Positions 1 to 64,000 of a stretch of 64,000 bases of DNA are shown here, in pieces. Every line of letters starts with the position of its first letter. The stretch's first letter is position 1. Origin of the DNA: Plastoroseomonas hellenica (GTDB lineage: Bacteria; Pseudomonadota; Alphaproteobacteria; Acetobacterales; Acetobacteraceae). The position numbers and the translations under genes are program-made. Location: contig NZ_JAAGBB010000031.1 of assembly GCF_018129085.1 (NCBI RefSeq), positions 1 to 64,000 on the forward strand, in the 5' to 3' direction. A model generated the notes under the pieces. That model searched no databases. It saw only the letters and a program-made list of their open reading frames with translations, and was not told the origin of the DNA.

Positions 1-3000
1 GTCCAGACCCAGCCCGTCCAGCTGCGCCTGATCCAGACCCGACAGCGGCACATCCGACGGCGTCAGACCCCGCGGCGCAGTCCCGCAATGCGCCACGATC
101 TCCTGCAGCGCCGCCCCGAACCCCGCCGCCAGCCGCTCCACCGTCGCCCGGTCATGCCGCCTGCGGCTGTAGCTCCACCCCAGCCGCAGCCGGCCCTCGC
201 GCACCATCCCATCCACCGTAAGCCAGGGCCCGAGCGGTGCCATGGGGCTGCGGGATGCGCCGATATCCTCGTCCGCAAGGGCGAAGCGCCCGCCGTGGCC
301 GAAGCTGCCGTCGAACTGGCCGAGATAGTTGAAGCGCAGCCGCGGCGCCGGCAGTGCTGCGAGCGTCGCCCGATCCTCAGCGCTGCCGAGCTCGCGCAGC
401 ACGCCATAGCCCAGGCCGCGCCGCGGCACGCTGCGCAGCTGCTCCTTCACCTGCCGGATCAGGGCGCCCGTGTCCGACGCGACCGGGAGCCGCAGCGGGA
501 AGGTTGTGGTGAACCAGCCGACACTGCGGGAGAGGTCCACAGCCGCGAACAGATCCTCGCGGCCATGTCCCTCCAGCTCCATCAGCACCGCGTCCTGCCC
601 GCTCCAGGCACTCACCGACCGCGCCAGCGCCGCCAGCAGCAGGTCGTTCACCTGCGTCCGGTACGCCGCCGGTGCCTCCCGCAGCAGCGCGGCGGTCAGC
701 GCTGGATCGAGCTCCAGCACCACCTCTTCGGCATCGGCCAGACGATCGGGGCCTTCCGGGACGCGGTCGCTAGGCAACCCCTCCGCCACCCGCTGCGCCT
801 GCCACCAGGCAAGCTCGCTGTCGCATTGCCCGGCCAGGGCACGCAGCCGCGACGACCAGGCGGCATGGCTCTCCGTCCGTGCCGGGAGGGCTGCGCCGTC
901 GATGGTGGTCTGCAGATCTTCCAGCAGCACCCGCCACGACACGCCGTCCACGACCAGGTGATGGATCACCAGCAGCAGCCGCTGACTGCCATCGGCCAGA
1001 TCGAAGCCCACCGCCCGCAGCAGCGGCCCCGCGGACAGGTCCAGGCTGCGCTGCGCCGCCTCGGCCACCGCCGTCATCGCCGCGCCGTCGGTGATCGCGC
1101 GCCGCCAGAGCAGCGCCGCTCCCTCCGGCACCGGCCCAGGCTCCGCCACCCAGCTGCCACCGTCCTGCCGGAAGCGCAGTTGCAGCGCCTCGTGATGCGC
1201 CACCAGCGCCAGCAGCGCCGCCTCCACCGCGGCCCATTCGAGCCGGGCCCGCGGCCGCAGCAGCATCGCCTGGTTCCAGTGGTGCCGATCCTCCGCGACC
1301 TCGGCGAAGAAGCGTTGCTGGATCGGCAGCAAGGGCAGCGGCCCGGCCGCGACCGGCGCCGCCGCCGCGCCGCGCACCGCGGTGGCCACCGGTGCCAGCT
1401 GCCGGATCGTCTGCTTCTCGAAGATCTGCTTCGGCGTCAGCCGGATCCCGCGTTTGCGCAGCCGCGCAATCACCTGCAGGCTCAGGATCGAATCCCCGCC
1501 CAACTCGAAGAAATTGTCGTCGCGCCCGACGCGATCCAGCCGCAGCACCTGCTGCCAGACCGCCGCCAGCGCCTCCTCCACCGGCCCCGGCGGGGCGGCG
1601 AAGGCCCGGTCCGGCCCGGTGGCGGGCGCAGGCAAGGCGCGCCGGTCCACCTTGCCGTTCGCGGTCAGCGGCAGCCGCTCCAGCACGACGAGCCGCGCCG
1701 GCACCATGTAGTCCGGCAGCGCCGCCGCCAACGCCACCTGCAGCGCCGCACCATCCACCTGGCCCGCCACATAGCCGACGAGCTGCTGGCCCGAGGCACC
1801 GTCCTGCGCCAGCACCACAGCATCTTGCACGCCCGGCTGCTGGCGGATCACCCGCGCGACCTCGCCCGGCTCCACCCGGTAGCCGCGGATCTTCACCTGC
1901 TCGTCCACCCGGCCGAGGAAGCGGATCAGCCCGTCGGCACCGCGGACCACCCGATCCCCCGTGCGGTACAGCCGCTCGCCCGGCTCCCCATAGGCGTCCG
2001 GCACGAAGCGCTCCGCCGTCAGACCGGGCTGGCCCAGATAGCCACGCGCCAGCTGCGGCCCGCCGAGGTAGAGTTCCCCCGCCACACCTGGCGGCACCGG
2101 GTTCAAGCCCGCATCCAGCACATGCGCCCGCAGATTGGCCAATGGCCGCCCCACCGGGATCACCCCCTCCGGCGCCGTCAGAACCTCGTGCGTCAGCACG
2201 CCCACCGTCGTCTCGGTCGGCCCATAGTGGTTGACGATCCGGCACTCCGGACGCCGCCGCCGCACCTCCGCCACCAACGCCGGATCGCAGGCCTCGCCGC
2301 CCAGGATCAGCAGCCCGCGCGGCAGCACATCCGCGCCTTCATGCGCCTGCAGCAGCCCGCGCAGATGGCTCGGCACGATCTTCAGCACATCCACCGCGCC
2401 CTCGCGCATCCGCCGTGCGAAGGCCTCCGCATCGCCGGTGGTGGCGGCATCGAGCAGATGCAGCGTCGCACCCGAGGCCAGGGCGCCGAACAGCACCGTA
2501 TGGCCGAGATCCGCCGCCGGGGTGGAGACCATCGCCATCGCCCCCGCCGACGGCTGCAGGCGGTCCAGCATCGCCTGCACGTAGTTGGCCAGCGCGCCAT
2601 GCGAGACCGCGACACCCTTCGGCTGGCCGGTCGAACCCGAGGTGTAGATCACATAGGCCGTCTGCCCCGGATGCGGGTCGACCGCCGGCGGCGCCTCCGG
2701 CTGCCCGGCCAGCAGCGCGGGATCCGCGAGCGCCGTCGCGGGGATGCCCGCCGCCTGCAACGCAGCCAGCCCGGCGCCATCGGCCAGCACCTGCGCAAGC
2801 CCGGCAGCCGCCGCGACCTGCGCCAGCCGCGCCGCCGGCCAGGACGCATCCAGCGGCACATAGGCCGCGCCCGCCTTCAGCACACCGAGCAGCGCCGTCA
2901 CGAAGCCGGCGTTGCGATCGGCGCAAATGCCGATGCGCGCCTCGGCAGCGATGCCACGCGCCGCCAGCCAGCCCGCGATCGCGTCGGAACGCGCCCAGAG

Positions 3001-6000
3001 CGCGCCATGGCTCAGCCGCACCTGCCCGTCATCCACCGCCGGCAGCGGCGCGCGGCCGGCCGCAGCCGCCGCCAGCAGCGGCAGCAGCGTCGCCTGCGGG
3101 AAGGCCTGCGCCTCCACCGGTACTGGCGCCGTGTCCGGCCAGGGCAGCGCCTGCAGCGGCAGATCGGCCTCCGCCGCCACCGCGTGCAGAAGGGCGGCGA
3201 GATCCGCCGCCATGCGCCCGACCGTCCTGGGGCCGAGGATGTCCACCGCGTACTGGAAGGCCAGGTCGAGGCCGGCCTCATCCTGCGTGACATCCAGCGC
3301 GAGATCGAAATGCGCGCCGCCCTGGCCGGGCTGCTGCATCTCCGCGCGCAGCCCGGCCGCCAGATCGATCGCGGCGGGTGCCGCCATGTAGTTGAACTTC
3401 GCCTGGAACAGCGGGTTATGCGCCAGGCTGCGAGGCACCTGCAGGGCATCGACCAGCGCGTCGAAAGGCAGGTCCTGATGTGCCAGGGCATCGAGCATCA
3501 GCCGGCGGCTGCGGGCGAGCAGACCGGTGAAGCGCGCGGCACCATCCAGCCGGCCCGGGAAGACAAGCGTGTTGACGAAGCAGCCGATCAGTCGCGCGGC
3601 CGCGGCGTGCTGGCGATTCGCCACGGGGATGCCGATCCGCACCTCCGCCTGCCCGGAATAGCGATGCAGGAGCAGCTGATAGGCGCTGAGCAGCAGCATC
3701 GGCAGCGTCGCCTGGTGCTGCGCCGCCACCCGGCCCAGCGCAGCGGTCAGCACCGGGTCAAGCCTGTGGCGCAGCACCGCGCTACGATGGCTCTGTGTCG
3801 CGGGGCGCGCCCGGTCCAGCGGCAGCGTCAGCACCGGATGCTCATCGCCCAGCGTCGCGCGCCAATAGGCGAGCTGGCGGTCCTGTTCGCCCGCGCGCAG
3901 CCAGTCGCGCTGCCAGGCCGCGTGGTCGCCGAACTGGATCGGCAGCGGCGGGTTCTCCGCCTCCGGCGCGCGATAGAACGCCGCCAGATCGTCCAGCAGC
4001 ACCTCCATCGACAGGCCGTCGACCACGATGTGATGCGCGGCCAGCAGCAGCGCATGGTCGTCCGCGGCGAAGCGCAGCAGCTCCGCCCGCAGCAGCGGCC
4101 CGGCGGACAGATCGAACGGCACCGCCAGCTCCGCCTCGATCTGCGCGGCGAGCGCCGGGGCGCGATCCTCCACCGCGAATGGCAGCTCCCGTCGCCGCAA
4201 GATCAGCGCGGCATCGTCCCGCACCTGCTGCCGCGGGCGATCCTCGCCGGCGTGGAAGGTGGTGCGCAGCACCGCATGCCGTTGCATGACCTGCACCAGC
4301 GCGCCCTGCAGGCGGGCTGGGTCGAGATCGCCCGTGAGGCGGATGGCGGCGGCGACGTTGTAGGCGGTGCCCGCCGGCTCCATCTGCCAGAGGAACCAGA
4401 GCCGCTCCTGCGCATGCGAGAGCGGCAGCGCCGTGCCCGGCGGAACCGCTGCCGGCGCGCTGGCAGGCGGGCCGGCGGCGGCCAGCAGTGATGCCAGCTT
4501 CGCGGCGAAATCGCCGAGTCGCGGCAGCTCGAAGAGCAGCCGCGCATCGATCGCGATGCCGAACCGGTCCTGGATGGCCGCCGCCACCTCGGCCACGCCG
4601 ATCGAGCTGCCGCCGAGCATGAAGAAATCATCCTCGGGCGCCACCTGGTCACGCTCCAACGCCTGGCACCACATCGCCGCCACGACATCCAGCACCGCGG
4701 TCCCCGGCATGGTGGCAGGCGGCTCGCGCAACTTCCCGCTCTCCAGCACCGCGAAGGCGTCGAGCGTGCCATCCGCCAGGCCGGCGGCGCAGGCAGAGCG
4801 CTGCAGCTTGCCGCTGGTGGTCATCGGCATGGCGTGCGGCGGCAGCAACGCCACCAAGGCGGGGAATTCGTCGCAATGCCGCAGAACGATGCGGCCGATC
4901 GCCTCGGCCAGCGCTGCCGGGCCGGTCTTGCGTCGTGCCAGCGGGCCGATTTCAACGGCAACGCCGATGGCCTCGCGCCCCTGGGCTTCCACGGGGAAGA
5001 CGGCGATGCGGCCGCGCCGCGCCGGTTCGAACGCCTCCTCGATCACCTGCTCGACATCCTGTGGGTAGATGTTCTGCCCGCGGATGATCAGGATGTCCTT
5101 CCGGCGGCCGGTGACATGCAATGCGCCGTCGCTCAGGAAACCCAAATCGCCAGTGCGCAGCCAGCGCCGGCCCGCTTCCTCGAAGAAGGCGGCCTGGCTC
5201 GCGGCTTCGTTGTGCCAATAGCCCTGTGCCAGGCTTGGGCCGGCAACCTGGATGTCGCCGATGACGCCATCGGCAACCGGCACGTCGTCGATGACGATCC
5301 GGAGCGCATGGTCTGTCCGGACTTCGCCGCATCCCACCGAGCGCAGGCCGTCTTCCGTCGGCAATGCCTCTCCCCGCCCGAGAGCGGCGGGATCGAGACT
5401 GATGATGCGCGCCCCGGTCATCGCCCTGCCGCCGGTGACGAAGAGCGTCGCCTCGGCCAGGCCGTAGCAGGGGTTCAATGCGCGAGCATCGAATCCCGTC
5501 GGCGCGAAGCGCTGCGCGAACCGGTCCAGCGTCGCGGCACGCACCGGTTCGGAGCCCGAGAAGGCCACGCGCCAGCGGTGCAGATCGAGATTGCCGAGCG
5601 CTGCGTCCGGAACCCGCTCGGCGGCCAGGCGGAATGCGAAATCCGGGCCACCGCTGATAGTGGCACCCGCATGGCTGATCGCCTCCAGCCAACGGCGCGG
5701 CCGCTCCAGGAATCGCTGGGGCGACATCAGGGTCACGGAGAAGCCGACATAGAGCGGCAGCAGCAGGCCGCCGATCAGTCCCATGTCATGATAGAAGGGC
5801 AGCCAGCTAACGCTGACATCCTCCGGCGTCGCGCCAAAGGCCGCCGCCATCGCAGCCTCGTTGGCCAGCAGATTGGCATGCGTGACGCAGACACCTTTGG
5901 GCCGGGCCGTCGAGCCGGAGGTGTATTGCAGGAAGGCGATCGCCGCCGGATCAGCCATGACGGGACGCCAGCCGGAAGGCGCGACGGGAGCCACATCCTC

Positions 6001-6414
6001 CACCGCCAGCAGCGGTGCATCCCCGGCGGCGCCCCAGGCTTCGATCGCCGGGAAAAGCAGACGCGTCGTGAGGATCACCGCCGGTCGCGCATCCAGCATC
6101 ATGCCACGCAGCCGCTGGTCCTGGCTGACCCGGCTGCTGCCCGGCGGGTAGGCCGGTACGGCGATCACGCCGGCGTAAAGGCAGGCGTAGAAGGCCACAG
6201 CATAGTCGATGCCGCTCGGGAGCAGCAGCATGGCGCGACCGCCTCGCGGCACCAGCCCATGCAGTCGGGCCGCCAGAGCGCGGCTGCGTGCATCCAGCGC
6301 CGCATAGGCGATGTCGACCGGCGCCGCATCGCCATCGAGGAAGCGGATCGCCAGGGATGTCGGCCGCATGGCCGCGTGGCCGGCAAGCCGACCTGCCAGA
6401 GAATGATCAGACAT
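1..6414 (-). CDS. Lipopeptide-siderophore NRPS, FAAL-ACP-C-A(Asp)-PCP-E, 3' end outside window
   Basis: Non-ribosomal peptide synthetase that should load a fatty acyl chain and condense it with a first amino acid in the cytoplasm. The frame is open from ATG 6414 to the window edge (2138 codons). Domains in order: fatty-acyl-AMP ligase (about residues 1-580, with the PAYPPG stretch near the N terminus), ACP with GGSSI and pantetheine Ser604, condensation domain with HHIVVDG at 794-800, adenylation domain (A10 motif NGKVDRRAL, Lys1588), PCP with GGDSI and Ser1642, then an epimerization-type domain with HHLVVDG at 1818-1824. The binding-pocket residues read D-L-T-K-I-G-H-V-G-K (first Asp is residue 1302), which matches known aspartate codes; His at the seventh position favours Asp over Asn. 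The hydroxylase gene lies 40 bp upstream in the same operon. Further modules must follow beyond position 1. Substrate and E-domain calls are inferred from motifs. Confidence 0.93.
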   Translation of the reverse strand, partial: MSDHSLAGRLAGHAAMRPTSLAIRFLDGDAAPVDIAYAALDARSRALAARLHGLVPRGGRAMLLLPSGIDYAVAFYACLYAGVIAVPAYPPGSSRVSQDQRLRGMMLDARPAVILTTRLLFPAIEAWGAAGDAPLLAVEDVAPVAPSGWRPVMADPAAIAFLQYTSGSTARPKGVCVTHANLLANEAAMAAAFGATPEDVSVSWLPFYHDMGLIGGLLLPLYVGFSVTLMSPQRFLERPRRWLEAISHAGATISGGPDFAFRLAAERVPDAALGNLDLHRWRVAFSGSEPVRAATLDRFAQRFAPTGFDARALNPCYGLAEATLFVTGGRAMTGARIISLDPAALGRGEALPTEDGLRSVGCGEVRTDHALRIVIDDVPVADGVIGDIQVAGPSLAQGYWHNEAASQAAFFEEAGRRWLRTGDLGFLSDGALHVTGRRKDILIIRGQNIYPQDVEQVIEEAFEPARRGRIAVFPVEAQGREAIGVAVEIGPLARRKTGPAALAEAIGRIVLRHCDEFPALVALLPPHAMPMTTSGKLQRSACAAGLADGTLDAFAVLESGKLREPPATMPGTAVLDVVAAMWCQALERDQVAPEDDFFMLGGSSIGVAEVAAAIQDRFGIAIDARLLFELPRLGDFAAKLASLLAAAGPPASAPAAVPPGTALPLSHAQERLWFLWQMEPAGTAYNVAAAIRLTGDLDPARLQGALVQVMQRHAVLRTTFHAGEDRPRQQVRDDAALILRRRELPFAVEDRAPALAAQIEAELAVPFDLSAGPLLRAELLRFAADDHALLLAAHHIVVDGLSMEVLLDDLAAFYRAPEAENPPLPIQFGDHAAWQRDWLRAGEQDRQLAYWRATLGDEHPVLTLPLDRARPATQSHRSAVLRHRLDPVLTAALGRVAAQHQATLPMLLLSAYQLLLHRYSGQAEVRIGIPVANRQHAAAARLIGCFVNTLVFPGRLDGAARFTGLLARSRRLMLDALAHQDLPFDALVDALQVPRSLAHNPLFQAKFNYMAAPAAIDLAAGLRAEMQQPGQGGAHFDLALDVTQDEAGLDLAFQYAVDILGPRTVGRMAADLAALLHAVAAEADLPLQALPWPDTAPVPVEAQAFPQATLLPLLAAAAAGRAPLPAVDDGQVRLSHGALWARSDAIAGWLAARGIAAEARIGICADRNAGFVTALLGVLKAGAAYVPLDASWPAARLAQVAAAAGLAQVLADGAGLAALQAAGIPATALADPALLAGQPEAPPAVDPHPGQTAYVIYTSGSTGQPKGVAVSHGALANYVQAMLDRLQPSAGAMAMVSTPAADLGHTVLFGALASGATLHLLDAATTGDAEAFARRMREGAVDVLKIVPSHLRGLLQAHEGADVLPRGLLILGGEACDPALVAEVRRRRPECRIVNHYGPTETTVGVLTHEVLTAPEGVIPVGRPLANLRAHVLDAGLNPVPPGVAGELYLGGPQLARGYLGQPGLTAERFVPDAYGEPGERLYRTGDRVVRGADGLIRFLGRVDEQVKIRGYRVEPGEVARVIRQQPGVQDAVVLAQDGASGQQLVGYVAGQVDGAALQVALAAALPDYMVPARLVVLERLPLTANGKVDRRALPAPATGPDRAFAAPPGPVEEALAAVWQQVLRLDRVGRDDNFFELGGDSILSLQVIARLRKRGIRLTPKQIFEKQTIRQLAPVATAVRGAAAAPVAAGPLPLLPIQQRFFAEVAEDRHHWNQAMLLRPRARLEWAAVEAALLALVAHHEALQLRFRQDGGSWVAEPGPVPEGAALLWRRAITDGAAMTAVAEAAQRSLDLSAGPLLRAVGFDLADGSQRLLLVIHHLVVDGVSWRVLLEDLQTTIDGAALPARTESHAAWSSRLRALAGQCDSELAWWQAQRVAEGLPSDRVPEGPDRLADAEEVVLELDPALTAALLREAPAAYRTQVNDLLLAALARSVSAWSGQDAVLMELEGHGREDLFAAVDLSRSVGWFTTTFPLRLPVASDTGALIRQVKEQLRSVPRRGLGYGVLRELGSAEDRATLAALPAPRLRFNYLGQFDGSFGHGGRFALADEDIGASRSPMAPLGPWLTVDGMVREGRLRLGWSYSRRRHDRATVERLAAGFGAALQEIVAHCGTAPRGLTPSDVPLSGLDQAQLDGLGLD

Positions 6415-6454
6415 GGAGCCGATGACCTGTGCCTGCGGCAAGCCGCGCTGCGGT

Positions 6455-7432
6455 TCAGTGCTGGCCGTGCGCTTCCGCCATGGCCACGATGACCTTGCGC
6501 GGCCCCTTGAACGGGGCGCGCGCATGCGCCGTCAGCATGTTGTCGAGCATCATCACGTCGCCCGCCTGCCACGGAAAGCTGATCAGATGCGCGTCCAGCA
6601 CGGCGCGCACTTCGGACAGCACGCCATCGCCGATCGGCGTGCCGTCGCCATAGAGAACATTGCGCGGCAGATCTTCCTCATCGACGATCTCCAGCAGCGC
6701 CTCGCGCGTTTCCGGTTCGAGGTTCGAGACATGGAAGAGATGCGCCTGGTTGAACCAGACCATGTCCTGCGTCGCCGGATGACGAGCGACGCCCTGGCAG
6801 ATCTGCCGTGTCCGCAGCTCGCCATCCTCCTTCCATTCGCATGCAATGGCGTGGCGGCGGCAATAGGCCTCGACCTCGGCATGGTCCTCGGTGCCAAAGA
6901 CCTGTTGCCAGGGTAGGTCGAGCCCATTGCCGAAATTGCGCACATACATCAGGCCGCGCTCGGCGAAGCGCTCGCGGATGGCGGGGGGCATCTGGCGGTA
7001 GATGGCGCGGCTGTCGGCGATCGGGGTCTCGCCTCCCTCCGGCGCCGGCTGCATGCAGTAGAACCAGATCTTCATCGGCCAGTCGCGGGTGTAGGCCTGC
7101 TCGTTGTGCAGCGGGATGTGCTGGTGCGGTGGGTACTCCGTGGAGGTGTAGACGCCCTGCGTCACCTTGCTGCGCGGCGTCGAGCCGAATTCATAGGTCA
7201 GCAGCGGATGGCCGAAGCCGGCCGCAAAGCCCCGGAAGCCATCAGCGCCGTCGAGCGCCAGGCCGCGGAATATCAACCCGCCATAGCGGGACAGGTCGCG
7301 GTCGGCGATCTCGCGCGCCAGCGGCAGCGCCTGCTCCGTTGGCAGGCCAGGCGGCACCTCGACCAGCATCGGCAGCGGTTGCGCCTCGGCCAGGGGACGC
7401 AGGACAAAGGCATCCGGCTTCACCGTGTGCAT
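6455..7432 (-). CDS. SyrP/TauD-family Fe(II)/2-oxoglutarate dioxygenase, probable aspartyl beta-hydroxylase
   Basis: A 325-residue TauD/TfdA-fold dioxygenase. His109-x-Glu111 (in PLHNEQAY) and His303 (in LTAHAR) form the expected iron-binding triad, and Arg312 is placed to bind 2-oxoglutarate. In SyrP-like relatives these enzymes beta-hydroxylate aspartate held on an NRPS carrier domain. The neighbouring NRPS has an aspartate-type adenylation pocket, so formation of beta-hydroxyaspartate, a bidentate Fe(III) ligand, is the simplest reading. The gene is 40 bp upstream of the NRPS and 68 bp downstream of the thioesterase gene, all on the same strand. The family assignment is firm. The substrate is inferred from context. 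Confidence 0.88.
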   Translation of the reverse strand: MHTVKPDAFVLRPLAEAQPLPMLVEVPPGLPTEQALPLAREIADRDLSRYGGLIFRGLALDGADGFRGFAAGFGHPLLTYEFGSTPRSKVTQGVYTSTEYPPHQHIPLHNEQAYTRDWPMKIWFYCMQPAPEGGETPIADSRAIYRQMPPAIRERFAERGLMYVRNFGNGLDLPWQQVFGTEDHAEVEAYCRRHAIACEWKEDGELRTRQICQGVARHPATQDMVWFNQAHLFHVSNLEPETREALLEIVDEEDLPRNVLYGDGTPIGDGVLSEVRAVLDAHLISFPWQAGDVMMLDNMLTAHARAPFKGPRKVIVAMAEAHGQH

Positions 7433-7500
7433 CGCGAAGTCCCTCGCATTCGGCGGCCGCGTCGCGGCCGGACAGTGATGTCAGGAGGCCGTCCCGCCGA

Positions 7501-8241
7501 TCAGGTCGGGACCAGCCCGGCCAGGGCGGGCGCGTGCTGCATCTCCCGCTCCAGGCTGGATTGGATGGCCTGCAGCACCGAGGCGCGCTGGTCGTGGATG
7601 AAGAAATGGCCGCCTTCGAAAATGTCGATCGTGCAGCTCGTCCCCTCACGCCCCCACGCCTCGAGCGCAACACGGCTGGCCCTGTCCTGCCGACCACCCA
7701 GCACGTGCAGGCGGCAGGGCAGCGGCGGGCGCGGTCGATAGGCGTAGTGGCCGCACATGAGGAAATCCGCCCGCAACACTGGCAAGGTCAGCCGCATGAG
7801 ATCGGCATCGGCCAGCACTTCTTCAGGCGTACCCTGCAAGTCGCGCAACTCGGCCTTCAGAGCCTCGTCGCTGCGTGGCTGGCGTGAAGCGGTATCGTCG
7901 CGCACGGCCGGCGCTTCCGTACCCGAGGCGAAAAGCAGCAGTGGTGCGGGCACACCCCGCTCCATCAGCGCATGCGCCAGCTCGAAGGCGAGCAGCGCGC
8001 CGAGGCTGTGGCCGAACAGCGCATACGGCGCGCTCAGCGTCGGCGCGATCTCCGCCGCCAGGAAGGCGGCAAGCCCGTGCGGATCGGTCCAGAGCGGCTC
8101 GTCGGAGCGCTCACCCCGGCCCGGCAATTCGATCGGCTTGACCGTCACCCAATCCGGCAGGCTGCGCCGCCAGCGCGCGTAGACCGTCGCGCTGGCGCCC
8201 GAATAGGGAAGGCACAGAAGCGGGAGGCGCGTCGGCGCCAT
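7501..8241 (-). CDS. Type II thioesterase (alpha/beta hydrolase), NRPS editing
   Basis: A 246-residue alpha/beta hydrolase of the type II thioesterase family. The nucleophile elbow is GHSLG with Ser79; the likely acid lies in GGRQDR and the His in EGGHFFIH near the C terminus. Such enzymes free mis-primed carrier domains by hydrolysing stalled acyl groups in the cytoplasm. It starts 4 bp after the mbtH stop and lies upstream of the hydroxylase and NRPS genes, so it belongs to the siderophore operon. No signal peptide or membrane segment is visible, and length is normal for the family. Confidence 0.92.
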   Translation of the reverse strand: MAPTRLPLLCLPYSGASATVYARWRRSLPDWVTVKPIELPGRGERSDEPLWTDPHGLAAFLAAEIAPTLSAPYALFGHSLGALLAFELAHALMERGVPAPLLLFASGTEAPAVRDDTASRQPRSDEALKAELRDLQGTPEEVLADADLMRLTLPVLRADFLMCGHYAYRPRPPLPCRLHVLGGRQDRASRVALEAWGREGTSCTIDIFEGGHFFIHDQRASVLQAIQSSLEREMQHAPALAGLVPT

Positions 8242-8245
8242 GACC

Positions 8246-8479
8246 CTAAGCCTCGGTCGACGATCGGGAGGCCTGCTGGTCCATATGCAGACGCAAGCTC
8301 AACGGACGCATATCGGTCCAACGCTGATCGATATGCGCCAGACACTCCTGCTTGGTGCCGGCGACACCCACCGCGGTCCACCCCGCAGGGATCTCCTTGA
8401 AGCCCGGCCAGATCGAGAACTGCTCCTCGTGATTCACCACGACCTGGAAGGTCACGTCATCGCTGTCGAAAACTGACAT
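8246..8479 (-). CDS. mbtH: MbtH-like protein, NRPS adenylation-domain partner
   Basis: A 77-residue MbtH-family protein. The family signature is clear: N-E-E-Q-[FY]-S-[IL]-W-P near residues 17-25, then P-A-G-W, and a central [10 protein letters not shown] segment. MbtH proteins bind adenylation domains and support their solubility and activity. It is the first gene of the minus-strand operon, about 67 nt downstream of the predicted transcription start, and the thioesterase gene follows 4 bp later. Confidence 0.95.
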
Positions 8480-8551
8480 GGCTGTCCCTTACTGCGCACC
8501 CGCGACGGCCCGCACGGGCCCTTCGATCGGTCGAGCGTCGATCGGCAGTCA

Positions 8552-8580
8552 CATGATAATGACTCGCACTTGCATGTCTA
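8552..8580 (-). promoter_or_regulatory. Promoter with Fur-box-like operator for the mbtH-TE-hydroxylase-NRPS operon
   Basis: Read on the minus strand, TAGACA (8580-8575) and TATCAT (8558-8553) are separated by 16 nt and match -35/-10 elements at 5 of 6 positions each. The spacer and -10 region contain the core TGCGAGTCATTATCA. The 11-mer TGCGAGTCATT recurs in the promoter of the divergent siderophore operon at 8817-8827. Position and sequence suggest an iron-dependent repressor site (Fur-like). The identity of the repressor is inferred. Confidence 0.55.
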
Positions 8581-8809
8581 AGCACGGCGTCGTGATGGGC
8601 ACAATCTTCGATTAGGGAATCACACGGAAGCGAGAGCTTCGCGGCCACCGTGCCAAATCCAAGGGACTGCAGGCACAGCATCGGGGCACCTGTCGCGATC
8701 GCTCTGGTGCTCTTTTCCATAGGCGGTCGCATGCACCATTGCAGAACGATGGCAGCGCGAGGGCTGTGTTCTGTTCTGAACACGGATACGGGAGCACTCC
8801 GTCCTCGAC

Positions 8810-8838
8810 TTGACAATGCGAGTCATTCGCAGAAATGT
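8810..8838 (+). promoter_or_regulatory. Promoter with matching Fur-box-like operator for the acyltransferase/monooxygenase operon
   Basis: A perfect -35 TTGACA (8810-8815) is followed by a near-palindromic core (8816-8831) containing TGCGAGTCATT at 8817-8827. The -10 around 8833-8838 is weak. The 11-mer is identical to the one in the divergent promoter. Because this element overlaps the most upstream possible TTG start at 8810, it argues for a start of the acyltransferase at ATG 8888 or 8900. Iron regulation is inferred. Confidence 0.5.
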
Positions 8839-8887
8839 CTGGCCGCCCTCTCGTTGTCTGTCGATGGCGTCACCCCAAGGCCCGGGA

Positions 8888-9994
8888 ATGAAGGTCGCAA
8901 TGACTGCAGAAGCGCACGTCCGTCCCCAGGACCAAGGCAACCGCTTCCTCGCAGGGCCAGGCCTTTCGCTGACCGTTGCTGTCGACGCGGGCTACCTGCA
9001 GGTGCAGCGGCGCGATGCCCCGCCTGCGGCATTCCGGCTGGACACGACGATCGGCCGCCTGTCGCCGCTCGCCTTGCCGGATGGGTTGGATGACGCCGCC
9101 ATCATGACGATGGCGGCGATCGAGGCGGTGCTTGCTCGGCAACCGGCGATGCAGCGGCTGCTGCTTGATGTCGCGACGCCTCCACAGCTGCTCCAGCGGC
9201 TCGGTGAGGACGGCGTCGTGACCTTCCAGGATGATTTCCCGCTGATCCTGCCGGAGATGTTCATGCAGCAGCCCGGCCCATGGATCGGTCGGACACGGTC
9301 ACCCTTCGCGCAGCGCTACGTCATGACCGGCGACAGGCGTCATCCGCAGCGCCCGCCGAAGCCATCCGGCGTGGTCTATGCGCGCTTCATTCCCTGGCTG
9401 GCCCAGACGATCCGCTTCCACGCCGCGACGCTCGAGGATCATCTGCCGCTGCTGCACCGATGGATGAATGACCCGCGCGTCGATGCCTTCTGGAATGAAG
9501 CCGGGTCGCTGGAGCATCACCGGCAATACCTGTCGACGCTGATCGCCGACCCTCACATGCTGCCGCTCGTCGGCAGCTTCGACGATGCGCCCTTCGGCTA
9601 TTTCGAACTGTACTGGGCGAAAGAGAACCGCCTGGCCCCCTTCTACGACGCGGCCGACTACGATCGCGGGTGGCATGTCGTGGTGGGCGAGGATGCTTTC
9701 CGCGGGCGCGATTTCATCAGCGCCTGGCTGCCATCCTTGATGCACTACATGTTTCTCGACGACTGCCGGACCCAACGGATCGTCGGCGAGCCGGCGGCGG
9801 CCCATCATCAGCAGCTCCGCAACCTCGAACGATCGGGCTTCGCCCGGATCAAGAATTTCTCCTTCCCGCACAAGCGCGCCACACTCGTGATGCTGCTGCG
9901 GGAGCGCTTCTTCGAGGATCGACTCTGGCTGCCGGCAGAGAGCCCGCAGGCCGCTTCGAGCGGCCTCTCAGCCCGCGCCGACGCGGTGCTCTGA
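8888..9994 (+). CDS. GNAT-type siderophore acyltransferase (N-hydroxy-ornithine/lysine acyltransferase)
   Basis: IucB/RhbD-like GNAT acyltransferase of about 368 residues that should acylate an N-hydroxylated diamine to make a hydroxamate ligand. The C-terminal two thirds carry the family pattern: H-x-W-M-N-D-P-R-V near the start of the catalytic domain, then G-Y-F-E-L-Y-W and a Y-D-R-G-W-H-V-V-V-G stretch. ATG 8888 was chosen over an upstream TTG at 8810 because 8810-8838 looks like promoter and operator; ATG 8900, preceded by GAAGG, is an equally possible start. The monooxygenase gene follows 15 bp downstream, making a two-gene operon divergent from the NRPS operon. Acyl donor and exact substrate cannot be read from the sequence. 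Confidence 0.88.
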   Translation: MKVAMTAEAHVRPQDQGNRFLAGPGLSLTVAVDAGYLQVQRRDAPPAAFRLDTTIGRLSPLALPDGLDDAAIMTMAAIEAVLARQPAMQRLLLDVATPPQLLQRLGEDGVVTFQDDFPLILPEMFMQQPGPWIGRTRSPFAQRYVMTGDRRHPQRPPKPSGVVYARFIPWLAQTIRFHAATLEDHLPLLHRWMNDPRVDAFWNEAGSLEHHRQYLSTLIADPHMLPLVGSFDDAPFGYFELYWAKENRLAPFYDAADYDRGWHVVVGEDAFRGRDFISAWLPSLMHYMFLDDCRTQRIVGEPAAAHHQQLRNLERSGFARIKNFSFPHKRATLVMLLRERFFEDRLWLPAESPQAASSGLSARADAVL

Positions 9995-10009
9995 CCCCAG
10001 GAGAATTCC

Positions 10010-11374
10010 ATGCCCGGCGGCTCTGCCCACCGGCCGGTCTTCGATGTCATCGGAATCGGCTTCGGTCCGTCCAACCTCGCGCTGGCGATCGCGCTCGATG
10101 CCATCGCACAGCGCGGGATGCCTGCGCCCAAAGCCCATTTCATCGAGAAGCAGGAGAGCTTCTGCTGGCATCGCGGCATGCTGCTGCCGGACAGCGACAT
10201 GCAGGTGTCCTTCCTCAAGGACCTCGTCACCCTGCGCGACCCGACCAGCCGCTTCACCTTCACCAACTATCTGCATCAGAAGGGTCGACTGGAAGCCTTC
10301 ATCAACCAGCGCAGTTTCTTTCCAAGCCGGATCGAGTTCAACGACTATCTCGGCTGGGCAGCCACGCAGTTCGACGCGTCCTGCTTCTACGGCGAGGAAG
10401 TCGTCGCCATCGACCTGGATCGCGGCGACGGATCGCCCGCCCTGCTCCGCATCGCGTCGCAGGACGCCGCGGGGCGCATGATCACGCGGCACGCCCGCGA
10501 CGCGGTCATCGCATTGGGTGGCTCGCCGTCCATTCCGCCGGTCTTCGCCTCTTTGCGGAAGGACCCACGCATCACCCACTCGTCGCGCTACCTGGACAAC
10601 ATCGCACCGTTCGAAGCGCGGCGATCGGCCGAACTGCGCCTGGCGGTGATCGGTGGCGGGCAGAGCGCGGCGGAGATCACCCTCGACCTGCATGGGCGCT
10701 TCCCGGAGGCCAGAATCGACCTGCTCTTCCGTGGGCAGGCCTTGAAACCCGCGGATGACACGCCGTTCGTCAACGAGATCTTCAATCCCGACTTCACCGA
10801 CTTCGTCTTTGCCCAGGCGGCGGAACGTCGCCGCGACATCCTGCAGGAGTTCCGCAGCACCAACTACGCTGTGGTCGATACGGCGCTGATCGAGCGGCTC
10901 TACGCCATCTTGTATCAGCAGACGGTCACCGGTCGTCGCCATCTCGCCTTGTGCCCCCGGCGCGAAGTCTGTGCCGCGGCACCCAGCCCGCAGGGCATCG
11001 TGCTCGATATCCGCAATCTGACGACAGGAGGGTCGGAATCGACACGCTACGACGCCGTCATCCTGGCAACAGGCTATGAGCGCAATATCCGGCACACCAT
11101 GCTCGCAGGTCTAGAGGACCAGGTGAAGGAGTTCGCCGTTCTCCGTGACTACCGTCTGCGCATGCAGCCGGACTTCCACCCACGCATCTTCGTGCAGGGT
11201 GCGTCTGAAAGCTCGCACGGGTTGAGCGACACCTTGCTGTCCGTTCTGGCCACCCGCGCGTGGGAGATCGCGACAGCTTTGGCCCGGCTTGCCCCCCCTC
11301 CTCCCGACATGCCCTCGCTGCCTTCGCTCTGCACGTCCCTTGCGACATATGACATCCGCCACCGGGGTGTTTGA
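10010..11374 (+). CDS. Flavin-dependent L-ornithine N5- / L-lysine N6-monooxygenase
   Basis: A 454-residue SidA/PvdA/IucD-family monooxygenase. It would hydroxylate the side-chain amine of ornithine or lysine with FAD, NADPH and O2 as the first step of hydroxamate formation. Visible features: FAD-binding GIGFGPSN at 15-22, the family block FLKDLVTLRDPTSRF near 69-82, NADPH-binding GGGQSAAE around 215-222, and a late ATGYERN motif. AGGAG lies 7 nt before ATG 10010. It follows the acyltransferase by 15 bp. Context favours ornithine, as in PvdA, but lysine is not excluded. Confidence 0.93.
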   Translation: MPGGSAHRPVFDVIGIGFGPSNLALAIALDAIAQRGMPAPKAHFIEKQESFCWHRGMLLPDSDMQVSFLKDLVTLRDPTSRFTFTNYLHQKGRLEAFINQRSFFPSRIEFNDYLGWAATQFDASCFYGEEVVAIDLDRGDGSPALLRIASQDAAGRMITRHARDAVIALGGSPSIPPVFASLRKDPRITHSSRYLDNIAPFEARRSAELRLAVIGGGQSAAEITLDLHGRFPEARIDLLFRGQALKPADDTPFVNEIFNPDFTDFVFAQAAERRRDILQEFRSTNYAVVDTALIERLYAILYQQTVTGRRHLALCPRREVCAAAPSPQGIVLDIRNLTTGGSESTRYDAVILATGYERNIRHTMLAGLEDQVKEFAVLRDYRLRMQPDFHPRIFVQGASESSHGLSDTLLSVLATRAWEIATALARLAPPPPDMPSLPSLCTSLATYDIRHRGV

Positions 11375-12409
11375 GCAGCCTTCAGCGAGACACGGATCGC
11401 AGCCGACGGGGAGATTGCAAGCCCTGCAGGCGGTCCCGCCGCCATGCCGCGGCCGGCATACGACGTTCCGGCAGGACCGCCTCCGACTGCCGTCGAAGAC
11501 AGATGACCGCGTCCGCTAGATGAGGATGCCGAAAAATGCTGCCGAGGCAGGTGGTGAATCCGCCACCCTGGAGACCGTCGCGACCGGGGCAGAGCGGACC
11601 TGATGACGCCAGGAGCAGCAACGCCGATCACGACACTCCGAGGCATTCCGGCTGGCATGTGAGCCCGCGGTTTGGTCTCCATGCTGAATTCCGGTCGCAG
11701 TGAAGGAGCCGAACGACCGAAGGAGCTACGCCGTGTGCGCTTGATGCTTGGCACCGCGTGCTGGATCGCGAGGAGCCCGACTGCGTCGGTTGGTGTCGGG
11801 GTGGTCCACGCGGGCGGGAAATCGGCGCCGGGCTGCTGGCGCTTCGCGGCATTGCCACGGGTGACGGTTATTCTGGCGGCTTGCCGGGGCGCAAATGCAA
11901 AAAAACGCTGTCGCTCTGGGGCGACGCCTTCGTGTGTATGGGAGCGGGGGACCGGATTTGATCTCAAATTGCGGTCGCAGCTTGAGGTGGTTTCGGGATT
12001 TGCAGCTATCTCAAATCGCTCGTTCGAGCTGCGGCGCGAACTGCCTTGCCAAGGTCGGGATCGAGAGTTCGAATTCCTGTCTCAGAACATTCTCTCTTCT
12101 CGAAGGCCGCGCGAGAGCGCCGGTGTCGCCGTTATTCGCGCGCGAACTTTGATGGTTTGCCCGCGAAACGAAAGAGCGTTTGGCTCTCGCCGCGCCTCTC
12201 TGTCTCCGAAGCTTGAGGGTTAGGCGATTTCACCCTCAAGGTTTAAGCAATCGATTGGTGGCATTGTAGGCGCGACGATACCGCCGATATTCAGCACGGC
12301 GATCGCTCCAGCGATTGGGCCGCTGGTAACCGCCGCGGCTTCACCCTCGAGCGTCATCGCGCCTGGTCTGTCAACAACCACAGTAAACAAAGGCTTTCTC
12401 TTGGCGAAA
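11375..12409 (+). other. Intergenic stretch without a recognisable gene
   Basis: Several overlapping open frames exist on both strands, but none has a credible ribosome binding site or a recognisable fold. The part around 11900-12250 is less GC-rich than its surroundings. The one clear structure is the hairpin at 12212-12240, listed separately. The stretch separates the siderophore locus from accessory genes. Confidence 0.5.
12212..12240 (+). repeat. Perfect 9-bp inverted repeat (hairpin)
   Basis: Arms CTTGAGGGT (12212-12220) and ACCCTCAAG (12232-12240) are perfectly complementary across an 11-nt loop. No T-run follows, so it is not a canonical rho-independent terminator. It could be an operator or a recombination remnant. 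Confidence 0.45.
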
Positions 12410-12562
12410 ATGCCCCCTCTCCCGCCCGCAGGCCGCGCACCCGTCGGCGGCAAAAATGCCAGCGGCAAGACCAACCCGAAGGACGCGCGGTCCACCAGCG
12501 GCGCCGGCAATGGCAAACAGGCCGGCGTCTCCAAGATGACGCAGAGCACGCGAAGCCGGTGA
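12410..12562 (+). CDS. Small basic Gly/Ser/Lys-rich protein, 50 residues
   Basis: A 50-residue open frame from ATG 12410, strongly basic and low in complexity (many Gly, Ala, Ser, Lys and Asn; no hydrophobic core), so probably disordered. TTG 12401 is an alternative in-frame start. Its TGA stop (12560-12562) overlaps the GTG start of the next gene at 12559, an arrangement typical of translational coupling. The composition and coupling are the only evidence that it is real. No family is recognised. Binding to a nucleic acid would fit the charge but is speculation. Confidence 0.4.
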   Translation: MPPLPPAGRAPVGGKNASGKTNPKDARSTSGAGNGKQAGVSKMTQSTRSR

Positions 12563-13098
12563 GCGATTCAGAGCGGCTTCCCCCTGGCCAGGCCCCCCTC
12601 GACAAGGACCATGTTTTCGCCCGGTTCGAACGTGGCCCAGAGCTGCCGGACCGACGCGAGCAGCTGACCGTGCGGGGCCGGGCCGGCGCCACGGGCACCA
12701 GAACGGTCCAGGTGGTGCATGTCCGATCGGGCCGGTCCGCAGCCTCGCTCAGCGAGCCACGATTCGACAGACAGGTTCGCGCGGCATCGTGGGAGCATGG
12801 CTTCGCAACCAAGCCCGTCGTGCCGACAGCGGTTCTGGCCGAGGCAGCACCCTCGAAGCCGATATGCCACATGATGCCGGCGCCGGCCCGGATCCTAGCG
12901 CCACCAGAAGTCGTCGAGCCGCTCGCCGCGGCGCCTCTGTTCGCGGCTCCCGCCAAGCGTCAGGCTCGCGGCGCGTCCAGGCGCGTCGCCGATCCCTTCG
13001 ACACAGCGGACGATCGTGCGAACTGCATCCGGTGCGGGTATGCGGTTGCGCCAGCGCGGGAGAAGCGCGGGTTGCTGACGTGTGCGAGGTGCGGATAG
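12559..13098 (+). CDS. Hypothetical protein with C-terminal four-cysteine zinc ribbon
   Basis: A 179-residue protein starting at GTG 12559 and overlapping the stop of the upstream 50-codon gene. The last 24 residues carry C156-x2-C159 and C175-x2-C178 (CIRCG and CARCG), a compact zinc ribbon. The rest is Ala/Pro/Arg-rich and probably disordered. The coupling and the intact cysteine ribbon at the very end support a real gene. Function is unknown; zinc ribbons of this size usually mediate nucleic-acid or protein contacts. Confidence 0.55.
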   Translation: MSDSERLPPGQAPLDKDHVFARFERGPELPDRREQLTVRGRAGATGTRTVQVVHVRSGRSAASLSEPRFDRQVRAASWEHGFATKPVVPTAVLAEAAPSKPICHMMPAPARILAPPEVVEPLAAAPLFAAPAKRQARGASRRVADPFDTADDRANCIRCGYAVAPAREKRGLLTCARCG

Positions 13099-13174
13099 AG
13101 CTTCGCACAGGACTCAAACAATCGCTGTGCCCATCAGCGGCCGGCCGCCCTTGCCGCCCGCTCGATGCGCCCAG

Positions 13175-13469
13175 GCCTTGGCATCGGTGCTGGTTGGGCG
13201 GGGCAATCCGCCGATCACCGCTGATGACGTGATGGAGCTCGCCGGTGTCCAGCGCGGGACCACCAAGCCGCTGCACCGCCGCGAGCCCGCTGTGCCGGCC
13301 AAGATGATCTCGGACAACCAGCCCGAGGCACGGAGCCTACGAGCGCGCCCAGGACTGGATACACCTCATCGGCCGGGTGGTCTGGCTGGCGAGGGAAGAT
13401 TTAGCGCGCCCGCTGCACTTTGACTGGCGCCCAGCCTGGCAGAACCTCAGGCTTAGCGTTGTCCAGTAG
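13175..13469 (+). pseudogene. Frameshifted remnant of an unidentified protein
   Basis: Two adjacent plus-strand frames look like halves of one protein. The first runs through ITADDVMELAGVQRG to about 13310. After a shift, the second frame contains YERAQDWIHLIGRVVWLARE and RPLHFDWRPAWQNL and stops at TAG 13467-13469. The second half has a convincing amphipathic, Trp-rich pattern but is preceded by an in-frame TGA, so it cannot be translated alone. The family was not recognised. The overlap with a minus-strand frame (13401-13847) leaves some doubt about which strand once coded. Confidence 0.33.
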
Positions 13470-13847
13470 GATCAGCGCCACCTGTCCGCCATTCGGCACC
13501 CGCAGGACCCGGAAGCGATGGCCCGTCGGGAGGTTATGCCCCTTGGCGGGGCTCCATCGCTTGCGTGCACCGGCATCCATGACCTCAACGGAGTCACCAG
13601 ACAGAGCGGGAATGTCGCACCGGCCAAGCAACCGATAGCCGGACCGAAGGCGCCTCAACACGTCCACGATCACAACGCTCCTCCAACCCGTGATTGTTTT
13701 CGGGCGCCCTCCTGGCACATCCACGGGTGTAAGCGTGCTCGTCGCGCCCGTTGATTGCAGTACAATAACAAGTGAGCTGACCAGGTTTCCCCAGCCGACC
13801 CTTTCCCACCCATGGGACGTGATCAGGCCCGAAGGCGCTCCAGGCAT
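13401..13847 (-). CDS. Hypothetical protein, low confidence
   Basis: A 148-codon open frame whose C-terminal half has alternating hydrophobic and charged residues plausible for a small beta-rich protein (for example VVIVDVLRRL and QVALILLDNA). No family is recognised and no strong ribosome binding site precedes ATG 13847. It overlaps the end of the frameshifted plus-strand remnant, so one of the two calls is likely wrong. Confidence 0.33.
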   Translation of the reverse strand: MPGAPSGLITSHGWERVGWGNLVSSLVIVLQSTGATSTLTPVDVPGGRPKTITGWRSVVIVDVLRRLRSGYRLLGRCDIPALSGDSVEVMDAGARKRWSPAKGHNLPTGHRFRVLRVPNGGQVALILLDNAKPEVLPGWAPVKVQRAR

Positions 13848-13884
13848 AATGTGTGCCGGTGTCGCATGGTGAGGCGGCTGCCCT

Positions 13885-14112
13885 TCAGGCGCGGTAATCC
13901 CGATCCAGCGCCCGTTTCACGGCAAATGCGTCCACGTAGTTCGCAAAGCTGATTGCCAGCGGGACACGCTCGCCAGAAGCCGGATCGACCTCGAGGATCT
14001 GGTACGCAGCCGCAGGGGATGGCTTGTCGACCACGGTTATGACCAGGCGCTTAGCACCGTGGTCCGAACGCCAGTCATCCGCCAAAGAGCCTTCCGAGTC
14101 TCGTAAAGCCAT
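13885..14112 (-). CDS. Small hypothetical protein, 75 residues
   Basis: A 75-residue protein with a good ribosome binding site (GGGAG, 6 nt before ATG 14112). The sequence reads as a small alpha/beta domain: an N-terminal acidic segment, a beta-like stretch RLVITVVD, a second strand YQILEVD, and a C-terminal helix with FAVKRALD. No signal peptide or membrane helix. The family is not recognised and no partner is apparent. Confidence 0.55.
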   Translation of the reverse strand: MALRDSEGSLADDWRSDHGAKRLVITVVDKPSPAAAYQILEVDPASGERVPLAISFANYVDAFAVKRALDRDYRA

Positions 14113-14544
14113 CTGAATCTCCCGCGGAGCACGCCGCGTAAAAATATCAGACGTGGCCCGCTAGGCTCCTTCATCTTTCCTGGAGCAATCCGGGCAGTGA
14201 GCGGCAGATCCTGAATAGATGAGCCAGCCCGCGCCTGGCGCCATAGTACGGCCGGGAACAGGCGAGTGCTCACCCCGAGAAAACGGGCCGTGGATGGCGC
14301 AGCGGCCGCGCTCTTCACCACCGGAATAGCGGCGAGAGCACCGCGGCAAGGCGCTCTGGTGCACCACGCGCCCGGACCTCTTCGCCCCCGCGCTTGCCCG
14401 GGCTGGCCTAGCGGCTGATCCTGCCGATGATCAGCGCCAGGATGACCATCGCGGGCACCAGCATGATGCTCAGCCTCCTAGCCTGCGGTGGCTGGCGCGA
14501 GTGGCCGCGACTGTCGGAGCGCTGAGTCCGGTCTCGGAATAACT

Positions 14545-14639
14545 TTACACACATTTCGCGGATTGCGTGTAAGGCTCCCCTATAGGTGGTACACTCTTGA
14601 TAATAAAGGATTTACACACAAAGTGCAAATTGTGTGTAA
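14545..14639 (+). promoter_or_regulatory. Two matching palindromes upstream of the nucleotidyltransferase gene (operator pair)
   Basis: Site 1 has arms TTACACACA (14545-14553) and TGCGTGTAA (14564-14572), complementary at 8 of 9 positions. Site 2 has arms TTACACACA (14612-14620) and TGTGTGTAA (14631-14639), a perfect match. Both have a 10-nt spacer, and their centres are 67 bp apart. Site 2 ends 30 bp before ATG 14670. The layout is that of a dimeric repressor binding twice around a promoter. The binding protein is not evident here. Confidence 0.6.
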
Positions 14640-14669
14640 GGATGGTACCATCTCCCCCAGGAGGTACCG

Positions 14670-15740
14670 ATGCCTGCCCAGATGCCCCTGCCGATCCAGA
14701 CCATGTACGCCGAGCTGGTGGAACGGGCCCACCTTGGTCGGTTGACGGCCGATTTCGATGACCCCGCTGGGATCTTCGTGAAGCGCGCCATCAGCGGCCG
14801 GGAGTACTGGTATTTCCGGCCCCCCATGGTGAATGGCTCCGCGCGGCGTGACCGCTATGTCGGACTGGACAGTCCCGAGCTCCAGCATCGGATCGCCGAG
14901 CACCGCGTCGCGAAGGACAGCTACAAGCAGCGCCGCGCCTTGGTCTCGGCGCTCATCAGGACCGGCATGCAGGGGCCTGATGCGAGGACCGGGCGCATCT
15001 TGGAGGCTTTGTCCGACGCAGGCGTCTTCCGGATGAGGGCCGTCGTTGTCGGGACGACTGCATACCAGACCTATTCGGGGCTTCTTGGGATGAAGCTGGG
15101 AAGCACCAACGTCCGGACCGACGATCTCGACCTCGCTCAGTTCGAGGCGATCTCGATCGCGGTGGACGATCAAGTCGACCTGCCATTCCTCGAAATCCTC
15201 CGGCGCGTGGACAAGCACTTCGAGCCCATCCCTGAGGTGTTCGCGCCCGGCCGAGCGTGCCACTACGCGCTCGGAGACAGGTACCGGGTGGACCTGCTGA
15301 CGCCCAACCGTGGTCCCGATGACGAGTCCCCGGTGGCGCTGCCCGCCCTGCAAACCGACGCGCAGCCTCTCCGGTACCTCGACTTCCTCATCTACGAGGA
15401 GGTGCAGGCGGTTGCGCTCTTCGGCGCCGGAGTCGCCATCAATGTGCCTTCGCCGGAGCGCTATTGCCTTCACAAGCTCATCGTGAGTCGCATGCGGATC
15501 CAGACGCCGGGCAGCCAGGCGAAAGCGCAAAAGGATCTCCGACAGGCTGGCGAGCTCCTGACAGTGTTGTGCGACCAGCGCCCTTACGAGATCCGCGACC
15601 TTTGGGAGGAATTGAACGAGCGCGGCCCGAAATGGCGCGAGAAGGCTATCGAGGCGATCGAACTGCTCGATGCGGCGGGCCACGCCACCGCCAGGGAAAA
15701 GTTGGAGAGCCTTGTCGGCAGCGTGGGCCCGAAGCCTTGA
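14670..15740 (+). CDS. GSU2403-family nucleotidyltransferase-fold protein
   Basis: A 356-residue member of the GSU2403 / NTP_transf_8 group of nucleotidyltransferase-fold proteins. The core pattern is visible: a GT pair at 128-129, DDLD at 151-154 giving Asp152 and Asp154 as metal ligands, and a likely third carboxylate, Asp208, in YRVDLLTP. A C-terminal helical region follows. AGGAGG precedes ATG 14670. The gene stands alone behind two palindromic sites, so it is probably tightly regulated. The transferred nucleotide and target are unknown. Relatives within the superfamily include toxins of toxin-antitoxin systems, but no antitoxin-like gene is adjacent. Confidence 0.8.
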   Translation: MPAQMPLPIQTMYAELVERAHLGRLTADFDDPAGIFVKRAISGREYWYFRPPMVNGSARRDRYVGLDSPELQHRIAEHRVAKDSYKQRRALVSALIRTGMQGPDARTGRILEALSDAGVFRMRAVVVGTTAYQTYSGLLGMKLGSTNVRTDDLDLAQFEAISIAVDDQVDLPFLEILRRVDKHFEPIPEVFAPGRACHYALGDRYRVDLLTPNRGPDDESPVALPALQTDAQPLRYLDFLIYEEVQAVALFGAGVAINVPSPERYCLHKLIVSRMRIQTPGSQAKAQKDLRQAGELLTVLCDQRPYEIRDLWEELNERGPKWREKAIEAIELLDAAGHATAREKLESLVGSVGPKP

Positions 15741-15886
15741 CCTGTTGCCGCTTCGACCTGGGCTCACATCAGCCCTGAGCGGAGCCGCGGCCTTCCGGCG
15801 CATCCAGGCCGTGGCAGTGCCCGTGGACGCTGACCTCACCGAAGCTCAAGAAAGCCCGATGGTGCGCGCGCCAGAGAGGGCGGCGC

Positions 15887-16103
15887 AGAGTGAGAGAACG
15901 GAACGGAGCTCCGTGACGGGTTTGCAGGCACAGAGAGAGGCTCGCGGCCGGCCCGTTATGGAGACGCAAGCCCGGCGGCCGGCGCGGAGGTGCCAAGTCT
16001 CACTCCGGCCGCCCCTGCGGTCGAATCAGAGTGAGAGGGCCGAGGCGGTCTTCGTGACGGGTCGAGGGTCGGGAGAGAGGCTCCCGGCCGGCCCGTCATG
16101 GAG
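15887..16103 (+). repeat. Tandemly duplicated structured leader element
   Basis: Two diverged copies lie 141 bp apart. Each has AGAGTGAGAG (15887 and 16028), a TGACGGG arm (15914-15920; 16055-16061), a GAGAGAGGCTC core, and a closing CCCGTTA or CCCGTCA arm (15952-15958; 16092-16098). The arms pair as an outer stem in both copies; the one difference is a G-U-compatible change. Copy 2 has an inner hairpin, CGGGAG/CTCCCG (16070-16086) with loop AGAGG. The second copy ends just before the ATG of a ParB-domain remnant. A structured 5' leader is likely. Confidence 0.55.
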
Positions 16104-16110
16104 AAGCTCC

Positions 16111-16329
16111 ATGTCGACGTCCGTCCCCATGATCGCGCTCTCCGCCTCGCGCGACATCCCCTTCAACCGTCTCGTGCTCAGCCAGGCGAATCTCCGGCGC
16201 ATCAATGCCGGCGTCGCCATCGAGGAGCTGGCCGAGGACATCGCCCGACGCACCCTGCTGCAGAGCCTCACCGTCCGGCCAGTGCTGGACGAGGATGATG
16301 CCGAGACCGGCCTGTTCGAGGTGCCCTCG
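16111..16329 (+). pseudogene. Truncated ParB/RepB/Spo0J N-terminal domain
   Basis: From ATG 16111 about 73 codons match the start of plasmid-type ParB nuclease-domain proteins: IPFNRLVLSQANLRRINAG, then IEELAEDIARRTLLQSL, then V-R-P-V and FEVP. The similarity stops abruptly near 16329, before the conserved G-x-R-R box, and the downstream sequence is antisense to a LysR gene. The protein is therefore broken, lacking most of its domain. It suggests plasmid-derived DNA was once inserted here. Confidence 0.72.
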
Positions 16330-16449
16330 ATCATGGGATGTGGCTCGCCGCTCCATCTCTGGCGATGCTGCAGAAGTGGCGAAGTCGAGGTGCCTCACGC
16401 AATCCGGGCAGAGGTCCCATTGCAGTCGGCTTCACTCTGTGAAGACCGT

Positions 16450-17343
16450 TCACGCCGTGGAGGCGGGAGGCAACATCGCGGCCAGCCGGCGCGCCAGGGG
16501 CGAGGCCAGCTCCCCCGGCAGATGGCAGATGACGAGGTCGCGCACCGCCCAGGCATCCGTCAGCTCCAGCGCCCGCACGCCGCTGTCGCGCAGGGCCCGC
16601 GTGACGGTGCTGGCCGACACCACCGCCACGCCGACGCCCGCGGCCACCATCCGCGCGACGGCGTCGAAGTTGCGCAGGCGGATGCGCGGCGCGAGCGCAA
16701 CGCCGAGAGCCTCCGCCTGCCGCGCAATGTAGGTCTGGATCGCGGCGTTGGCGTCGAGCGCCACGAAGGCCTCGCCCAGCGCCTCGGCGAAGGCGATCTG
16801 CCGCCGAGCCGCGAAGCGGTGCCCGGGCGGGAGGATCAGCACCAGCCGCTCCCGCTGGAAGGGCAATACCTCGAGCCCCTCCAACTCGGTGCCGCCGATC
16901 ACCACGCCGAGGTCGGCGCTGCGGTCCCGGACGGCGCGCAGGATATCCGCGGTCAGGGCTTCCCGGAGATCGACAGACACTTCGGGGTAAGCGGCCAGGA
17001 ACCGCGCCAGAGCATCGGGGAGCAGGCGGACGATGGCCGTCGAATTGGCGAGCAGCCGGATCTCGCCGCGCGCATGACCGCGCCAGGCCCTGACCGCCGC
17101 ATCCAGACGATCGGCCTGCAGCAGCACCGCGCGCGAATGCGCCAGCAGATCCTCGCCCGCCGCGGTCAGGGTCGAGCCGCGCGCCCCGCGCGCGAACAGC
17201 GCCACGCCCACATAGTCCTCCAGCGCCTTGAACCGCTCGGAGAGCGCAGAGGTCGAGAGGTTCGCGCGGCGGGCCGCGGCGGCGATCCCGCCCGCTTCGG
17301 CTGCCGCCACCAGCAGCCGCAGATCCATCAGATCAAACCGCAT
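16450..17343 (-). CDS. LysR-family transcriptional regulator
   Basis: A 297-residue LysR-type regulator. The winged-helix DNA-binding domain covers about residues 1-65 (DLRLLVAAAEAGGIAAAARR through LTAAGEDLL), followed by the two-lobed effector-binding domain. The start was set at ATG 17343 because GGAGGGGG lies immediately upstream and the conserved domain begins there; an upstream ATG at 17418 would add unrelated residues. It is divergent from the deacylase-tctC-mmgE/prpD operon with a 129-bp gap, so it probably controls that operon. The ligand is unknown. Confidence 0.92.
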   Translation of the reverse strand: MRFDLMDLRLLVAAAEAGGIAAAARRANLSTSALSERFKALEDYVGVALFARGARGSTLTAAGEDLLAHSRAVLLQADRLDAAVRAWRGHARGEIRLLANSTAIVRLLPDALARFLAAYPEVSVDLREALTADILRAVRDRSADLGVVIGGTELEGLEVLPFQRERLVLILPPGHRFAARRQIAFAEALGEAFVALDANAAIQTYIARQAEALGVALAPRIRLRNFDAVARMVAAGVGVAVVSASTVTRALRDSGVRALELTDAWAVRDLVICHLPGELASPLARRLAAMLPPASTA

Positions 17344-17472
17344 CACCCCCTCCATGGCGTTCGGCAAACCCGAAGCCTCCCATCGCATAAGACGGTTACG
17401 CCGGATGTTCCACCTCATGCCACGCTGGCCAGGAAGGGGCGGTTAGGCTGCCCAGGGCGTTTGCGAGGTGGG

Positions 17473-18489
17473 ATGAAGGACTTCGACGCAGCATTTGCCG
17501 AGGCATCGCCCGGGACCCGGTTCCGGGCGCGCATCCCTTTCGGCCAGACCGCCTCCGGCCTTCCGCTCGGCATCCCAATCGTCGGCCTGCGCGGACGGCA
17601 GGACGGCCCCTGCCTCTGGATCAACGGCCAGGTCCATGGCGACGAGATCAACGGCATCCTGGCCGCTTTCGATTTCATCAACGGTTTGGACCCGGCAGCA
17701 CTCCGCGGCAGCGTGGTGCTGTCCACCACCGCCAATCCGCTGGCGCTCGACGCGCGCACCAAGAAGACGACGCTCGACGACGAGGATCTCGACCAGGCCT
17801 TCCCGGGCCGCGCCGACGGCTTCGCCACCGAGCGCATGGCGGCGGCGCTGTTTCGCCCGATCGCCGCGCATGCCGACGTCACCGTCAACATGCATTCGCA
17901 CGGCACGCGCTACGACAGCGCGCCCTATGCGGTCTACAAGCTGCATCCCAAGGCGGTGGTGGCGGAAGCGGCGCTGCTGCGCCTGACCGCGCATTTCCAT
18001 CCGATGGCGACCTGCCGCATGTCGGTGATGCCCGGGCAGGGCGAGCTGCCGGGCAACATCGCCGGCGCGCTCGACTATCAGCTCCTCGAACACGGCCGCG
18101 CCGCCTTCATGATCGAGCTCGGCGGCGGCGGCCGCGCGGAACCCGCCTTCATCGACCAGGCGGTGCGCGGCTTCCGCTCGCTCGCGGCCGATCTCGGCCT
18201 GCTGCCCAATGCGCCCGTCGATCTGGCCGCGACGCTGCGCCGGGTGACCGCGCGCGGCCACGTCACCGCCGATCGCGGCGGCTTCGCCCGGCAGGCGGCG
18301 GCTATCGGCACGGTCGCCGCCGCAGGCACGCCGCTGCTCCGCCTCTGCGACGCCTATGGCGAGGCGCTGCCGCCCATCTGCCTGCCGCGGGACGTCTTCA
18401 TCCTGGGGTTGCGGCGGGATCCCGTCGTCCACACCGGCGACCGCCTCGCCTATGTCGCCCGCGAATGGGACGAGGTCCGGATTTCCTGA
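17473..18489 (+). CDS. Succinylglutamate desuccinylase/aspartoacylase-family zinc deacylase (M14-like)
   Basis: A 338-residue cytoplasmic zinc hydrolase. His55-x2-Glu58 (NGQVHGDE) and a third ligand at His141 or His143 (NMHSHGT) form the metal site, and Glu215 in MIELGG is placed as the catalytic base. The family removes acyl groups from N-acylated amino acids or related small amides. The start at ATG 17473 gives the normal length; the open frame upstream runs antisense through the LysR gene and is not coding. It is the first gene of a three-gene unit with a TctC-type receptor and an MmgE/PrpD protein, so the operon probably degrades an imported carboxylate or acyl amino acid. Confidence 0.9.
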   Translation: MKDFDAAFAEASPGTRFRARIPFGQTASGLPLGIPIVGLRGRQDGPCLWINGQVHGDEINGILAAFDFINGLDPAALRGSVVLSTTANPLALDARTKKTTLDDEDLDQAFPGRADGFATERMAAALFRPIAAHADVTVNMHSHGTRYDSAPYAVYKLHPKAVVAEAALLRLTAHFHPMATCRMSVMPGQGELPGNIAGALDYQLLEHGRAAFMIELGGGGRAEPAFIDQAVRGFRSLAADLGLLPNAPVDLAATLRRVTARGHVTADRGGFARQAAAIGTVAAAGTPLLRLCDAYGEALPPICLPRDVFILGLRRDPVVHTGDRLAYVAREWDEVRIS

Positions 18490-18502
18490 TGTCGGAGGCT
18501 GC

Positions 18503-19486
18503 ATGATGACGCTTCGGCGGCGCGCATTCCACGGCCTGGCGGCGGCATCGCTGCTCGGCACCGGCTCCGCGGCGCGCGCGCAGGAGCGATGGCCGGCGCG
18601 CCCGATCAGCTTCATCGTCACCTATGCGCCGGGCGGCTCCGCCGATCTGCTGGCCAGGGCACTGGCGCCGGGCATGGCCGAATTCCTGGGCCAGCCGGTG
18701 GTGGTCGAGAACCGGGCCGGCGCCGGCGGCAATGTCGGCAGCGCCATCCTCGCTCGCGCGGCGCCGGACGGCTACACGATCGGCATGGGCGCGACGGGCT
18801 CGCACGCCATCAACAAGGCGCTGTTCGGCGCGCGCCTGCCCTACGACCCGGAGGCCAGCTTCACGCCGATCTCCCTCATCCAGCAGCAGCCGAACCTGGT
18901 GCTGCTGGGCAATGCGGTGCCGGCGCGCGGCGTCGCGGAATTCGTCGCCTGGGCGAAGACGCAGGTCGGCGTGCAGTTCGGCACCTCCGGCGTCGGCTCC
19001 TCCCCGCACCTGACCGGCGCCATGATCGGCGACGCCTTCGGCATCGCCATGGAACATGTGCCCTACCGCAGCGGCGGCGAGGCGCTGACCGCGCTCGCCG
19101 CGGGCCAGGTGCCGGTCGTCATCGACAACATTATCACCGCCGCGCAGTTCGCGCTGGATGGGCGCGCCCGCGCGCTGGCCGTCAGCTCCGCCGCGCGCTC
19201 GGCGCTGCTGCCCGCGGTGCCGAGCTTCGCTGAATCCGGCGCGCCGGGCTTCGACCTCGTCTCCTGGCAGGCGCTGTTCGGCCCGGCCGGCCTGCCTGCC
19301 CCGATCGCCACGCGGCTGGGCGAAGCGCTGCGGCACGCGCTCCGGACGCCGACGGTGGACCGGCTGCTGCGCGAGGGCGGCGCCGAGCCGATCGGCGGCA
19401 CGCCGGAGGCGCTGGCGGCCTTCCTGGCCGCGGAGATCCCGAAATGGGCCCGGCTGGTGCGCCTCTCCGGCGCCGCGATCAACTGA
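18503..19486 (+). CDS. Bug/TctC-family periplasmic solute-binding protein
   Basis: A 327-residue tripartite tricarboxylate transporter receptor. An N-terminal RR-containing signal peptide ends near AARAQ, and the mature protein begins with the hallmark W-P-x-R-P-I block followed by APGGSADLLAR. Later GxxNV and an A-x-L-A-A-G-Q segment are typical. It binds a carboxylate in the periplasm. No TctA/TctB membrane genes lie nearby, as is common for Bug proteins in these bacteria. It starts 13 bp after the deacylase stop and precedes the mmgE/prpD gene. Confidence 0.92.
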   Translation: MMTLRRRAFHGLAAASLLGTGSAARAQERWPARPISFIVTYAPGGSADLLARALAPGMAEFLGQPVVVENRAGAGGNVGSAILARAAPDGYTIGMGATGSHAINKALFGARLPYDPEASFTPISLIQQQPNLVLLGNAVPARGVAEFVAWAKTQVGVQFGTSGVGSSPHLTGAMIGDAFGIAMEHVPYRSGGEALTALAAGQVPVVIDNIITAAQFALDGRARALAVSSAARSALLPAVPSFAESGAPGFDLVSWQALFGPAGLPAPIATRLGEALRHALRTPTVDRLLREGGAEPIGGTPEALAAFLAAEIPKWARLVRLSGAAIN

Positions 19487-19509
19487 CGCATGGCAAGCAA
19501 GGGAACCAT

Positions 19510-20865
19510 ATGACCACCAAGGCACTGGCCGATTTCGTCGCCACGCTCCGGTATGAGGATTTGCCCGAAGCGGTCGTCAGCCAGGCTTGTCGGCTCATCC
19601 TGGATGCCGTCGGCTGCGCGGTCTCGGCCTGGACCGAGGATCCCGAGAAGGCCCGCATCGCCCGCGACATTGCGACCCTCTACCCTGCTTCGCCTGGCGC
19701 TGGCGTCATCGGCGCTCCAGACGTTGTGGCGCAGCCGGCCTTCGCGGCGCTGGCCAACGGCATCCTCATCAACGCCGCCGACAACGACGACACCCACAAG
19801 CGCGCCCTCCTCCATGTCGGATCCGTCGTCGTGCCGACGGCGCTGGCCCTCGCCGAGACCGAGCGCCTCTCCGGCCGCGACCTGATCGTCGCCCTGGTCG
19901 CGGGCTATGAGGTTGCGGTGCGCGTCGGCATGGCCGTGATGCCGACGCATTACCGCTTCTGGCATTCGACCGCGACCAACGGCACCTTGGGCGCTGCCGC
20001 GGCGGCGGCCAAGGCGCTTCGCCTCGATGCCGCGGCGACCCGCATGGCGCTCGGCCTCGCCGGCACTCAGGCCGCCGGCCTCAACACCTTCTTCGAATCC
20101 GGCGACATGACCAAGAGCATCCATCCCGGCAAGGCCGCGCTGAACGGGGTGCTTTCGGCGCAGCTGGCCCGCCTCGGCGCCACCAGCCCGCCGACAATTC
20201 TGGAACACCCGAAGGGCTATCTCAACGCCTTCTCCCTGGAGCCCAAGCTGGAGGCCCTCACTGCCGGCCTCGGTGCCGAATGGGAGATCCTGCAGAACGG
20301 CTTCAAGTTCTTCCCCTCGATTCTCGCCAGCCATTCGCCAATCCAGGCGACGCTTGCCATCGTGCAGCGTCACGCGATCGATCCGGCGCGGATCGCGCGC
20401 GTCACCAATGAAACCTACACGACGGTGAGCACCCACTTCTCATCCAAAGAGGTGGGCTCGGTCATGGCGGCGCGGGTCTCGGTGCCCTATTGCATTGCGG
20501 TCGCGGCGGTGGACCGGGTGCTCACCCAGGCGCAATTCGCGCCAGCGCGCATCCACGATCCGCTGGTCCGTCAGGTGCTGTCGCGCACCGAGGTGATCGC
20601 CGATCCGGCGCTCGACGCGCTCTACCCGGCGAAGTTCCCGGCCCGGGTCACCATCACGCTTGATGACGGCCAAGCCTTCAGCGAGACGGTCCTGTTGCCG
20701 AAGGGTGATCCCGGCGCGCCACTCAGCGACCAGGAGATTGATGAGAAGTTCCAGGCCAATTGCGCGGGACTCTTGAGCGCGAACGCCGTCGATCGGCTGC
20801 GCGCCGCTATTCTTGGGCTGCCCGAAGCGGCTGCGACTGCAGGCTTTCCGGCTTTAACGCGCTAA
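19510..20865 (+). CDS. MmgE/PrpD-family protein
   Basis: A 451-residue MmgE/PrpD-family protein, the group that includes 2-methylcitrate dehydratase and related dehydratase or decarboxylase-like enzymes. The N-terminal LADFVATLRYEDLP, central ADNDDTHKRAL and FHSTATN-like RFWHSTATNGTLGAAAAAAK segments, and the KSIHPGKAA motif are characteristic. ATG 19510 lies 23 bp after the tctC stop. With the upstream deacylase it should act on an imported carboxylic acid. The exact substrate cannot be deduced. Confidence 0.9.
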   Translation: MTTKALADFVATLRYEDLPEAVVSQACRLILDAVGCAVSAWTEDPEKARIARDIATLYPASPGAGVIGAPDVVAQPAFAALANGILINAADNDDTHKRALLHVGSVVVPTALALAETERLSGRDLIVALVAGYEVAVRVGMAVMPTHYRFWHSTATNGTLGAAAAAAKALRLDAAATRMALGLAGTQAAGLNTFFESGDMTKSIHPGKAALNGVLSAQLARLGATSPPTILEHPKGYLNAFSLEPKLEALTAGLGAEWEILQNGFKFFPSILASHSPIQATLAIVQRHAIDPARIARVTNETYTTVSTHFSSKEVGSVMAARVSVPYCIAVAAVDRVLTQAQFAPARIHDPLVRQVLSRTEVIADPALDALYPAKFPARVTITLDDGQAFSETVLLPKGDPGAPLSDQEIDEKFQANCAGLLSANAVDRLRAAILGLPEAAATAGFPALTR

Positions 20866-21772
20866 TCGGAGCGGGCCGGGCCGCTCACCGCAGCAATCTG
20901 ATCTCCGCACGATCTGCACCGATGGGTAGCAGTTTGCCTGACAGTGATGACGGTCGCGCCTGAGACGGATCAGGAGAACACGGCCGCAAGAGGCGAGATT
21001 GATTGATGCGAGTTCGCGACCGACGGCATCCTTTCGCCATGTGGCCGCGCCCCTGAGCGCCACCAACCGCGCGGATCGGCGCGCCGGCGGCACAGACGAA
21101 GAGGAAGGCGATGTCGCCGGCGAAGCCGAGATCGAGCAGCGATCGAGAGCGCCTCCATCACCGCCCGCATCAGGGCGGCGGTTTCGCAGCGTGCCGTCCG
21201 CGGCGTAGCGCTCCGTCCAGATGGAGCCCTCAGCGGCGCCAACGAGGGTCGCGCCTTGATGAAAGGCATTGCGCAGTGCGAGGCCGGCGGCGGGCCGCGG
21301 CAGCAGGTCAGGCGAGAACAGCCCGGTGGCCATCACCGAGCGCGCCCGCAGTGGCACGCGTCGGCGCTGCACCGCCGGGTTCGTGCATCCCTGCCGGCCC
21401 TTGTCCCCTCTCCCGGAGCTGCCAATTCGATGAGCGGGCGCTCCAGCCCTCGGCGAGGCCGACCGTGCCCGCTAGGACCATCCAGCGCGCCATCCAGGCC
21501 TATGACGGCAGCGCCAGGACGCCAGCCTGAACGGCTCAGGTGCCCAGCCAGAGGCGCGGATCGGATGCGAACGGATCTGTCGACAGGACGGCTGCCTCGG
21601 CGCACGTGAATGCCGCGGATTCAGAAGCAGATTGGTCGCTGCTGGCGCAATTGCCCGCTCTGACCGTCAAAGCCCGACAGCGGCCCTTTACGGCGAGAGC
21701 GATCTCCCCAACCATGACCATTGGCGCGCTCGGGCTACGACGGTTCGGCCGGCACCGGCCTCGGGAGCGCTA
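20866..21772 (+). other. Long stretch with no recognisable intact gene
   Basis: Minus-strand frames here, for example around 21090-21370, contain protein-like pieces (LALRNAFHQGATLVG, ERYAADGTLRN) that switch frame, suggesting a decayed gene whose family was not identified. No plus-strand gene was found. The end of the stretch carries the GGGAG ribosome binding site for the methyltransferase at 21773. Confidence 0.4.
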
Positions 21773-22684
21773 ATGTCGATGGAGACAAGGGTGCGTTTTG
21801 ACTTCTACCTGAAGAATATCGACGCAGTCGAAGGCTGGCTTACTCCTACCACTGCCTTCATTTCCTATTTCTTGATGATTCACCAGACCGAACTTGGTAT
21901 CCGCGGCAATGCCTGCGAGATCGGTGTCCATCATGGAAAGTACCTGATCGCCCTCGCTTGTGCCCTAGCCGCAGAAGAATCGGCTCTTGCCGTGGATCTG
22001 TTCGAAGACCAGGATCAAAATATCGACGGATCAGGCTGCGGAGACCGCTCCATTTTGACGCGGAACTTTGGCCATTTCCTTCCCCCGGACAGTCTTGTCG
22101 TAAAAAAAGCGAATTCGCTCGACCTCGGTCCGGCTGACATTACAACCTATGGGATGCCACGCTTCTTTTCGGTCGATGGCGGCCATACTGAAGCGGTTAC
22201 GTGCCACGACCTCCGCCTCGCAGAACAGTCCGTTTGCCCAGGCGGCATCGTGGCGCTTGACGACATCCTGAACTACCACTGGACCGGTGTCCTAAGCGGC
22301 TATGCCCGATACAAGTACAATGGGGGAGGGCTGAAAGCCTTCGCGCTTGTGCCAAACAAACTCTTACTCTCGGATGCCGCCTTCGCGCCTAGGTATGGCA
22401 CTTTCATGCGCGATCGCTTTCCCCTTTTTGCGGAAAAGTTCGGCAAGGAAATGCTATCAGACCTGATCGACGTCTATGGCGATCGCCCGGACCTTCTCGA
22501 GATGCCGCTTCAGAAGATCGACCGACTGCAGCGGGACCTCGCCGCCGCCAACGAAAAGGCATCTCGCATGGACGCCGATAACGCCGAATTACGCGGCCAA
22601 CTGGCCCTGATCCTTCACTCGAAGCGGTATCGGCTCGCCTCGAAGTTCGCCGGCCTTTATCGCAGGGTGCTCGGCGGTGGCTGA
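21773..22684 (+). CDS. Class I SAM-dependent methyltransferase (Methyltransf_24 type)
   Basis: A 303-residue SAM methyltransferase. Motif I is ACEIGVHHGKYLIAL, the acidic end of strand 2 is in ALAVDLFEDQ, and FFSVDGGHT plus GGIVALDDI are typical of the Methyltransf_24 group that modifies sugars or glycans. The C terminus (about residues 245-290) is predicted to be helical and coiled-coil-like. The start at ATG 21773 has GGGAG upstream. It opens a run of glycan-modification genes on mixed strands, so a surface polysaccharide is the likely target. Confidence 0.85.
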   Translation: MSMETRVRFDFYLKNIDAVEGWLTPTTAFISYFLMIHQTELGIRGNACEIGVHHGKYLIALACALAAEESALAVDLFEDQDQNIDGSGCGDRSILTRNFGHFLPPDSLVVKKANSLDLGPADITTYGMPRFFSVDGGHTEAVTCHDLRLAEQSVCPGGIVALDDILNYHWTGVLSGYARYKYNGGGLKAFALVPNKLLLSDAAFAPRYGTFMRDRFPLFAEKFGKEMLSDLIDVYGDRPDLLEMPLQKIDRLQRDLAAANEKASRMDADNAELRGQLALILHSKRYRLASKFAGLYRRVLGGG

Positions 22685-22809
22685 TCGGCGCGGCATCACC
22701 GCACAGCACACCCCCGTATCCTCAGAGGCCCCCCGCGGTCGCACGATCTGCCACTCACGTCGCGGCGGCTGATCGCACCTTCTGTCACGCGTGGTAAAGG
22801 GATCCCGAC

Positions 22810-23712
22810 GTGTCGCGTGTATTGGCCTACGGCAGCAAAGGCATCGATGCGCGGCGCGTGCTGGTCTACGGCAATTGCCAAAGCCCCTATCTCGCCCGCC
22901 TGCTGAGCGGCATCGAGGGGCTCAACGACGACTATCAGTTCGTCTATGTGCCCAACCACGCCGCGCCAGGTGAGGACGTCGCCGAGCTGCCCGACTGGTG
23001 TTTCGAGAACGTCGCACTGCTGATCGAACAACACGACGACCGCGCCGTTGTCCCGGTGCGGGAGCACATGCGATCGCGCCTCAAGGCCGGCTGCCGTAAG
23101 ATCACGCATCCGACGTTCCTGCTGGCGTCGCTGTGGCCCTTCGAGTGCCCAGACCCTCGATCTCGCCCAGAGGCCGACCTCCTCTGGGGACGCTACCCAC
23201 ATGGAGACATGATAGGGTTGAAAGTCGCCGAGATGGGACTTCACGGTGACGCTGCCGTCGACGCCTATCTGAGCCTCTCCGCCCGCAAGATGCCGGACCT
23301 CATGGTGCGGCTGCAGCGCGATGTCGACAGGATGCGCCACTACGACCGCTGCTGCGACATCGCTCTCGCTGACTATGTACTCGACCGCTTCAGGCGCGAA
23401 CATACGTTCTGGACCTGGGGGCACACCGCCACCGCACCACTGGCGGAGCTGACACAGCGTCTATGGGCCGCGGCGCAACCGGTGATCGGGGGCAACGCAC
23501 AGGAGGCCGAACGCGGTATCGGGAGGATAGCCAGTCAGTTCGAGGGGATCGGCGAGCTTCAACTGCCGATTCATCCGATGGTGGCCGCGGCGCTCGACCT
23601 CACGTTCTGGTCGCCTGATAAGCGCTACCGGTGGTACGGGCAGCACTGGACCTTCCACGAGTACATCGCCCACTACATTAGCTACGATACCGGCTGGTCG
23701 GCCGTTCAATGA
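22810..23712 (+). CDS. WcbI-family polysaccharide biosynthesis putative acetyltransferase
   Basis: A 300-residue WcbI-type protein starting at GTG 22810. The family hallmark VLVYGNCQSPYLARLL occurs at about residues 17-32, followed by the SGNH-like core and HPMVAAALDLTFW near the C terminus. WcbI of Burkholderia is needed for capsule formation and binds CoA, hence the acetyltransferase suggestion. Its end overlaps the convergent methyltransferase gene by 7 bp. It supports reading this region as a surface-glycan locus. Confidence 0.85.
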   Translation: MSRVLAYGSKGIDARRVLVYGNCQSPYLARLLSGIEGLNDDYQFVYVPNHAAPGEDVAELPDWCFENVALLIEQHDDRAVVPVREHMRSRLKAGCRKITHPTFLLASLWPFECPDPRSRPEADLLWGRYPHGDMIGLKVAEMGLHGDAAVDAYLSLSARKMPDLMVRLQRDVDRMRHYDRCCDIALADYVLDRFRREHTFWTWGHTATAPLAELTQRLWAAAQPVIGGNAQEAERGIGRIASQFEGIGELQLPIHPMVAAALDLTFWSPDKRYRWYGQHWTFHEYIAHYISYDTGWSAVQ

Positions 23713-24557
23713 CTTCGCCTCCAATACCAGCACTTCGTGTCGACGGGCATCATGGCATCCGTGATCCCGCGCTCGCGTCGGAACGTGTCGACGGCCTCAC
23801 GGCAATACGTCCAATCGTCCTCGCCGTAATCGTCAATGATGATATAGCCGCCGGGCGACACGCGATCATACAGATGCTGAAGCGCAACCATGGTTGAATC
23901 ATGGTAATCCCCGTCCAACCGCAAAATGGAAAGCCGCTCGATCGGCGCCGCCGGCAGCGTATCCTCGAACCATCCTGGGAGAAATCGCACCTGCTCGTCG
24001 AGAAGACCGTAGCGCTGGAAATTTGCCCGCACCTCGTCGATGCCCGCCGCGAGGTGGCCGAATGCCTCTTGCATGACCGGACTGTGATGCGCTTTTGCTT
24101 CCTTCGGAAAGCGCACAGGGTCCGGCTCAGGCAAGCCTTCGAACGAATCTGCTACCCAGACGTGACGGTCGACGACGCCATAAGATTTCAAGATCGCGCG
24201 CATCAGGATGGTGGCGCCGCCGCGCCATACGCCGGTCTCGATCAGGTCGCCCGGAACGGCGCGCGCCAACACGTCCTCGACACAGGCCTGCAGATTGTCG
24301 AGACGGATCAGGGGAAGCATCGAAGCGGCCCGGCCCTGGATGTAATGCCTGCGGAAATCCAAGATGAAGCGAGGCCCACCGACGGCCGCATCCGGCTCGC
24401 CAGCATGCAAGGTATCCGTAAGCGTCTTTTTCAGGAGATCGAGATACAGAGCGGCCGCCGGTCCCCCCACGTCGTCCATGCCGCGGCTGACCGACTTGTT
24501 CTTGTTCACCGCAAGCTCCCCTTCTCCGTTCCGAGCCATGGCGAGAATATCCCACAT
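23706..24557 (-). CDS. TylF/MycF-family sugar O-methyltransferase
   Basis: About 283 residues of the TylF/MycF group, Mg-dependent O-methyltransferases of deoxysugars. Diagnostic pieces are GDLIETGVWRGGATILMRA, VADSFEGLPEPDP, RLDGDYHDST and GGYIIIDDYG. The start is uncertain: ATG 24557 overlaps the ATG of the divergent ACP gene (the two share the bases CATG), while ATG 24539 avoids overlap. It is convergent with and overlaps the wcbI-like gene by 7 bp. A second copy of this family occurs at 31861. Confidence 0.87.
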   Translation of the reverse strand: MWDILAMARNGEGELAVNKNKSVSRGMDDVGGPAAALYLDLLKKTLTDTLHAGEPDAAVGGPRFILDFRRHYIQGRAASMLPLIRLDNLQACVEDVLARAVPGDLIETGVWRGGATILMRAILKSYGVVDRHVWVADSFEGLPEPDPVRFPKEAKAHHSPVMQEAFGHLAAGIDEVRANFQRYGLLDEQVRFLPGWFEDTLPAAPIERLSILRLDGDYHDSTMVALQHLYDRVSPGGYIIIDDYGEDDWTYCREAVDTFRRERGITDAMMPVDTKCWYWRRSH

Positions 24558-24783
24558 GCCTTGTCTTAGATCATTGATCGCATCCGTGATGCAGGTGGAT
24601 GCGGCATCGCTCCGCGAGGAGGATGGCGTGGAGACCATGGCCATCTGGGACAGCCTGCGGGTGATCACGCTCGCTTCGATGATCGAGTTCCACTACGACA
24701 TCGTGCTCGCCAACGCTGACATCGAGAATCTGACGAGCGTGCAGCGCGTGCGAGACGTGGTCGCCCGCTATGCTCAATCCTGA
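24556..24783 (+). CDS. Acyl carrier protein partnered with FkbH
   Basis: A 75-residue acyl carrier protein. The phosphopantetheine site is WDSLR with Ser33, lying before the conserved helix II. Acidic residues dominate helices II and III. It overlaps the start of the FkbH gene by 14 bp, so the two are translationally coupled. FkbH/ACP pairs convert 1,3-bisphosphoglycerate into glyceryl-S-ACP or handle similar small acyl groups, and here the thioester could feed modification of a surface glycan. The ATG shares bases with the divergent methyltransferase start. Confidence 0.8.
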   Translation: MPCLRSLIASVMQVDAASLREEDGVETMAIWDSLRVITLASMIEFHYDIVLANADIENLTSVQRVRDVVARYAQS

Positions 24784-26611
24784 GGACATCGCCAAGGAGG
24801 TCGCGACGCTGCGCCAGCGGCTTGCCGGCCCGAAGCTCACGCTCGCCGATGTCACAGCCTGCGGGCAAGCGGCGAACCGCCTCGCCGAGGCGGCCGAAGC
24901 CGCCGCCCAGCCGGTGGAGCGCATCGCCCTCGCCGGCGATACCACGCTCGACCTGCTGGCGCAGGCGGTTGCTTGCGCGCTCCTCCAGGAAGGGATGCTA
25001 GCGCGAATCTTTGTGGCGCCTATTGGCACCGGTACCCAGCAGATCCTGGACAGCGGCTCCGACCTACACGCCTTCAGACCGGGCATGGTGCTCCTGGTGC
25101 CTGACTGGCGCAGCGCTATCGCGCCGCTGCCGACCGACAGCATGGCCGCAGCCGCGGCAGCGGATGCGGCTCAGATCGATATGTACCGGTCGCTGTGGGG
25201 CACTCTGACGGCGCGGCGTTATCGGGTCCTGCAGCAGACGCTCGTGCCGCCGCCCTGGACGCTGCGCGGCGTGGCCGATCGTCGCTCCCCTGCGTCGGTC
25301 GTGCGGCGGGTAGAGGCACTGAACGAAGCGCTCATCGACGCCAGCGACGGTCAAGTCACCTGGCTGGAGGCCGACCGTATGGCGGCGCAGGTCGGCCTTC
25401 ATGCCTGGTCCGCTCCGCGCTTCCACCATGCGGCGAAGCTCGGCTTCGATCCGCGCTTCCTGGTCGACTACCTGCCATGGTTCAGGGGCGCTTGGCGCGC
25501 CGCCACCGGCCGAGCGAAGAAGGTGCTGGTGGTCGACCTCGATGATACCCTCTGGGGCGGCACGATTGGCGATCTGGGGGTGGATGCCGTGGCACTCGGC
25601 CCGGCGCACGGCGCGGCCGGCGAAGCCTTTGCGTCGTGGCAGGACTATCTCGCCATGCTGGGCCGCCGCGGCGTGATCCTCGCGGTCTGCAGCAAGAATG
25701 CGCCGGAACATGCACTCGCCGGATTCGACCACCCGCATGCAGCGCTGCGCCGCGATGACTTCGCGTCCTGCGTCTGTTCATGGGATGACAAAGCCACGGG
25801 TCTGCGACGCATCGCCGCGGAATTGTCGCTCGGCGTCGATGCCCTGGTCTTCGCCGATGACAACCCGGCGGAGACAGCGCTCGTACGCCAGGTTCTGCCG
25901 GAGGTGGAGACCGTGGACCTCGGCGTCGATCCGGCGCAATTTGTCCAGCGCCTGGAAGCCGGGCATTGGTTTGACCTGCAAGCGCTGACCGAGGCCGATC
26001 TGCACCGGCGCGCAGCCTATGCCGGTCGTCGGCTTGCGCTCGAGACCCGGACCAGCACGGCCGATCTCAGCAGCTACCTGTCGGGTCTGCAAATGGCCGG
26101 ACGGCTCGATCCGGCCCTGGTAAAGGATTTGCCGCGCATCGCGCAGCTCGAGCTCAAGACGAACCAGTTCAATCTCACGACGCGCCGTTATTCCCAAGCC
26201 GAACTCGCCACCTTTGCGGCCCGGGAGGACCGCCTGCTGCTCACCTTCTCCTTGCGCGACAGATTCGCCAATCACGGCCTCACCGCCGCGATCGTCGCGG
26301 CCGCCGAAGGCGATACCCTCCGGATCGACAGCTGGGTCATGAGCTGCCGGATCTTCAGCCGCTCCGCCGAGCAATTCATCATCGTCAGGCTTGCGGAACT
26401 GGCCCGGTCGCGCGGCATTGGCACGCTGATCGGCGAATATGCTCCTACGGCCAGGAACGACGTGGTCGCCGATCTTTATCCGCGTCTCGGATTCTCCCCC
26501 TCTGGCAGCGGCGGCTTATGGCTCCGCCCTCTGGATCGCCCGCTCGATGATCTCGCTTGCTGGATTGCGGTTGAATCAGACCCGGCTACCCACCTCGATT
26601 CGAATGGATGA
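24770..26611 (+). CDS. FkbH-like HAD-IIIC family protein
   Basis: A 613-residue FkbH-like protein. The N-terminal part carries an SGNH-like region, and the HAD motif VVDLDDTLWGGTIGDLG places Asp256 and Asp258 as the phospho-transfer pair. Later motifs ICSKN-like AVCSKN and FADDNPAE follow, then a GNAT-like C-terminal domain with LGFS near the end. FkbH enzymes dephosphorylate 1,3-bisphosphoglycerate while loading the glyceryl unit on a carrier protein. The upstream ACP overlaps it by 14 bp and the downstream methyltransferase by 8 bp. Confidence 0.9.
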   Translation: MLNPEDIAKEVATLRQRLAGPKLTLADVTACGQAANRLAEAAEAAAQPVERIALAGDTTLDLLAQAVACALLQEGMLARIFVAPIGTGTQQILDSGSDLHAFRPGMVLLVPDWRSAIAPLPTDSMAAAAAADAAQIDMYRSLWGTLTARRYRVLQQTLVPPPWTLRGVADRRSPASVVRRVEALNEALIDASDGQVTWLEADRMAAQVGLHAWSAPRFHHAAKLGFDPRFLVDYLPWFRGAWRAATGRAKKVLVVDLDDTLWGGTIGDLGVDAVALGPAHGAAGEAFASWQDYLAMLGRRGVILAVCSKNAPEHALAGFDHPHAALRRDDFASCVCSWDDKATGLRRIAAELSLGVDALVFADDNPAETALVRQVLPEVETVDLGVDPAQFVQRLEAGHWFDLQALTEADLHRRAAYAGRRLALETRTSTADLSSYLSGLQMAGRLDPALVKDLPRIAQLELKTNQFNLTTRRYSQAELATFAAREDRLLLTFSLRDRFANHGLTAAIVAAAEGDTLRIDSWVMSCRIFSRSAEQFIIVRLAELARSRGIGTLIGEYAPTARNDVVADLYPRLGFSPSGSGGLWLRPLDRPLDDLACWIAVESDPATHLDSNG

Positions 26612-27404
26612 GACCATGCCGCACGCCGAGGCAACGCCGTCCGGCGCCGCGCCGGACGCGGACAACCGCGAAGCGACGCCGGCGCGCGACGAATGCATCT
26701 TCTACCACGTCATCGATCTGCCTGACGAAGCCGCCACGCCGGGATCCTGGGATTTCCGGGACACTGAGGTCGAATACCACGGCGGCTTCGAGTTCGCCGG
26801 GAAGCGAGTGCTCGAAATCGGCACCGCGACAGGTTCGCATGCATTCTGGATGGAGCGCCAAGGCGCCGATGTGCTGCCTTACGATCTGACGCCGCGCCAC
26901 AGTTGGGACCTGCTCCCGGCACCCGTCCAGGACTCCCGCCAAGTCGACATGCGGATGCGGAAGCTGATCGGGGAGATCAACGCCGGCTTCCGGTACTGCC
27001 GAGACCGATTGGGCTCCAAGTTGTCGCTGCATGGCGGCACTGCGTATGATATCCCGACCGCGCTGGGCGAATTCGACGTCATCGTCTTCGCATCGGTGCT
27101 CCTGCATCTCCGTGATCCGATGGGCGCGCTGCAGCGCGCGGCCTGTCGGGCGAAGACGATCATCATCTGCGATCGCTACTGGCCGTCGCTGGACAATGCG
27201 CGACCAGACGCGCAGTTCGCGCCAAGGCTCGGAGATGAGCTTCCCTGGGGGGGCTGGACCTGGTGGTACGTCTCTCCCAAGGCCTACGAGGCCATGCTGC
27301 AGCTTCTTGGCTTCACCTCCTTTCGGACTACGGTTTCAGGCCATCTCCACATTCCGAGCCGCGATCGCATCGCCCTGTACACCCTGATCGCTTCTCGCTC
27401 CTGA
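26604..27404 (+). CDS. Class I SAM-dependent methyltransferase
   Basis: A methyltransferase of about 266 residues. Motif I is VLEIGTATGSHAFW, and a VIVFASVLLHLRDP segment marks motif IV. The start at ATG 26604 overlaps the FkbH stop by 8 bp; ATG 26616, preceded by GGATGAG, is an alternative. It forms an ACP-fkbH-methyltransferase operon, so the substrate may be the acylated product or a sugar of the same glycan. Confidence 0.82.
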   Translation: MDETMPHAEATPSGAAPDADNREATPARDECIFYHVIDLPDEAATPGSWDFRDTEVEYHGGFEFAGKRVLEIGTATGSHAFWMERQGADVLPYDLTPRHSWDLLPAPVQDSRQVDMRMRKLIGEINAGFRYCRDRLGSKLSLHGGTAYDIPTALGEFDVIVFASVLLHLRDPMGALQRAACRAKTIIICDRYWPSLDNARPDAQFAPRLGDELPWGGWTWWYVSPKAYEAMLQLLGFTSFRTTVSGHLHIPSRDRIALYTLIASRS

Positions 27405-27508
27405 CTCGCCCACCCGTCACCGCATGTCAGTCTGCTCAACGACCCTGCCGCCCGAGGAAACCCATTCGAGCGGACGAACCCGCCACGGGGTTTAGGGCTC
27501 TGCAGCGA

Positions 27509-30500
27509 TCAGCTGCGCCAGTCCGCGAGCATGAGGTTGGCAAAGCCTGTCGCCATGGTGTCGCCGCGCCAGCTGAGGGTGCCGCCCATGGCTTGCAGCA
27601 CATCGCGGTACGTCTCGTGCAGCGGGAGCGCGACCTCTGTCACGAGAGATTCCGAGAAGGCCGCCCGCATCTCGTACCGACCACGCACGACCACGAGCCG
27701 CGGTGGCGCGAAGACTATTGTCGCTGTCCCATCGGCAGCGATCGTCGGCAGGCGCTGCGTCAGCGTCGCCAGGCCCGCCGCGTCGGTCGCGTCGAGGATT
27801 GCAACCACACGCCCTGCGGTGTTCGGTGCGCTCGCCAGTTCTGCAACCGTCCATCCCTCGACCGCGGCTTCCGCCAGTTCCCGAGGCACGACGAGCAGGC
27901 CGCTGCCGCCAGGCAGCGGACGCTCGGCGGCCTCCAAAAGGAAGCGCACGTCCCGCAGAATGCCCGGTGTGCCCAGCGCGGCATCGTCATCCCCAGCCAT
28001 CGGGTCATGCCTCAGCACGCTCAGGCCGAGCTGCTGAAGAACGTCCCTCACAATCCCAGCGCCAACTCGGCGGGACGCGGTTCTCGCGACGAAGTAGAGA
28101 CCCGCCCAGCGGAGCCGATCCCAGAGATCCGGATCCGAGTAAAGGCGCTCCACCGCTCGCGCAAATCCGGCCGGGTCGTCCGCGATCAGGACCTCCTTGC
28201 CGTCGACCAGACCGATGCCTTCGGCGCCGATGCTTGTGGTCACGACCGGCAGGCCGTGTGCCATGGCGGTGAGGATCTTGCCCTTAACGCCGGCGCCATA
28301 GCGGAGCGGAACGACCATCACGCGAGCGGAGTGCAGAACTGGCGAGATGTTCTCAACGAACCCGACCACGCGAACGTTGCGGGAGGCGATGCGATTGAAT
28401 CTCGGTGGCGGATTGCTGCCGACCGCGTGGAAGACGAGATCCGGCATCCTCTGCAGCATGTCGGGCAAGATATCCGCGGTGAAATACTCAACCGCATCCA
28501 CATTCGGGTGGTGGCCATAACCACCAAGAAACGCGAGGTCGGTGCGATCCTCGAAGCGCTTCCCGGGCCCACGTGCGTCATAGACCCACGGAAAGGTCAC
28601 GACCTTTGCACCAGGCGCCAGGGCCGCAAGAACCTCCTTCTCGTGATGGGAGTGGACGATCGTCAGGTCGGTCGCGTTAACGATGCCAATCTCTCTCGCC
28701 CGTGTCGTCGCCGACGGAACACCGGCAGCTGCATTTCCCCTCAGCGCGGCTTCGCGCTCTTCGCGCAGGAAATGCAGGTCCGCGACATGGAAAATGATCT
28801 TGGCACCCGGCGCACGCTTCCGGACTAAATCGAGGTACGCCGATGCGGTTCTCTCTCTGAGGATGACGACTGCGTCGTATATATTCCCGCGCTGCTCCAG
28901 CAATTCGTCGACCGATTTGAACCAAGGATACAGCACGGATTCAATGCCCAGACCCGAAAGCAGGTCGGTATAATCCGGCATGTAGGTGAAGTTCGAACAC
29001 GGCACAAAGGTGATCTTGTAGCCGGCGTTGCGTAGCTCCCGCATCATTTCCAAAGTCGCGAGCGATCCGGCGTCCTTGTCCGGCTCCGGCGTTATCTGAT
29101 CGATGACCAGAATCTGTCCGAGGCGCGCGCGATCCGCGGCTCGCTCCGGCTCCTCGCCGTTCCTGCCCTGGCCGCTCAGGACCGGTGCCCAGCGCCGGGC
29201 GAGCTTGGTCAGGTTGATGGGCTGATGCTGCTTCGCACCACGGGTGATGTCAGTACCGGATGACACCCCTTCGAGATGGATGACCTCCGAGAGCGGCTGG
29301 TAGATCACGGCGAGGCCGAGCGCGCGCACTTTGAAGGCGAGATCTGCATCCTCCCCATAGGCGGGGGCGAACATCGCGTCGAAGCCGCGGAGCACGGTCA
29401 TGAGCGCGCGCGGAACCATGAGCGATGCACCCGAGCAGTAGTCGGCATGCCGCGCATAACAGAATTTTGGCGCTCCAGGATCACCGTCGCGGCCCCAATT
29501 CCAGGCGGAGAAATCGTCCCAGACGATCGCGCCGGCTTCCTGCAATCGGTCGCACGAAAACATCAACTTGGAGCCGGCCAGGCCCACATTCGGGTGCATC
29601 TCGAAGGTATTGACCAGCGCAGATAGCCAGGCCGGCTGCACGATCGTGTCGTTGTTCAGGAAGCAGAGATAGGTATGTCGAGCTGCGGCGGCCCCCGCAT
29701 TGCACGCACCGACGAAGCCGATATTGGCGGCATTTCGAATATAGACGATGTCCTCACGGGCAGTCAGTGTCTCCGCCGTCGCATCCGTCGACCCGTCATC
29801 AACGACGATGATCTCGTATTCTAGTTCCGCCGAATGGCGATGCACTGCGTCGAGGCACCGCAGGGTGTGCTCGATATGGTTGTGCACTGGTATGATGATC
29901 GAGACGCTGCGCCCGGGCATGATGTCGGGCGCGCCGCTGGCCGCGCGGGACAGAGCAAGGTAGCGATCACTGCGGATGCGCGGCTGGTTTGTCGGCGTGC
30001 CGGAGGCGTGACGGCCGGCCGGCGCAGGCGCGACACCAAGCCAGGGCAGGACACGGCGCCCAATCCAGAACTTCAGCGTAGCCCGATGCTGGGGCGGCAG
30101 CGGAAGAGCATGGAATCCAAGCTTGCCCATTCGAAGCACGAAATTCCGGCTCCTGCGCGTGGTGGTCGACAGTCCACTGCGCAGTTGCGGAGCGAGAACC
30201 GCGGCGCGGTTCTGCGCGGCCGCGGTGAGATTCCGACGCGCGCGGCGGAGACGCCCGCGCAGGCCGACCGCAGAGACGGCAAAAGGACTGCGCCCTAGGG
30301 ACTGGTCACCGCCCAGCGCATCGATCCTCGCCTGCATGGCATCGAGAACCTGCTGCCCCACGGTTCGCACCTCGGTCAGCTCAGCGTTGAGACGCTGGAT
30401 CTCCGCCATGGCCCGCTCACGATCCGACAGGATCTCGGCATTCAGCCGATCGATCTCGCTCTTGGCCACGCCGCGGTCCATCGCAACGAGCGCATTCAGG

Positions 30501-31486
30501 CGGTCGATTTCGGTAGAGCTGCGTCCACGATCGTTCGCCAGTAGCGCTTCGAGACGCTGAATTTCCCGACCTCGCCGCTGAAGCTCGGCCTCGCCTTCCG
30601 CCATCCGGCGTTCTGCCAGCGCTCGCTCCCGCTCGCGTTCAAGCTCCCGCTGACTGGCCGCCTCGAAGCGCTGGACCAACTCCGCCGTGCGGCGGCGCTC
30701 TCCGAGAAGTTCGGCCATGTGCCGCGCCGTGGTGACCTCGAGCGCGGCGGCGCTATGCCGGGCGGCAATTCGGGCGGCGAAGCCTTCCCCTAGTGCTTCG
30801 AACAGCTTCGCTTCCGGTCCTTCCGCGCCGAGCAGATCCAGAAGCTTCCGGAATGCGGGAGGGGCTTGCGCGCCGACACACAGAACTCCGAGCCCATGGC
30901 CATGAGAGAAATTATAGGACGGGCGCCCGGCGCTGATCTCCGCCCAAAAGCGATGCACGCCGAAATCGGCGCGCGTCACCATCGTGTCGTGGAACAGCAC
31001 CACGGCCCGCTCTGACAGGCGCCCTGCCCAGCATTCGAAATCGGCGCGCACCGCCTCGTAGGTGTGCAGCCCGTCGATATGAAGGAGGTCGATCGAGCCA
31101 GGTGCGAACTCTTCCACGGCTTCGTCGAAGCGCCGCCGGATCAGAACCGAAGCGGGTTCATGTCGGTGATGGCGCGCACGCAGTTCCGCCAGCACCCCCT
31201 CGCCGTCGTAGGTCCCGGCATGGGGATCGCCCTCCCAGCTGTCGATCCCGAAGGCGCACCCGCGTACCTCGAACCGCTCCATCGCGCGCACGAAGCTGAG
31301 ATAGGAATCGCCCTTGTGAACGCCGAGCTCGACGAACAGGGATGGTCGCAAGAAGTCCACCATCGTGTAAGCGAAGGGGATATGGCCGTGCCAGCTCGGG
31401 ACATCGGAAACCTGGTCCGCATCGGCGACCGAGGCGGCAGCGACGGCGCGCATGAACAGATCGCCGGCGTCCGTGTTGCTGGTCAT
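27509..31486 (-). CDS. Multidomain glycan enzyme: methyltransferase - coiled coil - GT2 - GT4 glycosyltransferases
   Basis: A 1325-residue fusion. Residues about 20-200 form a Methyltransf_24 domain (VELGVHKGDSYLSF, LLHIDGLHTYEAV). Residues about 250-390 are a long charged coiled coil with repeats of E-I-D/Q-R-L-N. Residues about 525-770 form a GT2 glycosyltransferase (VSIIIPVHNHIEHT, EIIVVDDGSTDAT, FLNNDTIV). Residues about 795-1150 form a GT4-type glycosyltransferase (RTDLAFLGGYGHHPNVDAV, VVPLRYGAGVKGKIL). The last 170 residues are an unassigned alpha/beta segment. Such proteins synthesise and modify extracellular glycans from the cytoplasmic side. No membrane helix is evident. It is convergent with the preceding methyltransferase and lies alone on this strand. 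Confidence 0.9.
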   Translation of the reverse strand: MTSNTDAGDLFMRAVAAASVADADQVSDVPSWHGHIPFAYTMVDFLRPSLFVELGVHKGDSYLSFVRAMERFEVRGCAFGIDSWEGDPHAGTYDGEGVLAELRARHHRHEPASVLIRRRFDEAVEEFAPGSIDLLHIDGLHTYEAVRADFECWAGRLSERAVVLFHDTMVTRADFGVHRFWAEISAGRPSYNFSHGHGLGVLCVGAQAPPAFRKLLDLLGAEGPEAKLFEALGEGFAARIAARHSAAALEVTTARHMAELLGERRRTAELVQRFEAASQRELERERERALAERRMAEGEAELQRRGREIQRLEALLANDRGRSSTEIDRLNALVAMDRGVAKSEIDRLNAEILSDRERAMAEIQRLNAELTEVRTVGQQVLDAMQARIDALGGDQSLGRSPFAVSAVGLRGRLRRARRNLTAAAQNRAAVLAPQLRSGLSTTTRRSRNFVLRMGKLGFHALPLPPQHRATLKFWIGRRVLPWLGVAPAPAGRHASGTPTNQPRIRSDRYLALSRAASGAPDIMPGRSVSIIIPVHNHIEHTLRCLDAVHRHSAELEYEIIVVDDGSTDATAETLTAREDIVYIRNAANIGFVGACNAGAAAARHTYLCFLNNDTIVQPAWLSALVNTFEMHPNVGLAGSKLMFSCDRLQEAGAIVWDDFSAWNWGRDGDPGAPKFCYARHADYCSGASLMVPRALMTVLRGFDAMFAPAYGEDADLAFKVRALGLAVIYQPLSEVIHLEGVSSGTDITRGAKQHQPINLTKLARRWAPVLSGQGRNGEEPERAADRARLGQILVIDQITPEPDKDAGSLATLEMMRELRNAGYKITFVPCSNFTYMPDYTDLLSGLGIESVLYPWFKSVDELLEQRGNIYDAVVILRERTASAYLDLVRKRAPGAKIIFHVADLHFLREEREAALRGNAAAGVPSATTRAREIGIVNATDLTIVHSHHEKEVLAALAPGAKVVTFPWVYDARGPGKRFEDRTDLAFLGGYGHHPNVDAVEYFTADILPDMLQRMPDLVFHAVGSNPPPRFNRIASRNVRVVGFVENISPVLHSARVMVVPLRYGAGVKGKILTAMAHGLPVVTTSIGAEGIGLVDGKEVLIADDPAGFARAVERLYSDPDLWDRLRWAGLYFVARTASRRVGAGIVRDVLQQLGLSVLRHDPMAGDDDAALGTPGILRDVRFLLEAAERPLPGGSGLLVVPRELAEAAVEGWTVAELASAPNTAGRVVAILDATDAAGLATLTQRLPTIAADGTATIVFAPPRLVVVRGRYEMRAAFSESLVTEVALPLHETYRDVLQAMGGTLSWRGDTMATGFANLMLADWRS

Positions 31487-31860
31487 TGCGGCACTCCCGG
31501 TGATCGCTTCAGCTGATGCAGCAGCGGCGCATTGGTTGTCCGAGCTTGGGGACGCGGCGCAAACACCGGTAGTCTCCGCCTCGCGGAAGCGCCGGTGCGC
31601 CCGCCATCAGCGGCGCTCTCGACCGTGCGGGCGAAGCGGCGGGGCCGATCGGCAGACGATGCCCCGGCTGCGGGTGTACCGGACCAGCGATCGCGACATC
31701 CCGCATCTGCGCACGTTCGATTCTCTGCAGTCCTGCAATTCGGAGGGTCCAGGCTAGGCCGTGCGTCGAAACGATGCCAGACTTTGACCGATGAGACGGT
31801 GAATAAGCGACCATCCATGGGCTGTCCAGCGGGCCGCTGCCGGAATCGCTGAGGCTGTGA
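31487..31860 (+). other. Divergent intergenic region
   Basis: This separates the large glycosyltransferase (minus) from the TylF-type methyltransferase (plus) and should hold both promoters. No protein-coding frame is convincing. GAGG at 7 nt before ATG 31861 serves as the downstream ribosome binding site. Confidence 0.5.
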
Positions 31861-32706
31861 ATGAGTGGAGAGGAGGATCGCTGGCTGACCCATCAGCGGA
31901 AGCTGTTGACGGAGTCCTCGGCGGAGATGCGCATGACAAACCCCGGCCCAAGCGCCTCGCCAACACGCCTCTACACTGATCTGCTGATCCGCTGCATCGC
32001 GAACACCATCTACCGGGACGCGCCGCAGGATCCCTGGTCTGGGAGCAGCTATTCGGACACCGTCCGGGCCGAGGGCCGCGACTGGCCGTCGCGCGCCCAC
32101 TCTATGATCGGCGTGAAGCGACTCGAGAATCTACGATGGGCGGTCGAGACGGTGATCCGCGAGGCCATCCCCGGCGACCTGATCGAGGCCGGCGTCTGGC
32201 GCGGTGGCGCCTGCATCCTGATGCGCGGGCTGCTCGCCGCACACGGGGAGGCCACACGGCAAGTGATCGTCGCGGATTCGTTCGAGGGACTGCCCTGCCC
32301 TGACCCCACCAGATTTCCGCAGGATACTGGCGACACGCATCATCAGTTCAGCGAGCTCGCTATTCCGGTCGATGAGGTGAAGGAGCACTTTGCGGCGTAC
32401 GGCCTTCTCGACGCGCAGGTGAAGTTCCTCAAAGGCTGGTTCCGGGACACCCTCCCCACGCTCAGGGGCCGGCGCTTCGCCCTCGTTCGACTTGATGGCG
32501 ACATGTACCAGTCAACGATGGAATCACTGGAGAACCTCTATGATCGCCTGTCGCCCGGTGGGTTCCTCATCGTGGACGATTACGGTGCCATCCCGGCCTG
32601 CAAAGCAGCGGTCGACGATTTCCGCGCAGCGCGCTGCATTGCGGAGCCGCTGCAATGGGTGGACTGGACGGGCGTGTGGTGGCGCCGGCCACGCGACGGC
32701 GCCTGA
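31861..32706 (+). CDS. TylF/MycF-family sugar O-methyltransferase
   Basis: A 281-residue TylF-type O-methyltransferase. Matching segments are GDLIEAGVWRGGACILMRG, VADSFEGLPCPDPTRFP, RLDGDMYQSTMESL and GGFLIVDDYG, the same blocks as in the gene at 23706. A GAGG box precedes ATG 31861; ATG 31927 is an alternative start. Its stop overlaps the ATG of the next gene (TGATG), so the two are coupled. It probably methylates a hydroxyl of a glycan sugar. Confidence 0.87.
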   Translation: MSGEEDRWLTHQRKLLTESSAEMRMTNPGPSASPTRLYTDLLIRCIANTIYRDAPQDPWSGSSYSDTVRAEGRDWPSRAHSMIGVKRLENLRWAVETVIREAIPGDLIEAGVWRGGACILMRGLLAAHGEATRQVIVADSFEGLPCPDPTRFPQDTGDTHHQFSELAIPVDEVKEHFAAYGLLDAQVKFLKGWFRDTLPTLRGRRFALVRLDGDMYQSTMESLENLYDRLSPGGFLIVDDYGAIPACKAAVDDFRAARCIAEPLQWVDWTGVWWRRPRDGA

Positions 32707-33386
32707 TGACGTCCGGGCGTTGCGCGGCAGCCATGGCGGATAGCCACTTCGGCGCAACAGCGCTGCCCCCGGACGTGATCAGGACGCTGCAGCAGGGGAT
32801 CATGAACTGGTCGTACCGCGGGCGCCCGACCTGGAAAAGCCCCATCGACCTCGCCCTCTACACGGACCTGCTCTGGGAATTGCGGCCCCGTACCATCCTC
32901 GAATTCGGGTCCAACCGTGGTGGAAGCGCTCTGTGGTTCGCGGATATGATGACGACTTATGGCGTCACCGACGGCCGTGTCTTCTCGCTCGACATCCATC
33001 CGGTCGACGATCTCGAGGATCCGCGAATTGTATTTGGGCATTGCGATGTGGCGCGCCCCCAAGATGCCCTCAGCATCGCGGATCTACGGAATCTTCCGAA
33101 GCCGCTGCTGGTGATTGATGACGCATCGCATGTCATGGAGCACGTCCTCTCCGTCCTGCGCTTTGTCGACAAGGCCCTGGTGGCAGGCGACTATCTGATC
33201 GTCGAGGACGGGATACTCACCCATCTGGGCTCGGATGAGCACTATCGCGGCGGGCCGTTGGCGGCCCTGCAGATCTTCCTCGCGGAATCTGGCATGCGCT
33301 ACGCTGTCGATCGGGCGCGCTGCGACGCCTTCGGTCGCAATGTCACCTGGAACCCCGAGGGCTATCTACGCTGCATCAGGGATTGA
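32706..33386 (+). CDS. Cephalosporin hydroxylase (CmcI)-family methyltransferase
   Basis: A 226-residue CmcI-like SAM-dependent protein, a family that includes rhamnosyl O-methyltransferases. Diagnostic pieces are SYRGRPTWKSPIDLALYTDL, ILEFGSNRGGSALWFA (SAM site), LVIDDASH and GDYLIVEDG. ATG 32706 overlaps the upstream stop; ATG 32733 is a possible later start. The product likely adds another methyl group to the same glycan. It is convergent with the methyltransferase ending at 33405. Confidence 0.85.
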   Translation: MTSGRCAAAMADSHFGATALPPDVIRTLQQGIMNWSYRGRPTWKSPIDLALYTDLLWELRPRTILEFGSNRGGSALWFADMMTTYGVTDGRVFSLDIHPVDDLEDPRIVFGHCDVARPQDALSIADLRNLPKPLLVIDDASHVMEHVLSVLRFVDKALVAGDYLIVEDGILTHLGSDEHYRGGPLAALQIFLAESGMRYAVDRARCDAFGRNVTWNPEGYLRCIRD

Positions 33387-33404
33387 GGAGCACTCCGAAT
33401 GGAG

Positions 33405-34271
33405 TCAGCGGACCGCATGGAACAGGCATTGCGGATCGCCGAGGTAGCCAAGGTCCCATGACCAATACAGATGGCAGGCAGCCTCGGAGAAACCCGCCAT
33501 GCGCATCGCGTCCAGGATGTCCCAGCCGAAATGCCGGAAGCAGAGGATCCCACCCTCCCGCAGCGGATCGCCATGATATTCGGGCTCCGCCAGATGCTCG
33601 ACCTCCCCGGCCGCGTCGATCCTCGCGCGCACCAGCGTCTCACTGAGGTCCATCCGGAACGGGAAGGAGGCGGTCAGATGCCCGCCGGGCCTCAGCACGC
33701 GGCGCAGTTCCCGCAGCCCGGCTCGATAGTCATGAACATGCTCCAGCACCTCGAAACACCCGACGAGGTCGAAGATTCCGTCGCTGAAGCTCAGCGCCGT
33801 GACGTCCTCATGGCGCAGGCCGCCGACATTGTGACCACCTGGCGGTGTGCCGTCGCGAAGGAACTCGCTGCCGACGAGGCAGTCCGAGCGTTGCCGCATC
33901 GCCGCGTAGAAGGGCGTTGCCTGCTCGGTCAGGTAGATGAGGCTGCTGCGCTGCAGGCCGGCTCTGGCCTGCATGAAGTGCAGCGCGGCGCGTAGGCGAT
34001 TGTTCAGTCCGCAGCGATCGCACACGAGGCGTTCGCGCCAGTTCGGTTCCTGGCGCCCATCGGGATGCGAGAACGCGGCGTGCCAGTCGCAGGTGAACCT
34101 GGCCCTATCACCGCAGAACGCACAGAAGCCCCAATAGTGAATGGCGTGCCCGGACTGCGCGAGATCGAGCTGGCGCTGCTGCCGGACGAGAAAAGTCTCA
34201 GCTAACGGCGCTGCCATGGCGCGGAATGCCGCTTCCGAAGCGAGCCGCACGGATTCGAACCCGACGCTCAT
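33405..34271 (-). CDS. Class I SAM methyltransferase with N-terminal four-cysteine zinc site
   Basis: A methyltransferase of about 288 residues. The N-terminal part has paired cysteines, CAFC and CDRC, separated by about 35 residues, suggesting a zinc knuckle, and the C-terminal part is a Methyltransf_11-like fold with LVGCFEVLEHVHDY and LRRVLRPGGHL. The start was placed at ATG 34271; an upstream ATG at 34361 would add a 30-residue arginine-rich tail. Relatives sit in polysaccharide loci, consistent with the neighbours. Substrate unknown. Confidence 0.82.
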   Translation of the reverse strand: MSVGFESVRLASEAAFRAMAAPLAETFLVRQQRQLDLAQSGHAIHYWGFCAFCGDRARFTCDWHAAFSHPDGRQEPNWRERLVCDRCGLNNRLRAALHFMQARAGLQRSSLIYLTEQATPFYAAMRQRSDCLVGSEFLRDGTPPGGHNVGGLRHEDVTALSFSDGIFDLVGCFEVLEHVHDYRAGLRELRRVLRPGGHLTASFPFRMDLSETLVRARIDAAGEVEHLAEPEYHGDPLREGGILCFRHFGWDILDAMRMAGFSEAACHLYWSWDLGYLGDPQCLFHAVR

Positions 34272-34894
34272 AGGGAGCGTCTGCCGGACGGATGCCAAGC
34301 CCGCCCCGGTGCCGCGGCGCAGACTGCGGCCCGCAGCGTAGCGCCCGCAGCGATCGCCCATGCGCTATCGCTCCGCCTTGCGCTGCCCATCCTCCGCTCG
34401 ATGCTCCTGGCTGGTTGATGCTGCTGCACAATGCGGCGTCACCCCAGGCTTGTCACTGGTCGTGCGGCTCCAACCAACCGGCTTTGGCCCACCATGCGCT
34501 ATCGCTGTGGGCGGAAGCAGCCTTCCTCCAGCTACGGCGCCGCGATCCACGCGATGGCGCATGCAGGGCTTTCCGCTGAGCAGACGTCCGGCGGCTTCTC
34601 TGCTCCGCATCTCCTGATCATTGCGGGACGTGCGGACGCCTGCCGCGAACGCCATCTGCCGGCGCCCCGCTCGTGAGCGTCTGACATCTCTCCACCATCG
34701 CTATGGCTGCTGAGCGCAGCATGCCGCATTCTGCGCGCGACGCCTTCAGCCAGTGGTCGAATGTCCTTAGGTTTCGCTTGCCTCGACCCGTCCGGTTCGT
34801 GCCCCGGCGAGGTTCCGAGAGAGCGAGATCGAACCCGCCAAGGGAGCCTCGCCTTGCCAGTGCCGACCAACGCCTTCCTCGACCGCATAGCCGC
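34272..34894 (+). other. Intergenic region with a 14-bp direct repeat
   Basis: No gene is convincing on either strand. The 14-mer CATGCGCTATCGCT occurs twice, at 34359-34372 and 34493-34506, 134 bp apart. The right part should contain the promoter of the DprE1-type operon. Confidence 0.45.
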
Positions 34895-36214
34895 ATGGTG
34901 ATGTGGCGATCCATCGAGCGGGCCGGTTGGGGCGGTGTCGCTGCCGAACGGATGGAGGCGGCTCGACCCGAGCGTATAGCCGCGCTGTTGGCGACCTTGC
35001 GGGAGCCAGGTGCGCGCGGATTGCTCGCGGTCGGCGCGGGTTGCAGCTATGGCGATGCCGGCCTCAACGGCGGCGGTCGGGTCCTACTCACCGAGCGTCT
35101 CGATCGGATCCTGGAATTCGACGCGCAGACCGGTCTCATGGTCGCCGAGCCCGGGGTTTCCGTGGCCGATGTCATCGCGCACTTTCTCCCGCAGGGCTGG
35201 TGCCTTCCCGTCGTGCCCGGCACCGGCAGCGTCAGCCTTGGCGGTGCGGTGGCAAGCGACGTGCATGGCAAGAACCAGCATCGCGTCGGCAACTTCGGCG
35301 ACCACGTTGCCTGGCTGGATCTTCTCGACGCCGACGGCAACGTCAGGCGCCTCGGGCCTGGTCAGCAGGGGGCGCTCTTCGCCGCCACGATCGGCGGGAT
35401 GGGGATGACCGGCGTTATCACGCGCATTGCCATCTTCCTGCAACGCATCCCGTCGAGCACGATGATGGTGCTCCGGGAAAAGGTCGCAAGCCTCGACGCC
35501 CTTATCGCATGCCTGGCGGAAAGGTCTTCCCGCTCGGAGTTCTCCGTTGCCTGGATCGACGGGCAAGCCGCCGACCCGGCGCTCGGCCGTGGGGTCGTCG
35601 AGAGCGCGGACTGGAGTGATGAGGATGCCCCTCCGCAGCCTGTCTCGCCATTTCGGGTTCCATTCACCCCACCCGCCTCCCTCGTCGTGCCACTCGTGAT
35701 GCGGCGCTTCAATCATCGCTATTGGCATGCGGTCCCTGACCGGCGAGCCGCGGTCCCTCGCCGGGCACAGGCTTTCTTCTTCCCTCTCGATCGCGTCGTT
35801 GGATGGAACCGTCTGTACGGACCGCGCGGCTTCCTGCAGTTCCAGTGCGTGGTCCGCGACGCCGCGGCGCTGGCACCCATGCTCCGGGCCTGCAGAGCGA
35901 TCAGCCCGACGCTTGTCGTACTGAAGGCGATGCAAGGCACAGGCCGGGGCCTGATGTCCTTCGGCATCACGGGCTGGAGCCTCGCGATGGATTTTCCGGC
36001 GGGGCCGGACACCATGGCATTGCTGCAGCGGCTGCATGCCCAGACGGCCGAGGCCGATGGACAGATCTATTTGGCCAAGGATATCGCCATGACCGCAGAG
36101 AATCTGCCGCGAATGTATCGCAAGCTGGACAGGTTCCGCGGCGCCCTCCGCGACGTGGACCCAAGGCTCTCTTGGCAGAGCAGCCTGTTCCGCAGACTGA
36201 AGCTGTTCCCATGA
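34895..36214 (+). CDS. dprE1: DprE1-like FAD-dependent polyprenyl-phosphoribose 2'-oxidase
   Basis: A 439-residue FAD-binding oxidoreductase of the VAO fold. The FAD domain shows the G-A-G-C-S-Y-G-D box, then GTGSVSLGGAVASDVHGKNQH and GGMGMTGVITR; the C terminus has IYLAKD and MYRKLDRFR blocks found in DprE1. In mycobacteria DprE1 oxidises decaprenyl-phosphoryl-ribose and DprE2 reduces the keto product to the arabinose isomer. The start at ATG 34895 was chosen because the conserved domain (SIERAGWGG) begins directly after it. The stop overlaps the next ATG (ATGA), giving tight coupling to a short-chain dehydrogenase. Confidence 0.87.
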   Translation: MVMWRSIERAGWGGVAAERMEAARPERIAALLATLREPGARGLLAVGAGCSYGDAGLNGGGRVLLTERLDRILEFDAQTGLMVAEPGVSVADVIAHFLPQGWCLPVVPGTGSVSLGGAVASDVHGKNQHRVGNFGDHVAWLDLLDADGNVRRLGPGQQGALFAATIGGMGMTGVITRIAIFLQRIPSSTMMVLREKVASLDALIACLAERSSRSEFSVAWIDGQAADPALGRGVVESADWSDEDAPPQPVSPFRVPFTPPASLVVPLVMRRFNHRYWHAVPDRRAAVPRRAQAFFFPLDRVVGWNRLYGPRGFLQFQCVVRDAAALAPMLRACRAISPTLVVLKAMQGTGRGLMSFGITGWSLAMDFPAGPDTMALLQRLHAQTAEADGQIYLAKDIAMTAENLPRMYRKLDRFRGALRDVDPRLSWQSSLFRRLKLFP

Positions 36215-36960
36215 GGCAGGCTGAGACTTGGGTGATCCTTGGCGCATCGTCGGGGGTTGGCCGCGCGCTGGCCAGAGAAGTCGCTGCCCGGCTGTCCGCC
36301 AAGATCATCCTGGCAGGCCGCGATCTTCACGACCTGGAAGACACCGCGACCGATCTCCGCATCCGGCACGGTGTCGATGCGGAGGTGATTGGCTTCGACG
36401 CGGCAGCACCCGACACCCACGCCGAATTCGCGGCACGCACGACGCGGCGGGCAGAAGGCCTGATCACGGTATGCTTCCTGAGCGCGATCATGCCAGCGCA
36501 GGACGCGGTTGAGGTGCAGCCGACGCTGGCGGCAGAGATGGTGATGGTCAATCTCGCTGGAGCCATGGTCGTCCTCCTGCATCTCGCAAACGCTCTCGAG
36601 AAACGGCGCGGGGGCCGAGTGGTCGTCGTCGGGTCGGTCGCCGGGGATCGCGGCCGGCGCAAGAACTTCGCCTATGGTGCGAGCAAGGCAGGGCTGCACG
36701 CCTTCACGGAAGGGTTGGCGGCGAGGCTGCGACCGCAAGGCATCCTGGTCACCCTCATCAAGCCGGGACCACTCGACACGAGCATGACCTGGGGCTTACC
36801 CGAAAGTGGATTAGCTCTGGATCCGCGCCGCGCCGCGGGAGCCATCCTGCGCGCGACGCTCCGGGGGCGCGGCACCGCCTATGTCCCAGCCATCTGGGGG
36901 CCGATCATGACCGCTATCCGGATGATTCCAGCCGCGATCTTCAGGCGGCTAAGGTTTTGA
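36211..36960 (+). CDS. DprE2-like short-chain dehydrogenase
   Basis: A 249-residue SDR. The cofactor site is GASSGVG at 11-17 and the catalytic residues are Ser142, Tyr155 and Lys159 (YGASK). Partnered with the upstream DprE1-like oxidase by a 4-bp overlap, it should reduce the 2-keto intermediate to polyprenyl-phospho-arabinose. The C-terminal part has a hydrophobic helix (PIMTAIRMIPAAIF), suggesting membrane association, as in DprE2. Its TGA overlaps the TTG start of the membrane protein gene. Confidence 0.85.
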   Translation: MRQAETWVILGASSGVGRALAREVAARLSAKIILAGRDLHDLEDTATDLRIRHGVDAEVIGFDAAAPDTHAEFAARTTRRAEGLITVCFLSAIMPAQDAVEVQPTLAAEMVMVNLAGAMVVLLHLANALEKRRGGRVVVVGSVAGDRGRRKNFAYGASKAGLHAFTEGLAARLRPQGILVTLIKPGPLDTSMTWGLPESGLALDPRRAAGAILRATLRGRGTAYVPAIWGPIMTAIRMIPAAIFRRLRF

Positions 36961-38543
36961 GTACAGCGCCTCCAATGCGACGCGGCTCACGGCTCGACGG
37001 AAAGCCGGAGCCGCAGCCAGACCCGCCGATTTCCGCATCTGCCGAGACACGCCGAGGCCCGATCTTCTCGCGGCTGGACCTTGCAGCCGCAGGCGGCCTC
37101 GTCCTCGCCGTCATGGCGGCCCTCGCACTCTTGCTGGGCGACCTCTTTCCCTTGACGGAGTTTCGCGATTGGAGCCCCGCACTGATCGAAGGTTGGGTGG
37201 GAACCGATGCGGCAGGGCTACTTTGGCAGGGCTTTACCCGACAGATCGCCTACGCGCGCACCCTCCCGCTCGCCTATGCGGCGGCGGCGAACGGGACCTG
37301 CGGGCCGGCGCCGCTGTGCCTCAACCTCGCCGTCTCCCTGCCGGTCGCACTGAGCGCTGGCTTATTCTATCTTCTGGCCCGCCGGCTTGGCGCCCATGCC
37401 TTCCTCGCCGGCATCGGCGTGGTGTTCTGGCTACTGTCCGCGCCAGTCGCCCAGGCCTTGACTTGGCAGGCGACGATCCTCGACCGGATGGCACTGCTAT
37501 TTATCCTGGCAAGCATCCTCGTCTATCTGCGCTTCACGGCAACGCCGCTCGGCAAGACGCAGCTCGTCATGTGCAACCTCGCAGTGGGCGCTCTGACCGC
37601 GGCCGCCCTGATGTCCAAAGAGGTTGCATTTCCCTTGCCGGCCATTCTGTTGCTGTTCGGGCTGGCCGAGACTGGTCACCGTGCCGCGCGACTACGCCGC
37701 CTGTCCGCGCTCGGGCTGCCGCTGGCCTATGGACTGTTTGTCGCGGTCACGTACCTCCGTGACTATATGAGTATAGCTCCGGCCTGGGCGGACCACACGC
37801 TCGGCGGCGATATCGTGGCCAATGCCATCTCCTTCGCATCGAGCCTCGTGCCCGTGGCAGATCGGCCAGGCAAGGCGCTGATCGTGGGGCTGCTGATGCT
37901 CGCCGCATTCGGCATCTGCTATGGTTGGGTGGTGCGCGGGCCGCGCACGACCGGAGAGCATAGCGCCCAGGCCCGGGCGGCCGCGGTGCTGCTTCTCGCC
38001 GGGCTCGCGCTTGCAGTGCCGGCGTTGCGCACCCGCTTTGCCTGGCCGTTCTACTTCTACGCGTCACATGCCGTCCTCACGTTGAGCTATGTCGTCCTTG
38101 CCAGCGCGGTGGCGAAGCGATTGCCGGGCCGCGGCTGGGAATGGCCGGCCCTTGCGGGGGCGGCGATGGCGCTGCTCCTCATGGCAGGGCTTTTCCTGAC
38201 CAATGGCATCGCCGTCTATAGAGGTGGGCTCATCGCATCCGACAATTTTCGCCACGCGCTGGCGCGGTTACGCGCGCTGACGCCGACGGGGAGCGATGTC
38301 GTGGTCGCCGTGCTCACGCCGGCGGCCTTCCCGCCGCACATGTTCGTTGATGGAAGCCTTCGCGGTCTCTGGCGGTACATCGCGCCGGACACAGCCGCGG
38401 GGATCCATTCCGAGAACCGCGTTTCGCTGATCTTTGGCCTCGCGTGTCCCGACACGCCGTGGCGCTACTGCCTCCGCTTCGATCAGATGATGAACCTGAC
38501 GGAGCTCAGAGCCACGCCTGAGCCGGCAGGACAACGAGATTAG
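36957..38543 (+). CDS. Polytopic membrane protein, probable GT-C glycosyltransferase
   Basis: A 528-residue inner-membrane protein with about 10-12 predicted hydrophobic helices between residues 45 and 410, followed by a C-terminal periplasmic domain of about 110 residues. An acidic loop after the first helix (EFRDWSP) resembles the region where GT-C enzymes hold catalytic carboxylates. TTG 36957 overlaps the SDR stop; ATG 36975 is an alternative start. Its position directly after DprE1/DprE2-like genes suggests it transfers a lipid-linked arabinose to the glycan. The family is assigned from topology and context rather than strong motifs. Confidence 0.75.
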   Translation: MSTAPPMRRGSRLDGKPEPQPDPPISASAETRRGPIFSRLDLAAAGGLVLAVMAALALLLGDLFPLTEFRDWSPALIEGWVGTDAAGLLWQGFTRQIAYARTLPLAYAAAANGTCGPAPLCLNLAVSLPVALSAGLFYLLARRLGAHAFLAGIGVVFWLLSAPVAQALTWQATILDRMALLFILASILVYLRFTATPLGKTQLVMCNLAVGALTAAALMSKEVAFPLPAILLLFGLAETGHRAARLRRLSALGLPLAYGLFVAVTYLRDYMSIAPAWADHTLGGDIVANAISFASSLVPVADRPGKALIVGLLMLAAFGICYGWVVRGPRTTGEHSAQARAAAVLLLAGLALAVPALRTRFAWPFYFYASHAVLTLSYVVLASAVAKRLPGRGWEWPALAGAAMALLLMAGLFLTNGIAVYRGGLIASDNFRHALARLRALTPTGSDVVVAVLTPAAFPPHMFVDGSLRGLWRYIAPDTAAGIHSENRVSLIFGLACPDTPWRYCLRFDQMMNLTELRATPEPAGQRD

Positions 38544-38869
38544 CCAGACGCCGGATCTGTCCTTGCCTTGAGAACGGCGCGAAGCCTGAGTCGCTGAAAC
38601 GGCACCTGATCGCTGCGGTCGGAGCCTGCACCTCGGCGACAGCGTCGACGTCGAATTTGCCACCTGGCAGCAGAAAAGCCGCGCGGAGCTCGTTTGCCAG
38701 TGGCGGGAAAACCTCCAGCCCGGCCGGGGCGAGCGCGGCCCTAGCAGTCCATCTCGCGTCAGCGCCGCCGCAAGCAGCCCCGCCAGGGCGCCGGAAAACA
38801 CCTTGCGGGCTTTCGCAGCGGGCCGCTCCACGATAAGCCCCGACGGTCCCTATCAGGGGGTCTATATAC
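38544..38869 (+). other. Intergenic region, possible decayed minus-strand frame
   Basis: A minus-strand frame ending at 38506 and running to about 38760 has a plausible protein-like tail (AAFLLPGGKFDVDAVAEV), but no start or family was found and it overlaps the end of the membrane protein gene. TATATAC and a GGGGG box lie just before ATG 38870. Confidence 0.35.
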
Positions 38870-39088
38870 ATGCCGCCGCGCTGGCAGCGCTGGCTCCCCT
38901 TCGACATGGAAAAACCCACGGTCGCGGAGCTGGCACGCACGGAAACGCGCGAGGTGCTGGACAGCAGCTGGGTTTTCGAGCGGGCTGCGGCCGACGAGGG
39001 CGGCGGCGTCATCTGGAGGCTTGTGAATGGCTACGTCAGGGTCGGGTACGGAGCGCGCTTCCACGCATCCCAAACCCGCCTGCCATAG
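38870..39088 (+). CDS. Small hypothetical protein, 72 residues
   Basis: A 72-residue frame starting at ATG 38870, with a GGGGG box and a TATATA stretch upstream; ATG 38906 is an alternative start. The C-terminal half (SSWVFERAAADEGGG, then VIWRLVNGYVRVGYGARFH) has beta-hairpin-like alternation typical of a small folded domain. No family is recognised, and no signal peptide is visible. Confidence 0.42.
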   Translation: MPPRWQRWLPFDMEKPTVAELARTETREVLDSSWVFERAAADEGGGVIWRLVNGYVRVGYGARFHASQTRLP

Positions 39089-39275
39089 AATCGCCGCCGA
39101 GCCGATGAGGCCCGCGTCCCCCCTCAAACGCGCGGCTGCTCCATCCTCGCGATGAACACCAAGAGCAGCTCCTCACTCGGCGCATCACGTCATGCCATCG
39201 CCTTCGAGACCAGCCCCCACGGCTCGTCCAGATAGTCGTGTGCAGTTCAGCCAACCATGCCGAATCGAGGTGTCC

Positions 39276-39584
39276 ATGAGGATCGCGCTCTTCCGCAGGA
39301 GACCTCTCACGAAGGCCGGCAGGTTCATGGCGATGACCCCGGCTCAGACTTGGCAGATGCGTGCCCAGTCAGTCGCAATCGCGGTCGCGCTGTACTTCGC
39401 CCTCCGGCCGGTAACGTGGATCGATTATCTCTGGCCGTATGGCGTCGTGTTGTTCGTATTCTATTGGGCCAATCGGCTGCTCTGGAGGCTTTACGCCATC
39501 TGGAAGAACGGCAAGCTCGTGGGGCTGCACCTCTACGTCGCGGGGAAGCGAGCACCTGCCGCCCCACAGCAGCCAGAGGATTGA
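39276..39584 (+). CDS. Small membrane protein with a basic N terminus
   Basis: A 102-residue protein with a basic N-terminal tail, then two closely spaced hydrophobic segments (about SVAIAVALYFAL and YLWPYGVVLFVFYWANRLLW) and a basic C-terminal tail. The topology is probably two helices in the inner membrane with both ends in the cytoplasm. ATG 39276 was chosen because the charged start fits; an upstream frame extension lacks support. Function unknown. Confidence 0.55.
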   Translation: MRIALFRRRPLTKAGRFMAMTPAQTWQMRAQSVAIAVALYFALRPVTWIDYLWPYGVVLFVFYWANRLLWRLYAIWKNGKLVGLHLYVAGKRAPAAPQQPED

Positions 39585-39766
39585 AGCGCCTCCGGAAAAC
39601 CCGATGCCTCCCAAGCTTCCAGTGAGTTGAAACGGAGCTGCCGGCCAGGAATGGAAACCACCCTGTTCCGAATCAGCCAATACGGTCACGATTGGGCTTG
39701 TCGAAGGGGAGCAGCACTGTTGCGGGAGCCGGCGCTGCACCTTTGACCACGATCTCGGAGCCCCAC

Positions 39767-40693
39767 TCATCGTCGGCCGGCGAACCGCTCTATCGCAATT
39801 GGCAATATCGCAACCTGCCATAGACACGGGCCATATATCCCGGATCGGTTAGAAGAAGGGGGCTTGGTCGCCATCGACCAGGCGAAGCCGCTGCACCAGC
39901 GGCCCCGGGAGTAGTCATGGCCGTACCGAGCGGCGGTCTCGTTTAGCGCGCCGCCGGCTGATCGACGTCCTGGGCCCAGGGCGACGAGACCGTCATCCCG
40001 CAAGAGCTGGCCCGGCGCAGCGGAGCAGCAGCCATCGCTCAGGACGAGGCTGTGGGTGACGAAGTAGGCTCCGATCTGCTCGGCAGGCATCGGCCTGCCG
40101 GTGTGATAGCCCTGGATCTCCTGGCAGCCCTGGTCACGCAGCAGCGCCTCCTCATGCGCAGCCTCAACGCCTTCGGCATTGGAGCGGATGCCGAGCGAAT
40201 GGCAGAGCGCCAGGACCGCGCTGACAATCGCCGCCGCGTCTTCCCCCTTCGCCAGCTCATGTACGAAGGACCGGTCGATCTTGATCTTGTCGAAGCGGAA
40301 CTTCAGCAGATAACCGAGGCTCGAATAGCCGGTGCCGAAATCGTCCATCGCCAGCGAGACGCCGAGCGCCCGCAGCCTGCCGAGGGTGACGAGCGTCTCA
40401 TCCGTGTCGGTCAGCAGGATGCCTTCGGTCACCTCCAGCTCCAGGCGCCCGGGCTCGAGCCCGGACGCCAGCAAGGCCTGCTGCACGCGTTCCACGAAAG
40501 CCGCCTCGCGGAACTGGATTGGGGAGACATTCACCGCGACCCGCAGCGGGGCCGGCCATTCCGTCGCCTGGCTGCAGGCTTGGCGCAGCACCCAGTCCCC
40601 GATCGGGATGATGAGCCCGGTCTCCTCGGCAAGCGGGATGAACGCCTCCGGCAGGACGTCGCCCCGCGTCTCGTGGCGCCAGCGTATCAGCGT
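39767..40693 (-). pseudogene. 5'-truncated EAL-domain (c-di-GMP phosphodiesterase) remnant
   Basis: The frame opens right after a TGA at 40694-40696 and begins with LIRWRHETRGDVLPEAFIPL, that is at the third residue of the EAL signature, so the Glu and Ala of the motif and everything N-terminal are missing. The rest of the domain is well kept: VNVSPIQFRE, LELEVTEG, MDDFGTGYSSLGYL, KIDRSFV and QGYHTGRPMP. The C terminus then runs into about 90 unrelated codons. Without the catalytic Glu and the dimer interface it cannot be an active phosphodiesterase. Confidence 0.75.
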
Positions 40694-40770
40694 TCAGGAC
40701 GCGCCGGCGGCCCTTCTCGTACGGCCAGACCTAAGCAGGCGGCACGGCCGGTGTGTTTCTCCGTGCACCA

Positions 40771-40992
40771 TTACTCCCCAGCTGGTTTGAGAATGAGCCT
40801 TCCACCGTGAAGCCAGCGCATCTGGCCGCGCGCTGGATAGCGCGCCTGATGCTGGGTTCGGATGGTGTCGAGCTGGAAGGGCATGCCCTGCAGCATCAGG
40901 GTGGCGCCACGGGCGTCGTAGACGAGGCACCGGACCCGGGTCAGCCCACCGCCCTCAAATCCCCTCGGCGCAGGGCTCATGCCAAGACGCAT
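40771..40992 (-). CDS. Small hypothetical protein, low confidence
   Basis: A 73-residue frame from ATG 40992. The middle (RVRCLVYDARGATLML) has an alternating beta-like pattern and the C terminus is basic. There is no recognisable family and no strong ribosome binding site. It could be the tail of a decayed gene. Confidence 0.33.
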   Translation of the reverse strand: MRLGMSPAPRGFEGGGLTRVRCLVYDARGATLMLQGMPFQLDTIRTQHQARYPARGQMRWLHGGRLILKPAGE

Positions 40993-41404
40993 ATGCGGCG
41001 AGGATCGCTTTGCAGGTCGCCGCGGCAGGGGCCGCGGACGCGCCATGGCCGCCCTTGTGGCTTCGCGCGCTGGAGGTTTGGCCATACGTTCAACGGCCGC
41101 TCTGGGTCGGCCGGCCGCGTGACCAGATAGCCGAATAGCCGATTGGGATCGCGACCTGCGGATCCTCGAGCGCGGCGACCAGGACGCGAAGGGAGCGCCA
41201 GCCGAGGCGGCGGACGGGCCATGCGCAGATCTTGTTAGTCTGCCGCGCCGGGAGAAGGGATCGCAGCCGCTGCACGATCGAAGCGGGCGGCGAGCTGGGG
41301 CAAGAGTTCCAGCAGGTCCTTCACCTCGGCCAGGACGTGGCGGGTCGTCAGCGTGATCGCTACGGCGACTGCCGTCCCCGGGGCGGCAACGATTTCTGCC
41401 CCTC

Positions 41405-41665
41405 TCACGGCAGCCGCCTTGGCGGGCGGCTGAGCATGATCGTATTGAAGCCGAGCGAATGGGCGATGCTCCACAGCCATTCCTCCGCCCCCGCCTCAGA
41501 ACCGAACGTCCTGACCCCGTGCTTGGTATCTTCACCATCCACGCCCTGCTTCCGGATTACGAAGGAAGCTCGCCACGATCCCGGCTCGGGTTCCTCAATG
41601 CTGGCCTCGAAGCTGGTATCGTCGCTCGCTGCGAACAGGGGTTCCTTGGCCACGGCCATCTCCAT
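41405..41665 (-). CDS. Small hypothetical protein, 86 residues
   Basis: An 86-residue acidic protein starting at ATG 41665. It reads as a compact alpha/beta domain: SWRASFVIRKQG, a turn with DGEDTKHG, then a helix AGAEEWLWSIAHSLGF. No signal peptide or membrane segment. It is divergent from the shortened ExoD-like gene. Family not recognised, but the amino-acid pattern is that of a true coding region. Confidence 0.55.
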   Translation of the reverse strand: MEMAVAKEPLFAASDDTSFEASIEEPEPGSWRASFVIRKQGVDGEDTKHGVRTFGSEAGAEEWLWSIAHSLGFNTIMLSRPPRRLP

Positions 41666-41777
41666 TCACGTACAGCGCGGCTTCGAAGCCTTCGAGGCAG
41701 CGCCTCGCGGCCGGCGCAGTCGGTCAGATCAGGCGTCCGAAACCCACGAGCCCCGAGCAAAGTTGCTACTCGGCCAT

Positions 41778-42278
41778 GTGCCGTCCGGCACGGCTGACGC
41801 GACGCTGGAGGCACTGGTGAGGCACGAGCCGACATCTGCCGTATTCGGCGCGATGCTGAGCGACATCGGTCCGACGCCCATCACGCTCGATCACGTGCTC
41901 CACAAGCCAATATCCCCGCGAAGCCTCGCCCAGCGGCGGTTCGAGCCACGCCGCCTGCGGGCGATCGTAACCCGTGTTGTGCCCGTCCTGCGCTGGCTTG
42001 AGCGAATTGTCCGGCCGCGCTGGACCACACCGTTCCAGACGACGAAGCGCGTGGTCGGGGCCGCAGTCGCTCTTCTTGCACTGGCTTTGCTGGTGCCGGT
42101 GCCGCTCAGCAACTTGGTACCGGCAGTCGCTATGGGCTTGGTCGCAATCGCCTACGTGGAAGAAGACGGTTTGCTGCTGAGCGTCGCACTCATGATCGTG
42201 GCCGTTCTGCTCGCAACGGGCGGACTCCTCCTGTGGGAGGCCGCCAGCACGACTGGCTGGATCGAAAGCGCGTTTTAG
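41778..42278 (+). CDS. ExoD-family membrane protein, internally deleted
   Basis: From GTG 41778 the frame gives 166 residues. The C-terminal two thirds match ExoD (exopolysaccharide synthesis) proteins: RIVRPRWTTPFQTTKRVVG, then hydrophobic segments with VPLSNLVPA and YVEEDGLLL. The N terminus keeps a short piece (TLEALVRHE) but lacks the usual block of about 60 residues containing G-E-R-x-F-G and the first membrane segment. It is therefore either an internally deleted variant or a pseudogene. ExoD proteins affect exopolysaccharide production by an unclear mechanism. Confidence 0.55.
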   Translation: MPSGTADATLEALVRHEPTSAVFGAMLSDIGPTPITLDHVLHKPISPRSLAQRRFEPRRLRAIVTRVVPVLRWLERIVRPRWTTPFQTTKRVVGAAVALLALALLVPVPLSNLVPAVAMGLVAIAYVEEDGLLLSVALMIVAVLLATGGLLLWEAASTTGWIESAF

Positions 42279-42344
42279 TTGCCTCGCCCCGTTCCGGCTA
42301 ACATCGCGCAGCCGCCTCCGCCCCAGGCAGGCGTCCTCTAAGCG

Positions 42345-42597
42345 TGCTCGCCCTTGGCGCTCGCCAAAGTAGTCCACTGCCTATTGCGCGTTTGAGACGG
42401 CAGTGAAGATTGCGAGTTGTCGCCCTTCAGCGCGCTTAGCCAATCGGCAATGTAGCGCGCATGATCCGGGCGAGGCTCCAAAGCGAGGCGGAGATCGGTC
42501 GAGACGAAGGCCGCGCTAACGCGGCGACCACTTCTTCCATCGCATACCCCTGATCACCCCACCGCTTCACGCCGAAGCTCCGGTTCAGTCGTCGTGA
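42345..42597 (-). pseudogene. Decayed ArdC-type (DUF1738) antirestriction protein fragment
   Basis: On the minus strand, LNRSFGVKRWGDQGYAMEEV leads in one frame, AAFVSTDLRLALEPRPDHAR and YIADWLSALKGDN in a second, and AIFTAVSNAQ, a TAG stop (42383-42381), then AVDYFGERQG in a third. Together these match the C-terminal domain of ArdC-like antirestriction proteins carried by alphaproteobacterial plasmids. Two frameshifts and one stop make it a clear pseudogene. The N-terminal domain is absent. Confidence 0.68.
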
Positions 42598-42867
42598 AAG
42601 CAGCATGGAAGCGGGCTCCGCCACCGGCGCCCGAAGGACATGGCCTGCACGAAGTCTGTCGGCGCCTGCCTAGAGAGCGGGTCGCGAAAGCCGGAAAATA
42701 GACATGCCGGACCCAAGGAGACGGTGGTCCCGCCGTATCGTCGTCTGCTCGGCGGTGCTCTGGAGAGGAACATCTGCAACCACTGACCGGCTGCGACCTT
42801 AGGTGGGAGCCCCGTCCGAAGTTTCCGCTGGCTAGGCACTCCTGGCAGGGGCTCGCTGGGAGGTTCC

Positions 42868-43071
42868 ATGCTCGATCTGCTGAAGTTGGCGGTCGCCTTC
42901 GGCATTGGCATCGGCACCGTCATGGTCGCCGTGGGTCTTGGCGCTGGGTACGCCGATCGCAGAAACCTCCCCTCAAAGCTCAAAGCGCGCGTGACGACCG
43001 TGTCCTGGCTCGGCGGGATAGCCCTCGCGGCCGGGATAGTGAGTTTGGTCTTTTGGCTCCTCGGCTGGTAG
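42868..43071 (+). CDS. Small two-helix membrane protein, 67 residues
   Basis: A 67-residue protein with two hydrophobic helices (about residues 5-27 and 45-66) joined by a basic loop, YADRRNLPSKLKAR. GGGAGG lies upstream of ATG 42868. The topology is probably a hairpin in the inner membrane. No family is recognised. Confidence 0.6.
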   Translation: MLDLLKLAVAFGIGIGTVMVAVGLGAGYADRRNLPSKLKARVTTVSWLGGIALAAGIVSLVFWLLGW

Positions 43072-43469
43072 GCGATCCGCCCGGACCCGGTAGACCACCT
43101 CTCCGCTCTTGGGCCCGACGAATGCTCAAACTGCTTCACAGCCGCCGGCTATGAGCCAGATTGAACGGCTCGCGCTCTAGACAACAGAGTCGCGTGGCCC
43201 TGCATGCGATCGGATGTGATATCCAGCGCCGTGCTCCAAAGGCTCATACCCCCGCCGGCGGCGCCGAGTGCCAGGTTCCGCGCGCAGCGGCACTAGCCGG
43301 ACTTCGGCGGCGCGATGGCTGCGCTCCACCGGCGTCCCGCCGCGGCGGTGACATCGCAGGGATCTTTGGCTGGCAGCTCCATGTGCGCTCGGCCAGGAAT
43401 GACAGCGATGCGCGTCACTTGACCGGCGTTAAGCTTTTTCCCTAGCGTCCAAATGTCCGGAGAACTGCC
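43072..43469 (+). other. Intergenic region, nothing recognised
   Basis: No supported gene on either strand. It should hold the promoter of the secreted repeat protein at 43470, but no clear -35/-10 pair was found. Confidence 0.45.
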
Positions 43470-43892
43470 ATGCAACGCATCATTGTCGCCCTCGGTGTCC
43501 TGTTGGGCAGCGTGACCGCGTCGACGGCTACTGATTTCACGGATCGGAACGGCCGATATGGCGGTACCGTCAGCCGGGGACCAGACGGCGCGGCCAACAT
43601 CTATGATCGCCAGGGTCGATACGTGGGCGGAAGGCAACGCGCTCCGAATGGCGGCACCACCCAGACCGACGCAGCGGGCCGCTACTCCGGGACAATCCAG
43701 CGCCGCCCAGACGGGACCACCACGCGCACGGATGCCGCCGGCCGGCATGCCGGCACCAGCCGGCCCGGCGCCAATGGCGGCACCGAGTTCTACGATGCCG
43801 CTGGACGATATGCGGGCCGCACGGTCCGCCGCCCGGATGGCACGACCGAGCGCTACGATGCGGGCGGGCGCTACATCGGCAGTAGCCGCTGA
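43470..43892 (+). CDS. Secreted protein made of GRY-type 21-23-residue repeats
   Basis: A 140-residue protein. A signal peptide (about residues 1-20) is followed by five and a half imperfect repeats with consensus (Y/T)-D-x-x-G-R-Y-x-G-x-x-x-R-x-P-D-G-T-T, each 21-23 residues long. Examples: DRQGRYVGG, DAAGRYSGT and DAGGRYIGS. The alternating turns and beta-like stretches resemble the short repeats of YD or RHS proteins, so a regular beta structure exported to the periplasm or surface is likely. The family is not recognised. The repeat is also visible at the DNA level. Confidence 0.75.
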   Translation: MQRIIVALGVLLGSVTASTATDFTDRNGRYGGTVSRGPDGAANIYDRQGRYVGGRQRAPNGGTTQTDAAGRYSGTIQRRPDGTTTRTDAAGRHAGTSRPGANGGTEFYDAAGRYAGRTVRRPDGTTERYDAGGRYIGSSR

Positions 43893-44011
43893 CGGCGACC
43901 TGGGAGCGTTACTCATGAACCGGGCAATGCAAATTGCATTCGCCCGGAGCACAGCGGATGGGGAATTGCCTACCTATAATCCCGGCTCTTCATCCTGACC
44001 TTCCCGCTTCG

Positions 44012-44228
44012 CTAGCCCGGATCCAGCCGGCGCACCTCATCGGCGCGGCTGAGCGCGTGATCCGCCCAGCCCAGCCGGTCCAGCCCCTCCGCCTCTTTCA
44101 GGCTGTCCAGCAGGTCGGACCGGCCGATCAGGCGCCGCACGATCAGGTGCACCAGCGGCACCTCCGCGTGCTCTTCCACGCGCTCGATGCGCCCTTCCGC
44201 AGCCGGCAGGCGGGAGGTCAGCAGCTAC
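44012..44228 (-). pseudogene. C-terminal fragment of error-prone DNA polymerase (DnaE2-like)
   Basis: About 70 minus-strand codons bounded by an upstream TAG and ending with TAG 44014-44012. The sequence EGRIERVEEHAEVPLVHLIV followed by RRLIGRSDLL matches the OB-fold tail of DnaE2/ImuC polymerases, which ends with H-L-I/V-V-x-R-L. The other 1000 residues of the polymerase are missing. No start codon with a ribosome binding site is present. Confidence 0.5.
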
Positions 44229-44476
44229 CGTCGGTCACGTAAGCCGATCTTGGCGTAGACGACCAGGTTGGCATCGCCGAATTCGCCCTCAACTGTGACG
44301 AAGACCACTCCTTCGCGGTCGCCGGTCGCTAGCGTGGCGCTACACGCCGCAGCGGCCACTGCGGTACAGTTCGTCGACTCGTTGGAGAGGATACCCTCCA
44401 GACTCAGGCGGCAGGCGTGCCGCAGGACGAATTCACCCGGAGGCGTCGAACTCCAACGAAGCGCTGACGGCGCCAC
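44225..44476 (-). pseudogene. Chimeric frame with a DNA-ligase-like segment
   Basis: An 83-codon frame whose N-terminal part (GEFVLRHACRLSLEGILS) resembles the G-E-x-x-F-R-H-A-C-x-L-G-L-E-G-I-V-S-K motif of ATP-dependent DNA ligases of the LigC/LigD group, but the motif's Lys and everything after it are lost. The rest (REGVVFVTVEGEFGDANLVV) looks protein-like but unrelated. It lies head to tail with the DnaE2-like fragment. It may be a fusion of two remnants or a small hypothetical gene. Confidence 0.35.
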
Positions 44477-44606
44477 GGGTCTACGGTTGCCTCAGTGAGA
44501 GGCTTGCGCACCGCGCCCGAACGTCAATGCAGGACTTGGGCGCATGCGCGGCGAAACCGAACTGAGCGGTTGACGTTGGAACAACCGTCCCAGCGAGGAG
44601 ACAGCC

Positions 44607-44942
44607 ATGGCCGATACGCCGAGTGCGGATGATGCCCGCAAGGATCTCGAAAAGCAGATAGCTGACCTCAAAAAGGAGGTTGCAGCGCTGAGCAAGCAGT
44701 TCTCTGCGCGCGGCGAACGACTATACGATGATCTCCGCGACAGTACAGAAGATGGGTATGAAGCTGTCGCCGGCCGCGCGCGCAGCGCCGCCAAGCACAT
44801 TCGTGAACAAGCCCAGGCGGTGTCGGGCGCCATGAGGGAGAACCCCGGCACGACAGCGACGGTGCTGTCTTCAGCGGGGCTCGTGGGGTTCTTGGTGGGG
44901 CTCTTCGTCGGTCAACTCCTCAGCGATAACCACCGTCGGTAA
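44607..44942 (+). CDS. DUF883 family (ElaB/YqjD-like) membrane-anchored protein
   Basis: A 111-residue DUF883 protein. A long amphipathic helix (residues about 10-80) is followed by a Gly-rich C-terminal membrane anchor (GLVGFLVGLFVGQLL). In E. coli the relatives ElaB and YqjD are stress-induced inner-membrane proteins that bind ribosomes. An AGGAG box precedes ATG 44607 and a TTGACG lies about 30 bp further upstream. No operon partner. Confidence 0.85.
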   Translation: MADTPSADDARKDLEKQIADLKKEVAALSKQFSARGERLYDDLRDSTEDGYEAVAGRARSAAKHIREQAQAVSGAMRENPGTTATVLSSAGLVGFLVGLFVGQLLSDNHRR

Positions 44943-45659
44943 CCCGCGGCGGCCGAGCAGAGCTACCGGCCAGGGCAACCCGGCCGGTCCAAGGAGCGCA
45001 GGGACCGCGAGTGCGCCGCTAAAACACCGACGACCGCCGACGGTGATGCCGCTTGGGCCAAGTGGCGCACGGAGCGGCTTCGGGGACTTTGTGGCGGCTT
45101 GTAGACGACGCGCTCTTGGGCCGGAGCGATCGAAGGCCAGTATCCTCATATCGGGCGCGATCGCCAGCCGCCCGCCCGGTACGAGCCGCGTCGCGAGCTG
45201 CTGCGGACAGCTGAGGTCGGCGAATGGGGCGGCCCGAGGTATATGTACGGAGGTGCGGCAATATGCCGCAAACTGGTCGGGCGCGTCTGCGGCCTCGCGC
45301 TGGAGGGGCGCCGTGGAGCGCAAAGACCTCCTCGCGTCCCGGGCACAATGACTCACGTCGTAGACGTTTGGCTGAATGAAGGCCGACTACCGGTGTGGGC
45401 GAAGCGCTGACGGAAGCGGCTGCTTCAGGTGAGGCAACCCCGCGGCGCGCCCACGATCGGTCCGGGGCGGAAGCGGTGTGCCCTAGGCCGTGAACCCATA
45501 AATTCGCCGGGCGGACGGCTTGGGAGGTCTGCTATGTCCCGATAGCCGATATATTGTTGCACACGACGCTATTGGCCAAAGTCGGAAGTCGGCGTCAGGT
45601 CGGGCCACTTTCCGCTTAGAGTTCGCCTGCGGGCGTCTTCTGGTTTCATCCGCGCTGTC
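44943..45659 (+). other. Long non-coding stretch between the DUF883 and DUF1349 genes
   Basis: Open frames on both strands lack protein-like patterns. No insertion sequence, tRNA or terminator with a T-run was seen. Confidence 0.45.
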
Positions 45660-46235
45660 TCAGCTGAGATCGTGCAGTTCTTTGCCTAAAGGCGCGCCTA
45701 GGCTGAAGTCCGAGAAGCCGACGCTCAGACCGCTGCGCTGGGGCGTGCAGGCCATCGGCCCGACGAGATAGGAAGTGGCCACGGGAAACGGCGCCAAGCG
45801 AACGAGCGGCCAGAGCTTGCCGTCAGCAGAGACCTGCAAACGAAGAACGCCCCGGGCAACGGTGGCGCGCATCCAGAAATCCCGATGATCGTTCTCATAG
45901 GGACTTGTCGCCCAGTCCGATTGTCCATTGGTCAAGACGCTGCTCAGCATGGCCCGGCCATCGGAAAGCTCGACACCCGCCTTGACCCAGCGCGTCTCGT
46001 CAACACGCACCATGATGCCGGCCTGGTCATAAAGTTTGGTGTATTCCCCACGAATGCGCAGTTGCGCGGTGAAGGCGTCGGCCGTGGTCACTCCCAGGAA
46101 ATGGCCGTTGTCGCGCTTGAAGCCGTACAGCGTCTCCTGCCAGAAATCTGTGCCCTGATCCGTGACCATCTCCAAGTAGCCATTGTCTTGCAGGGACCAG
46201 CTAGTTGGTTCGTTCAGCCACGTTCCGTTCTTCAT
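45660..46235 (-). CDS. DUF1349 domain protein (concanavalin-like fold)
   Basis: A 191-residue DUF1349 protein. The start at ATG 46235 is preceded by AGAGG at 8 nt and fits the family, whose members begin with a short N-W-L-N-E-P-like strand (here GTWLNEPTSW). Typical blocks are DFWQETLYGF, DQAGIMVRVDETRWVKAGVE and DFWMRATV. The fold is a beta sandwich related to carbohydrate-binding lectins. A further 36 upstream codons to 46343 are open but do not match the family. Function unknown; intracellular, as no signal peptide is visible. Confidence 0.83.
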   Translation of the reverse strand: MKNGTWLNEPTSWSLQDNGYLEMVTDQGTDFWQETLYGFKRDNGHFLGVTTADAFTAQLRIRGEYTKLYDQAGIMVRVDETRWVKAGVELSDGRAMLSSVLTNGQSDWATSPYENDHRDFWMRATVARGVLRLQVSADGKLWPLVRLAPFPVATSYLVGPMACTPQRSGLSVGFSDFSLGAPLGKELHDLS

Positions 46236-46444
46236 CCCCAAAGCCTCTATTTGTGCCGCAACCCTAGGTGCGTCTACCGGTGTTGGGCCGCCAAGCGATT
46301 GCTGCCAGGTTGAAGCAGGCTTGATCCCGGGTTCTGCCGTCAAGGCGCGACGTAGCGCCTCTGTCTAGCGTTGGATGCGCGCAACCCAATATCGACTGGC
46401 AGCCTGCCGCACTGGCCGAGGCGCCGGCGAGCCTGCCCACCAGG

Positions 46445-47475
46445 GTGAATGGCCTCGGCGAGCGGCTCCTCGCCGAGGACGCCGTCCTGATCTCCCCCCT
46501 CAGCCTGCTCGACGCGGTGGCGCTGCTGGCCCTCGGGGCGCGCGGCGAGGCGCTGCGGCAGATGAACGGCCTCCTCGGGTCCGACCACCGCGCCGCCTAT
46601 GCCGCGCTGCATGCGCAGTTGGCGGGCGCGACGGCGCTGCGCCGGGCGAGCGGCGCCTGGCTGGCGGGCGGGGAGGCGCCGATGCCGGACTACCGGGCGG
46701 CGCTGACGGCGCTCGGCGCCGAGATCCAGTCGGTCGATTTCCGCGATCCAGGCGCGGTCAGGCTGATCAATGCCTGGGTGGCGGCGCGGACCGGCAACCT
46801 GATCCCCTCCCTGCTCGACCGCCTGCCGGCGAACACGGCCCTGGTGCTCACCGCCGCCCTGCATTTCGCCGCGACATGGCAGCAGACCTTCGATCCCGCC
46901 GCCACCCGGACGGGGCCGTTCCGCCGCGCCGGCGGCGGCACCGCCGAGGCGCGCTTCATGACCGGCGTGGTGACCGCGCGCTTCGCGCGGGGGGAGGACA
47001 TCCACGCCGTGCGCCTGCGCTACACGACGCGGGATTTCGAGCTGCTCCTGCTGGCGCCGCGGCCCGAGGGCAACCCGTCCGCCGTCAGGACCCTGGTCGG
47101 CCAGGGCAAGATCCTGGAGACGCTCTCCGCCCTGCGCTTCGCGGAGGATCAGGTCGGCGTGACGCTGCCGAAATTCGAAGCCAGCCACGGCGGCGAGCTG
47201 CTCCCCGCGCTCCGGCGCATCACGCCGGCCTTCGACGCCAGCTACACCGGCATCACCGGGCGCGGCGTCGTGGTCAGCGAGGTGCGCCAGAAGGCCGTGC
47301 TCAAGGTGGATGAGCGAGGCACCGAAGCGGCCGCGGCGACGGCGATCATCGCGCAGTGGGGCATCTCGATGCGGCCGGTCTTCCACGCCGATGCCCCCTC
47401 CTTGCCGTCGTGCTGCATGTCCCAACCGGGCTGCACATCGTCTCCGCCCTGATCAACCTGCCGCGGTCGGCGTGA
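46445..47475 (+). CDS. Serpin-family protease inhibitor, frameshifted at the C terminus
   Basis: A serpin of about 340 residues. Recognisable blocks are VLISPLSLLDAVALLALGAR, INAWVAARTGNLI, the TAALHFAATWQ strand, and the hinge of the reactive loop, KVDERGTEAAAATA. Around 47397-47402 the frame is broken: the annotated frame ends with a nonsense tail at 47452, while a one-base shift restores the expected final strands (LAVVLHVPTGLHIV) and stops at TGA 47473-47475. No signal peptide follows from GTG 46445; upstream codons are open back to a Cys, and a lipoprotein leader may have been lost. If the frameshift is real the protein is probably inactive; if it is a sequencing error the serpin is intact. 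Confidence 0.75.
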
Positions 47476-47549
47476 TGCGCCTCGCGCGCCGGTGCATGGC
47501 CGCCGCCAGGATGATAAGCAGCAGCATGACCCACTTTGCAGGAGGCCTC

Positions 47550-47861
47550 ATGGCGTCACGCCGTCTTCTCCTAATCCTCGGCCTGCTCAGCGTCGCCCGG
47601 GGCGCGGAGGCCTGCGCCGTCGCGACGACCATCCGCGTCGAGAATGGCGCCAGCGAGGTGGTTCGCACGCTTCAGGTTCTGTCGCCTTCTCCGGGATCGA
47701 ACCAAGCGCCGCAAGGTGGCGCCGCGCCGGGGCAAGCAGTGTCGATCACGCTGCCATCCTGCATCGGCGTCTACGGTCTGCGCGCGACCTTCGCCAGCGG
47801 CCGCGCCGTAGATCACCCAAACCTCGACGCCCGGACAATCCGGGGTCTCGTCCTGCGGTGA
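47550..47861 (+). CDS. Small secreted hypothetical protein
   Basis: A 103-residue protein with a signal peptide (SRRLLLILGLLSVARGAEA). The mature part has two cysteines (ACAVATTIRV and LPSCIGVYGLRATF), suggesting a disulfide-linked periplasmic beta domain. The start is set at ATG 47550, where AGGAGG lies 4 nt upstream; an earlier ATG 47526 is less likely. No family recognised. It follows the serpin by 74 bp on the same strand. Confidence 0.65.
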   Translation: MASRRLLLILGLLSVARGAEACAVATTIRVENGASEVVRTLQVLSPSPGSNQAPQGGAAPGQAVSITLPSCIGVYGLRATFASGRAVDHPNLDARTIRGLVLR

Positions 47862-48453
47862 CGATCGCCGCAGGGTGCAGCATTGCGGGTTCCTGGATAT
47901 TCCTGCCGCGCAAGCGCCCTTCGGAATCTCGATGGATTTGGCATCTCTCGTCGCCACCAGGAACTCGCCTACGGCGATGGCCAGGTGCGGTCCGGTGCAC
48001 ACCTACGCACTATGGGCGCCATCCACACGCTCGGCTTGGCAACCATACGTCTGACCACCGCGGCCATCTTCACGACGACCACTTCCTTCATGGCCGCTAC
48101 GCATCGCGAGATGGCATCGCCACCTGCATTGCCGCGGTCGCGACGATCTCGGCCGGCACCGTCGTGGAGCCGTCGAACCCGCCCTTCTCGCCACGGGAGC
48201 ACGACCATGACGTCGCTGCTGAAAGGGCAATGGCCAACAGTGGACCTGTGGCCTTGGTGCTGGAACGTCGGTCAGGACTGCTCCGTTCGGCTCCCCAAAA
48301 CAGCCCGCGCCAACTCGTGCGGCCAGCCGAACTCCGCCGGTGGCGGTGCGAATGTCACGGGCTGGCGGAAAGTTACGAACGCAGCGTACGCTAGCGCGTC
48401 GTTCAATCTGACGCCTTCAGAGCCAGTGTTGAGCCCGCGGGGAGGAGATCGCC
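47862..48453 (+). other. Stretch with ambiguous open frames only
   Basis: All three plus frames and two minus frames are partly open because of the GC content, but none shows a domain, a signal peptide or a strong ribosome binding site. GGAGG lies just before ATG 48454 and belongs to ald. Confidence 0.45.
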
Positions 48454-49560
48454 ATGCGCATTGGCGTGCCAAAGGAAGTCAAGATCCACGAGTACCGCGT
48501 TGGGCTCGTGCCAGGATCTGTTCGGGAGCTTGTCCTGCACGGTCACGAGTTGCTGGTCGAGACCGGCGCCGGCGCGGCGATCGGTTTCCCTGACGAGGCC
48601 TATGCCGCCGCAGGTGCGCGCATCGCCCCGGATGCCGCATCAGTCTTTGCTGAAGCCGAGCTTGTCGTGAAGGTCAAGGAGCCGCAGCGCGATGAATGGG
48701 CGCGGCTCAGGCCGGGGCAGGTTCTTTTCACATACCTTCATCTCGCCCCGGACCCCGAGCAGACCAAGGGGCTGATGGAATCCGGCGTGACCGCCATCGC
48801 CTACGAGACGGTGACGAACGCTCAAGGCGGGTTGCCGCTGCTAGCGCCCATGAGCGAGGTTGCGGGCCGCATGGCTGTACAGGTCGGCGCCCGTTGCCTC
48901 GAGAAGGAGGTCGGTGGCGCCGGCATCCTGCTCTCGGGTGTACCGGGTGTGCCCTCGGGGCGCGTGGCCATTATCGGCGGCGGGGTGGTGGGATCGAACG
49001 CGGCGCGCATCGCGCACGGCATGCGCGCGCAAGTCACGGTGCTCGACCGCAATCCGCGTGCCCTTGAGGCGCTCGACGTCGAGTTCAATGGCATGGTGGA
49101 CACGCTCTTTGCGACGCGCGACGCGGTGGAACGAGCAGTGCTGGAGGCCGACCTCGTCATTGGCGCCGTGCTGGTGCCCGGTGCGGCAGCGCCGAAGCTG
49201 GTGACGCGGGCGACGGTCGCGCGCATGCGCCCAGGCAGCGTCCTGGTCGATGTCGCGATCGACCAGGGTGGCTGCTTTGAGACATCGCGCCCCACCACGC
49301 ACGCGGACCCGACTTACGTCGCGGACGGCGTGGTGCACTACTGCGTCACCAACATGCCGGGCGCAGTCGCGCGCACTTCGGCGGTTGCGCTCAACAATGC
49401 GACGCTGCCATTTACGGTCGACATTGCCGAGAAGGGTTGGCAGCGCGCAGCGGCGGAGAACCCGCACCTAGCCGCGGGCGTCAATGTACATGCCGGAGCG
49501 GTGACGCATCCCGCCGTCGCAAAGGCCCTGGGCCTGCCGCTGGCGGAGTTGCCGCGATGA
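48454..49560 (+). CDS. ald: Alanine dehydrogenase
   Basis: A 368-residue NAD-dependent alanine dehydrogenase that interconverts L-alanine with pyruvate and ammonia. Lys75 (VKVKEP) and His96 (FTYLHLAPD) match the pyruvate-binding Lys and catalytic His of characterised enzymes. The NAD-binding loop is [13 protein letters not shown], and [18 protein letters not shown] is the conserved Asp-containing block. Length is typical. Its TGA overlaps the ATG of a TctC-type gene (ATGA), an uncommon pairing that suggests catabolism of an imported amino or keto acid. Confidence 0.95.
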
Positions 49561-50564
49561 AGCCGACATACCGCATCGGAGCGCCGCACCGCCGTGACTT
49601 GTTGAAGGCAGCCTTTTCATCGGCTGCGCTCGGATTGGTCGCCGGAGCTGCTTCGGCGCAGCAGACGTGGCCAGCTCGCCCGATCCGCTGGATCCTGGGC
49701 TTTGCGCCTGGCGGCGCGGGCGACATCACCGCTCGGCTCCTCGCGCCGCGGCTGCACAACCTGCTGGGTCAACCCGTCCTTATCGAGAATCGGCCGAGTG
49801 CCGGCGGGATCGTCGCAGCGGAGGCTGTCGCCCGAGCCGAACCCGACGGCCATGTCCTCTTGCTCGTGACCAGCACGTCACCAACGGCAGCAGCCTTCTA
49901 CCGAGCCCTACCATTCGACACCGAACGCGACTTTGCTCCGGTCGGGATGATTTCGACCTTTGGGCATGCCCTGCTGGCCGCGGCCACCTCGCCGTGGCGC
50001 AACCTGGCTGAGGTCATCGCTGCCGCGAAAGCGCGACCTGGCTCGGTGAACCTCGGCTCCATCTCGGTTGGCACAGCGCAGCACTTCGCGGCCGAACGCT
50101 TCAAGCTCATGGCGGGGATCCGCGCGGAGACGATCACCTACCGCTCGACACCTGACTTATTGAACGCAATCGCCACCGGTGACGTGCATCTCGGCTTCGA
50201 GACGCTACCGCCCGTGATCGGACAAATCGGCCCGGGAGGACGGGTGAAGGCGCTTGCCATCTCATCGGAGGAGCGCTTCCCCGCCCTCATGGAGATTCCA
50301 ACCGTGACGGAGGCGGGTTTGCCTGGATACGTGGCCGAGTCCTGGAACGGTATTCAGGCGCCGGCGCGCACGCCGGGCGCCGTCGTTGAGCGGCTGAATC
50401 GAGAGCTGAACCATTTACTCGCACTACCGGATGTCCGTGACCGTCTGCTGACCCTTGGACTGGTGCCACAGCCCAGCGATCCGCGCGCGCTACAGGAGCG
50501 TCTGTCGCGCGAGACCGCGATTTATCGCCGCGTAATGGAGGAAGCAGGAATCGCGCAACAGTAG
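49557..50564 (+). CDS. Bug/TctC-family solute-binding protein coupled to ald
   Basis: A 335-residue periplasmic receptor. It has a twin-arginine-like signal (HRRDLLKAAFSSAALGLVAG) ending near ASAQQ, then W-P-A-R-P-I-R and FAPGGAGDITARLLAP, the Bug-family ligand loop. ATG 49557 overlaps the ald stop. The ligand is probably a small carboxylate or amino acid, by association with alanine dehydrogenase. No TctA or TctB gene in the window. Confidence 0.92.
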   Translation: MKPTYRIGAPHRRDLLKAAFSSAALGLVAGAASAQQTWPARPIRWILGFAPGGAGDITARLLAPRLHNLLGQPVLIENRPSAGGIVAAEAVARAEPDGHVLLLVTSTSPTAAAFYRALPFDTERDFAPVGMISTFGHALLAAATSPWRNLAEVIAAAKARPGSVNLGSISVGTAQHFAAERFKLMAGIRAETITYRSTPDLLNAIATGDVHLGFETLPPVIGQIGPGGRVKALAISSEERFPALMEIPTVTEAGLPGYVAESWNGIQAPARTPGAVVERLNRELNHLLALPDVRDRLLTLGLVPQPSDPRALQERLSRETAIYRRVMEEAGIAQQ

Positions 50565-51622
50565 TCCTTCAATCCCGCTGCACTGCCTTCGGGTGCGCAC
50601 TCGTTCTGCCTGGGCGAGCGCTTCCATCATGCCGGTCGCGCCAGCCCATTAAGCCGGCCCCGGGGGCAATCGCCGGTCGACGGCCCAAACCACGCGTGCC
50701 GTCGATGCCTGCCCATGATCGGGCACCTCGGGGCGAGCTCTCCAGTGAGGAAGCGGCGTTGTCGGCTGCCGGCCGCCCGCCCAGCGTCGCCTCAGCTGCA
50801 CGAACCCATTGCAGCACTGGCCCGGCTAATCATGATCCGGCCGCCGCGCGGTAGACCTCGCTGAGATGGCCGAGGCCTCTGGGCACCCGGATCCCGTTGC
50901 AGAGCACGAAACTGACGCGCGCGCGCTTCGCCACGCCAGTTCCGTCGCGAGGCCGAAGCGGGGACGTGATCGCGCACGTGATCCGCCACAATGCCGCCTG
51001 GCCGCCGCGCTGCCATCATCGGCAAAGGTGATCGCATCGCCTGAAGCGGTGGCTGTCCAAAGCGAGAGAGCATGACAGGAGCTGTCCATGATCGCGCGTC
51101 GCACCTCCAACCTCGCGGGGCCTGCCGCCCCATTGGCACCCACCTTGGCGCGGACGGGCTGTGCGGACCGGCCCATACCGCCTCCTCACGGTCATGCGCT
51201 GCGTCATCGCCTGCCTGCGCGCCTTCTTCCGCGCCTCCGGCGGTAGCGTCGGCCAATCCTTCGAGCTTGGCGTCGAACTGCTGCAGCCAATGACCAGCAC
51301 ACAGGCCGAGCACATTGCCATCGCCGCATCGGCGCGAAGGGCTGCTCGACCAGTCGACATCGATCCTGCCCTGCCGATCAGCGGGCCTCGGGCATGAAGC
51401 TGCAGGGCACCGGCCGCTGGCCCGCGCAGCTCGGAGCGGCAGCCGCCGGCTGAGCGCCGGGCGACGCGTGTGCGGTCCGGTGAGAGATCGCGCAGGCCTA
51501 CGCGCTGCCGCATGGCGGCAATACCTGTCGCGGCGCGCCGGAGTGGCCAGCGCAATGCTGGACGGCAGCGATCCGATCGTCCCGGCTGGGACCGAGCCGG
51601 CGGAATTACGCGCGAGCGGGCC
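50565..51622 (+). other. Long stretch without a recognisable gene
   Basis: More than 1 kb with only shadow-like frames. Minus-strand frames near 50830-51310 switch among each other and could be decayed coding sequence, but no family could be named. No repeat pair or insertion-sequence end was found. Confidence 0.4.
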
Positions 51623-51982
51623 TCAGGTTTCTACTTTCGCAGCAGCGCGATCTGCGGCGGTAGCGACTGCGGCGAACGCGACCGCCATGAGGGCTGCACC
51701 AAACAACCAGCCCGATGCGGCTGCACGACGTGTCCGCCAGACCACGCGCGGCAAGCTGGTACAGTCCGGAAGTTCCTGCAGCATCCGCTCGCGGCGCCAA
51801 GCCGGATAGCTGGACGGAATCCGCGCGATGAGGAGCGTGCGCACGGCGTAGCATTCATCAACGGCAAGCCTGTCGGCCTGCACGCGCTTCGCCTCAGGCA
51901 CTGCCTGTAGGAAAAGCAAGCACGCGCAGAACGCGAGCAGGAGCGCGGAACCTTTCGCCAAATTGGAGAGGATCGTTAGCAT
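51623..51982 (-). CDS. Small membrane protein with a periplasmic loop
   Basis: A 119-residue protein with GGAGG 8 nt before ATG 51982. An N-terminal hydrophobic helix (about residues 8-27), a loop with two cysteines (DECYAV and LPDCTSL) and a second helix near residues 88-110 (WLFGAALMAVAFAAVATAA) suggest an inner-membrane hairpin with a disulfide-linked periplasmic loop. No family recognised. It stands alone. Confidence 0.65.
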   Translation of the reverse strand: MLTILSNLAKGSALLLAFCACLLFLQAVPEAKRVQADRLAVDECYAVRTLLIARIPSSYPAWRRERMLQELPDCTSLPRVVWRTRRAAASGWLFGAALMAVAFAAVATAADRAAAKVET

Positions 51983-52548
51983 TTTGCATCCCTCCCTTCC
52001 AGTTCAGTTAACTAACGTGCTTGTTGGCAGTGCGGAAGGCCTCAACTTCGGCTGCGGGTTGACTCGTGCCATCGCTCTCGTCACTTCGCGTGCGTTCCAT
52101 CGTATGAGCAGGAGATCTCTGCAACACGCCCGCATCCCGCCTCCCGGGTTTTGGTGCGCGTTCAGCGACCCCCTGTCTAAGCGGAAGCGGCAGGATGTAG
52201 CCGGCCGTGGCGGAACCCTGATGCGAATCCGTTGCGGCAGTCACATGACGGCAGCGGCGGGGCGGCGACGTCTGGTCCTGGATTCCCAATCATGCGCCCC
52301 ATCGCGACCGCGCTCTGACGATCGCTCACGTGATGGCCCGCCGGCCGGCGATCAACCGAGCATCAGACGACCGCGCCAAGCCGGCACGGAGCAATTGCCT
52401 GTTTGCGCGCGCATTCCTTCCGGAATCGCGGAGGGCTTCCATGAATTCTACAAACGCGTACGCGCGTTTGGAGCCCGTCAACGCAAGGCCGCCTCGACCT
52501 TCGCTCACTGCCGGCTAGCGTCGCGTCACCAGAATCGCGGGATAGGCT
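51983..52548 (+). other. Intergenic region, nothing recognised
   Basis: No convincing coding frame or structured RNA was found. The right end should hold the promoter of the response regulator at 52549. Confidence 0.45.
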
Positions 52549-52965
52549 ATGGAATCGGCACTTCGCGTTCTCGTCCTGGAGGACGAGTGGCTGATCGCGA
52601 CTCAAATCGCGGCAGCATTGGAGCGCAGCGGGCATCGTGTGATTGGGCCGTTTGCTTCGGTGCAGCACGCGGAAGAGACGATCCAGGCCGGAGAACTCGA
52701 CGCTGCTCTTCTCGATGTTCGACTTGCGGAGGGACATAGCTTTGCGGTTGCAGATGCGTGCCTCGAGGCGGGAATCCCGTTTGCATTCGTGACGGGTGTG
52801 GGCAGCGTCGATCTGCCGGTTCTCTTCGCTTCCTGTCCGATCCTGCGGAAGCCATTCTCGGAGGCTGCATTGGTGGCACAGATCCAATCGCTCGCCGGCG
52901 AAGCGCCCAGTCGATCTGCTGCCCCCTGTCAGAACGAGCCGGGCTCAGATGCCAGCGCCAGGTGA
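52549..52965 (+). CDS. Single-domain response regulator (CheY-like receiver)
   Basis: A 138-residue receiver-only protein. Acidic Glu11 and Asp12 (VLEDEW), phosphoacceptor Asp56 (LLDVRLAEG), Thr82 (FVTGVG) and Lys101 (ILRKPF) complete the active site. There is no output domain. Receiver-only proteins of this type act in phosphorelays or by protein contacts. No kinase gene is adjacent. The C-terminal 20 residues are probably disordered. Confidence 0.88.
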   Translation: MESALRVLVLEDEWLIATQIAAALERSGHRVIGPFASVQHAEETIQAGELDAALLDVRLAEGHSFAVADACLEAGIPFAFVTGVGSVDLPVLFASCPILRKPFSEAALVAQIQSLAGEAPSRSAAPCQNEPGSDASAR

Positions 52966-53101
52966 CTGGCAGCCCGCTGACGCTGGGGCGCGTCGCGCGC
53001 GCGGATGTCCTTGCTGTCGTTGCTATACGGTCCAGTGACGCCACCCGCCGCCGGGCTCTGCGCCGATTTATAGTTCGGCGTGCACGCTCCCTGGCCGGCC
53101 G

Positions 53102-53425
53102 GTGCCTGAGCCTAACGGGACGGCGTCACAGCTGGTGAGCAGCGCCAGCTGGGTCCGTACGCCGGCGCTGTTGTCAGGCGTGGACCCGCGCGGTCAGTTC
53201 CCTGACTGGCACGCCTTCTCGGGCAGCGACCGGATCCGCTTCGGCAGCAGCGCGCCGATCGAGAGCAGCTTCGGGGAGACGGCGCTAGAGGTTGGCGCGG
53301 GGATCGCCGCGCGGGTGAACCAGACCACCAGCGTCTATGCGCATGCCGACTACCGCTGGTCGCTCGGCGGCGACAGCCGCCAGACCGCGACGCAAGGCAC
53401 CATCGGCATCCGCTTCAACTGGTAG
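53102..53425 (+). pseudogene. C-terminal beta-barrel fragment of an autotransporter
   Basis: About 107 codons with the final strands of an autotransporter barrel: ALEVGAGIAARVNQTTSVYA, HADYRWSLGGDS and a C-terminal GTIGIRFNW ending in an aromatic residue as outer-membrane proteins do. The passenger and the first strands are missing, and no signal peptide precedes GTG 53102, so it is a remnant. Confidence 0.62.
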
Positions 53426-53613
53426 CCGATGCGGCCAGGCTTGCGCGTCTGTGGCGCGCGAGCCGACCCGCGCACCGACGCGTGCGCGTTCACGCTTGCC
53501 AAGGCGATTGCCATCACCATGACAGATAAACGGGCCGAAGGCGGCGAGCCTCGGCACCGCAGGAAACGCGACGCCTTCAAGATCGCACCCGTCTTCCGGG
53601 AGGCGGCGCTGGT

Positions 53614-53883
53614 GTGTACCAGCTCGTCGAGATCCGCGCTGACGGCTCGCGCGAGCCGCTGCGGATCGAGTTCCCCACGCGGTTCGAAGCCCTCGAAGCG
53701 CGCGAGGCCATGGAGAATCTGAACGCGGTCGCGCGGCTGCGCGAGGTGTTCGGGATGGCGCCGGAGCCTGAGGCCGAGGAAGTGCTGCGTCTCTGGCGCG
53801 TCCTCGGCGAGGTGGACCGGACGTCGGTGCTGGCGATGATGCGGACCGCCGCGTCCCGGCGTGCATGTGACGCCGAGGCCTGA
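53614..53883 (+). CDS. Small hypothetical protein, 89 residues
   Basis: An 89-residue acidic protein starting at GTG 53614, with GGGAGG 10 nt upstream. It opens with a beta-hairpin-like MYQLVEIRADGSREPLRIEF followed by helices (RFEALEAREAMENL and EEVLRLWRVLGEV). No signal peptide. The family is not recognised, but the pattern is clearly that of a folded protein. Confidence 0.6.
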   Translation: MYQLVEIRADGSREPLRIEFPTRFEALEAREAMENLNAVARLREVFGMAPEPEAEEVLRLWRVLGEVDRTSVLAMMRTAASRRACDAEA

Positions 53884-54014
53884 AGCCGCTGGGGGTCACC
53901 GCGCAGGTGCCGCTCGTCGTTGCCGGGATCTCCGCCGAGCAACCCGTGCGGCAAGTCCGACGTTGCCTTGACGGTTGGGCTCATATCGGGCCGTCCAATG
54001 GGAGGAATGAAGCG

Positions 54015-54098
54015 ATGCTGCGTGGTGGTCTGCTCTGGCTGATCGGGATTCCGCTGCCGATCATCCTGCTGCTCTGGCTCTTCGGCGCCTTGAACTGA
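54015..54098 (+). CDS. 27-residue membrane miniprotein
   Basis: ATG 54015 has GGAGG 9 nt upstream. The product is a single hydrophobic helix, GGLLWLIGIPLPIILLLW, with a short N-terminal basic start and a Gly-Ala-Leu-Asn end. Its size and composition fit the small single-helix membrane proteins common in alphaproteobacteria. An upstream in-frame extension to 53907 is less convincing. Confidence 0.5.
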   Translation: MLRGGLLWLIGIPLPIILLLWLFGALN

Positions 54099-54701
54099 TC
54101 TGCGGCGCGCGGCGCGGAAGCCTGTCAAGGCGCCAAGCCAAATCCTGCGCGCAGTTCCTATAGCCGCGCCACTTTCATTCACTGTCTCAGTCTCTACGCT
54201 TTGGCCACTTTCCAGCGACGGCTTCCTCGGACTTGGGCTGCGCCGAGGAAGCGCCGGAAAGCAGCCTCATTGAATCCTGAGGCATCACGGCGTGCATCGG
54301 CACGCGTTTCGGCATGGTGGCCCTGGGTTGTGGAACCATCTGCATAGGCCGTCGTCGGCGAAGTGCGATCGCCGCTTGAGATGATCGCGGGATCGCGGCC
54401 ATCTGGGCGGTAACGCGCGGAATGCCAGGCGTTTCGGATGCTGCCACCACCTGCCGCTCGGGGAACGCTGGATTGGGCGAGGCTGCGCCGGCGACGCCGC
54501 GTTTCCACTTGCTGCAATTCTGAGAAGCGGTCCTGCGAGATGCGATCCGTAGCGTCACCATGATGGTGACTTCGTAGGCTTTTCCTGGGCTGATTTACCT
54601 GGGCATTCTTCTGGGCGACTCTCTGTCGTCCCGACCGGTTCGGCTGGGCGTTTCCCACCTCACTGCGAGATTCGTATCGAGGGCCTGATGAGCCGGCACA
54701 C
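54099..54701 (+). other. Intergenic region before the MFS gene
   Basis: A minus-strand frame at 54187-54561 is open but of unusual composition and without a ribosome binding site; it was not accepted. Nothing else recognised. Confidence 0.4.
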
Positions 54702-56063
54702 ATGACCGCGTTTGATGGAACCCATGCCGGACGACGTCGATGGGCACTCGCGACGGTCTTACTGACCCTCGGCGTGGCGGTGCTGGACAGCAGCGCTACA
54801 AATGTCGCCCTGCCGTCCATAGCAGCAACCCTTCGGGCAAACCCCTCCCACGCCATCTGGGTCATCAACGCGTTTCAGCTTGCGCAATTGGTTGCGCTCC
54901 TTCCATTGGCCGCACTCGGCGAGATCCATGGCTACAGACGCGTGTACCTGGGCGGTGTCGTCACCTTCGCGCTTGCATCACTCGGCTGCGGCCTTGCTGA
55001 GTCGCTGCCGCAGCTCGCGCTCGCAAGGCTGGCCCAGGGGGTCGGCTCAGCGGGCATCCTGAGTGTCAATCTAGCGCTCATCCGCCACATCGTTCCCCGG
55101 GACAGGCTTGGCCGTACCATTGGGATGAATGCCATGGTGGTCGCAATCGCCTCCACCATTGGGCCCAGTTACGCGGGCTTGGTGCTCGGCTTCGCGTCCT
55201 GGCCGTGGCTGTTTGCACTCAACGTCCCGCTCTGTGCCCTGTCATTCATGGTCGGGGTGCGCAACTTGCCACAAACCACCCGGGCAGCGCGGCGGTACGA
55301 CTGGGTCGAAGCATTGACCACCGCGACCACCGTCGGGCTCACGGTGATGACTTTGGTCGCGGTCGGCCAGGGCCTTGCCTTAACCGCCATCGCCGCGTTC
55401 GCTGTGGCCGCCATGGCGGCCATGACGCTGCTGCTTCGGCGCATGTCATACCACGCGGCACCGATGCTTCCGCTCGATCTCCTTAGGACAGGCGCGTTCG
55501 GCCTGACGGTCGCCACTTCGGTCGCCTCCTTTGCCGCGCAGATGATGGCGCTGACCGCTCTGCCATTCCTGTTCCACGACGGCTTCGGCTTCTCGCCCGG
55601 CTTGATCGGCCTCGTGATGGCGCCGTGGCCCCTCACATTGGCGGTGGCGGCGCCGCTTGCAGGCCGGCTTGCCGATAGCATCCCCGCCAGCTGGCTATGC
55701 GCGAGCGGCCTAGCGATACTTGCCGTCGGACTGCTAACGCTCGGGCATCTGCCGGACCACCCTGCCATTTGGGACATCGGCTGGCGCATGGCGGTGTGCG
55801 GCGCGGGCTTCGGTCTGTTTCAAACGCCCAATAACCGTGCGCTGGTCCTTGCGGCCCCTGCATCGCGTTCCGGGGCGGCCAGCGGCATGATGAGCACTGC
55901 CCGACTGTTTGGTCAGTCCATGGGCGCGGCGGTTGTGGCGCTGCTGCTCCGGCTGGTTCCTGAAACCGGCCCGATGCTGGCGATTGTCGCGGCGGGCGCA
56001 TTCGCGGCATTGGGCGCGCTCCTCAGCCTCCTGCGACCGCGCGGTTCCGCTGAGCATCAATGA
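54702..56063 (+). CDS. DHA2-family MFS drug:H+ antiporter
   Basis: A 453-residue major-facilitator transporter with roughly 14 hydrophobic segments. The N-terminal VLDSSATNVALPSIA is the D1 motif of DHA2 exporters, GEIHGYRRVYLGG is motif A, and an antiporter motif C-like GIGP pattern is replaced by STIGPSYAGLVLG. The C-terminal half is short for the family but continuous. It is likely a proton-driven efflux pump in the inner membrane. No TetR or HlyD partner gene is adjacent. Confidence 0.9.
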   Translation: MTAFDGTHAGRRRWALATVLLTLGVAVLDSSATNVALPSIAATLRANPSHAIWVINAFQLAQLVALLPLAALGEIHGYRRVYLGGVVTFALASLGCGLAESLPQLALARLAQGVGSAGILSVNLALIRHIVPRDRLGRTIGMNAMVVAIASTIGPSYAGLVLGFASWPWLFALNVPLCALSFMVGVRNLPQTTRAARRYDWVEALTTATTVGLTVMTLVAVGQGLALTAIAAFAVAAMAAMTLLLRRMSYHAAPMLPLDLLRTGAFGLTVATSVASFAAQMMALTALPFLFHDGFGFSPGLIGLVMAPWPLTLAVAAPLAGRLADSIPASWLCASGLAILAVGLLTLGHLPDHPAIWDIGWRMAVCGAGFGLFQTPNNRALVLAAPASRSGAASGMMSTARLFGQSMGAAVVALLLRLVPETGPMLAIVAAGAFAALGALLSLLRPRGSAEHQ

Positions 56064-56599
56064 TCGCCGAAGGGCGCTGCTTTCGTCCGGAATAGTGCTG
56101 TGGCCTGCCTTGGTATGTATGCGGCGCGGCCCCTTCCCGCGACCGCACCCCAAACCCACGACTTGGTGCTGCGCGGCTCAGTCCATTGGGACGGCGCGGG
56201 AACTCGTGTTGGCGGCTGCGGTCGTTTGGGACAACGCGCTGGCCCTTACCTACAACTGCGCGCGGACGATAGAGCGTCTCCAGTCGTTCCCGATCGTCAT
56301 TGGCGCGCTCGGCCATCGCGGAGCGCGCTATCCTTTGGACCACCCCTCACGGTCCACAGCACGCCCGAGATTGGCAGCTTCGACCAGCACGCCGGCCGCA
56401 AGCGATCCAAACTCCTGTGAGGCAATCACCCTCGCATCCTCACCCCCACTCCGGCGCCGCAGCTCCGCCGGTCTGGCAATGACGAGGCCTCCCTGCGCTC
56501 GGGCATGGCTGCGCTATGCCGGCGCAGGCTGACTGGCTGGGGTAGTCAGTGCACCCCGAGGTCAGTGTGTTCCCGCCAGCCCGCCGGATTGCCCCCGCA
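56064..56599 (+). other. Intergenic region, nothing recognised
   Basis: Open frames on both strands lack protein-like character and ribosome binding sites. Confidence 0.45.
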
Positions 56600-56797
56600 T
56601 TACGACGGCTGGCCGTGAGGGAGGATCCGCGAAGACTCTGGTTGAGCCACTCGCCGCAACAGATTGCGAGACTCGGCTACGAGGCGGATAGTTTGGACAC
56701 GCCTAAGTCTACACTCAGCCGCCGCTTGCAATGTCTGCTCGATCAAGCTTTTAGCCTGCGTTCTTAGTCGCTCGGCCTCCGTCGGAGCTTTCTCCAC
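56600..56797 (-). CDS. Small helical hypothetical protein, low confidence
   Basis: A 65-residue frame from GTG 56797, preceded by GGGCGG. It reads as one long amphipathic helix (TEAERLRTQAKSLIEQTL and RRVQTIRLVAESRNLLRRV). A longer frame starts at TTG 56875. It resembles the small helical protein at 58613 in style. Family not recognised. Confidence 0.36.
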   Translation of the reverse strand: MEKAPTEAERLRTQAKSLIEQTLQAAAECRLRRVQTIRLVAESRNLLRRVAQPESSRILPHGQPS

Positions 56798-56976
56798 CGC
56801 CCACCGCCCTATGCGTGAATCGCTGAAATTTCTCTGGGTCAGTACGCTCCGACCTTGGCTCGAAAACTTCGACAAAATGGATGCCTACTGTTTGATGAGG
56901 CTTATTGTCGGCCGCCTACCGCTTTGTCGCTCCCAGGACAGGTGACCGACCGCGGCGGGCCCAGTGCTACGGTCCA

Positions 56977-57591
56977 TCAGAGGTCAGCTGACCTGACCCG
57001 CTGTGCAATCTCGCGGGCTATCGTCGCACCCGAGCCCATAACATCAACGGGGCCGTCGTAGTGGGCTGCATTCCAGGGCATGCCCTGCTCCGGCAGCCCG
57101 GCCTTTGTGATCACCATTGTGGTGCCGCCGGCATTGGCAATGGCTTCCAAACCACGCGAACCGTCATCCAATGAGCCCGAAAGCACGACGCCGATGCCGC
57201 GTTGTCGCGCGTATTTCGCGACCGAACCGAAAAGGAGATCGATTGTACGGTTCCGATGGCTGTTGTTCCCGCCTTCGACCAACCGCACGTCGCTCCTCGC
57301 AGCCAGGGAGAGATGGGCATCCGGCTCGCCGATATAGCAGCACCCGGTGCAAAACCGTTCCCCCTCGCTGGCAACAAGCACGGGCATTTTAGACGCTCGC
57401 GAAAGAACCGCCCTCAATTCGCTCAGCCGATCACTCGGCCGATGCAGGACGATGAGGACGACCGCGGCCAAACCAGAGGGCAGATCGGCAAGCAAAGTCT
57501 TAAGGTCGTCCAGCCCTTCAGCGCCCGACGCGCCAACAGCGACGACGAATGGGTGCTCGTCTGCCTCACGAGGCGTTGGCCCGGGCGTCAT
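56977..57591 (-). CDS. Stand-alone CheB-type methylesterase domain
   Basis: A 204-residue CheB catalytic domain without receiver. Ser in VGASGAEGL, His in VLHRPSDRL and Asp in GSLDDGSRGL form the expected triad. The start at ATG 57591 fits the domain; ATG 57663 would add an unrelated tail. CheB domains demethylate chemoreceptor glutamates, and stand-alone versions often work in alternative (non-flagellar) signalling. No CheR or receptor gene is nearby. Confidence 0.85.
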   Translation of the reverse strand: MTPGPTPREADEHPFVVAVGASGAEGLDDLKTLLADLPSGLAAVVLIVLHRPSDRLSELRAVLSRASKMPVLVASEGERFCTGCCYIGEPDAHLSLAARSDVRLVEGGNNSHRNRTIDLLFGSVAKYARQRGIGVVLSGSLDDGSRGLEAIANAGGTTMVITKAGLPEQGMPWNAAHYDGPVDVMGSGATIAREIAQRVRSADL

Positions 57592-58088
57592 GAATCTAGC
57601 GTAGCGCAAAGCACCCTCGCTCGAGAGACAAAAGTCCTGCGCACCGGCAACAAAGCGCTGCACAACGGCACCGCCCTGAAGTCGCGTTATATAATCGCCG
57701 CGATGAGAAAGGCGCCATCTTCATTTTGTTGAGGACCGAGGGCCTTCCTTTCACTTGCTAACCTCACAGCGTAAGCCTGCATCAATCCGGTGCGAAGGCT
57801 GGGACTGGCCAGGATATTGCGCGCCAGCTTGCCAGCAATCCGAGCGCGGAGCCGATCCTGTCCCATGCGGAGATCGCGGTGGCCGTGCGGACGGCTCACC
57901 AAGGGATAAGCTTTTCCAGCCTCCTTCGCGGGCGCTGCGGGCTACAAACTGCTTCCGCGGGATCGGGACCGGGAACAGAGGGCGCCGCCCGCTGCGATGC
58001 CACTGCTGCGAGCTTGATTCAGCCCGGGGCGTGGAACAGGTGATCGCGTTTTTCCGCAGAGGGTTTATGATCGCCGGAGGTGCAGGCG
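57592..58088 (+). other. Intergenic region, nothing recognised
   Basis: No supported gene. The right end holds GGAGG for the small frame at 58089. Confidence 0.45.
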
Positions 58089-58226
58089 ATGAGAACGCCC
58101 AGGGGCGCATCGAGGCGGGCCGAACCCGCTCTGCACGCTCAAGCTCGGCACAATCCGGACAGCACCGCATCGCTGTTGCTGGGCTCGCGTTCACCACGAG
58201 CCCGCCCACCTGCCGGCGGCGTCTGA
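58089..58226 (+). CDS. Possible 45-residue basic microprotein upstream of a terminator
   Basis: ATG 58089 has GGAGG 8 nt upstream (58076-58080) and its TGA stop lies 14 nt before a strong terminator hairpin. The product is Arg/Ala/Ser/Pro-rich with no obvious fold. The ribosome binding site and terminator make an expressed transcript likely; whether the frame is translated is uncertain. It may instead be a small RNA. Confidence 0.35.
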   Translation: MRTPRGASRRAEPALHAQARHNPDSTASLLLGSRSPRARPPAGGV

Positions 58227-58240
58227 TCCCCCTCAAACTG

Positions 58241-58264
58241 GCCCCGCTACGGCGGGGCTTTTTT
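58241..58264 (+). terminator. Rho-independent terminator
   Basis: Perfect 7-bp stem GCCCCGC (58241-58247) / GCGGGGC (58252-58258) closed by a TACG loop and followed by six T (58259-58264). It is the clearest intrinsic terminator in the window and reads in the plus direction. Confidence 0.88.
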
Positions 58265-58612
58265 GATCGGGCAGCCGATCACGCACAGCCTGCGAAGCCC
58301 CCTTTGGATCGACGGCTCACATGCCTGCTGCGCCGTGTCTGGCGCCGCCGAACGGAACCGAGACGCAACGCGTAGACTGATCCCGCGAGCGAGCCATACT
58401 CCATTCGCTAACACAGCGCGGAACTCGAGATCCGCCTGCCCAATCGGCAGAACGTCTCCTCAGATGCGCCGTAGGAAGATGTCTTCGCCCGGCACCGGGT
58501 GAGGGCCGGCCTCCGGCATGCGGGCTTGCTCGACCGTGTCCTGCCACGGCCAAGCTATTCACCTTTCTTATCGCCGCGAAACGACGGCCCGCCGCATCTG
58601 GTTGTGCTTGCC
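58265..58612 (+). other. Intergenic region, nothing recognised
   Basis: No convincing coding frame or structured element. Confidence 0.45.
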
Positions 58613-58816
58613 ATGGATGATCCGGCGATCAAGGCTGTCCGCCTGTTGAGCGAGGTCCGGGAGAACCGGGAGGCACTCGGCGCGAAGCTCGCACAGACGC
58701 GAATCCTCGCCGCCAGGCTTGCATGCGGGCACGAGGAACTTCGCTGCCTCTCGGCCTTGGCCGGTGAGATTGTCGCCTTCTCGCGTCGCGTGGTGCCCCG
58801 GGGGCCCAGGCGATAA
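58613..58816 (+). CDS. Small helical hypothetical protein, 67 residues
   Basis: A 67-residue frame from ATG 58613. Almost entirely helical with heptad-like spacing (AIKAVRLLSEVRENREAL, then AQTRILAARLACG and LAGEIVAFSRRV). No clear ribosome binding site, but the amino-acid pattern is protein-like. Family not recognised. Confidence 0.42.
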   Translation: MDDPAIKAVRLLSEVRENREALGAKLAQTRILAARLACGHEELRCLSALAGEIVAFSRRVVPRGPRR

Positions 58817-59141
58817 CGTCGTGGGCATCGTCCCATGCTCCCGAGCAAAGATGCCGTGCCACCTCGCAGCGTGAGCCGAATGCCATCGCGATCGCACCTG
58901 CCCGCTTGCCGGTGCTGAACGGTAGCTCGACCCGGCTGGTCATCTAGCGCCGCTGCAATGGCCTCACCCCGAAGAACGCCGACGCGAGCATCGCATCATT
59001 GGGCGGATTGCGAGGCCCGCGGGGTGGCTCTTGGCTGGCTTGTGCCAATCCGAGATGCGGCAGCATGGCGGAACCACCGGGCTGAACCCCGATCGTTCCT
59101 CCAAAACCAAGCTCATCCGTCGGGCCGCACGTATCCAGCAG
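58817..59141 (+). other. Intergenic region, nothing recognised
   Basis: No supported feature. Confidence 0.45.
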
Positions 59142-59372
59142 CTATTGCCCAGGCGCATGATGGTGCCAGTTCCATGTACTCTTTCGCGATCCCATCACCG
59201 TCGGACGCCGGAACTCGCGCGCCACAGACTTCTTGCGAAGGATGTGAACCAGAGCCACTGGCCACGCCAGTAGCCCGTAGACCAACCAAGTGCCTGGGCT
59301 CCGACCTTTCGCCTGCGCAATCACGGCAATCAGACTGGCCATCACGGCTGAGACATACACGAGCGTGAGCAT
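59142..59372 (-). CDS. Small membrane protein with a basic C-terminal tail
   Basis: A 76-residue protein from ATG 59372, with AGGAGG about 8 nt upstream; an upstream ATG 59429 is less likely. Two hydrophobic helices (VYVSAVMASLIAVIAQ and TWLVYGLLAWPVALVHIL) flank a GRSPG turn, then a basic, Trp/His-containing tail follows. Likely an inner-membrane hairpin. Function unknown. Confidence 0.58.
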   Translation of the reverse strand: MLTLVYVSAVMASLIAVIAQAKGRSPGTWLVYGLLAWPVALVHILRKKSVAREFRRPTVMGSRKSTWNWHHHAPGQ

Positions 59373-59418
59373 CGCGACGTCCTCCTCACGCGCTGGCTCA
59401 ACGGCGCGTGCAGCACTC

Positions 59419-59862
59419 TTAACGCGCATTCAAAACGGACGTTGCAGGCTTGGCACTCGCCGGCTTACCCCCGCCCCCGGGCGGCCGGGAGGTAGCGAGA
59501 TCGGCTGCAGGACAGCCCGGGTCGCGCGCGGCATCGCGCATACGCAACTCATCGGCGACCGTTAGGCTGGCGTCGACGATGCGGCCGCGGGCGTACGGGC
59601 CCCGGTCCCGGATGGTCACCGTAGCGCCACGGCCTTTCGCCGTATTCTGACGCGCGCCAGTGTTCCAGCGGAAGTCTGCGGTTGAGCTGCGGTATCGGAT
59701 GCCGGGTCGAAACGCCTGCCCTGAACCGTCCGACGCGCGCGAAAATCTTGGGGCATAGTATGAGGCCAATCCCTGCTGTGTGCGGTCGAGGCGGCCTCGC
59801 TCCGTCCATGAACCGGCCCGGTTCGCACTCGATCGGCTTGCGCCTGCTCGCGAGCCGGCCAC
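59419..59862 (-). pseudogene. RlpA-family lytic transglycosylase with two compensating frameshifts
   Basis: The frame starts like RlpA (QGLASYYAPRF) and ends like it (ATVTIRDRGPYARGRIVDAS), but the middle does not match. A neighbouring frame supplies the missing part, RARRTVQGRRFDPASDTAA followed by GTLARV, which aligns with the family's R-T-A-S-G-x-x-F-x-x-x-x-x-T-A-A-H block. One shift lies in the run TTTTCG near 59750 and the other near 59655, so the two cancel. The catalytic His of the T-A-A-H motif is Gln. The enzyme, which cleaves denuded glycan strands at the septum, is therefore unlikely to work. Confidence 0.68.
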
Positions 59863-60213
59863 GCTTCAACTCCCAGGCGGCACCCGTCGCGCACACCAGA
59901 GCTGCCGCTTCGTCCGCAAGCGCCAGTCGCGTTGGGCGCTCCAGCCCGGCCTGGGCGCGTCGCTGTCCCGTTCGCCACATGCCTCCACCGCGAGAAAACC
60001 ACGCTCGAAGAACGATGGGATTCAGCGAAGGTTATCTCGGCAAATCGCAGGCGCGTCCTGTCGAGCGCTCCGGACCCGCTCGGTGCCGTTACCGCTGCTG
60101 TTATCGAACTGGCAGCCGGCGGACGCTCGCCCGGTCTGCGAGCACCGAAGAGTGGTCCTCAGGCTTTGCAAACCCCAAGTCTCCACGGCGGTCGTTCCCC
60201 AGGATCGCGATCG
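59863..60213 (+). other. Intergenic region, nothing recognised
   Basis: No supported gene; any 5' part of the RlpA-like remnant (signal peptide) could not be identified here. Confidence 0.4.
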
Positions 60214-60288
60214 GCGCAAGCGACCGCTTTTGATGTGCTGGATGGCGCTGCTGTCGAACATGGCTTGAACGCGGCCGGCAAGCAGATC
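60214..60288 (-). pseudogene. Short TctC/Bug solute-binding protein fragment
   Basis: About 25 minus-strand codons, DLLAGRVQAMFDSSAIQHIK followed by SGRLR, match the D-L-A-A-G-x-x-x-x-x-F-D-x-x block of Bug receptors (compare DLAAGRIAMLFDASS in the intact gene at 61176). Flanking sequence in every frame diverges, so this is a relic. Confidence 0.45.
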
Positions 60289-60674
60289 GCAATGCGCCGC
60301 TCTCGTGCGCCCGGCTCATTGCTTGGAGCGGCTTCCTGAGCTGTCCGCACGGTACTGGGCTGGCGCGCGCCCGACGCAGGAAGCGCCGCCATCATGTCGG
60401 GCGACCGAACGGCTCCGATGCGCGGCAACGGCTGAGCGCCCCTGACGGGCTCCCGATGTTCGCGGCCCTCGCCTACAGGCACAAAGGATGTACCCGGCCA
60501 CCCCCGCCGTGCCACCGACCGGCGCATCCGGGCTGCACCCTCATGCTCCAGCGTCGAGACAGCTCACCGAGCCGGCGGACAGGCAACAGACGGCTGGGCG
60601 AGCTCGCCTGAAACTTGAGGCTCGTCCTGCGCGTTCGCCTCCAGCCGTTGCGCTTTCAAAAGAGGAGGACACTG
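60289..60674 (+). other. Intergenic region, nothing recognised
   Basis: Minus-strand frames may continue the decayed TctC gene but cannot be aligned by eye. GAGGAGG near 60661 belongs to the lipoprotein gene. Confidence 0.4.
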
Positions 60675-60869
60675 ATGCGAACAATTGCCATGGCTGCCCT
60701 GCTGGCCGCGATCGCCGCTCCGCTCGCGGGTTGCGTCGTCAATTCGCCAGCGCCGTCCCGGACGGTCATCCGCGAGCCGGCCGCGCCCTCCACCACCGTC
60801 GTGACACCCGCCCCTTCGGCGACGGTCGTCACGCCGGTGCCAAGGGCTTCGGTTGTCGTGGGCCCTTGA
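60675..60869 (+). CDS. Small lipoprotein
   Basis: A 64-residue lipoprotein. The signal peptide MRTIAMAALLAAIAAPLAGC ends in lipobox LAGC. The mature part is rich in Pro, Val, Thr and Ser with a repeated T-V-V-T-P-x-P pattern (TTVVTPAPSATVVTPVP), so it is extended or disordered. ATG 60675 has GAGGAGG upstream. It is probably anchored in the outer membrane. No family recognised. Confidence 0.7.
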   Translation: MRTIAMAALLAAIAAPLAGCVVNSPAPSRTVIREPAAPSTTVVTPAPSATVVTPVPRASVVVGP

Positions 60870-61175
60870 TGGTGAACGCGTCTCCGCGCGCTCGCCGCAT
60901 GCGGAGACGCACTCTGCGGGATGTCTAACGATCCCGCGCCATGCTCAAGCGATGCCGGGGCAGTCAATGCGATCCATGGGAAGGGTCGTCCAAGTCATCG
61001 CAATGCGCAGCAGTGTCCGCGATCGGGTCGGGCGATCGGATATCTCCGTGCCGACGGCCATCCACGATCGCCTCGACCGAACATCCTCAAGCACCGCCAG
61101 GCGCCCCGTGCTGCGCCGTGGCACGCCGGGACGGCGCAGGCCGGCCGTTCTTGCCTAGCGTGCGATGCCATCGCT
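60870..61175 (+). other. Intergenic region, nothing recognised
   Basis: No supported gene; the region lies between the convergent lipoprotein and tctC genes. No terminator with a clear T-run was found. Confidence 0.45.
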
Positions 61176-62177
61176 TCACGGCGCGTTGGGCCGGAAGCCT
61201 GACCGCGTGAGCAGGCCCTCCCAGCGATCGATCTCGGCGTTGATGAAGAGCTCGCATTCCGCTGGCGACAGGTTGGGGATCGTGTCCGTTCCAAGATCAG
61301 TGAACCGGGCGCGAAGATCGGTGTCAGCCAGGGCCCGAGTCACCGCCCGGTGCACAGCCTGCCGAATGGCTGGCGGCGTCATGGACGGGAGCATCAGCCC
61401 CATCCATATGCTCATATCGGCGTCGACGCCCGCCTCGCGCAGCGTTGGCAGCTCGGGCGCCGACGGGCTGCGCCTGGCCGTTGTCACCGCCAGTGCGCGT
61501 GCCTGGCCATTGCGCGTGGTCGCGAGAGCGGTTGAGCTGGCGTCGAACAGCATGGCAATACGCCCCGCTGCCAGGTCCAGCGTCGCAGGCGCACCACCGC
61601 GATAGGGAATCTCGTTCATCGCGAGACCGGCGGCCTGCAGGAACATCAGCGCCGTCAGCCCGTTGGTGCCGCCCCTGCCGGTGCTGCCGTAGTCATAGCG
61701 TCCCGGACTAGCGCGGACCGTGCTGATGAATTCCGACAGGGTCTGCGCCGGAAAGCTGCTCGCAGCCATCATGATCATCGGCGCTTCCGACACGATGGCG
61801 ACAGGTGAGAGCGCCGTTCGAATGTCGATCGAGGGATTCGGCACCAGGAGGCGCAGCACGGAATGCCCCGTGTTGGTGAAGAGAATGGTGTGGCCGTCGG
61901 CCGGCGCGCGCGCCACCAGTTCCGCTCCGACCATGCCACCCGCCCCGGCACGGTTTTCCACCACCACCGGCTGCGGCAAGAGGTTGCTCATGGTCTGTGC
62001 CAGCACGCGCGCCACCACATCCGTGCCGCCGCCCGGGGCATAGGGCACGATCACCCGCACTGGCCGCTCGGGAAAGGATTGTGCGGCGGCTCGGGTGGTC
62101 AGCCCCGTCACCGCAGTGCCCAGCAGGGAAGCGACCACCGCTCCTCCGAGAAGGCGTCGCCCGATCGCCTGTGTCAT
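61176..62177 (-). CDS. Bug/TctC-family solute-binding protein
   Basis: A 333-residue periplasmic receptor. The signal peptide (RRLLGGAVVASLLGTAVTGL) ends near RAAAQ, and the mature part begins with F-P-E-R-P-V-R-V-I-V-P-Y-APGGGTDVVAR. Further Bug features are VENRAGAGGMVGAELVA, IPYRGGAPATLDLAAG and RALAVTT. It lies 90 bp downstream of an oxidoreductase gene on the same strand and is probably co-transcribed with it. Third intact TctC gene of the window. Confidence 0.92.
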   Translation of the reverse strand: MTQAIGRRLLGGAVVASLLGTAVTGLTTRAAAQSFPERPVRVIVPYAPGGGTDVVARVLAQTMSNLLPQPVVVENRAGAGGMVGAELVARAPADGHTILFTNTGHSVLRLLVPNPSIDIRTALSPVAIVSEAPMIMMAASSFPAQTLSEFISTVRASPGRYDYGSTGRGGTNGLTALMFLQAAGLAMNEIPYRGGAPATLDLAAGRIAMLFDASSTALATTRNGQARALAVTTARRSPSAPELPTLREAGVDADMSIWMGLMLPSMTPPAIRQAVHRAVTRALADTDLRARFTDLGTDTIPNLSPAECELFINAEIDRWEGLLTRSGFRPNAP

Positions 62178-62267
62178 TGTCGTCTCCTCCTGGAAGCCGG
62201 TTGATCCAGCGTTGTCTGTCAGGGTGGAGCCTCGGCGCCCCGCAGCCGGAGGCGCCTGCTCACGCGG

Positions 62268-63260
62268 TCAGGGCGACGGCGGGAGCGGCCGGCCGGCAGA
62301 CGCATAGGCCGCCTCCATCACCCGCATCACCGGTAGCATCGCATCGAGCCCCGCAAGCGGCGGCGCGCCACGCCGCGCACGCTCCAGCACATCCCGTACG
62401 AAGGCGGGGTACTGGCCGACATTGGTGGTGTGCATGCGGAGCACGCGGCGCGTGCCATCGCGCGCGATCACCGCCACCGTCTCGGGATCGGGCACGGCGA
62501 TGTAGTGCCGGGGCGTTCGGATGGCGTAGTGCAGGTCGAAATTGCTGGTGGGTGCGGGGTAGAGATAGCCTGTCTCGACCAGCGCCATGGCGCCGCCGGG
62601 CCCCTGGATGGCAAGCGCCCCGTAATCCTCCACATCCTCACCCCAGGCGGCACTGGACAGGCTGGCGGCGGCGGGGTGCGCCGCCTCTCCCCACAGGGCC
62701 AGGCAGATGTCGACGAAATGCGGAGCGAGGTTCAGCACGCAGCCGCCGCCCGCCGTGGCACGATCCAGCATCCATTCGCAGCCTGCCTGGCGATACCGTT
62801 CGGCGAAGCCGGCGATGAAGCGGAAGGCCATGTGCTGCACGCCACCGTCCGCATCGGCCATGTCGCCGATGAGCCGAAAGAAATCGCCGTTGCGGAACAC
62901 CAGCGGCACCGCCGCGAAGGCGCTGCGCGCGGCCGCCAGCGCGGCAATGCGTTCCACGCCCGCGGTGTTGATGCCGCAGGGCTTTTCCAAGGCGAAGGGA
63001 ATACCCTCCGCAATAAGGAACTCCGCTTGCTCCGGCATATCCACGTGGCGGCCGAGGGCGAAGACGAAGTCAGGCCGCTGGCGCCGACACAGCGCGCGGT
63101 AATCGCTGCTGAACGCGCAGCCGAACTGCTCGCCGATCGCCTGCGCCATAGCCGGATCCGGGTCGCTCACCCCGGCCAGGACGAAGCCCGGAATGGTCAG
63201 TGCCGGTTCCAGATACAGCGGCAGATGCCAGTGCGAGGCGCCGATGAATACGACCTTCAT
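62268..63260 (-). CDS. Gfo/Idh/MocA-family oxidoreductase
   Basis: A 330-residue NAD(P)-dependent dehydrogenase. The N-terminal Rossmann strand is VVFIGASHWHLPLY, and FALEKPCG is the family's E-K-P signature (Lys is catalytic). The C-terminal alpha/beta domain includes GGCVLNLAPHFVDICLALWG, where His and Asp typically contact the substrate. ATG 63260 was chosen because the Rossmann fold begins there; an open extension to 63734 overlaps the divergent gene. Such enzymes act on sugars, inositols or related polyols. It precedes tctC, suggesting uptake and oxidation of the ligand. Confidence 0.88.
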   Translation of the reverse strand: MKVVFIGASHWHLPLYLEPALTIPGFVLAGVSDPDPAMAQAIGEQFGCAFSSDYRALCRRQRPDFVFALGRHVDMPEQAEFLIAEGIPFALEKPCGINTAGVERIAALAAARSAFAAVPLVFRNGDFFRLIGDMADADGGVQHMAFRFIAGFAERYRQAGCEWMLDRATAGGGCVLNLAPHFVDICLALWGEAAHPAAASLSSAAWGEDVEDYGALAIQGPGGAMALVETGYLYPAPTSNFDLHYAIRTPRHYIAVPDPETVAVIARDGTRRVLRMHTTNVGQYPAFVRDVLERARRGAPPLAGLDAMLPVMRVMEAAYASAGRPLPPSP

Positions 63261-63446
63261 GCCGTGTCTCCCGCGGGCGGCCACCTGGGCGATGTTATCG
63301 GGGAATTTGCCCAAAGTGTCGACAGAAAGGTTGCCGTTTAGGCCGGGTGGTGGTTCGATAGGGCCACCGACAGCGACGTTTGACCACTCGCGGCGCCGCC
63401 AAAGTTCCGTGCTGCCGCGTTGTGTCGACAGGAGGAAGGTCCCGGC

Positions 63447-63968
63447 ATGGAGCTCATCAGCGACGCCGCGCGCGCGCTCATCGGCACGCGCTCCGACTGG
63501 GCGGAGGCCTGCCATCCGGTGGAGGCGAGCGAGGCCCGGCGCTTCTTCCAGGCCATCATGGACGACAGCCCGCGCTACCGCTCCGAGGCGGCCGGCAGCC
63601 GCTACGGCGGACCGGTCGCTCCGCCCGGCTTCCCGGTCCACGCATTCAGACGCCCGGCCTCCGACGCCACGGACCCGCTGGAGGGGCGCGGCGACCCGGA
63701 GTTCGACGGCAGCTCGCGTCTGCTCCGCCATCATCTGCCGCGTCTACCCATCGCCTTGGAAGGCGTGCTGAACGGCGGCTACGAGTACGAGTTCTTCAGC
63801 TATGCGCGCGTCGGCGAGCGCATCTTCAGCCGCAGCACCTACCGCGACCTGCGCCAGCGCGAGGGCCGCTCCGGCCCCATGGTCCTGGTCATCATCGAGG
63901 ACGAGTATGCCGCCGGCACGGAGCTTCGGCCCCTGCTCCGCTCCATCGCCACCACCATCATCCGGTGA
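63447..63968 (+). CDS. MaoC-type dehydratase N-terminal domain protein
   Basis: A 173-residue protein of the FAS1-like / MaoC_dehydrat_N group. AGGAGG precedes ATG 63447. The hotdog-fold pattern is seen in PPGFPVHAF, LNGGYEYEFFSYARVGERI and GPMVLVIIEDEY. These subunits pair with a second MaoC-like protein to form an enoyl-CoA hydratase or acyl-dehydratase. The next gene starts 4 bp later, consistent with such a pair. Divergent from the oxidoreductase-tctC operon by 186 bp. Confidence 0.8.
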   Translation: MELISDAARALIGTRSDWAEACHPVEASEARRFFQAIMDDSPRYRSEAAGSRYGGPVAPPGFPVHAFRRPASDATDPLEGRGDPEFDGSSRLLRHHLPRLPIALEGVLNGGYEYEFFSYARVGERIFSRSTYRDLRQREGRSGPMVLVIIEDEYAAGTELRPLLRSIATTIIR

Positions 63969-63972
63969 CGGC

Positions 63973-64000
63973 ATGGCCAGCCTCTCCCCACTGTCGGGCG
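63973..64000 (+). CDS. Start of a downstream gene, probable second dehydratase subunit, truncated by the window end
   Basis: ATG 63973 begins 4 bp after the previous stop; only nine codons (MASLSPLSG) are visible. The close spacing suggests the catalytic MaoC partner of the upstream gene, but this is inferred from position only. Confidence 0.4.

Follow-up and report, generated by a model that had tools for sequence, protein, structure and literature searches.

The fmb cluster for formomarinobactin, as set out in the portion of the report available, opens with a fatty acyl-AMP ligase (FAAL) and an Asp module with an epimerisation (E) domain in a two-module first protein, inserts OH-Orn residues, and includes genes for MbtH, TauD, a monooxygenase, a GNAT enzyme or formylase, and a TonB receptor (PMC13037486). 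The marinobactins are given there as six residues, Asp-Dab-Ser-OHOrn-Ser-OHOrn, with a Dab aminotransferase gene. The mob cluster for tistrellabactin, in the part of its description available, combines a stand-alone Asp hydroxylase and a GGDSI carrier with GNAT and monooxygenase genes and with graminine modules; no fatty tail was detected in the product as there described, and its D-Asp/Asn stays unhydroxylated (PMC10391617). Variochelin and cupriachelin unite a fatty acyl group, beta-OH-Asp and acyl-OH-Orn in one peptide; according to the available text, the variochelin hydroxylase is embedded in VarG and the assembly line has a PKS module (PMC10999976). In such related siderophores the beta-OH-Asp ligand is described as photoreactive (PMC10999976, PMC10391617).

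The window, the whole stretch of 64,000 nt analysed here, starts at the end of contig C31 (76,996 bases) of Plastoroseomonas hellenica. Judged from its genes, it very probably holds the first end of an acylated mixed beta-hydroxyaspartate/hydroxamate siderophore cluster, the remainder being spread over C118, C119 and C105 of that genome, with C37 as the last piece. This class of molecule is well known; the member encoded here, like its probable order of residues, seems to be new. The product, probably a soap-like peptide, would if made add a lipid-tailed iron carrier to those known. Acetobacteraceae strains are among those reported as positive on CAS plates (PMC8146977), and the available text of a type-strain survey of the family gives NRPS-independent siderophore pathways only, besides NRPS clusters of unknown product, one with eight modules (PMC8776678); a cluster of this kind in an Acetobacteraceae host would bear on that gap.

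With the marinobactin/formomarinobactin type the locus shares the FAAL start, the Asp module with E domain, and the MbtH, TauD, monooxygenase and GNAT genes, whereas it has at least eight modules if the five contigs belong together, among them one for Gly, and neither Ser nor Dab among its six readable codes; the six-residue pattern in which Dab takes position 2 and Ser positions 3 and 5 was not found. In five Pseudomonas loci with such a start, presumably of marinobactin type, the module 2 code is DIWELTADDK, versus DIEFIGAIAK here. Common to tistrellabactin are the stand-alone hydroxylase with GGDSI carrier, the GNAT enzyme and the monooxygenase, while the module order differs. The predicted product would resemble variochelin and cupriachelin in its three kinds of building block, but the hydroxylase is a separate gene, and no ketosynthase was found on C31, C118, C119, C105 or C37. 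The sequence-only reading had proposed a cupriachelin/variochelin style; the lipopeptide siderophore is retained, but the closest described kin by order of domains is the marinobactin/formomarinobactin type, and in this respect and in its kind of hydroxylase the locus stands closer to marinobactin and tistrellabactin than to variochelin.

Biosynthetic genes at the left end of C31

Gene calls were based on open reading frames and Pfam matches across the window. On the minus strand, genes were found for an MbtH-like protein (nt 8246–8479), a type II (editing) thioesterase (nt 7501–8241), a stand-alone TauD/SyrP-like Fe(II)/2-oxoglutarate oxygenase (nt 6455–7432; HxE at residues 109–111) and an NRPS (nt 1–6414); the plus strand carries a SidF/MbtK-like GNAT N5-hydroxyornithine acyltransferase (nt 8864–9994) and a PvdA-like L-ornithine N5-monooxygenase (nt 10,010–11,374). 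Relatives of the latter two by sequence in the PDB were N5-hydroxyornithine transacylase SidF (E 1e-53) and L-ornithine 5-monooxygenase 3s5w (E 2e-117), respectively. The GNAT reading frame opens at nt 8810, with a likely real start at nt 8864 or 8888; that of the NRPS opens at nt 6525, its likely start being the ATG at nt 6414, 40 bases past the end of the TauD gene. Since base 1 is the contig end, the NRPS line stops at an assembly break and the C-terminal part of this protein is lost.

The NRPS, on the minus strand throughout, begins with a FAAL domain (nt 5215–6375), which matched fatty acyl-AMP ligase models but below their whole-protein cut-offs, and an acyl carrier protein domain with the motif LGGSSI (approximately nt 4486–4698), so that a ligase and an ACP open the line. 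These are followed by the condensation domain of module 1 (nt 3148–4428), in the lipid-accepting position and with HHIVVDG intact, an adenylation domain with the code DLTKIGHVGK (nt 1651–3069), a carrier domain with GGDSI (nt 1393–1572) and a last C-family domain (nt 82–1338) retaining HHLVVDG and EGHGR, that is, HHxxxDG and EGHGR as expected of an E domain. The genes named by the sequence-only reading, its FAAL-ACP-C-A-PCP-E layout and its pocket residues were thus all recovered, the last by alignment. The code DLTKVGHVGK is listed, in the accessible part of the source, for Asp and also Asn (PMC12283262); as the pocket is one residue away from it, Asp is the likely reading, and nothing pointed to a clearly different amino acid.

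An Asp module stands beside the oxygenase gene, whose predicted role is Asp beta-hydroxylation, the enzyme grouping by sequence with Asp hydroxylases. GGDSI follows both Asp adenylation domains of the five contigs, the pairing described for a stand-alone hydroxylase; the Orn-type module of C105 is likewise followed by it and C119 carries it at its start, and hence it cannot by itself single out Asp. No extra C-family match that might be an interface domain partnering the hydroxylase was found in C31 or C119. In the TauD tree, from which one 54-aa Tistrella piece was dropped and in which a single Azospirillum gene fills two rows, the enzyme sits among others that are for the most part stand-alone, the Tistrella one included; it shares 63.6% identity over 231 aa with the TauD of the tistrellabactin locus. 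The fused TauD of Variovorax boronicumulans, 43% identical, lies on a separate branch (100/100), which argues against a variochelin-style hydroxylase; apart from fused enzymes, that branch includes a single enzyme of Azospirillum griseum, from an open frame of 346 aa. At strict cut-offs, TauD matches occurred in 1 of 120 relatives (the genome itself), 2 of 299 genomes of the order (itself and one at 43%) and 6 of 385 of the class (itself included), these being samples and not all species.

Further modules, their proposed linkage and order

More NRPS modules are present on C118, C119, C105 and C37. C37 ends in C-A-PCP-TE, followed by genes for an esterase, TonB receptor, binding protein, FecCD, exporter, ATPase and siderophore reductase. 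The additional peptide modules and the TonB receptor that the sequence-only reading had proposed looking for thus exist, though on other contigs, and the terminal thioesterase module and uptake genes would be linked to C31 through repeats and the homologous cluster of genome G684. The six whole amino-acid adenylation domains on the five contigs comprise two for Asp, one for Gly, two for modified ornithine and one unread; two further domains are cut, with unreadable pockets. The ornithine code, DGEGSGGVTK, occurs in modules of C105 and C37 and accompanies the N-oxygenase and acyltransferase genes of C31. It alone of the six was matched in a literature search, which did not find DIEFIGAIAK; the latter pocket, on C118 and common to the distant G684, poses a defined question on substrate choice.

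Contig ends share identical runs of 88–103 bases: 103 bases between the ends of C31 and C119, the starts of C118 and C37, the starts of C105 and C37, and the ends of C118 and C105, and 88 bases between the starts of C118 and C105. No contig spans the whole cluster in this genome, the links being repeats and homology. Missing halves of adenylation domains were sought genome-wide with PF00501 (E up to 1e-20) and PF13193, and no further contig had both a condensation and an AMP-binding match. A 1306-aa frame near the start of C25 carries an AMP-binding match.

G684, of the same class and assembled as one 8.0-Mb contig, bears an unbroken homologous eight-module cluster with the same two ends, MbtH-TE-TauD-NRPSs-TE-esterase-PBP-FecCD-ABC-SIP-exporter-GNAT-monooxygenase; to our knowledge, no product has been described for it. 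The gene set is alike, TauD is 76% identical, and so are alike the first protein, FAAL-ACP-C-A(Asp)-PCP-E-C-A(DIEFIGAIAK)-PCP (beyond E, our version is a presumed join), the module 2 code and the last code, DGEGSGGVTK. However, G684 has one Asp module, the second Asp-E module of C119 not being found there, its GNAT and monooxygenase genes are at the far end rather than divergent from mbtH, and its TonB gene is just 23% identical to that of C37. In Inquilinus limosus, two loci (L035 and L036) have the same divergent TauD-TE-MbtH/GNAT-monooxygenase block as C31 and a third (L034) is cut before TauD; TauD is 76% and the monooxygenase 59–61% identical. In addition, the I. limosus cluster has a second, fused TauD, a C-type domain of reduced length ahead of its Asp module and, separating TauD from FAAL, a gene for an exporter. 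We know of no described product for this cluster either. It was considered as an intact reference and rejected because it is also split over contigs, and G684 was chosen instead. In the layouts of both genomes the best of overlapping matches was kept, and in that of L034–L036 matches shorter than 60 aa were dropped, except MbtH.

The end pieces of C31 and C37 best matched the first and last C domains of G684 (50% and 62% identity), and the second protein of C105 best matched the start of the third G684 protein (59%). The first C domain of C105 was closest to C domain number two in the first G684 protein (58%, versus 32% at its supposed place), and the second C of C118 shared 44% identity with the start of the third G684 protein versus 37% with that of the second. 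The C-domain matches do not, then, single out the places of the middle contigs, and the repeats are just as compatible with a swapped order, C31-C105-C119-C118; C118 as the piece following E is suggested by repeats and favoured over C105 by one point, the code shared with G684.

Divergent promoter and possible iron control

A promoter-like site for the biosynthetic operon, TAGACA-16-TATCAT (nt 8553–8580, minus strand), was the one found, versus a mean of 0.4 in shuffled sequences. Motif scanning placed an operator-like site, GATAATGACTCGCACTTGC, over it (nt 8555–8573, plus strand) and a second ahead of the GNAT gene (nt 8812–8830, minus strand, GCGAATGACTCGCATTGTC). An 11-base motif had seven copies genome-wide and none for the pattern read backwards: two in the divergent promoter of the cluster, four before genes for TonB receptors (two), fecI-fecR (one) and exbB-exbD (one), and a seventh near an isocitrate/isopropylmalate dehydrogenase gene, the neighbours (eight ORFs) having been scanned with Pfam. 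This placement suggests iron control of the cluster. The motif was absent from ten related loci scanned (four of G684, three of Inquilinus, one of KBS0706 and two of Azospirillum), and a relaxed pattern gave one extra site, L022 (G000 contig C1), downstream of a TonB-receptor match. A Fur consensus scored at best 12 of 19 in the 330-bp intergenic stretch, equalled by 40 of 2000 random stretches, and 13 in the whole window, equalled in 7 of 20 random windows; it was set aside as too weak to be the sole evidence of an iron box, and the genome-wide 11-mer count followed.

Predicted pathway, product and alternatives

By this gene content, FAAL would load a fatty acid onto the ACP and module 1 would couple it to Asp, which, while carrier-bound, would be hydroxylated at C3 by the stand-alone oxygenase and turned into the D form by the E domain. 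The monooxygenase would N-hydroxylate ornithine and the GNAT enzyme would acylate it; insertion of this acyl-hydroxyornithine would fall to the two DGEGSGGVTK modules. The line would run on through C118, C119 and C105, with release by the C37 thioesterase; C37 would also provide the exporter, TonB receptor, binding protein, FecCD permease, ABC ATPase, reductase and esterase. The likeliest order would be acyl-D-(OH)Asp - X (DIEFIGAIAK) - X - D-(OH)Asp - Gly - acyl-OH-Orn - X - [a further D-Asp module, if C119 is present twice] - acyl-OH-Orn, a total of eight or nine residues. The genes indicate that a lipopeptide siderophore cluster of at least eight modules is real, a general reading much firmer than the order of residues.

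It is quite improbable that the five contigs represent two clusters, C31 and part of the middle contigs making one lipopeptide and C37 ending another hydroxamate siderophore. The assembly has no physical link between them, and a separate NRPS-PKS cluster on C1 means that the genome has more than one NRPS system; on the other hand, the contig ends have identical runs in common, one starter and one thioesterase-ended module occur among the five, G684 has both halves on one contig, and I. limosus has similar pieces, likewise split. That the strain carries a genuine cluster which is defective or not expressed, a case that would be compatible with the single siderophore cluster as the account of what is encoded, is very unlikely: several adenylation-domain pieces are missing from the assembly and one code is unread, but no stop codon interrupts any C or AMP-binding match of the five contigs, and the HHxxxDG, EGHGR, carrier and TE motifs are present wherever domains are whole. 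A lipopeptide of other purpose, such as a surfactant or a syringomycin-kind antibiotic, with a hydroxy-Asp that binds no metal, is extremely improbable; SyrP-like hydroxylases do occur in non-metallophore pathways, according to the part of the source available (PMC12971057), but here hydroxamate genes lie on the opposite strand, the TonB receptor, binding protein, FecCD and SIP reductase genes stand behind the terminal module, and the promoter has an iron-type motif.

For the siderophore cluster spanning the five contigs, the number of Asp residues bears on metal binding. Fe(III) needs six donor atoms, and two or three Asp with two hydroxamates would offer more, so that some Asp may stay unhydroxylated, as in tistrellabactin. 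It is possible, though doubtful, that the C119 module is present twice through recent copying of the Asp-epimerase module. The lipopeptide would then have nine residues, including three D-(OH)Asp, and two hydroxamates; its ligands would exceed the need of iron and could serve as alternative ligand sets or hold a second metal ion. Identity between the Asp adenylation domains of C31 and C119 reaches 87%, suggesting growth of the line through copying of a module.

Gene content of the locus

The genes named by the sequence-only reading, which had proposed a divergent locus for a fatty-acylated beta-hydroxyaspartate/hydroxamate siderophore, were borne out by the ORFs and a profile search of the window. 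On the minus strand, mbtH (8246–8479) came first in transcription order, followed by genes for a type II thioesterase (7501–8241), a TauD-family oxygenase (6455–7432) and, last, an NRPS, the ORF of which opened at 6525 with a likely ATG start at 6414. The plus strand encoded a GNAT acyltransferase and an ornithine monooxygenase (10010–11374), by sequence SidF-like and PvdA-like, respectively; the acyltransferase ORF opened at 8810, but an Inquilinus GNAT protein aligned with it only from residue 28, which places the start more probably at 8864 or 8888. The NRPS was laid out as AMP ligase, carrier, C, A and carrier, followed by another C-family domain bearing the E-domain marks HHLVVDG and EGHGR. 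The adenylation pocket read earlier, DLTKIGHVGK, was recovered by alignment of the seven A domains of the genome. Downstream of the monooxygenase, about 3.3 kb (11375–14669) showed a weak coding signal, with no Pfam match in the two ORFs tested.

Modules on other contigs and their probable order

The window covers bases 1–64000 of contig C31, and its base 1 is the end of that contig, an assembly break in a genome of 161 contigs (7.28 Mb). A whole-genome condensation-domain search gave 13 matches: C31, C118, C119 and C1 with 2 each, C105 with 3, C37 with 1 and C6 with 1 partial. C118 carried C-A-PCP and C-A(cut), C119 carried PCP-C-A-PCP-E, and C105 carried C-A-PCP and C-A-PCP-C-A(cut). At the right end of C37, C-A-PCP-thioesterase was followed by an esterase, a TonB receptor, a periplasmic binding protein, a FecCD permease, a cyclic-peptide exporter, an ABC ATPase and a siderophore-interacting reductase. 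The receptor, which the sequence-only reading had suggested looking for, lies behind the terminal module; it passed the TIGR01783 cut-off (TonB-dependent siderophore receptor), and its top-scoring model was FhuA, yet below the FhuA cut-off.

The ends of C31 and C119 were identical over 103 bases; 103 bases were also common to the starts of C118 and C37, the starts of C105 and C37, and the ends of C118 and C105, and 88 bases to the starts of C118 and C105. Such equal runs may be the trace of a k-mer assembler halting at repeats. In the alphaproteobacterial genome G684, a homologous cluster was unbroken on one 8.0 Mb contig; this and the identical end runs suggest that C31, C118, C119, C105 and C37 belong together. 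The first 103 bases of C119 matched an internal carrier stretch of C105 at 101 positions, so that further short repeat pieces are also missing from the assembly, as is the bridge into C37. Using C119 twice, for nine modules, would make the junction counts balance; with eight modules, there has to be an A-PCP piece left out of the assembly.

The G684 cluster began with mbtH-TE-TauD(76%)-[FAAL-ACP-C-A-PCP-E-C-A-PCP], continued with [C-A-PCP-C-A-PCP] and [C-A-PCP-E-C-A-PCP-E-C-A-PCP-C-A-PCP-TE], and ended with esterase-binding protein-FecCD-ATPase-reductase-exporter-GNAT-monooxygenase. Its codes were DLTKVGHVGK, DIEFIGAIAK, DAWTVAGVCK, DILQLGLV(W)K, DGEGSGGVTK, DVWHFGRINK, DILQLGLV(W)K and DGEGSGGVTK, where (W) fills an alignment gap by analogy. 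In our strain, the codes were DLTKIGHVGK on C31 and C119, DIEFIGAIAK on C118, DILQLGLI(W)K (W by eye from the alignment) and DGEGSGGVTK on C105, and DGEGSGGVTK on C37; the two cut A domains had pockets without a readable code. DIEFIGAIAK is common to both clusters. This code and the C-domain matches (50% for C31 against the first C domain of G684, 59% for the second protein of C105 against the beginning of the third one in G684, 62% for C37 against the last C domain) point to the order C31-C118-C119-C105-C37, more weakly in its middle. There, the first C of C105 was closest to the second C domain in the first protein of G684 (58%, versus 32% where it is supposed to lie), C118 in its second C shared 44% with the start of the third protein versus 37% with that of the second, and C119 had no single best match (53–55% to four domains). 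A swapped order, C31-C105-C119-C118, would fit the repeats equally well.

A second, separate NRPS-PKS cluster on C1 (about 27.7–41.3 kb; 5741–19324 of stretch L032), with the layout A-PCP, KS-AT-aminotransferase-C-A-PCP and C-PCP-TE, adjoined sugar transferase and outer-membrane protein genes.

Predicted substrates and product

DILQLGLIWK is read as a Gly code. In PMC12283262, DILQLGMIWK is given for Gly domains with MOX, and DGEGSGGVTK is listed as a modified-ornithine code, which fits the PvdA-like monooxygenase and the SidF-like acyltransferase. A literature search for DIEFIGAIAK gave no match. The predicted product would be acyl-D-(OH)Asp-X-X-D-(OH)Asp-Gly-acylOHOrn-X-(D-Asp)-acylOHOrn, residue order being its least certain part. 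The earlier interpretation was right in kind, the genes predicting a mixed-ligand lipopeptide siderophore cluster.

In a hydroxylase tree of 26 rows (25 different), our TauD grouped with the stand-alone enzymes from Inquilinus limosus and from G684 (support 99/94); a larger group of 16 rows around them included the Tistrella enzyme (83/77, moderate). A separate branch (100/100) held the fused enzymes from Variovorax boronicumulans and Inquilinus, as well as two Azospirillum enzymes that are second copies, one of which stands alone in a short frame. In Tistrella, a stand-alone hydroxylase paired with a GGDSI carrier is described as giving L-erythro-beta-OH-Asp (PMC10391617); the TauD at 346146–346838 of the Tistrella mobilis plasmid pTM2 was taken to be this enzyme from its position beside mbtH and the NRPS. 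The pTM2 TauD at the tistrellabactin locus (L131, 5989–6839) was interrupted in this record, in two pieces in different frames, and the gene table, itself incomplete, had no protein there. GGDSI followed by E was present in both our Asp modules, so D-threo OH-Asp would be expected. As PMC10391617 also describes a D-Asp/Asn with such a carrier that is left unhydroxylated, not every Asp of the predicted product need be a ligand.

Iron-type motif, distribution and neighbouring genes

The 11-mer AATGACTCGCA was derived from both window copies and then tested genome-wide, giving 7 copies versus 1.3 expected from the base composition of the window, and 0 when read backwards. The two window copies lie between the starts of mbtH and the GNAT gene, and one of them overlaps a promoter-like site of the mbtH operon; they are not independent evidence because the motif came from them. 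The others were located before two receptor genes, one on C1 for a TonB receptor with STN and plug domains and one on C9 for a receptor that has a plug domain, before fecI-fecR (C4), about 320 bases ahead of exbB-exbD (C13), and at C17:17712–17722 beside an isocitrate/isopropylmalate dehydrogenase-family gene, the sole ORF to which the Pfam scan was applied there. The plain Fur consensus was weak in this locus, and AATGACTCGCA was not found in the ten related loci scanned. We read it as part of a putative Fur-like iron-regulator operator.

TauD hits at strict cut-offs came from 1 of 120 relatives, our own genome, and, with this one included, from 2 of 299 genomes of the order and 6 of 385 in the class; a monooxygenase scan of named genomes kept 80 of 83 loci, those of Inquilinus limosus at 59–61%. 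The sparse spread of TauD, with the nearest kin outside the family, suggests horizontal arrival. Automatic rules for finding such clusters already exist (PMC12971057). The titles and abstract starts listed in literature searches named no lipopeptide siderophore from Acetobacteraceae, Roseomonas or Inquilinus, and with subscription literature mostly outside this search absence is unproven. The accessible parts of PMC8776678 and PMC8146977 give siderophore activity or NRPS clusters for Acetobacteraceae without such a product, and Inquilinus is described, in a source likewise seen in part, as an antifungal isolate without one.

Elsewhere in the window, genes of the surface-polysaccharide type at 27512–31486 and 21632–26611 encoded a methyltransferase/glycosyltransferase fusion of 1325 aa, proteins resembling WcbI and TylF, and a protein of 613 aa that gave no Pfam match. 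A gene of the serpin (serine protease inhibitor) family was located at 46445–47452 (E 3.9e-53), with a very high third-position GC of 0.94.
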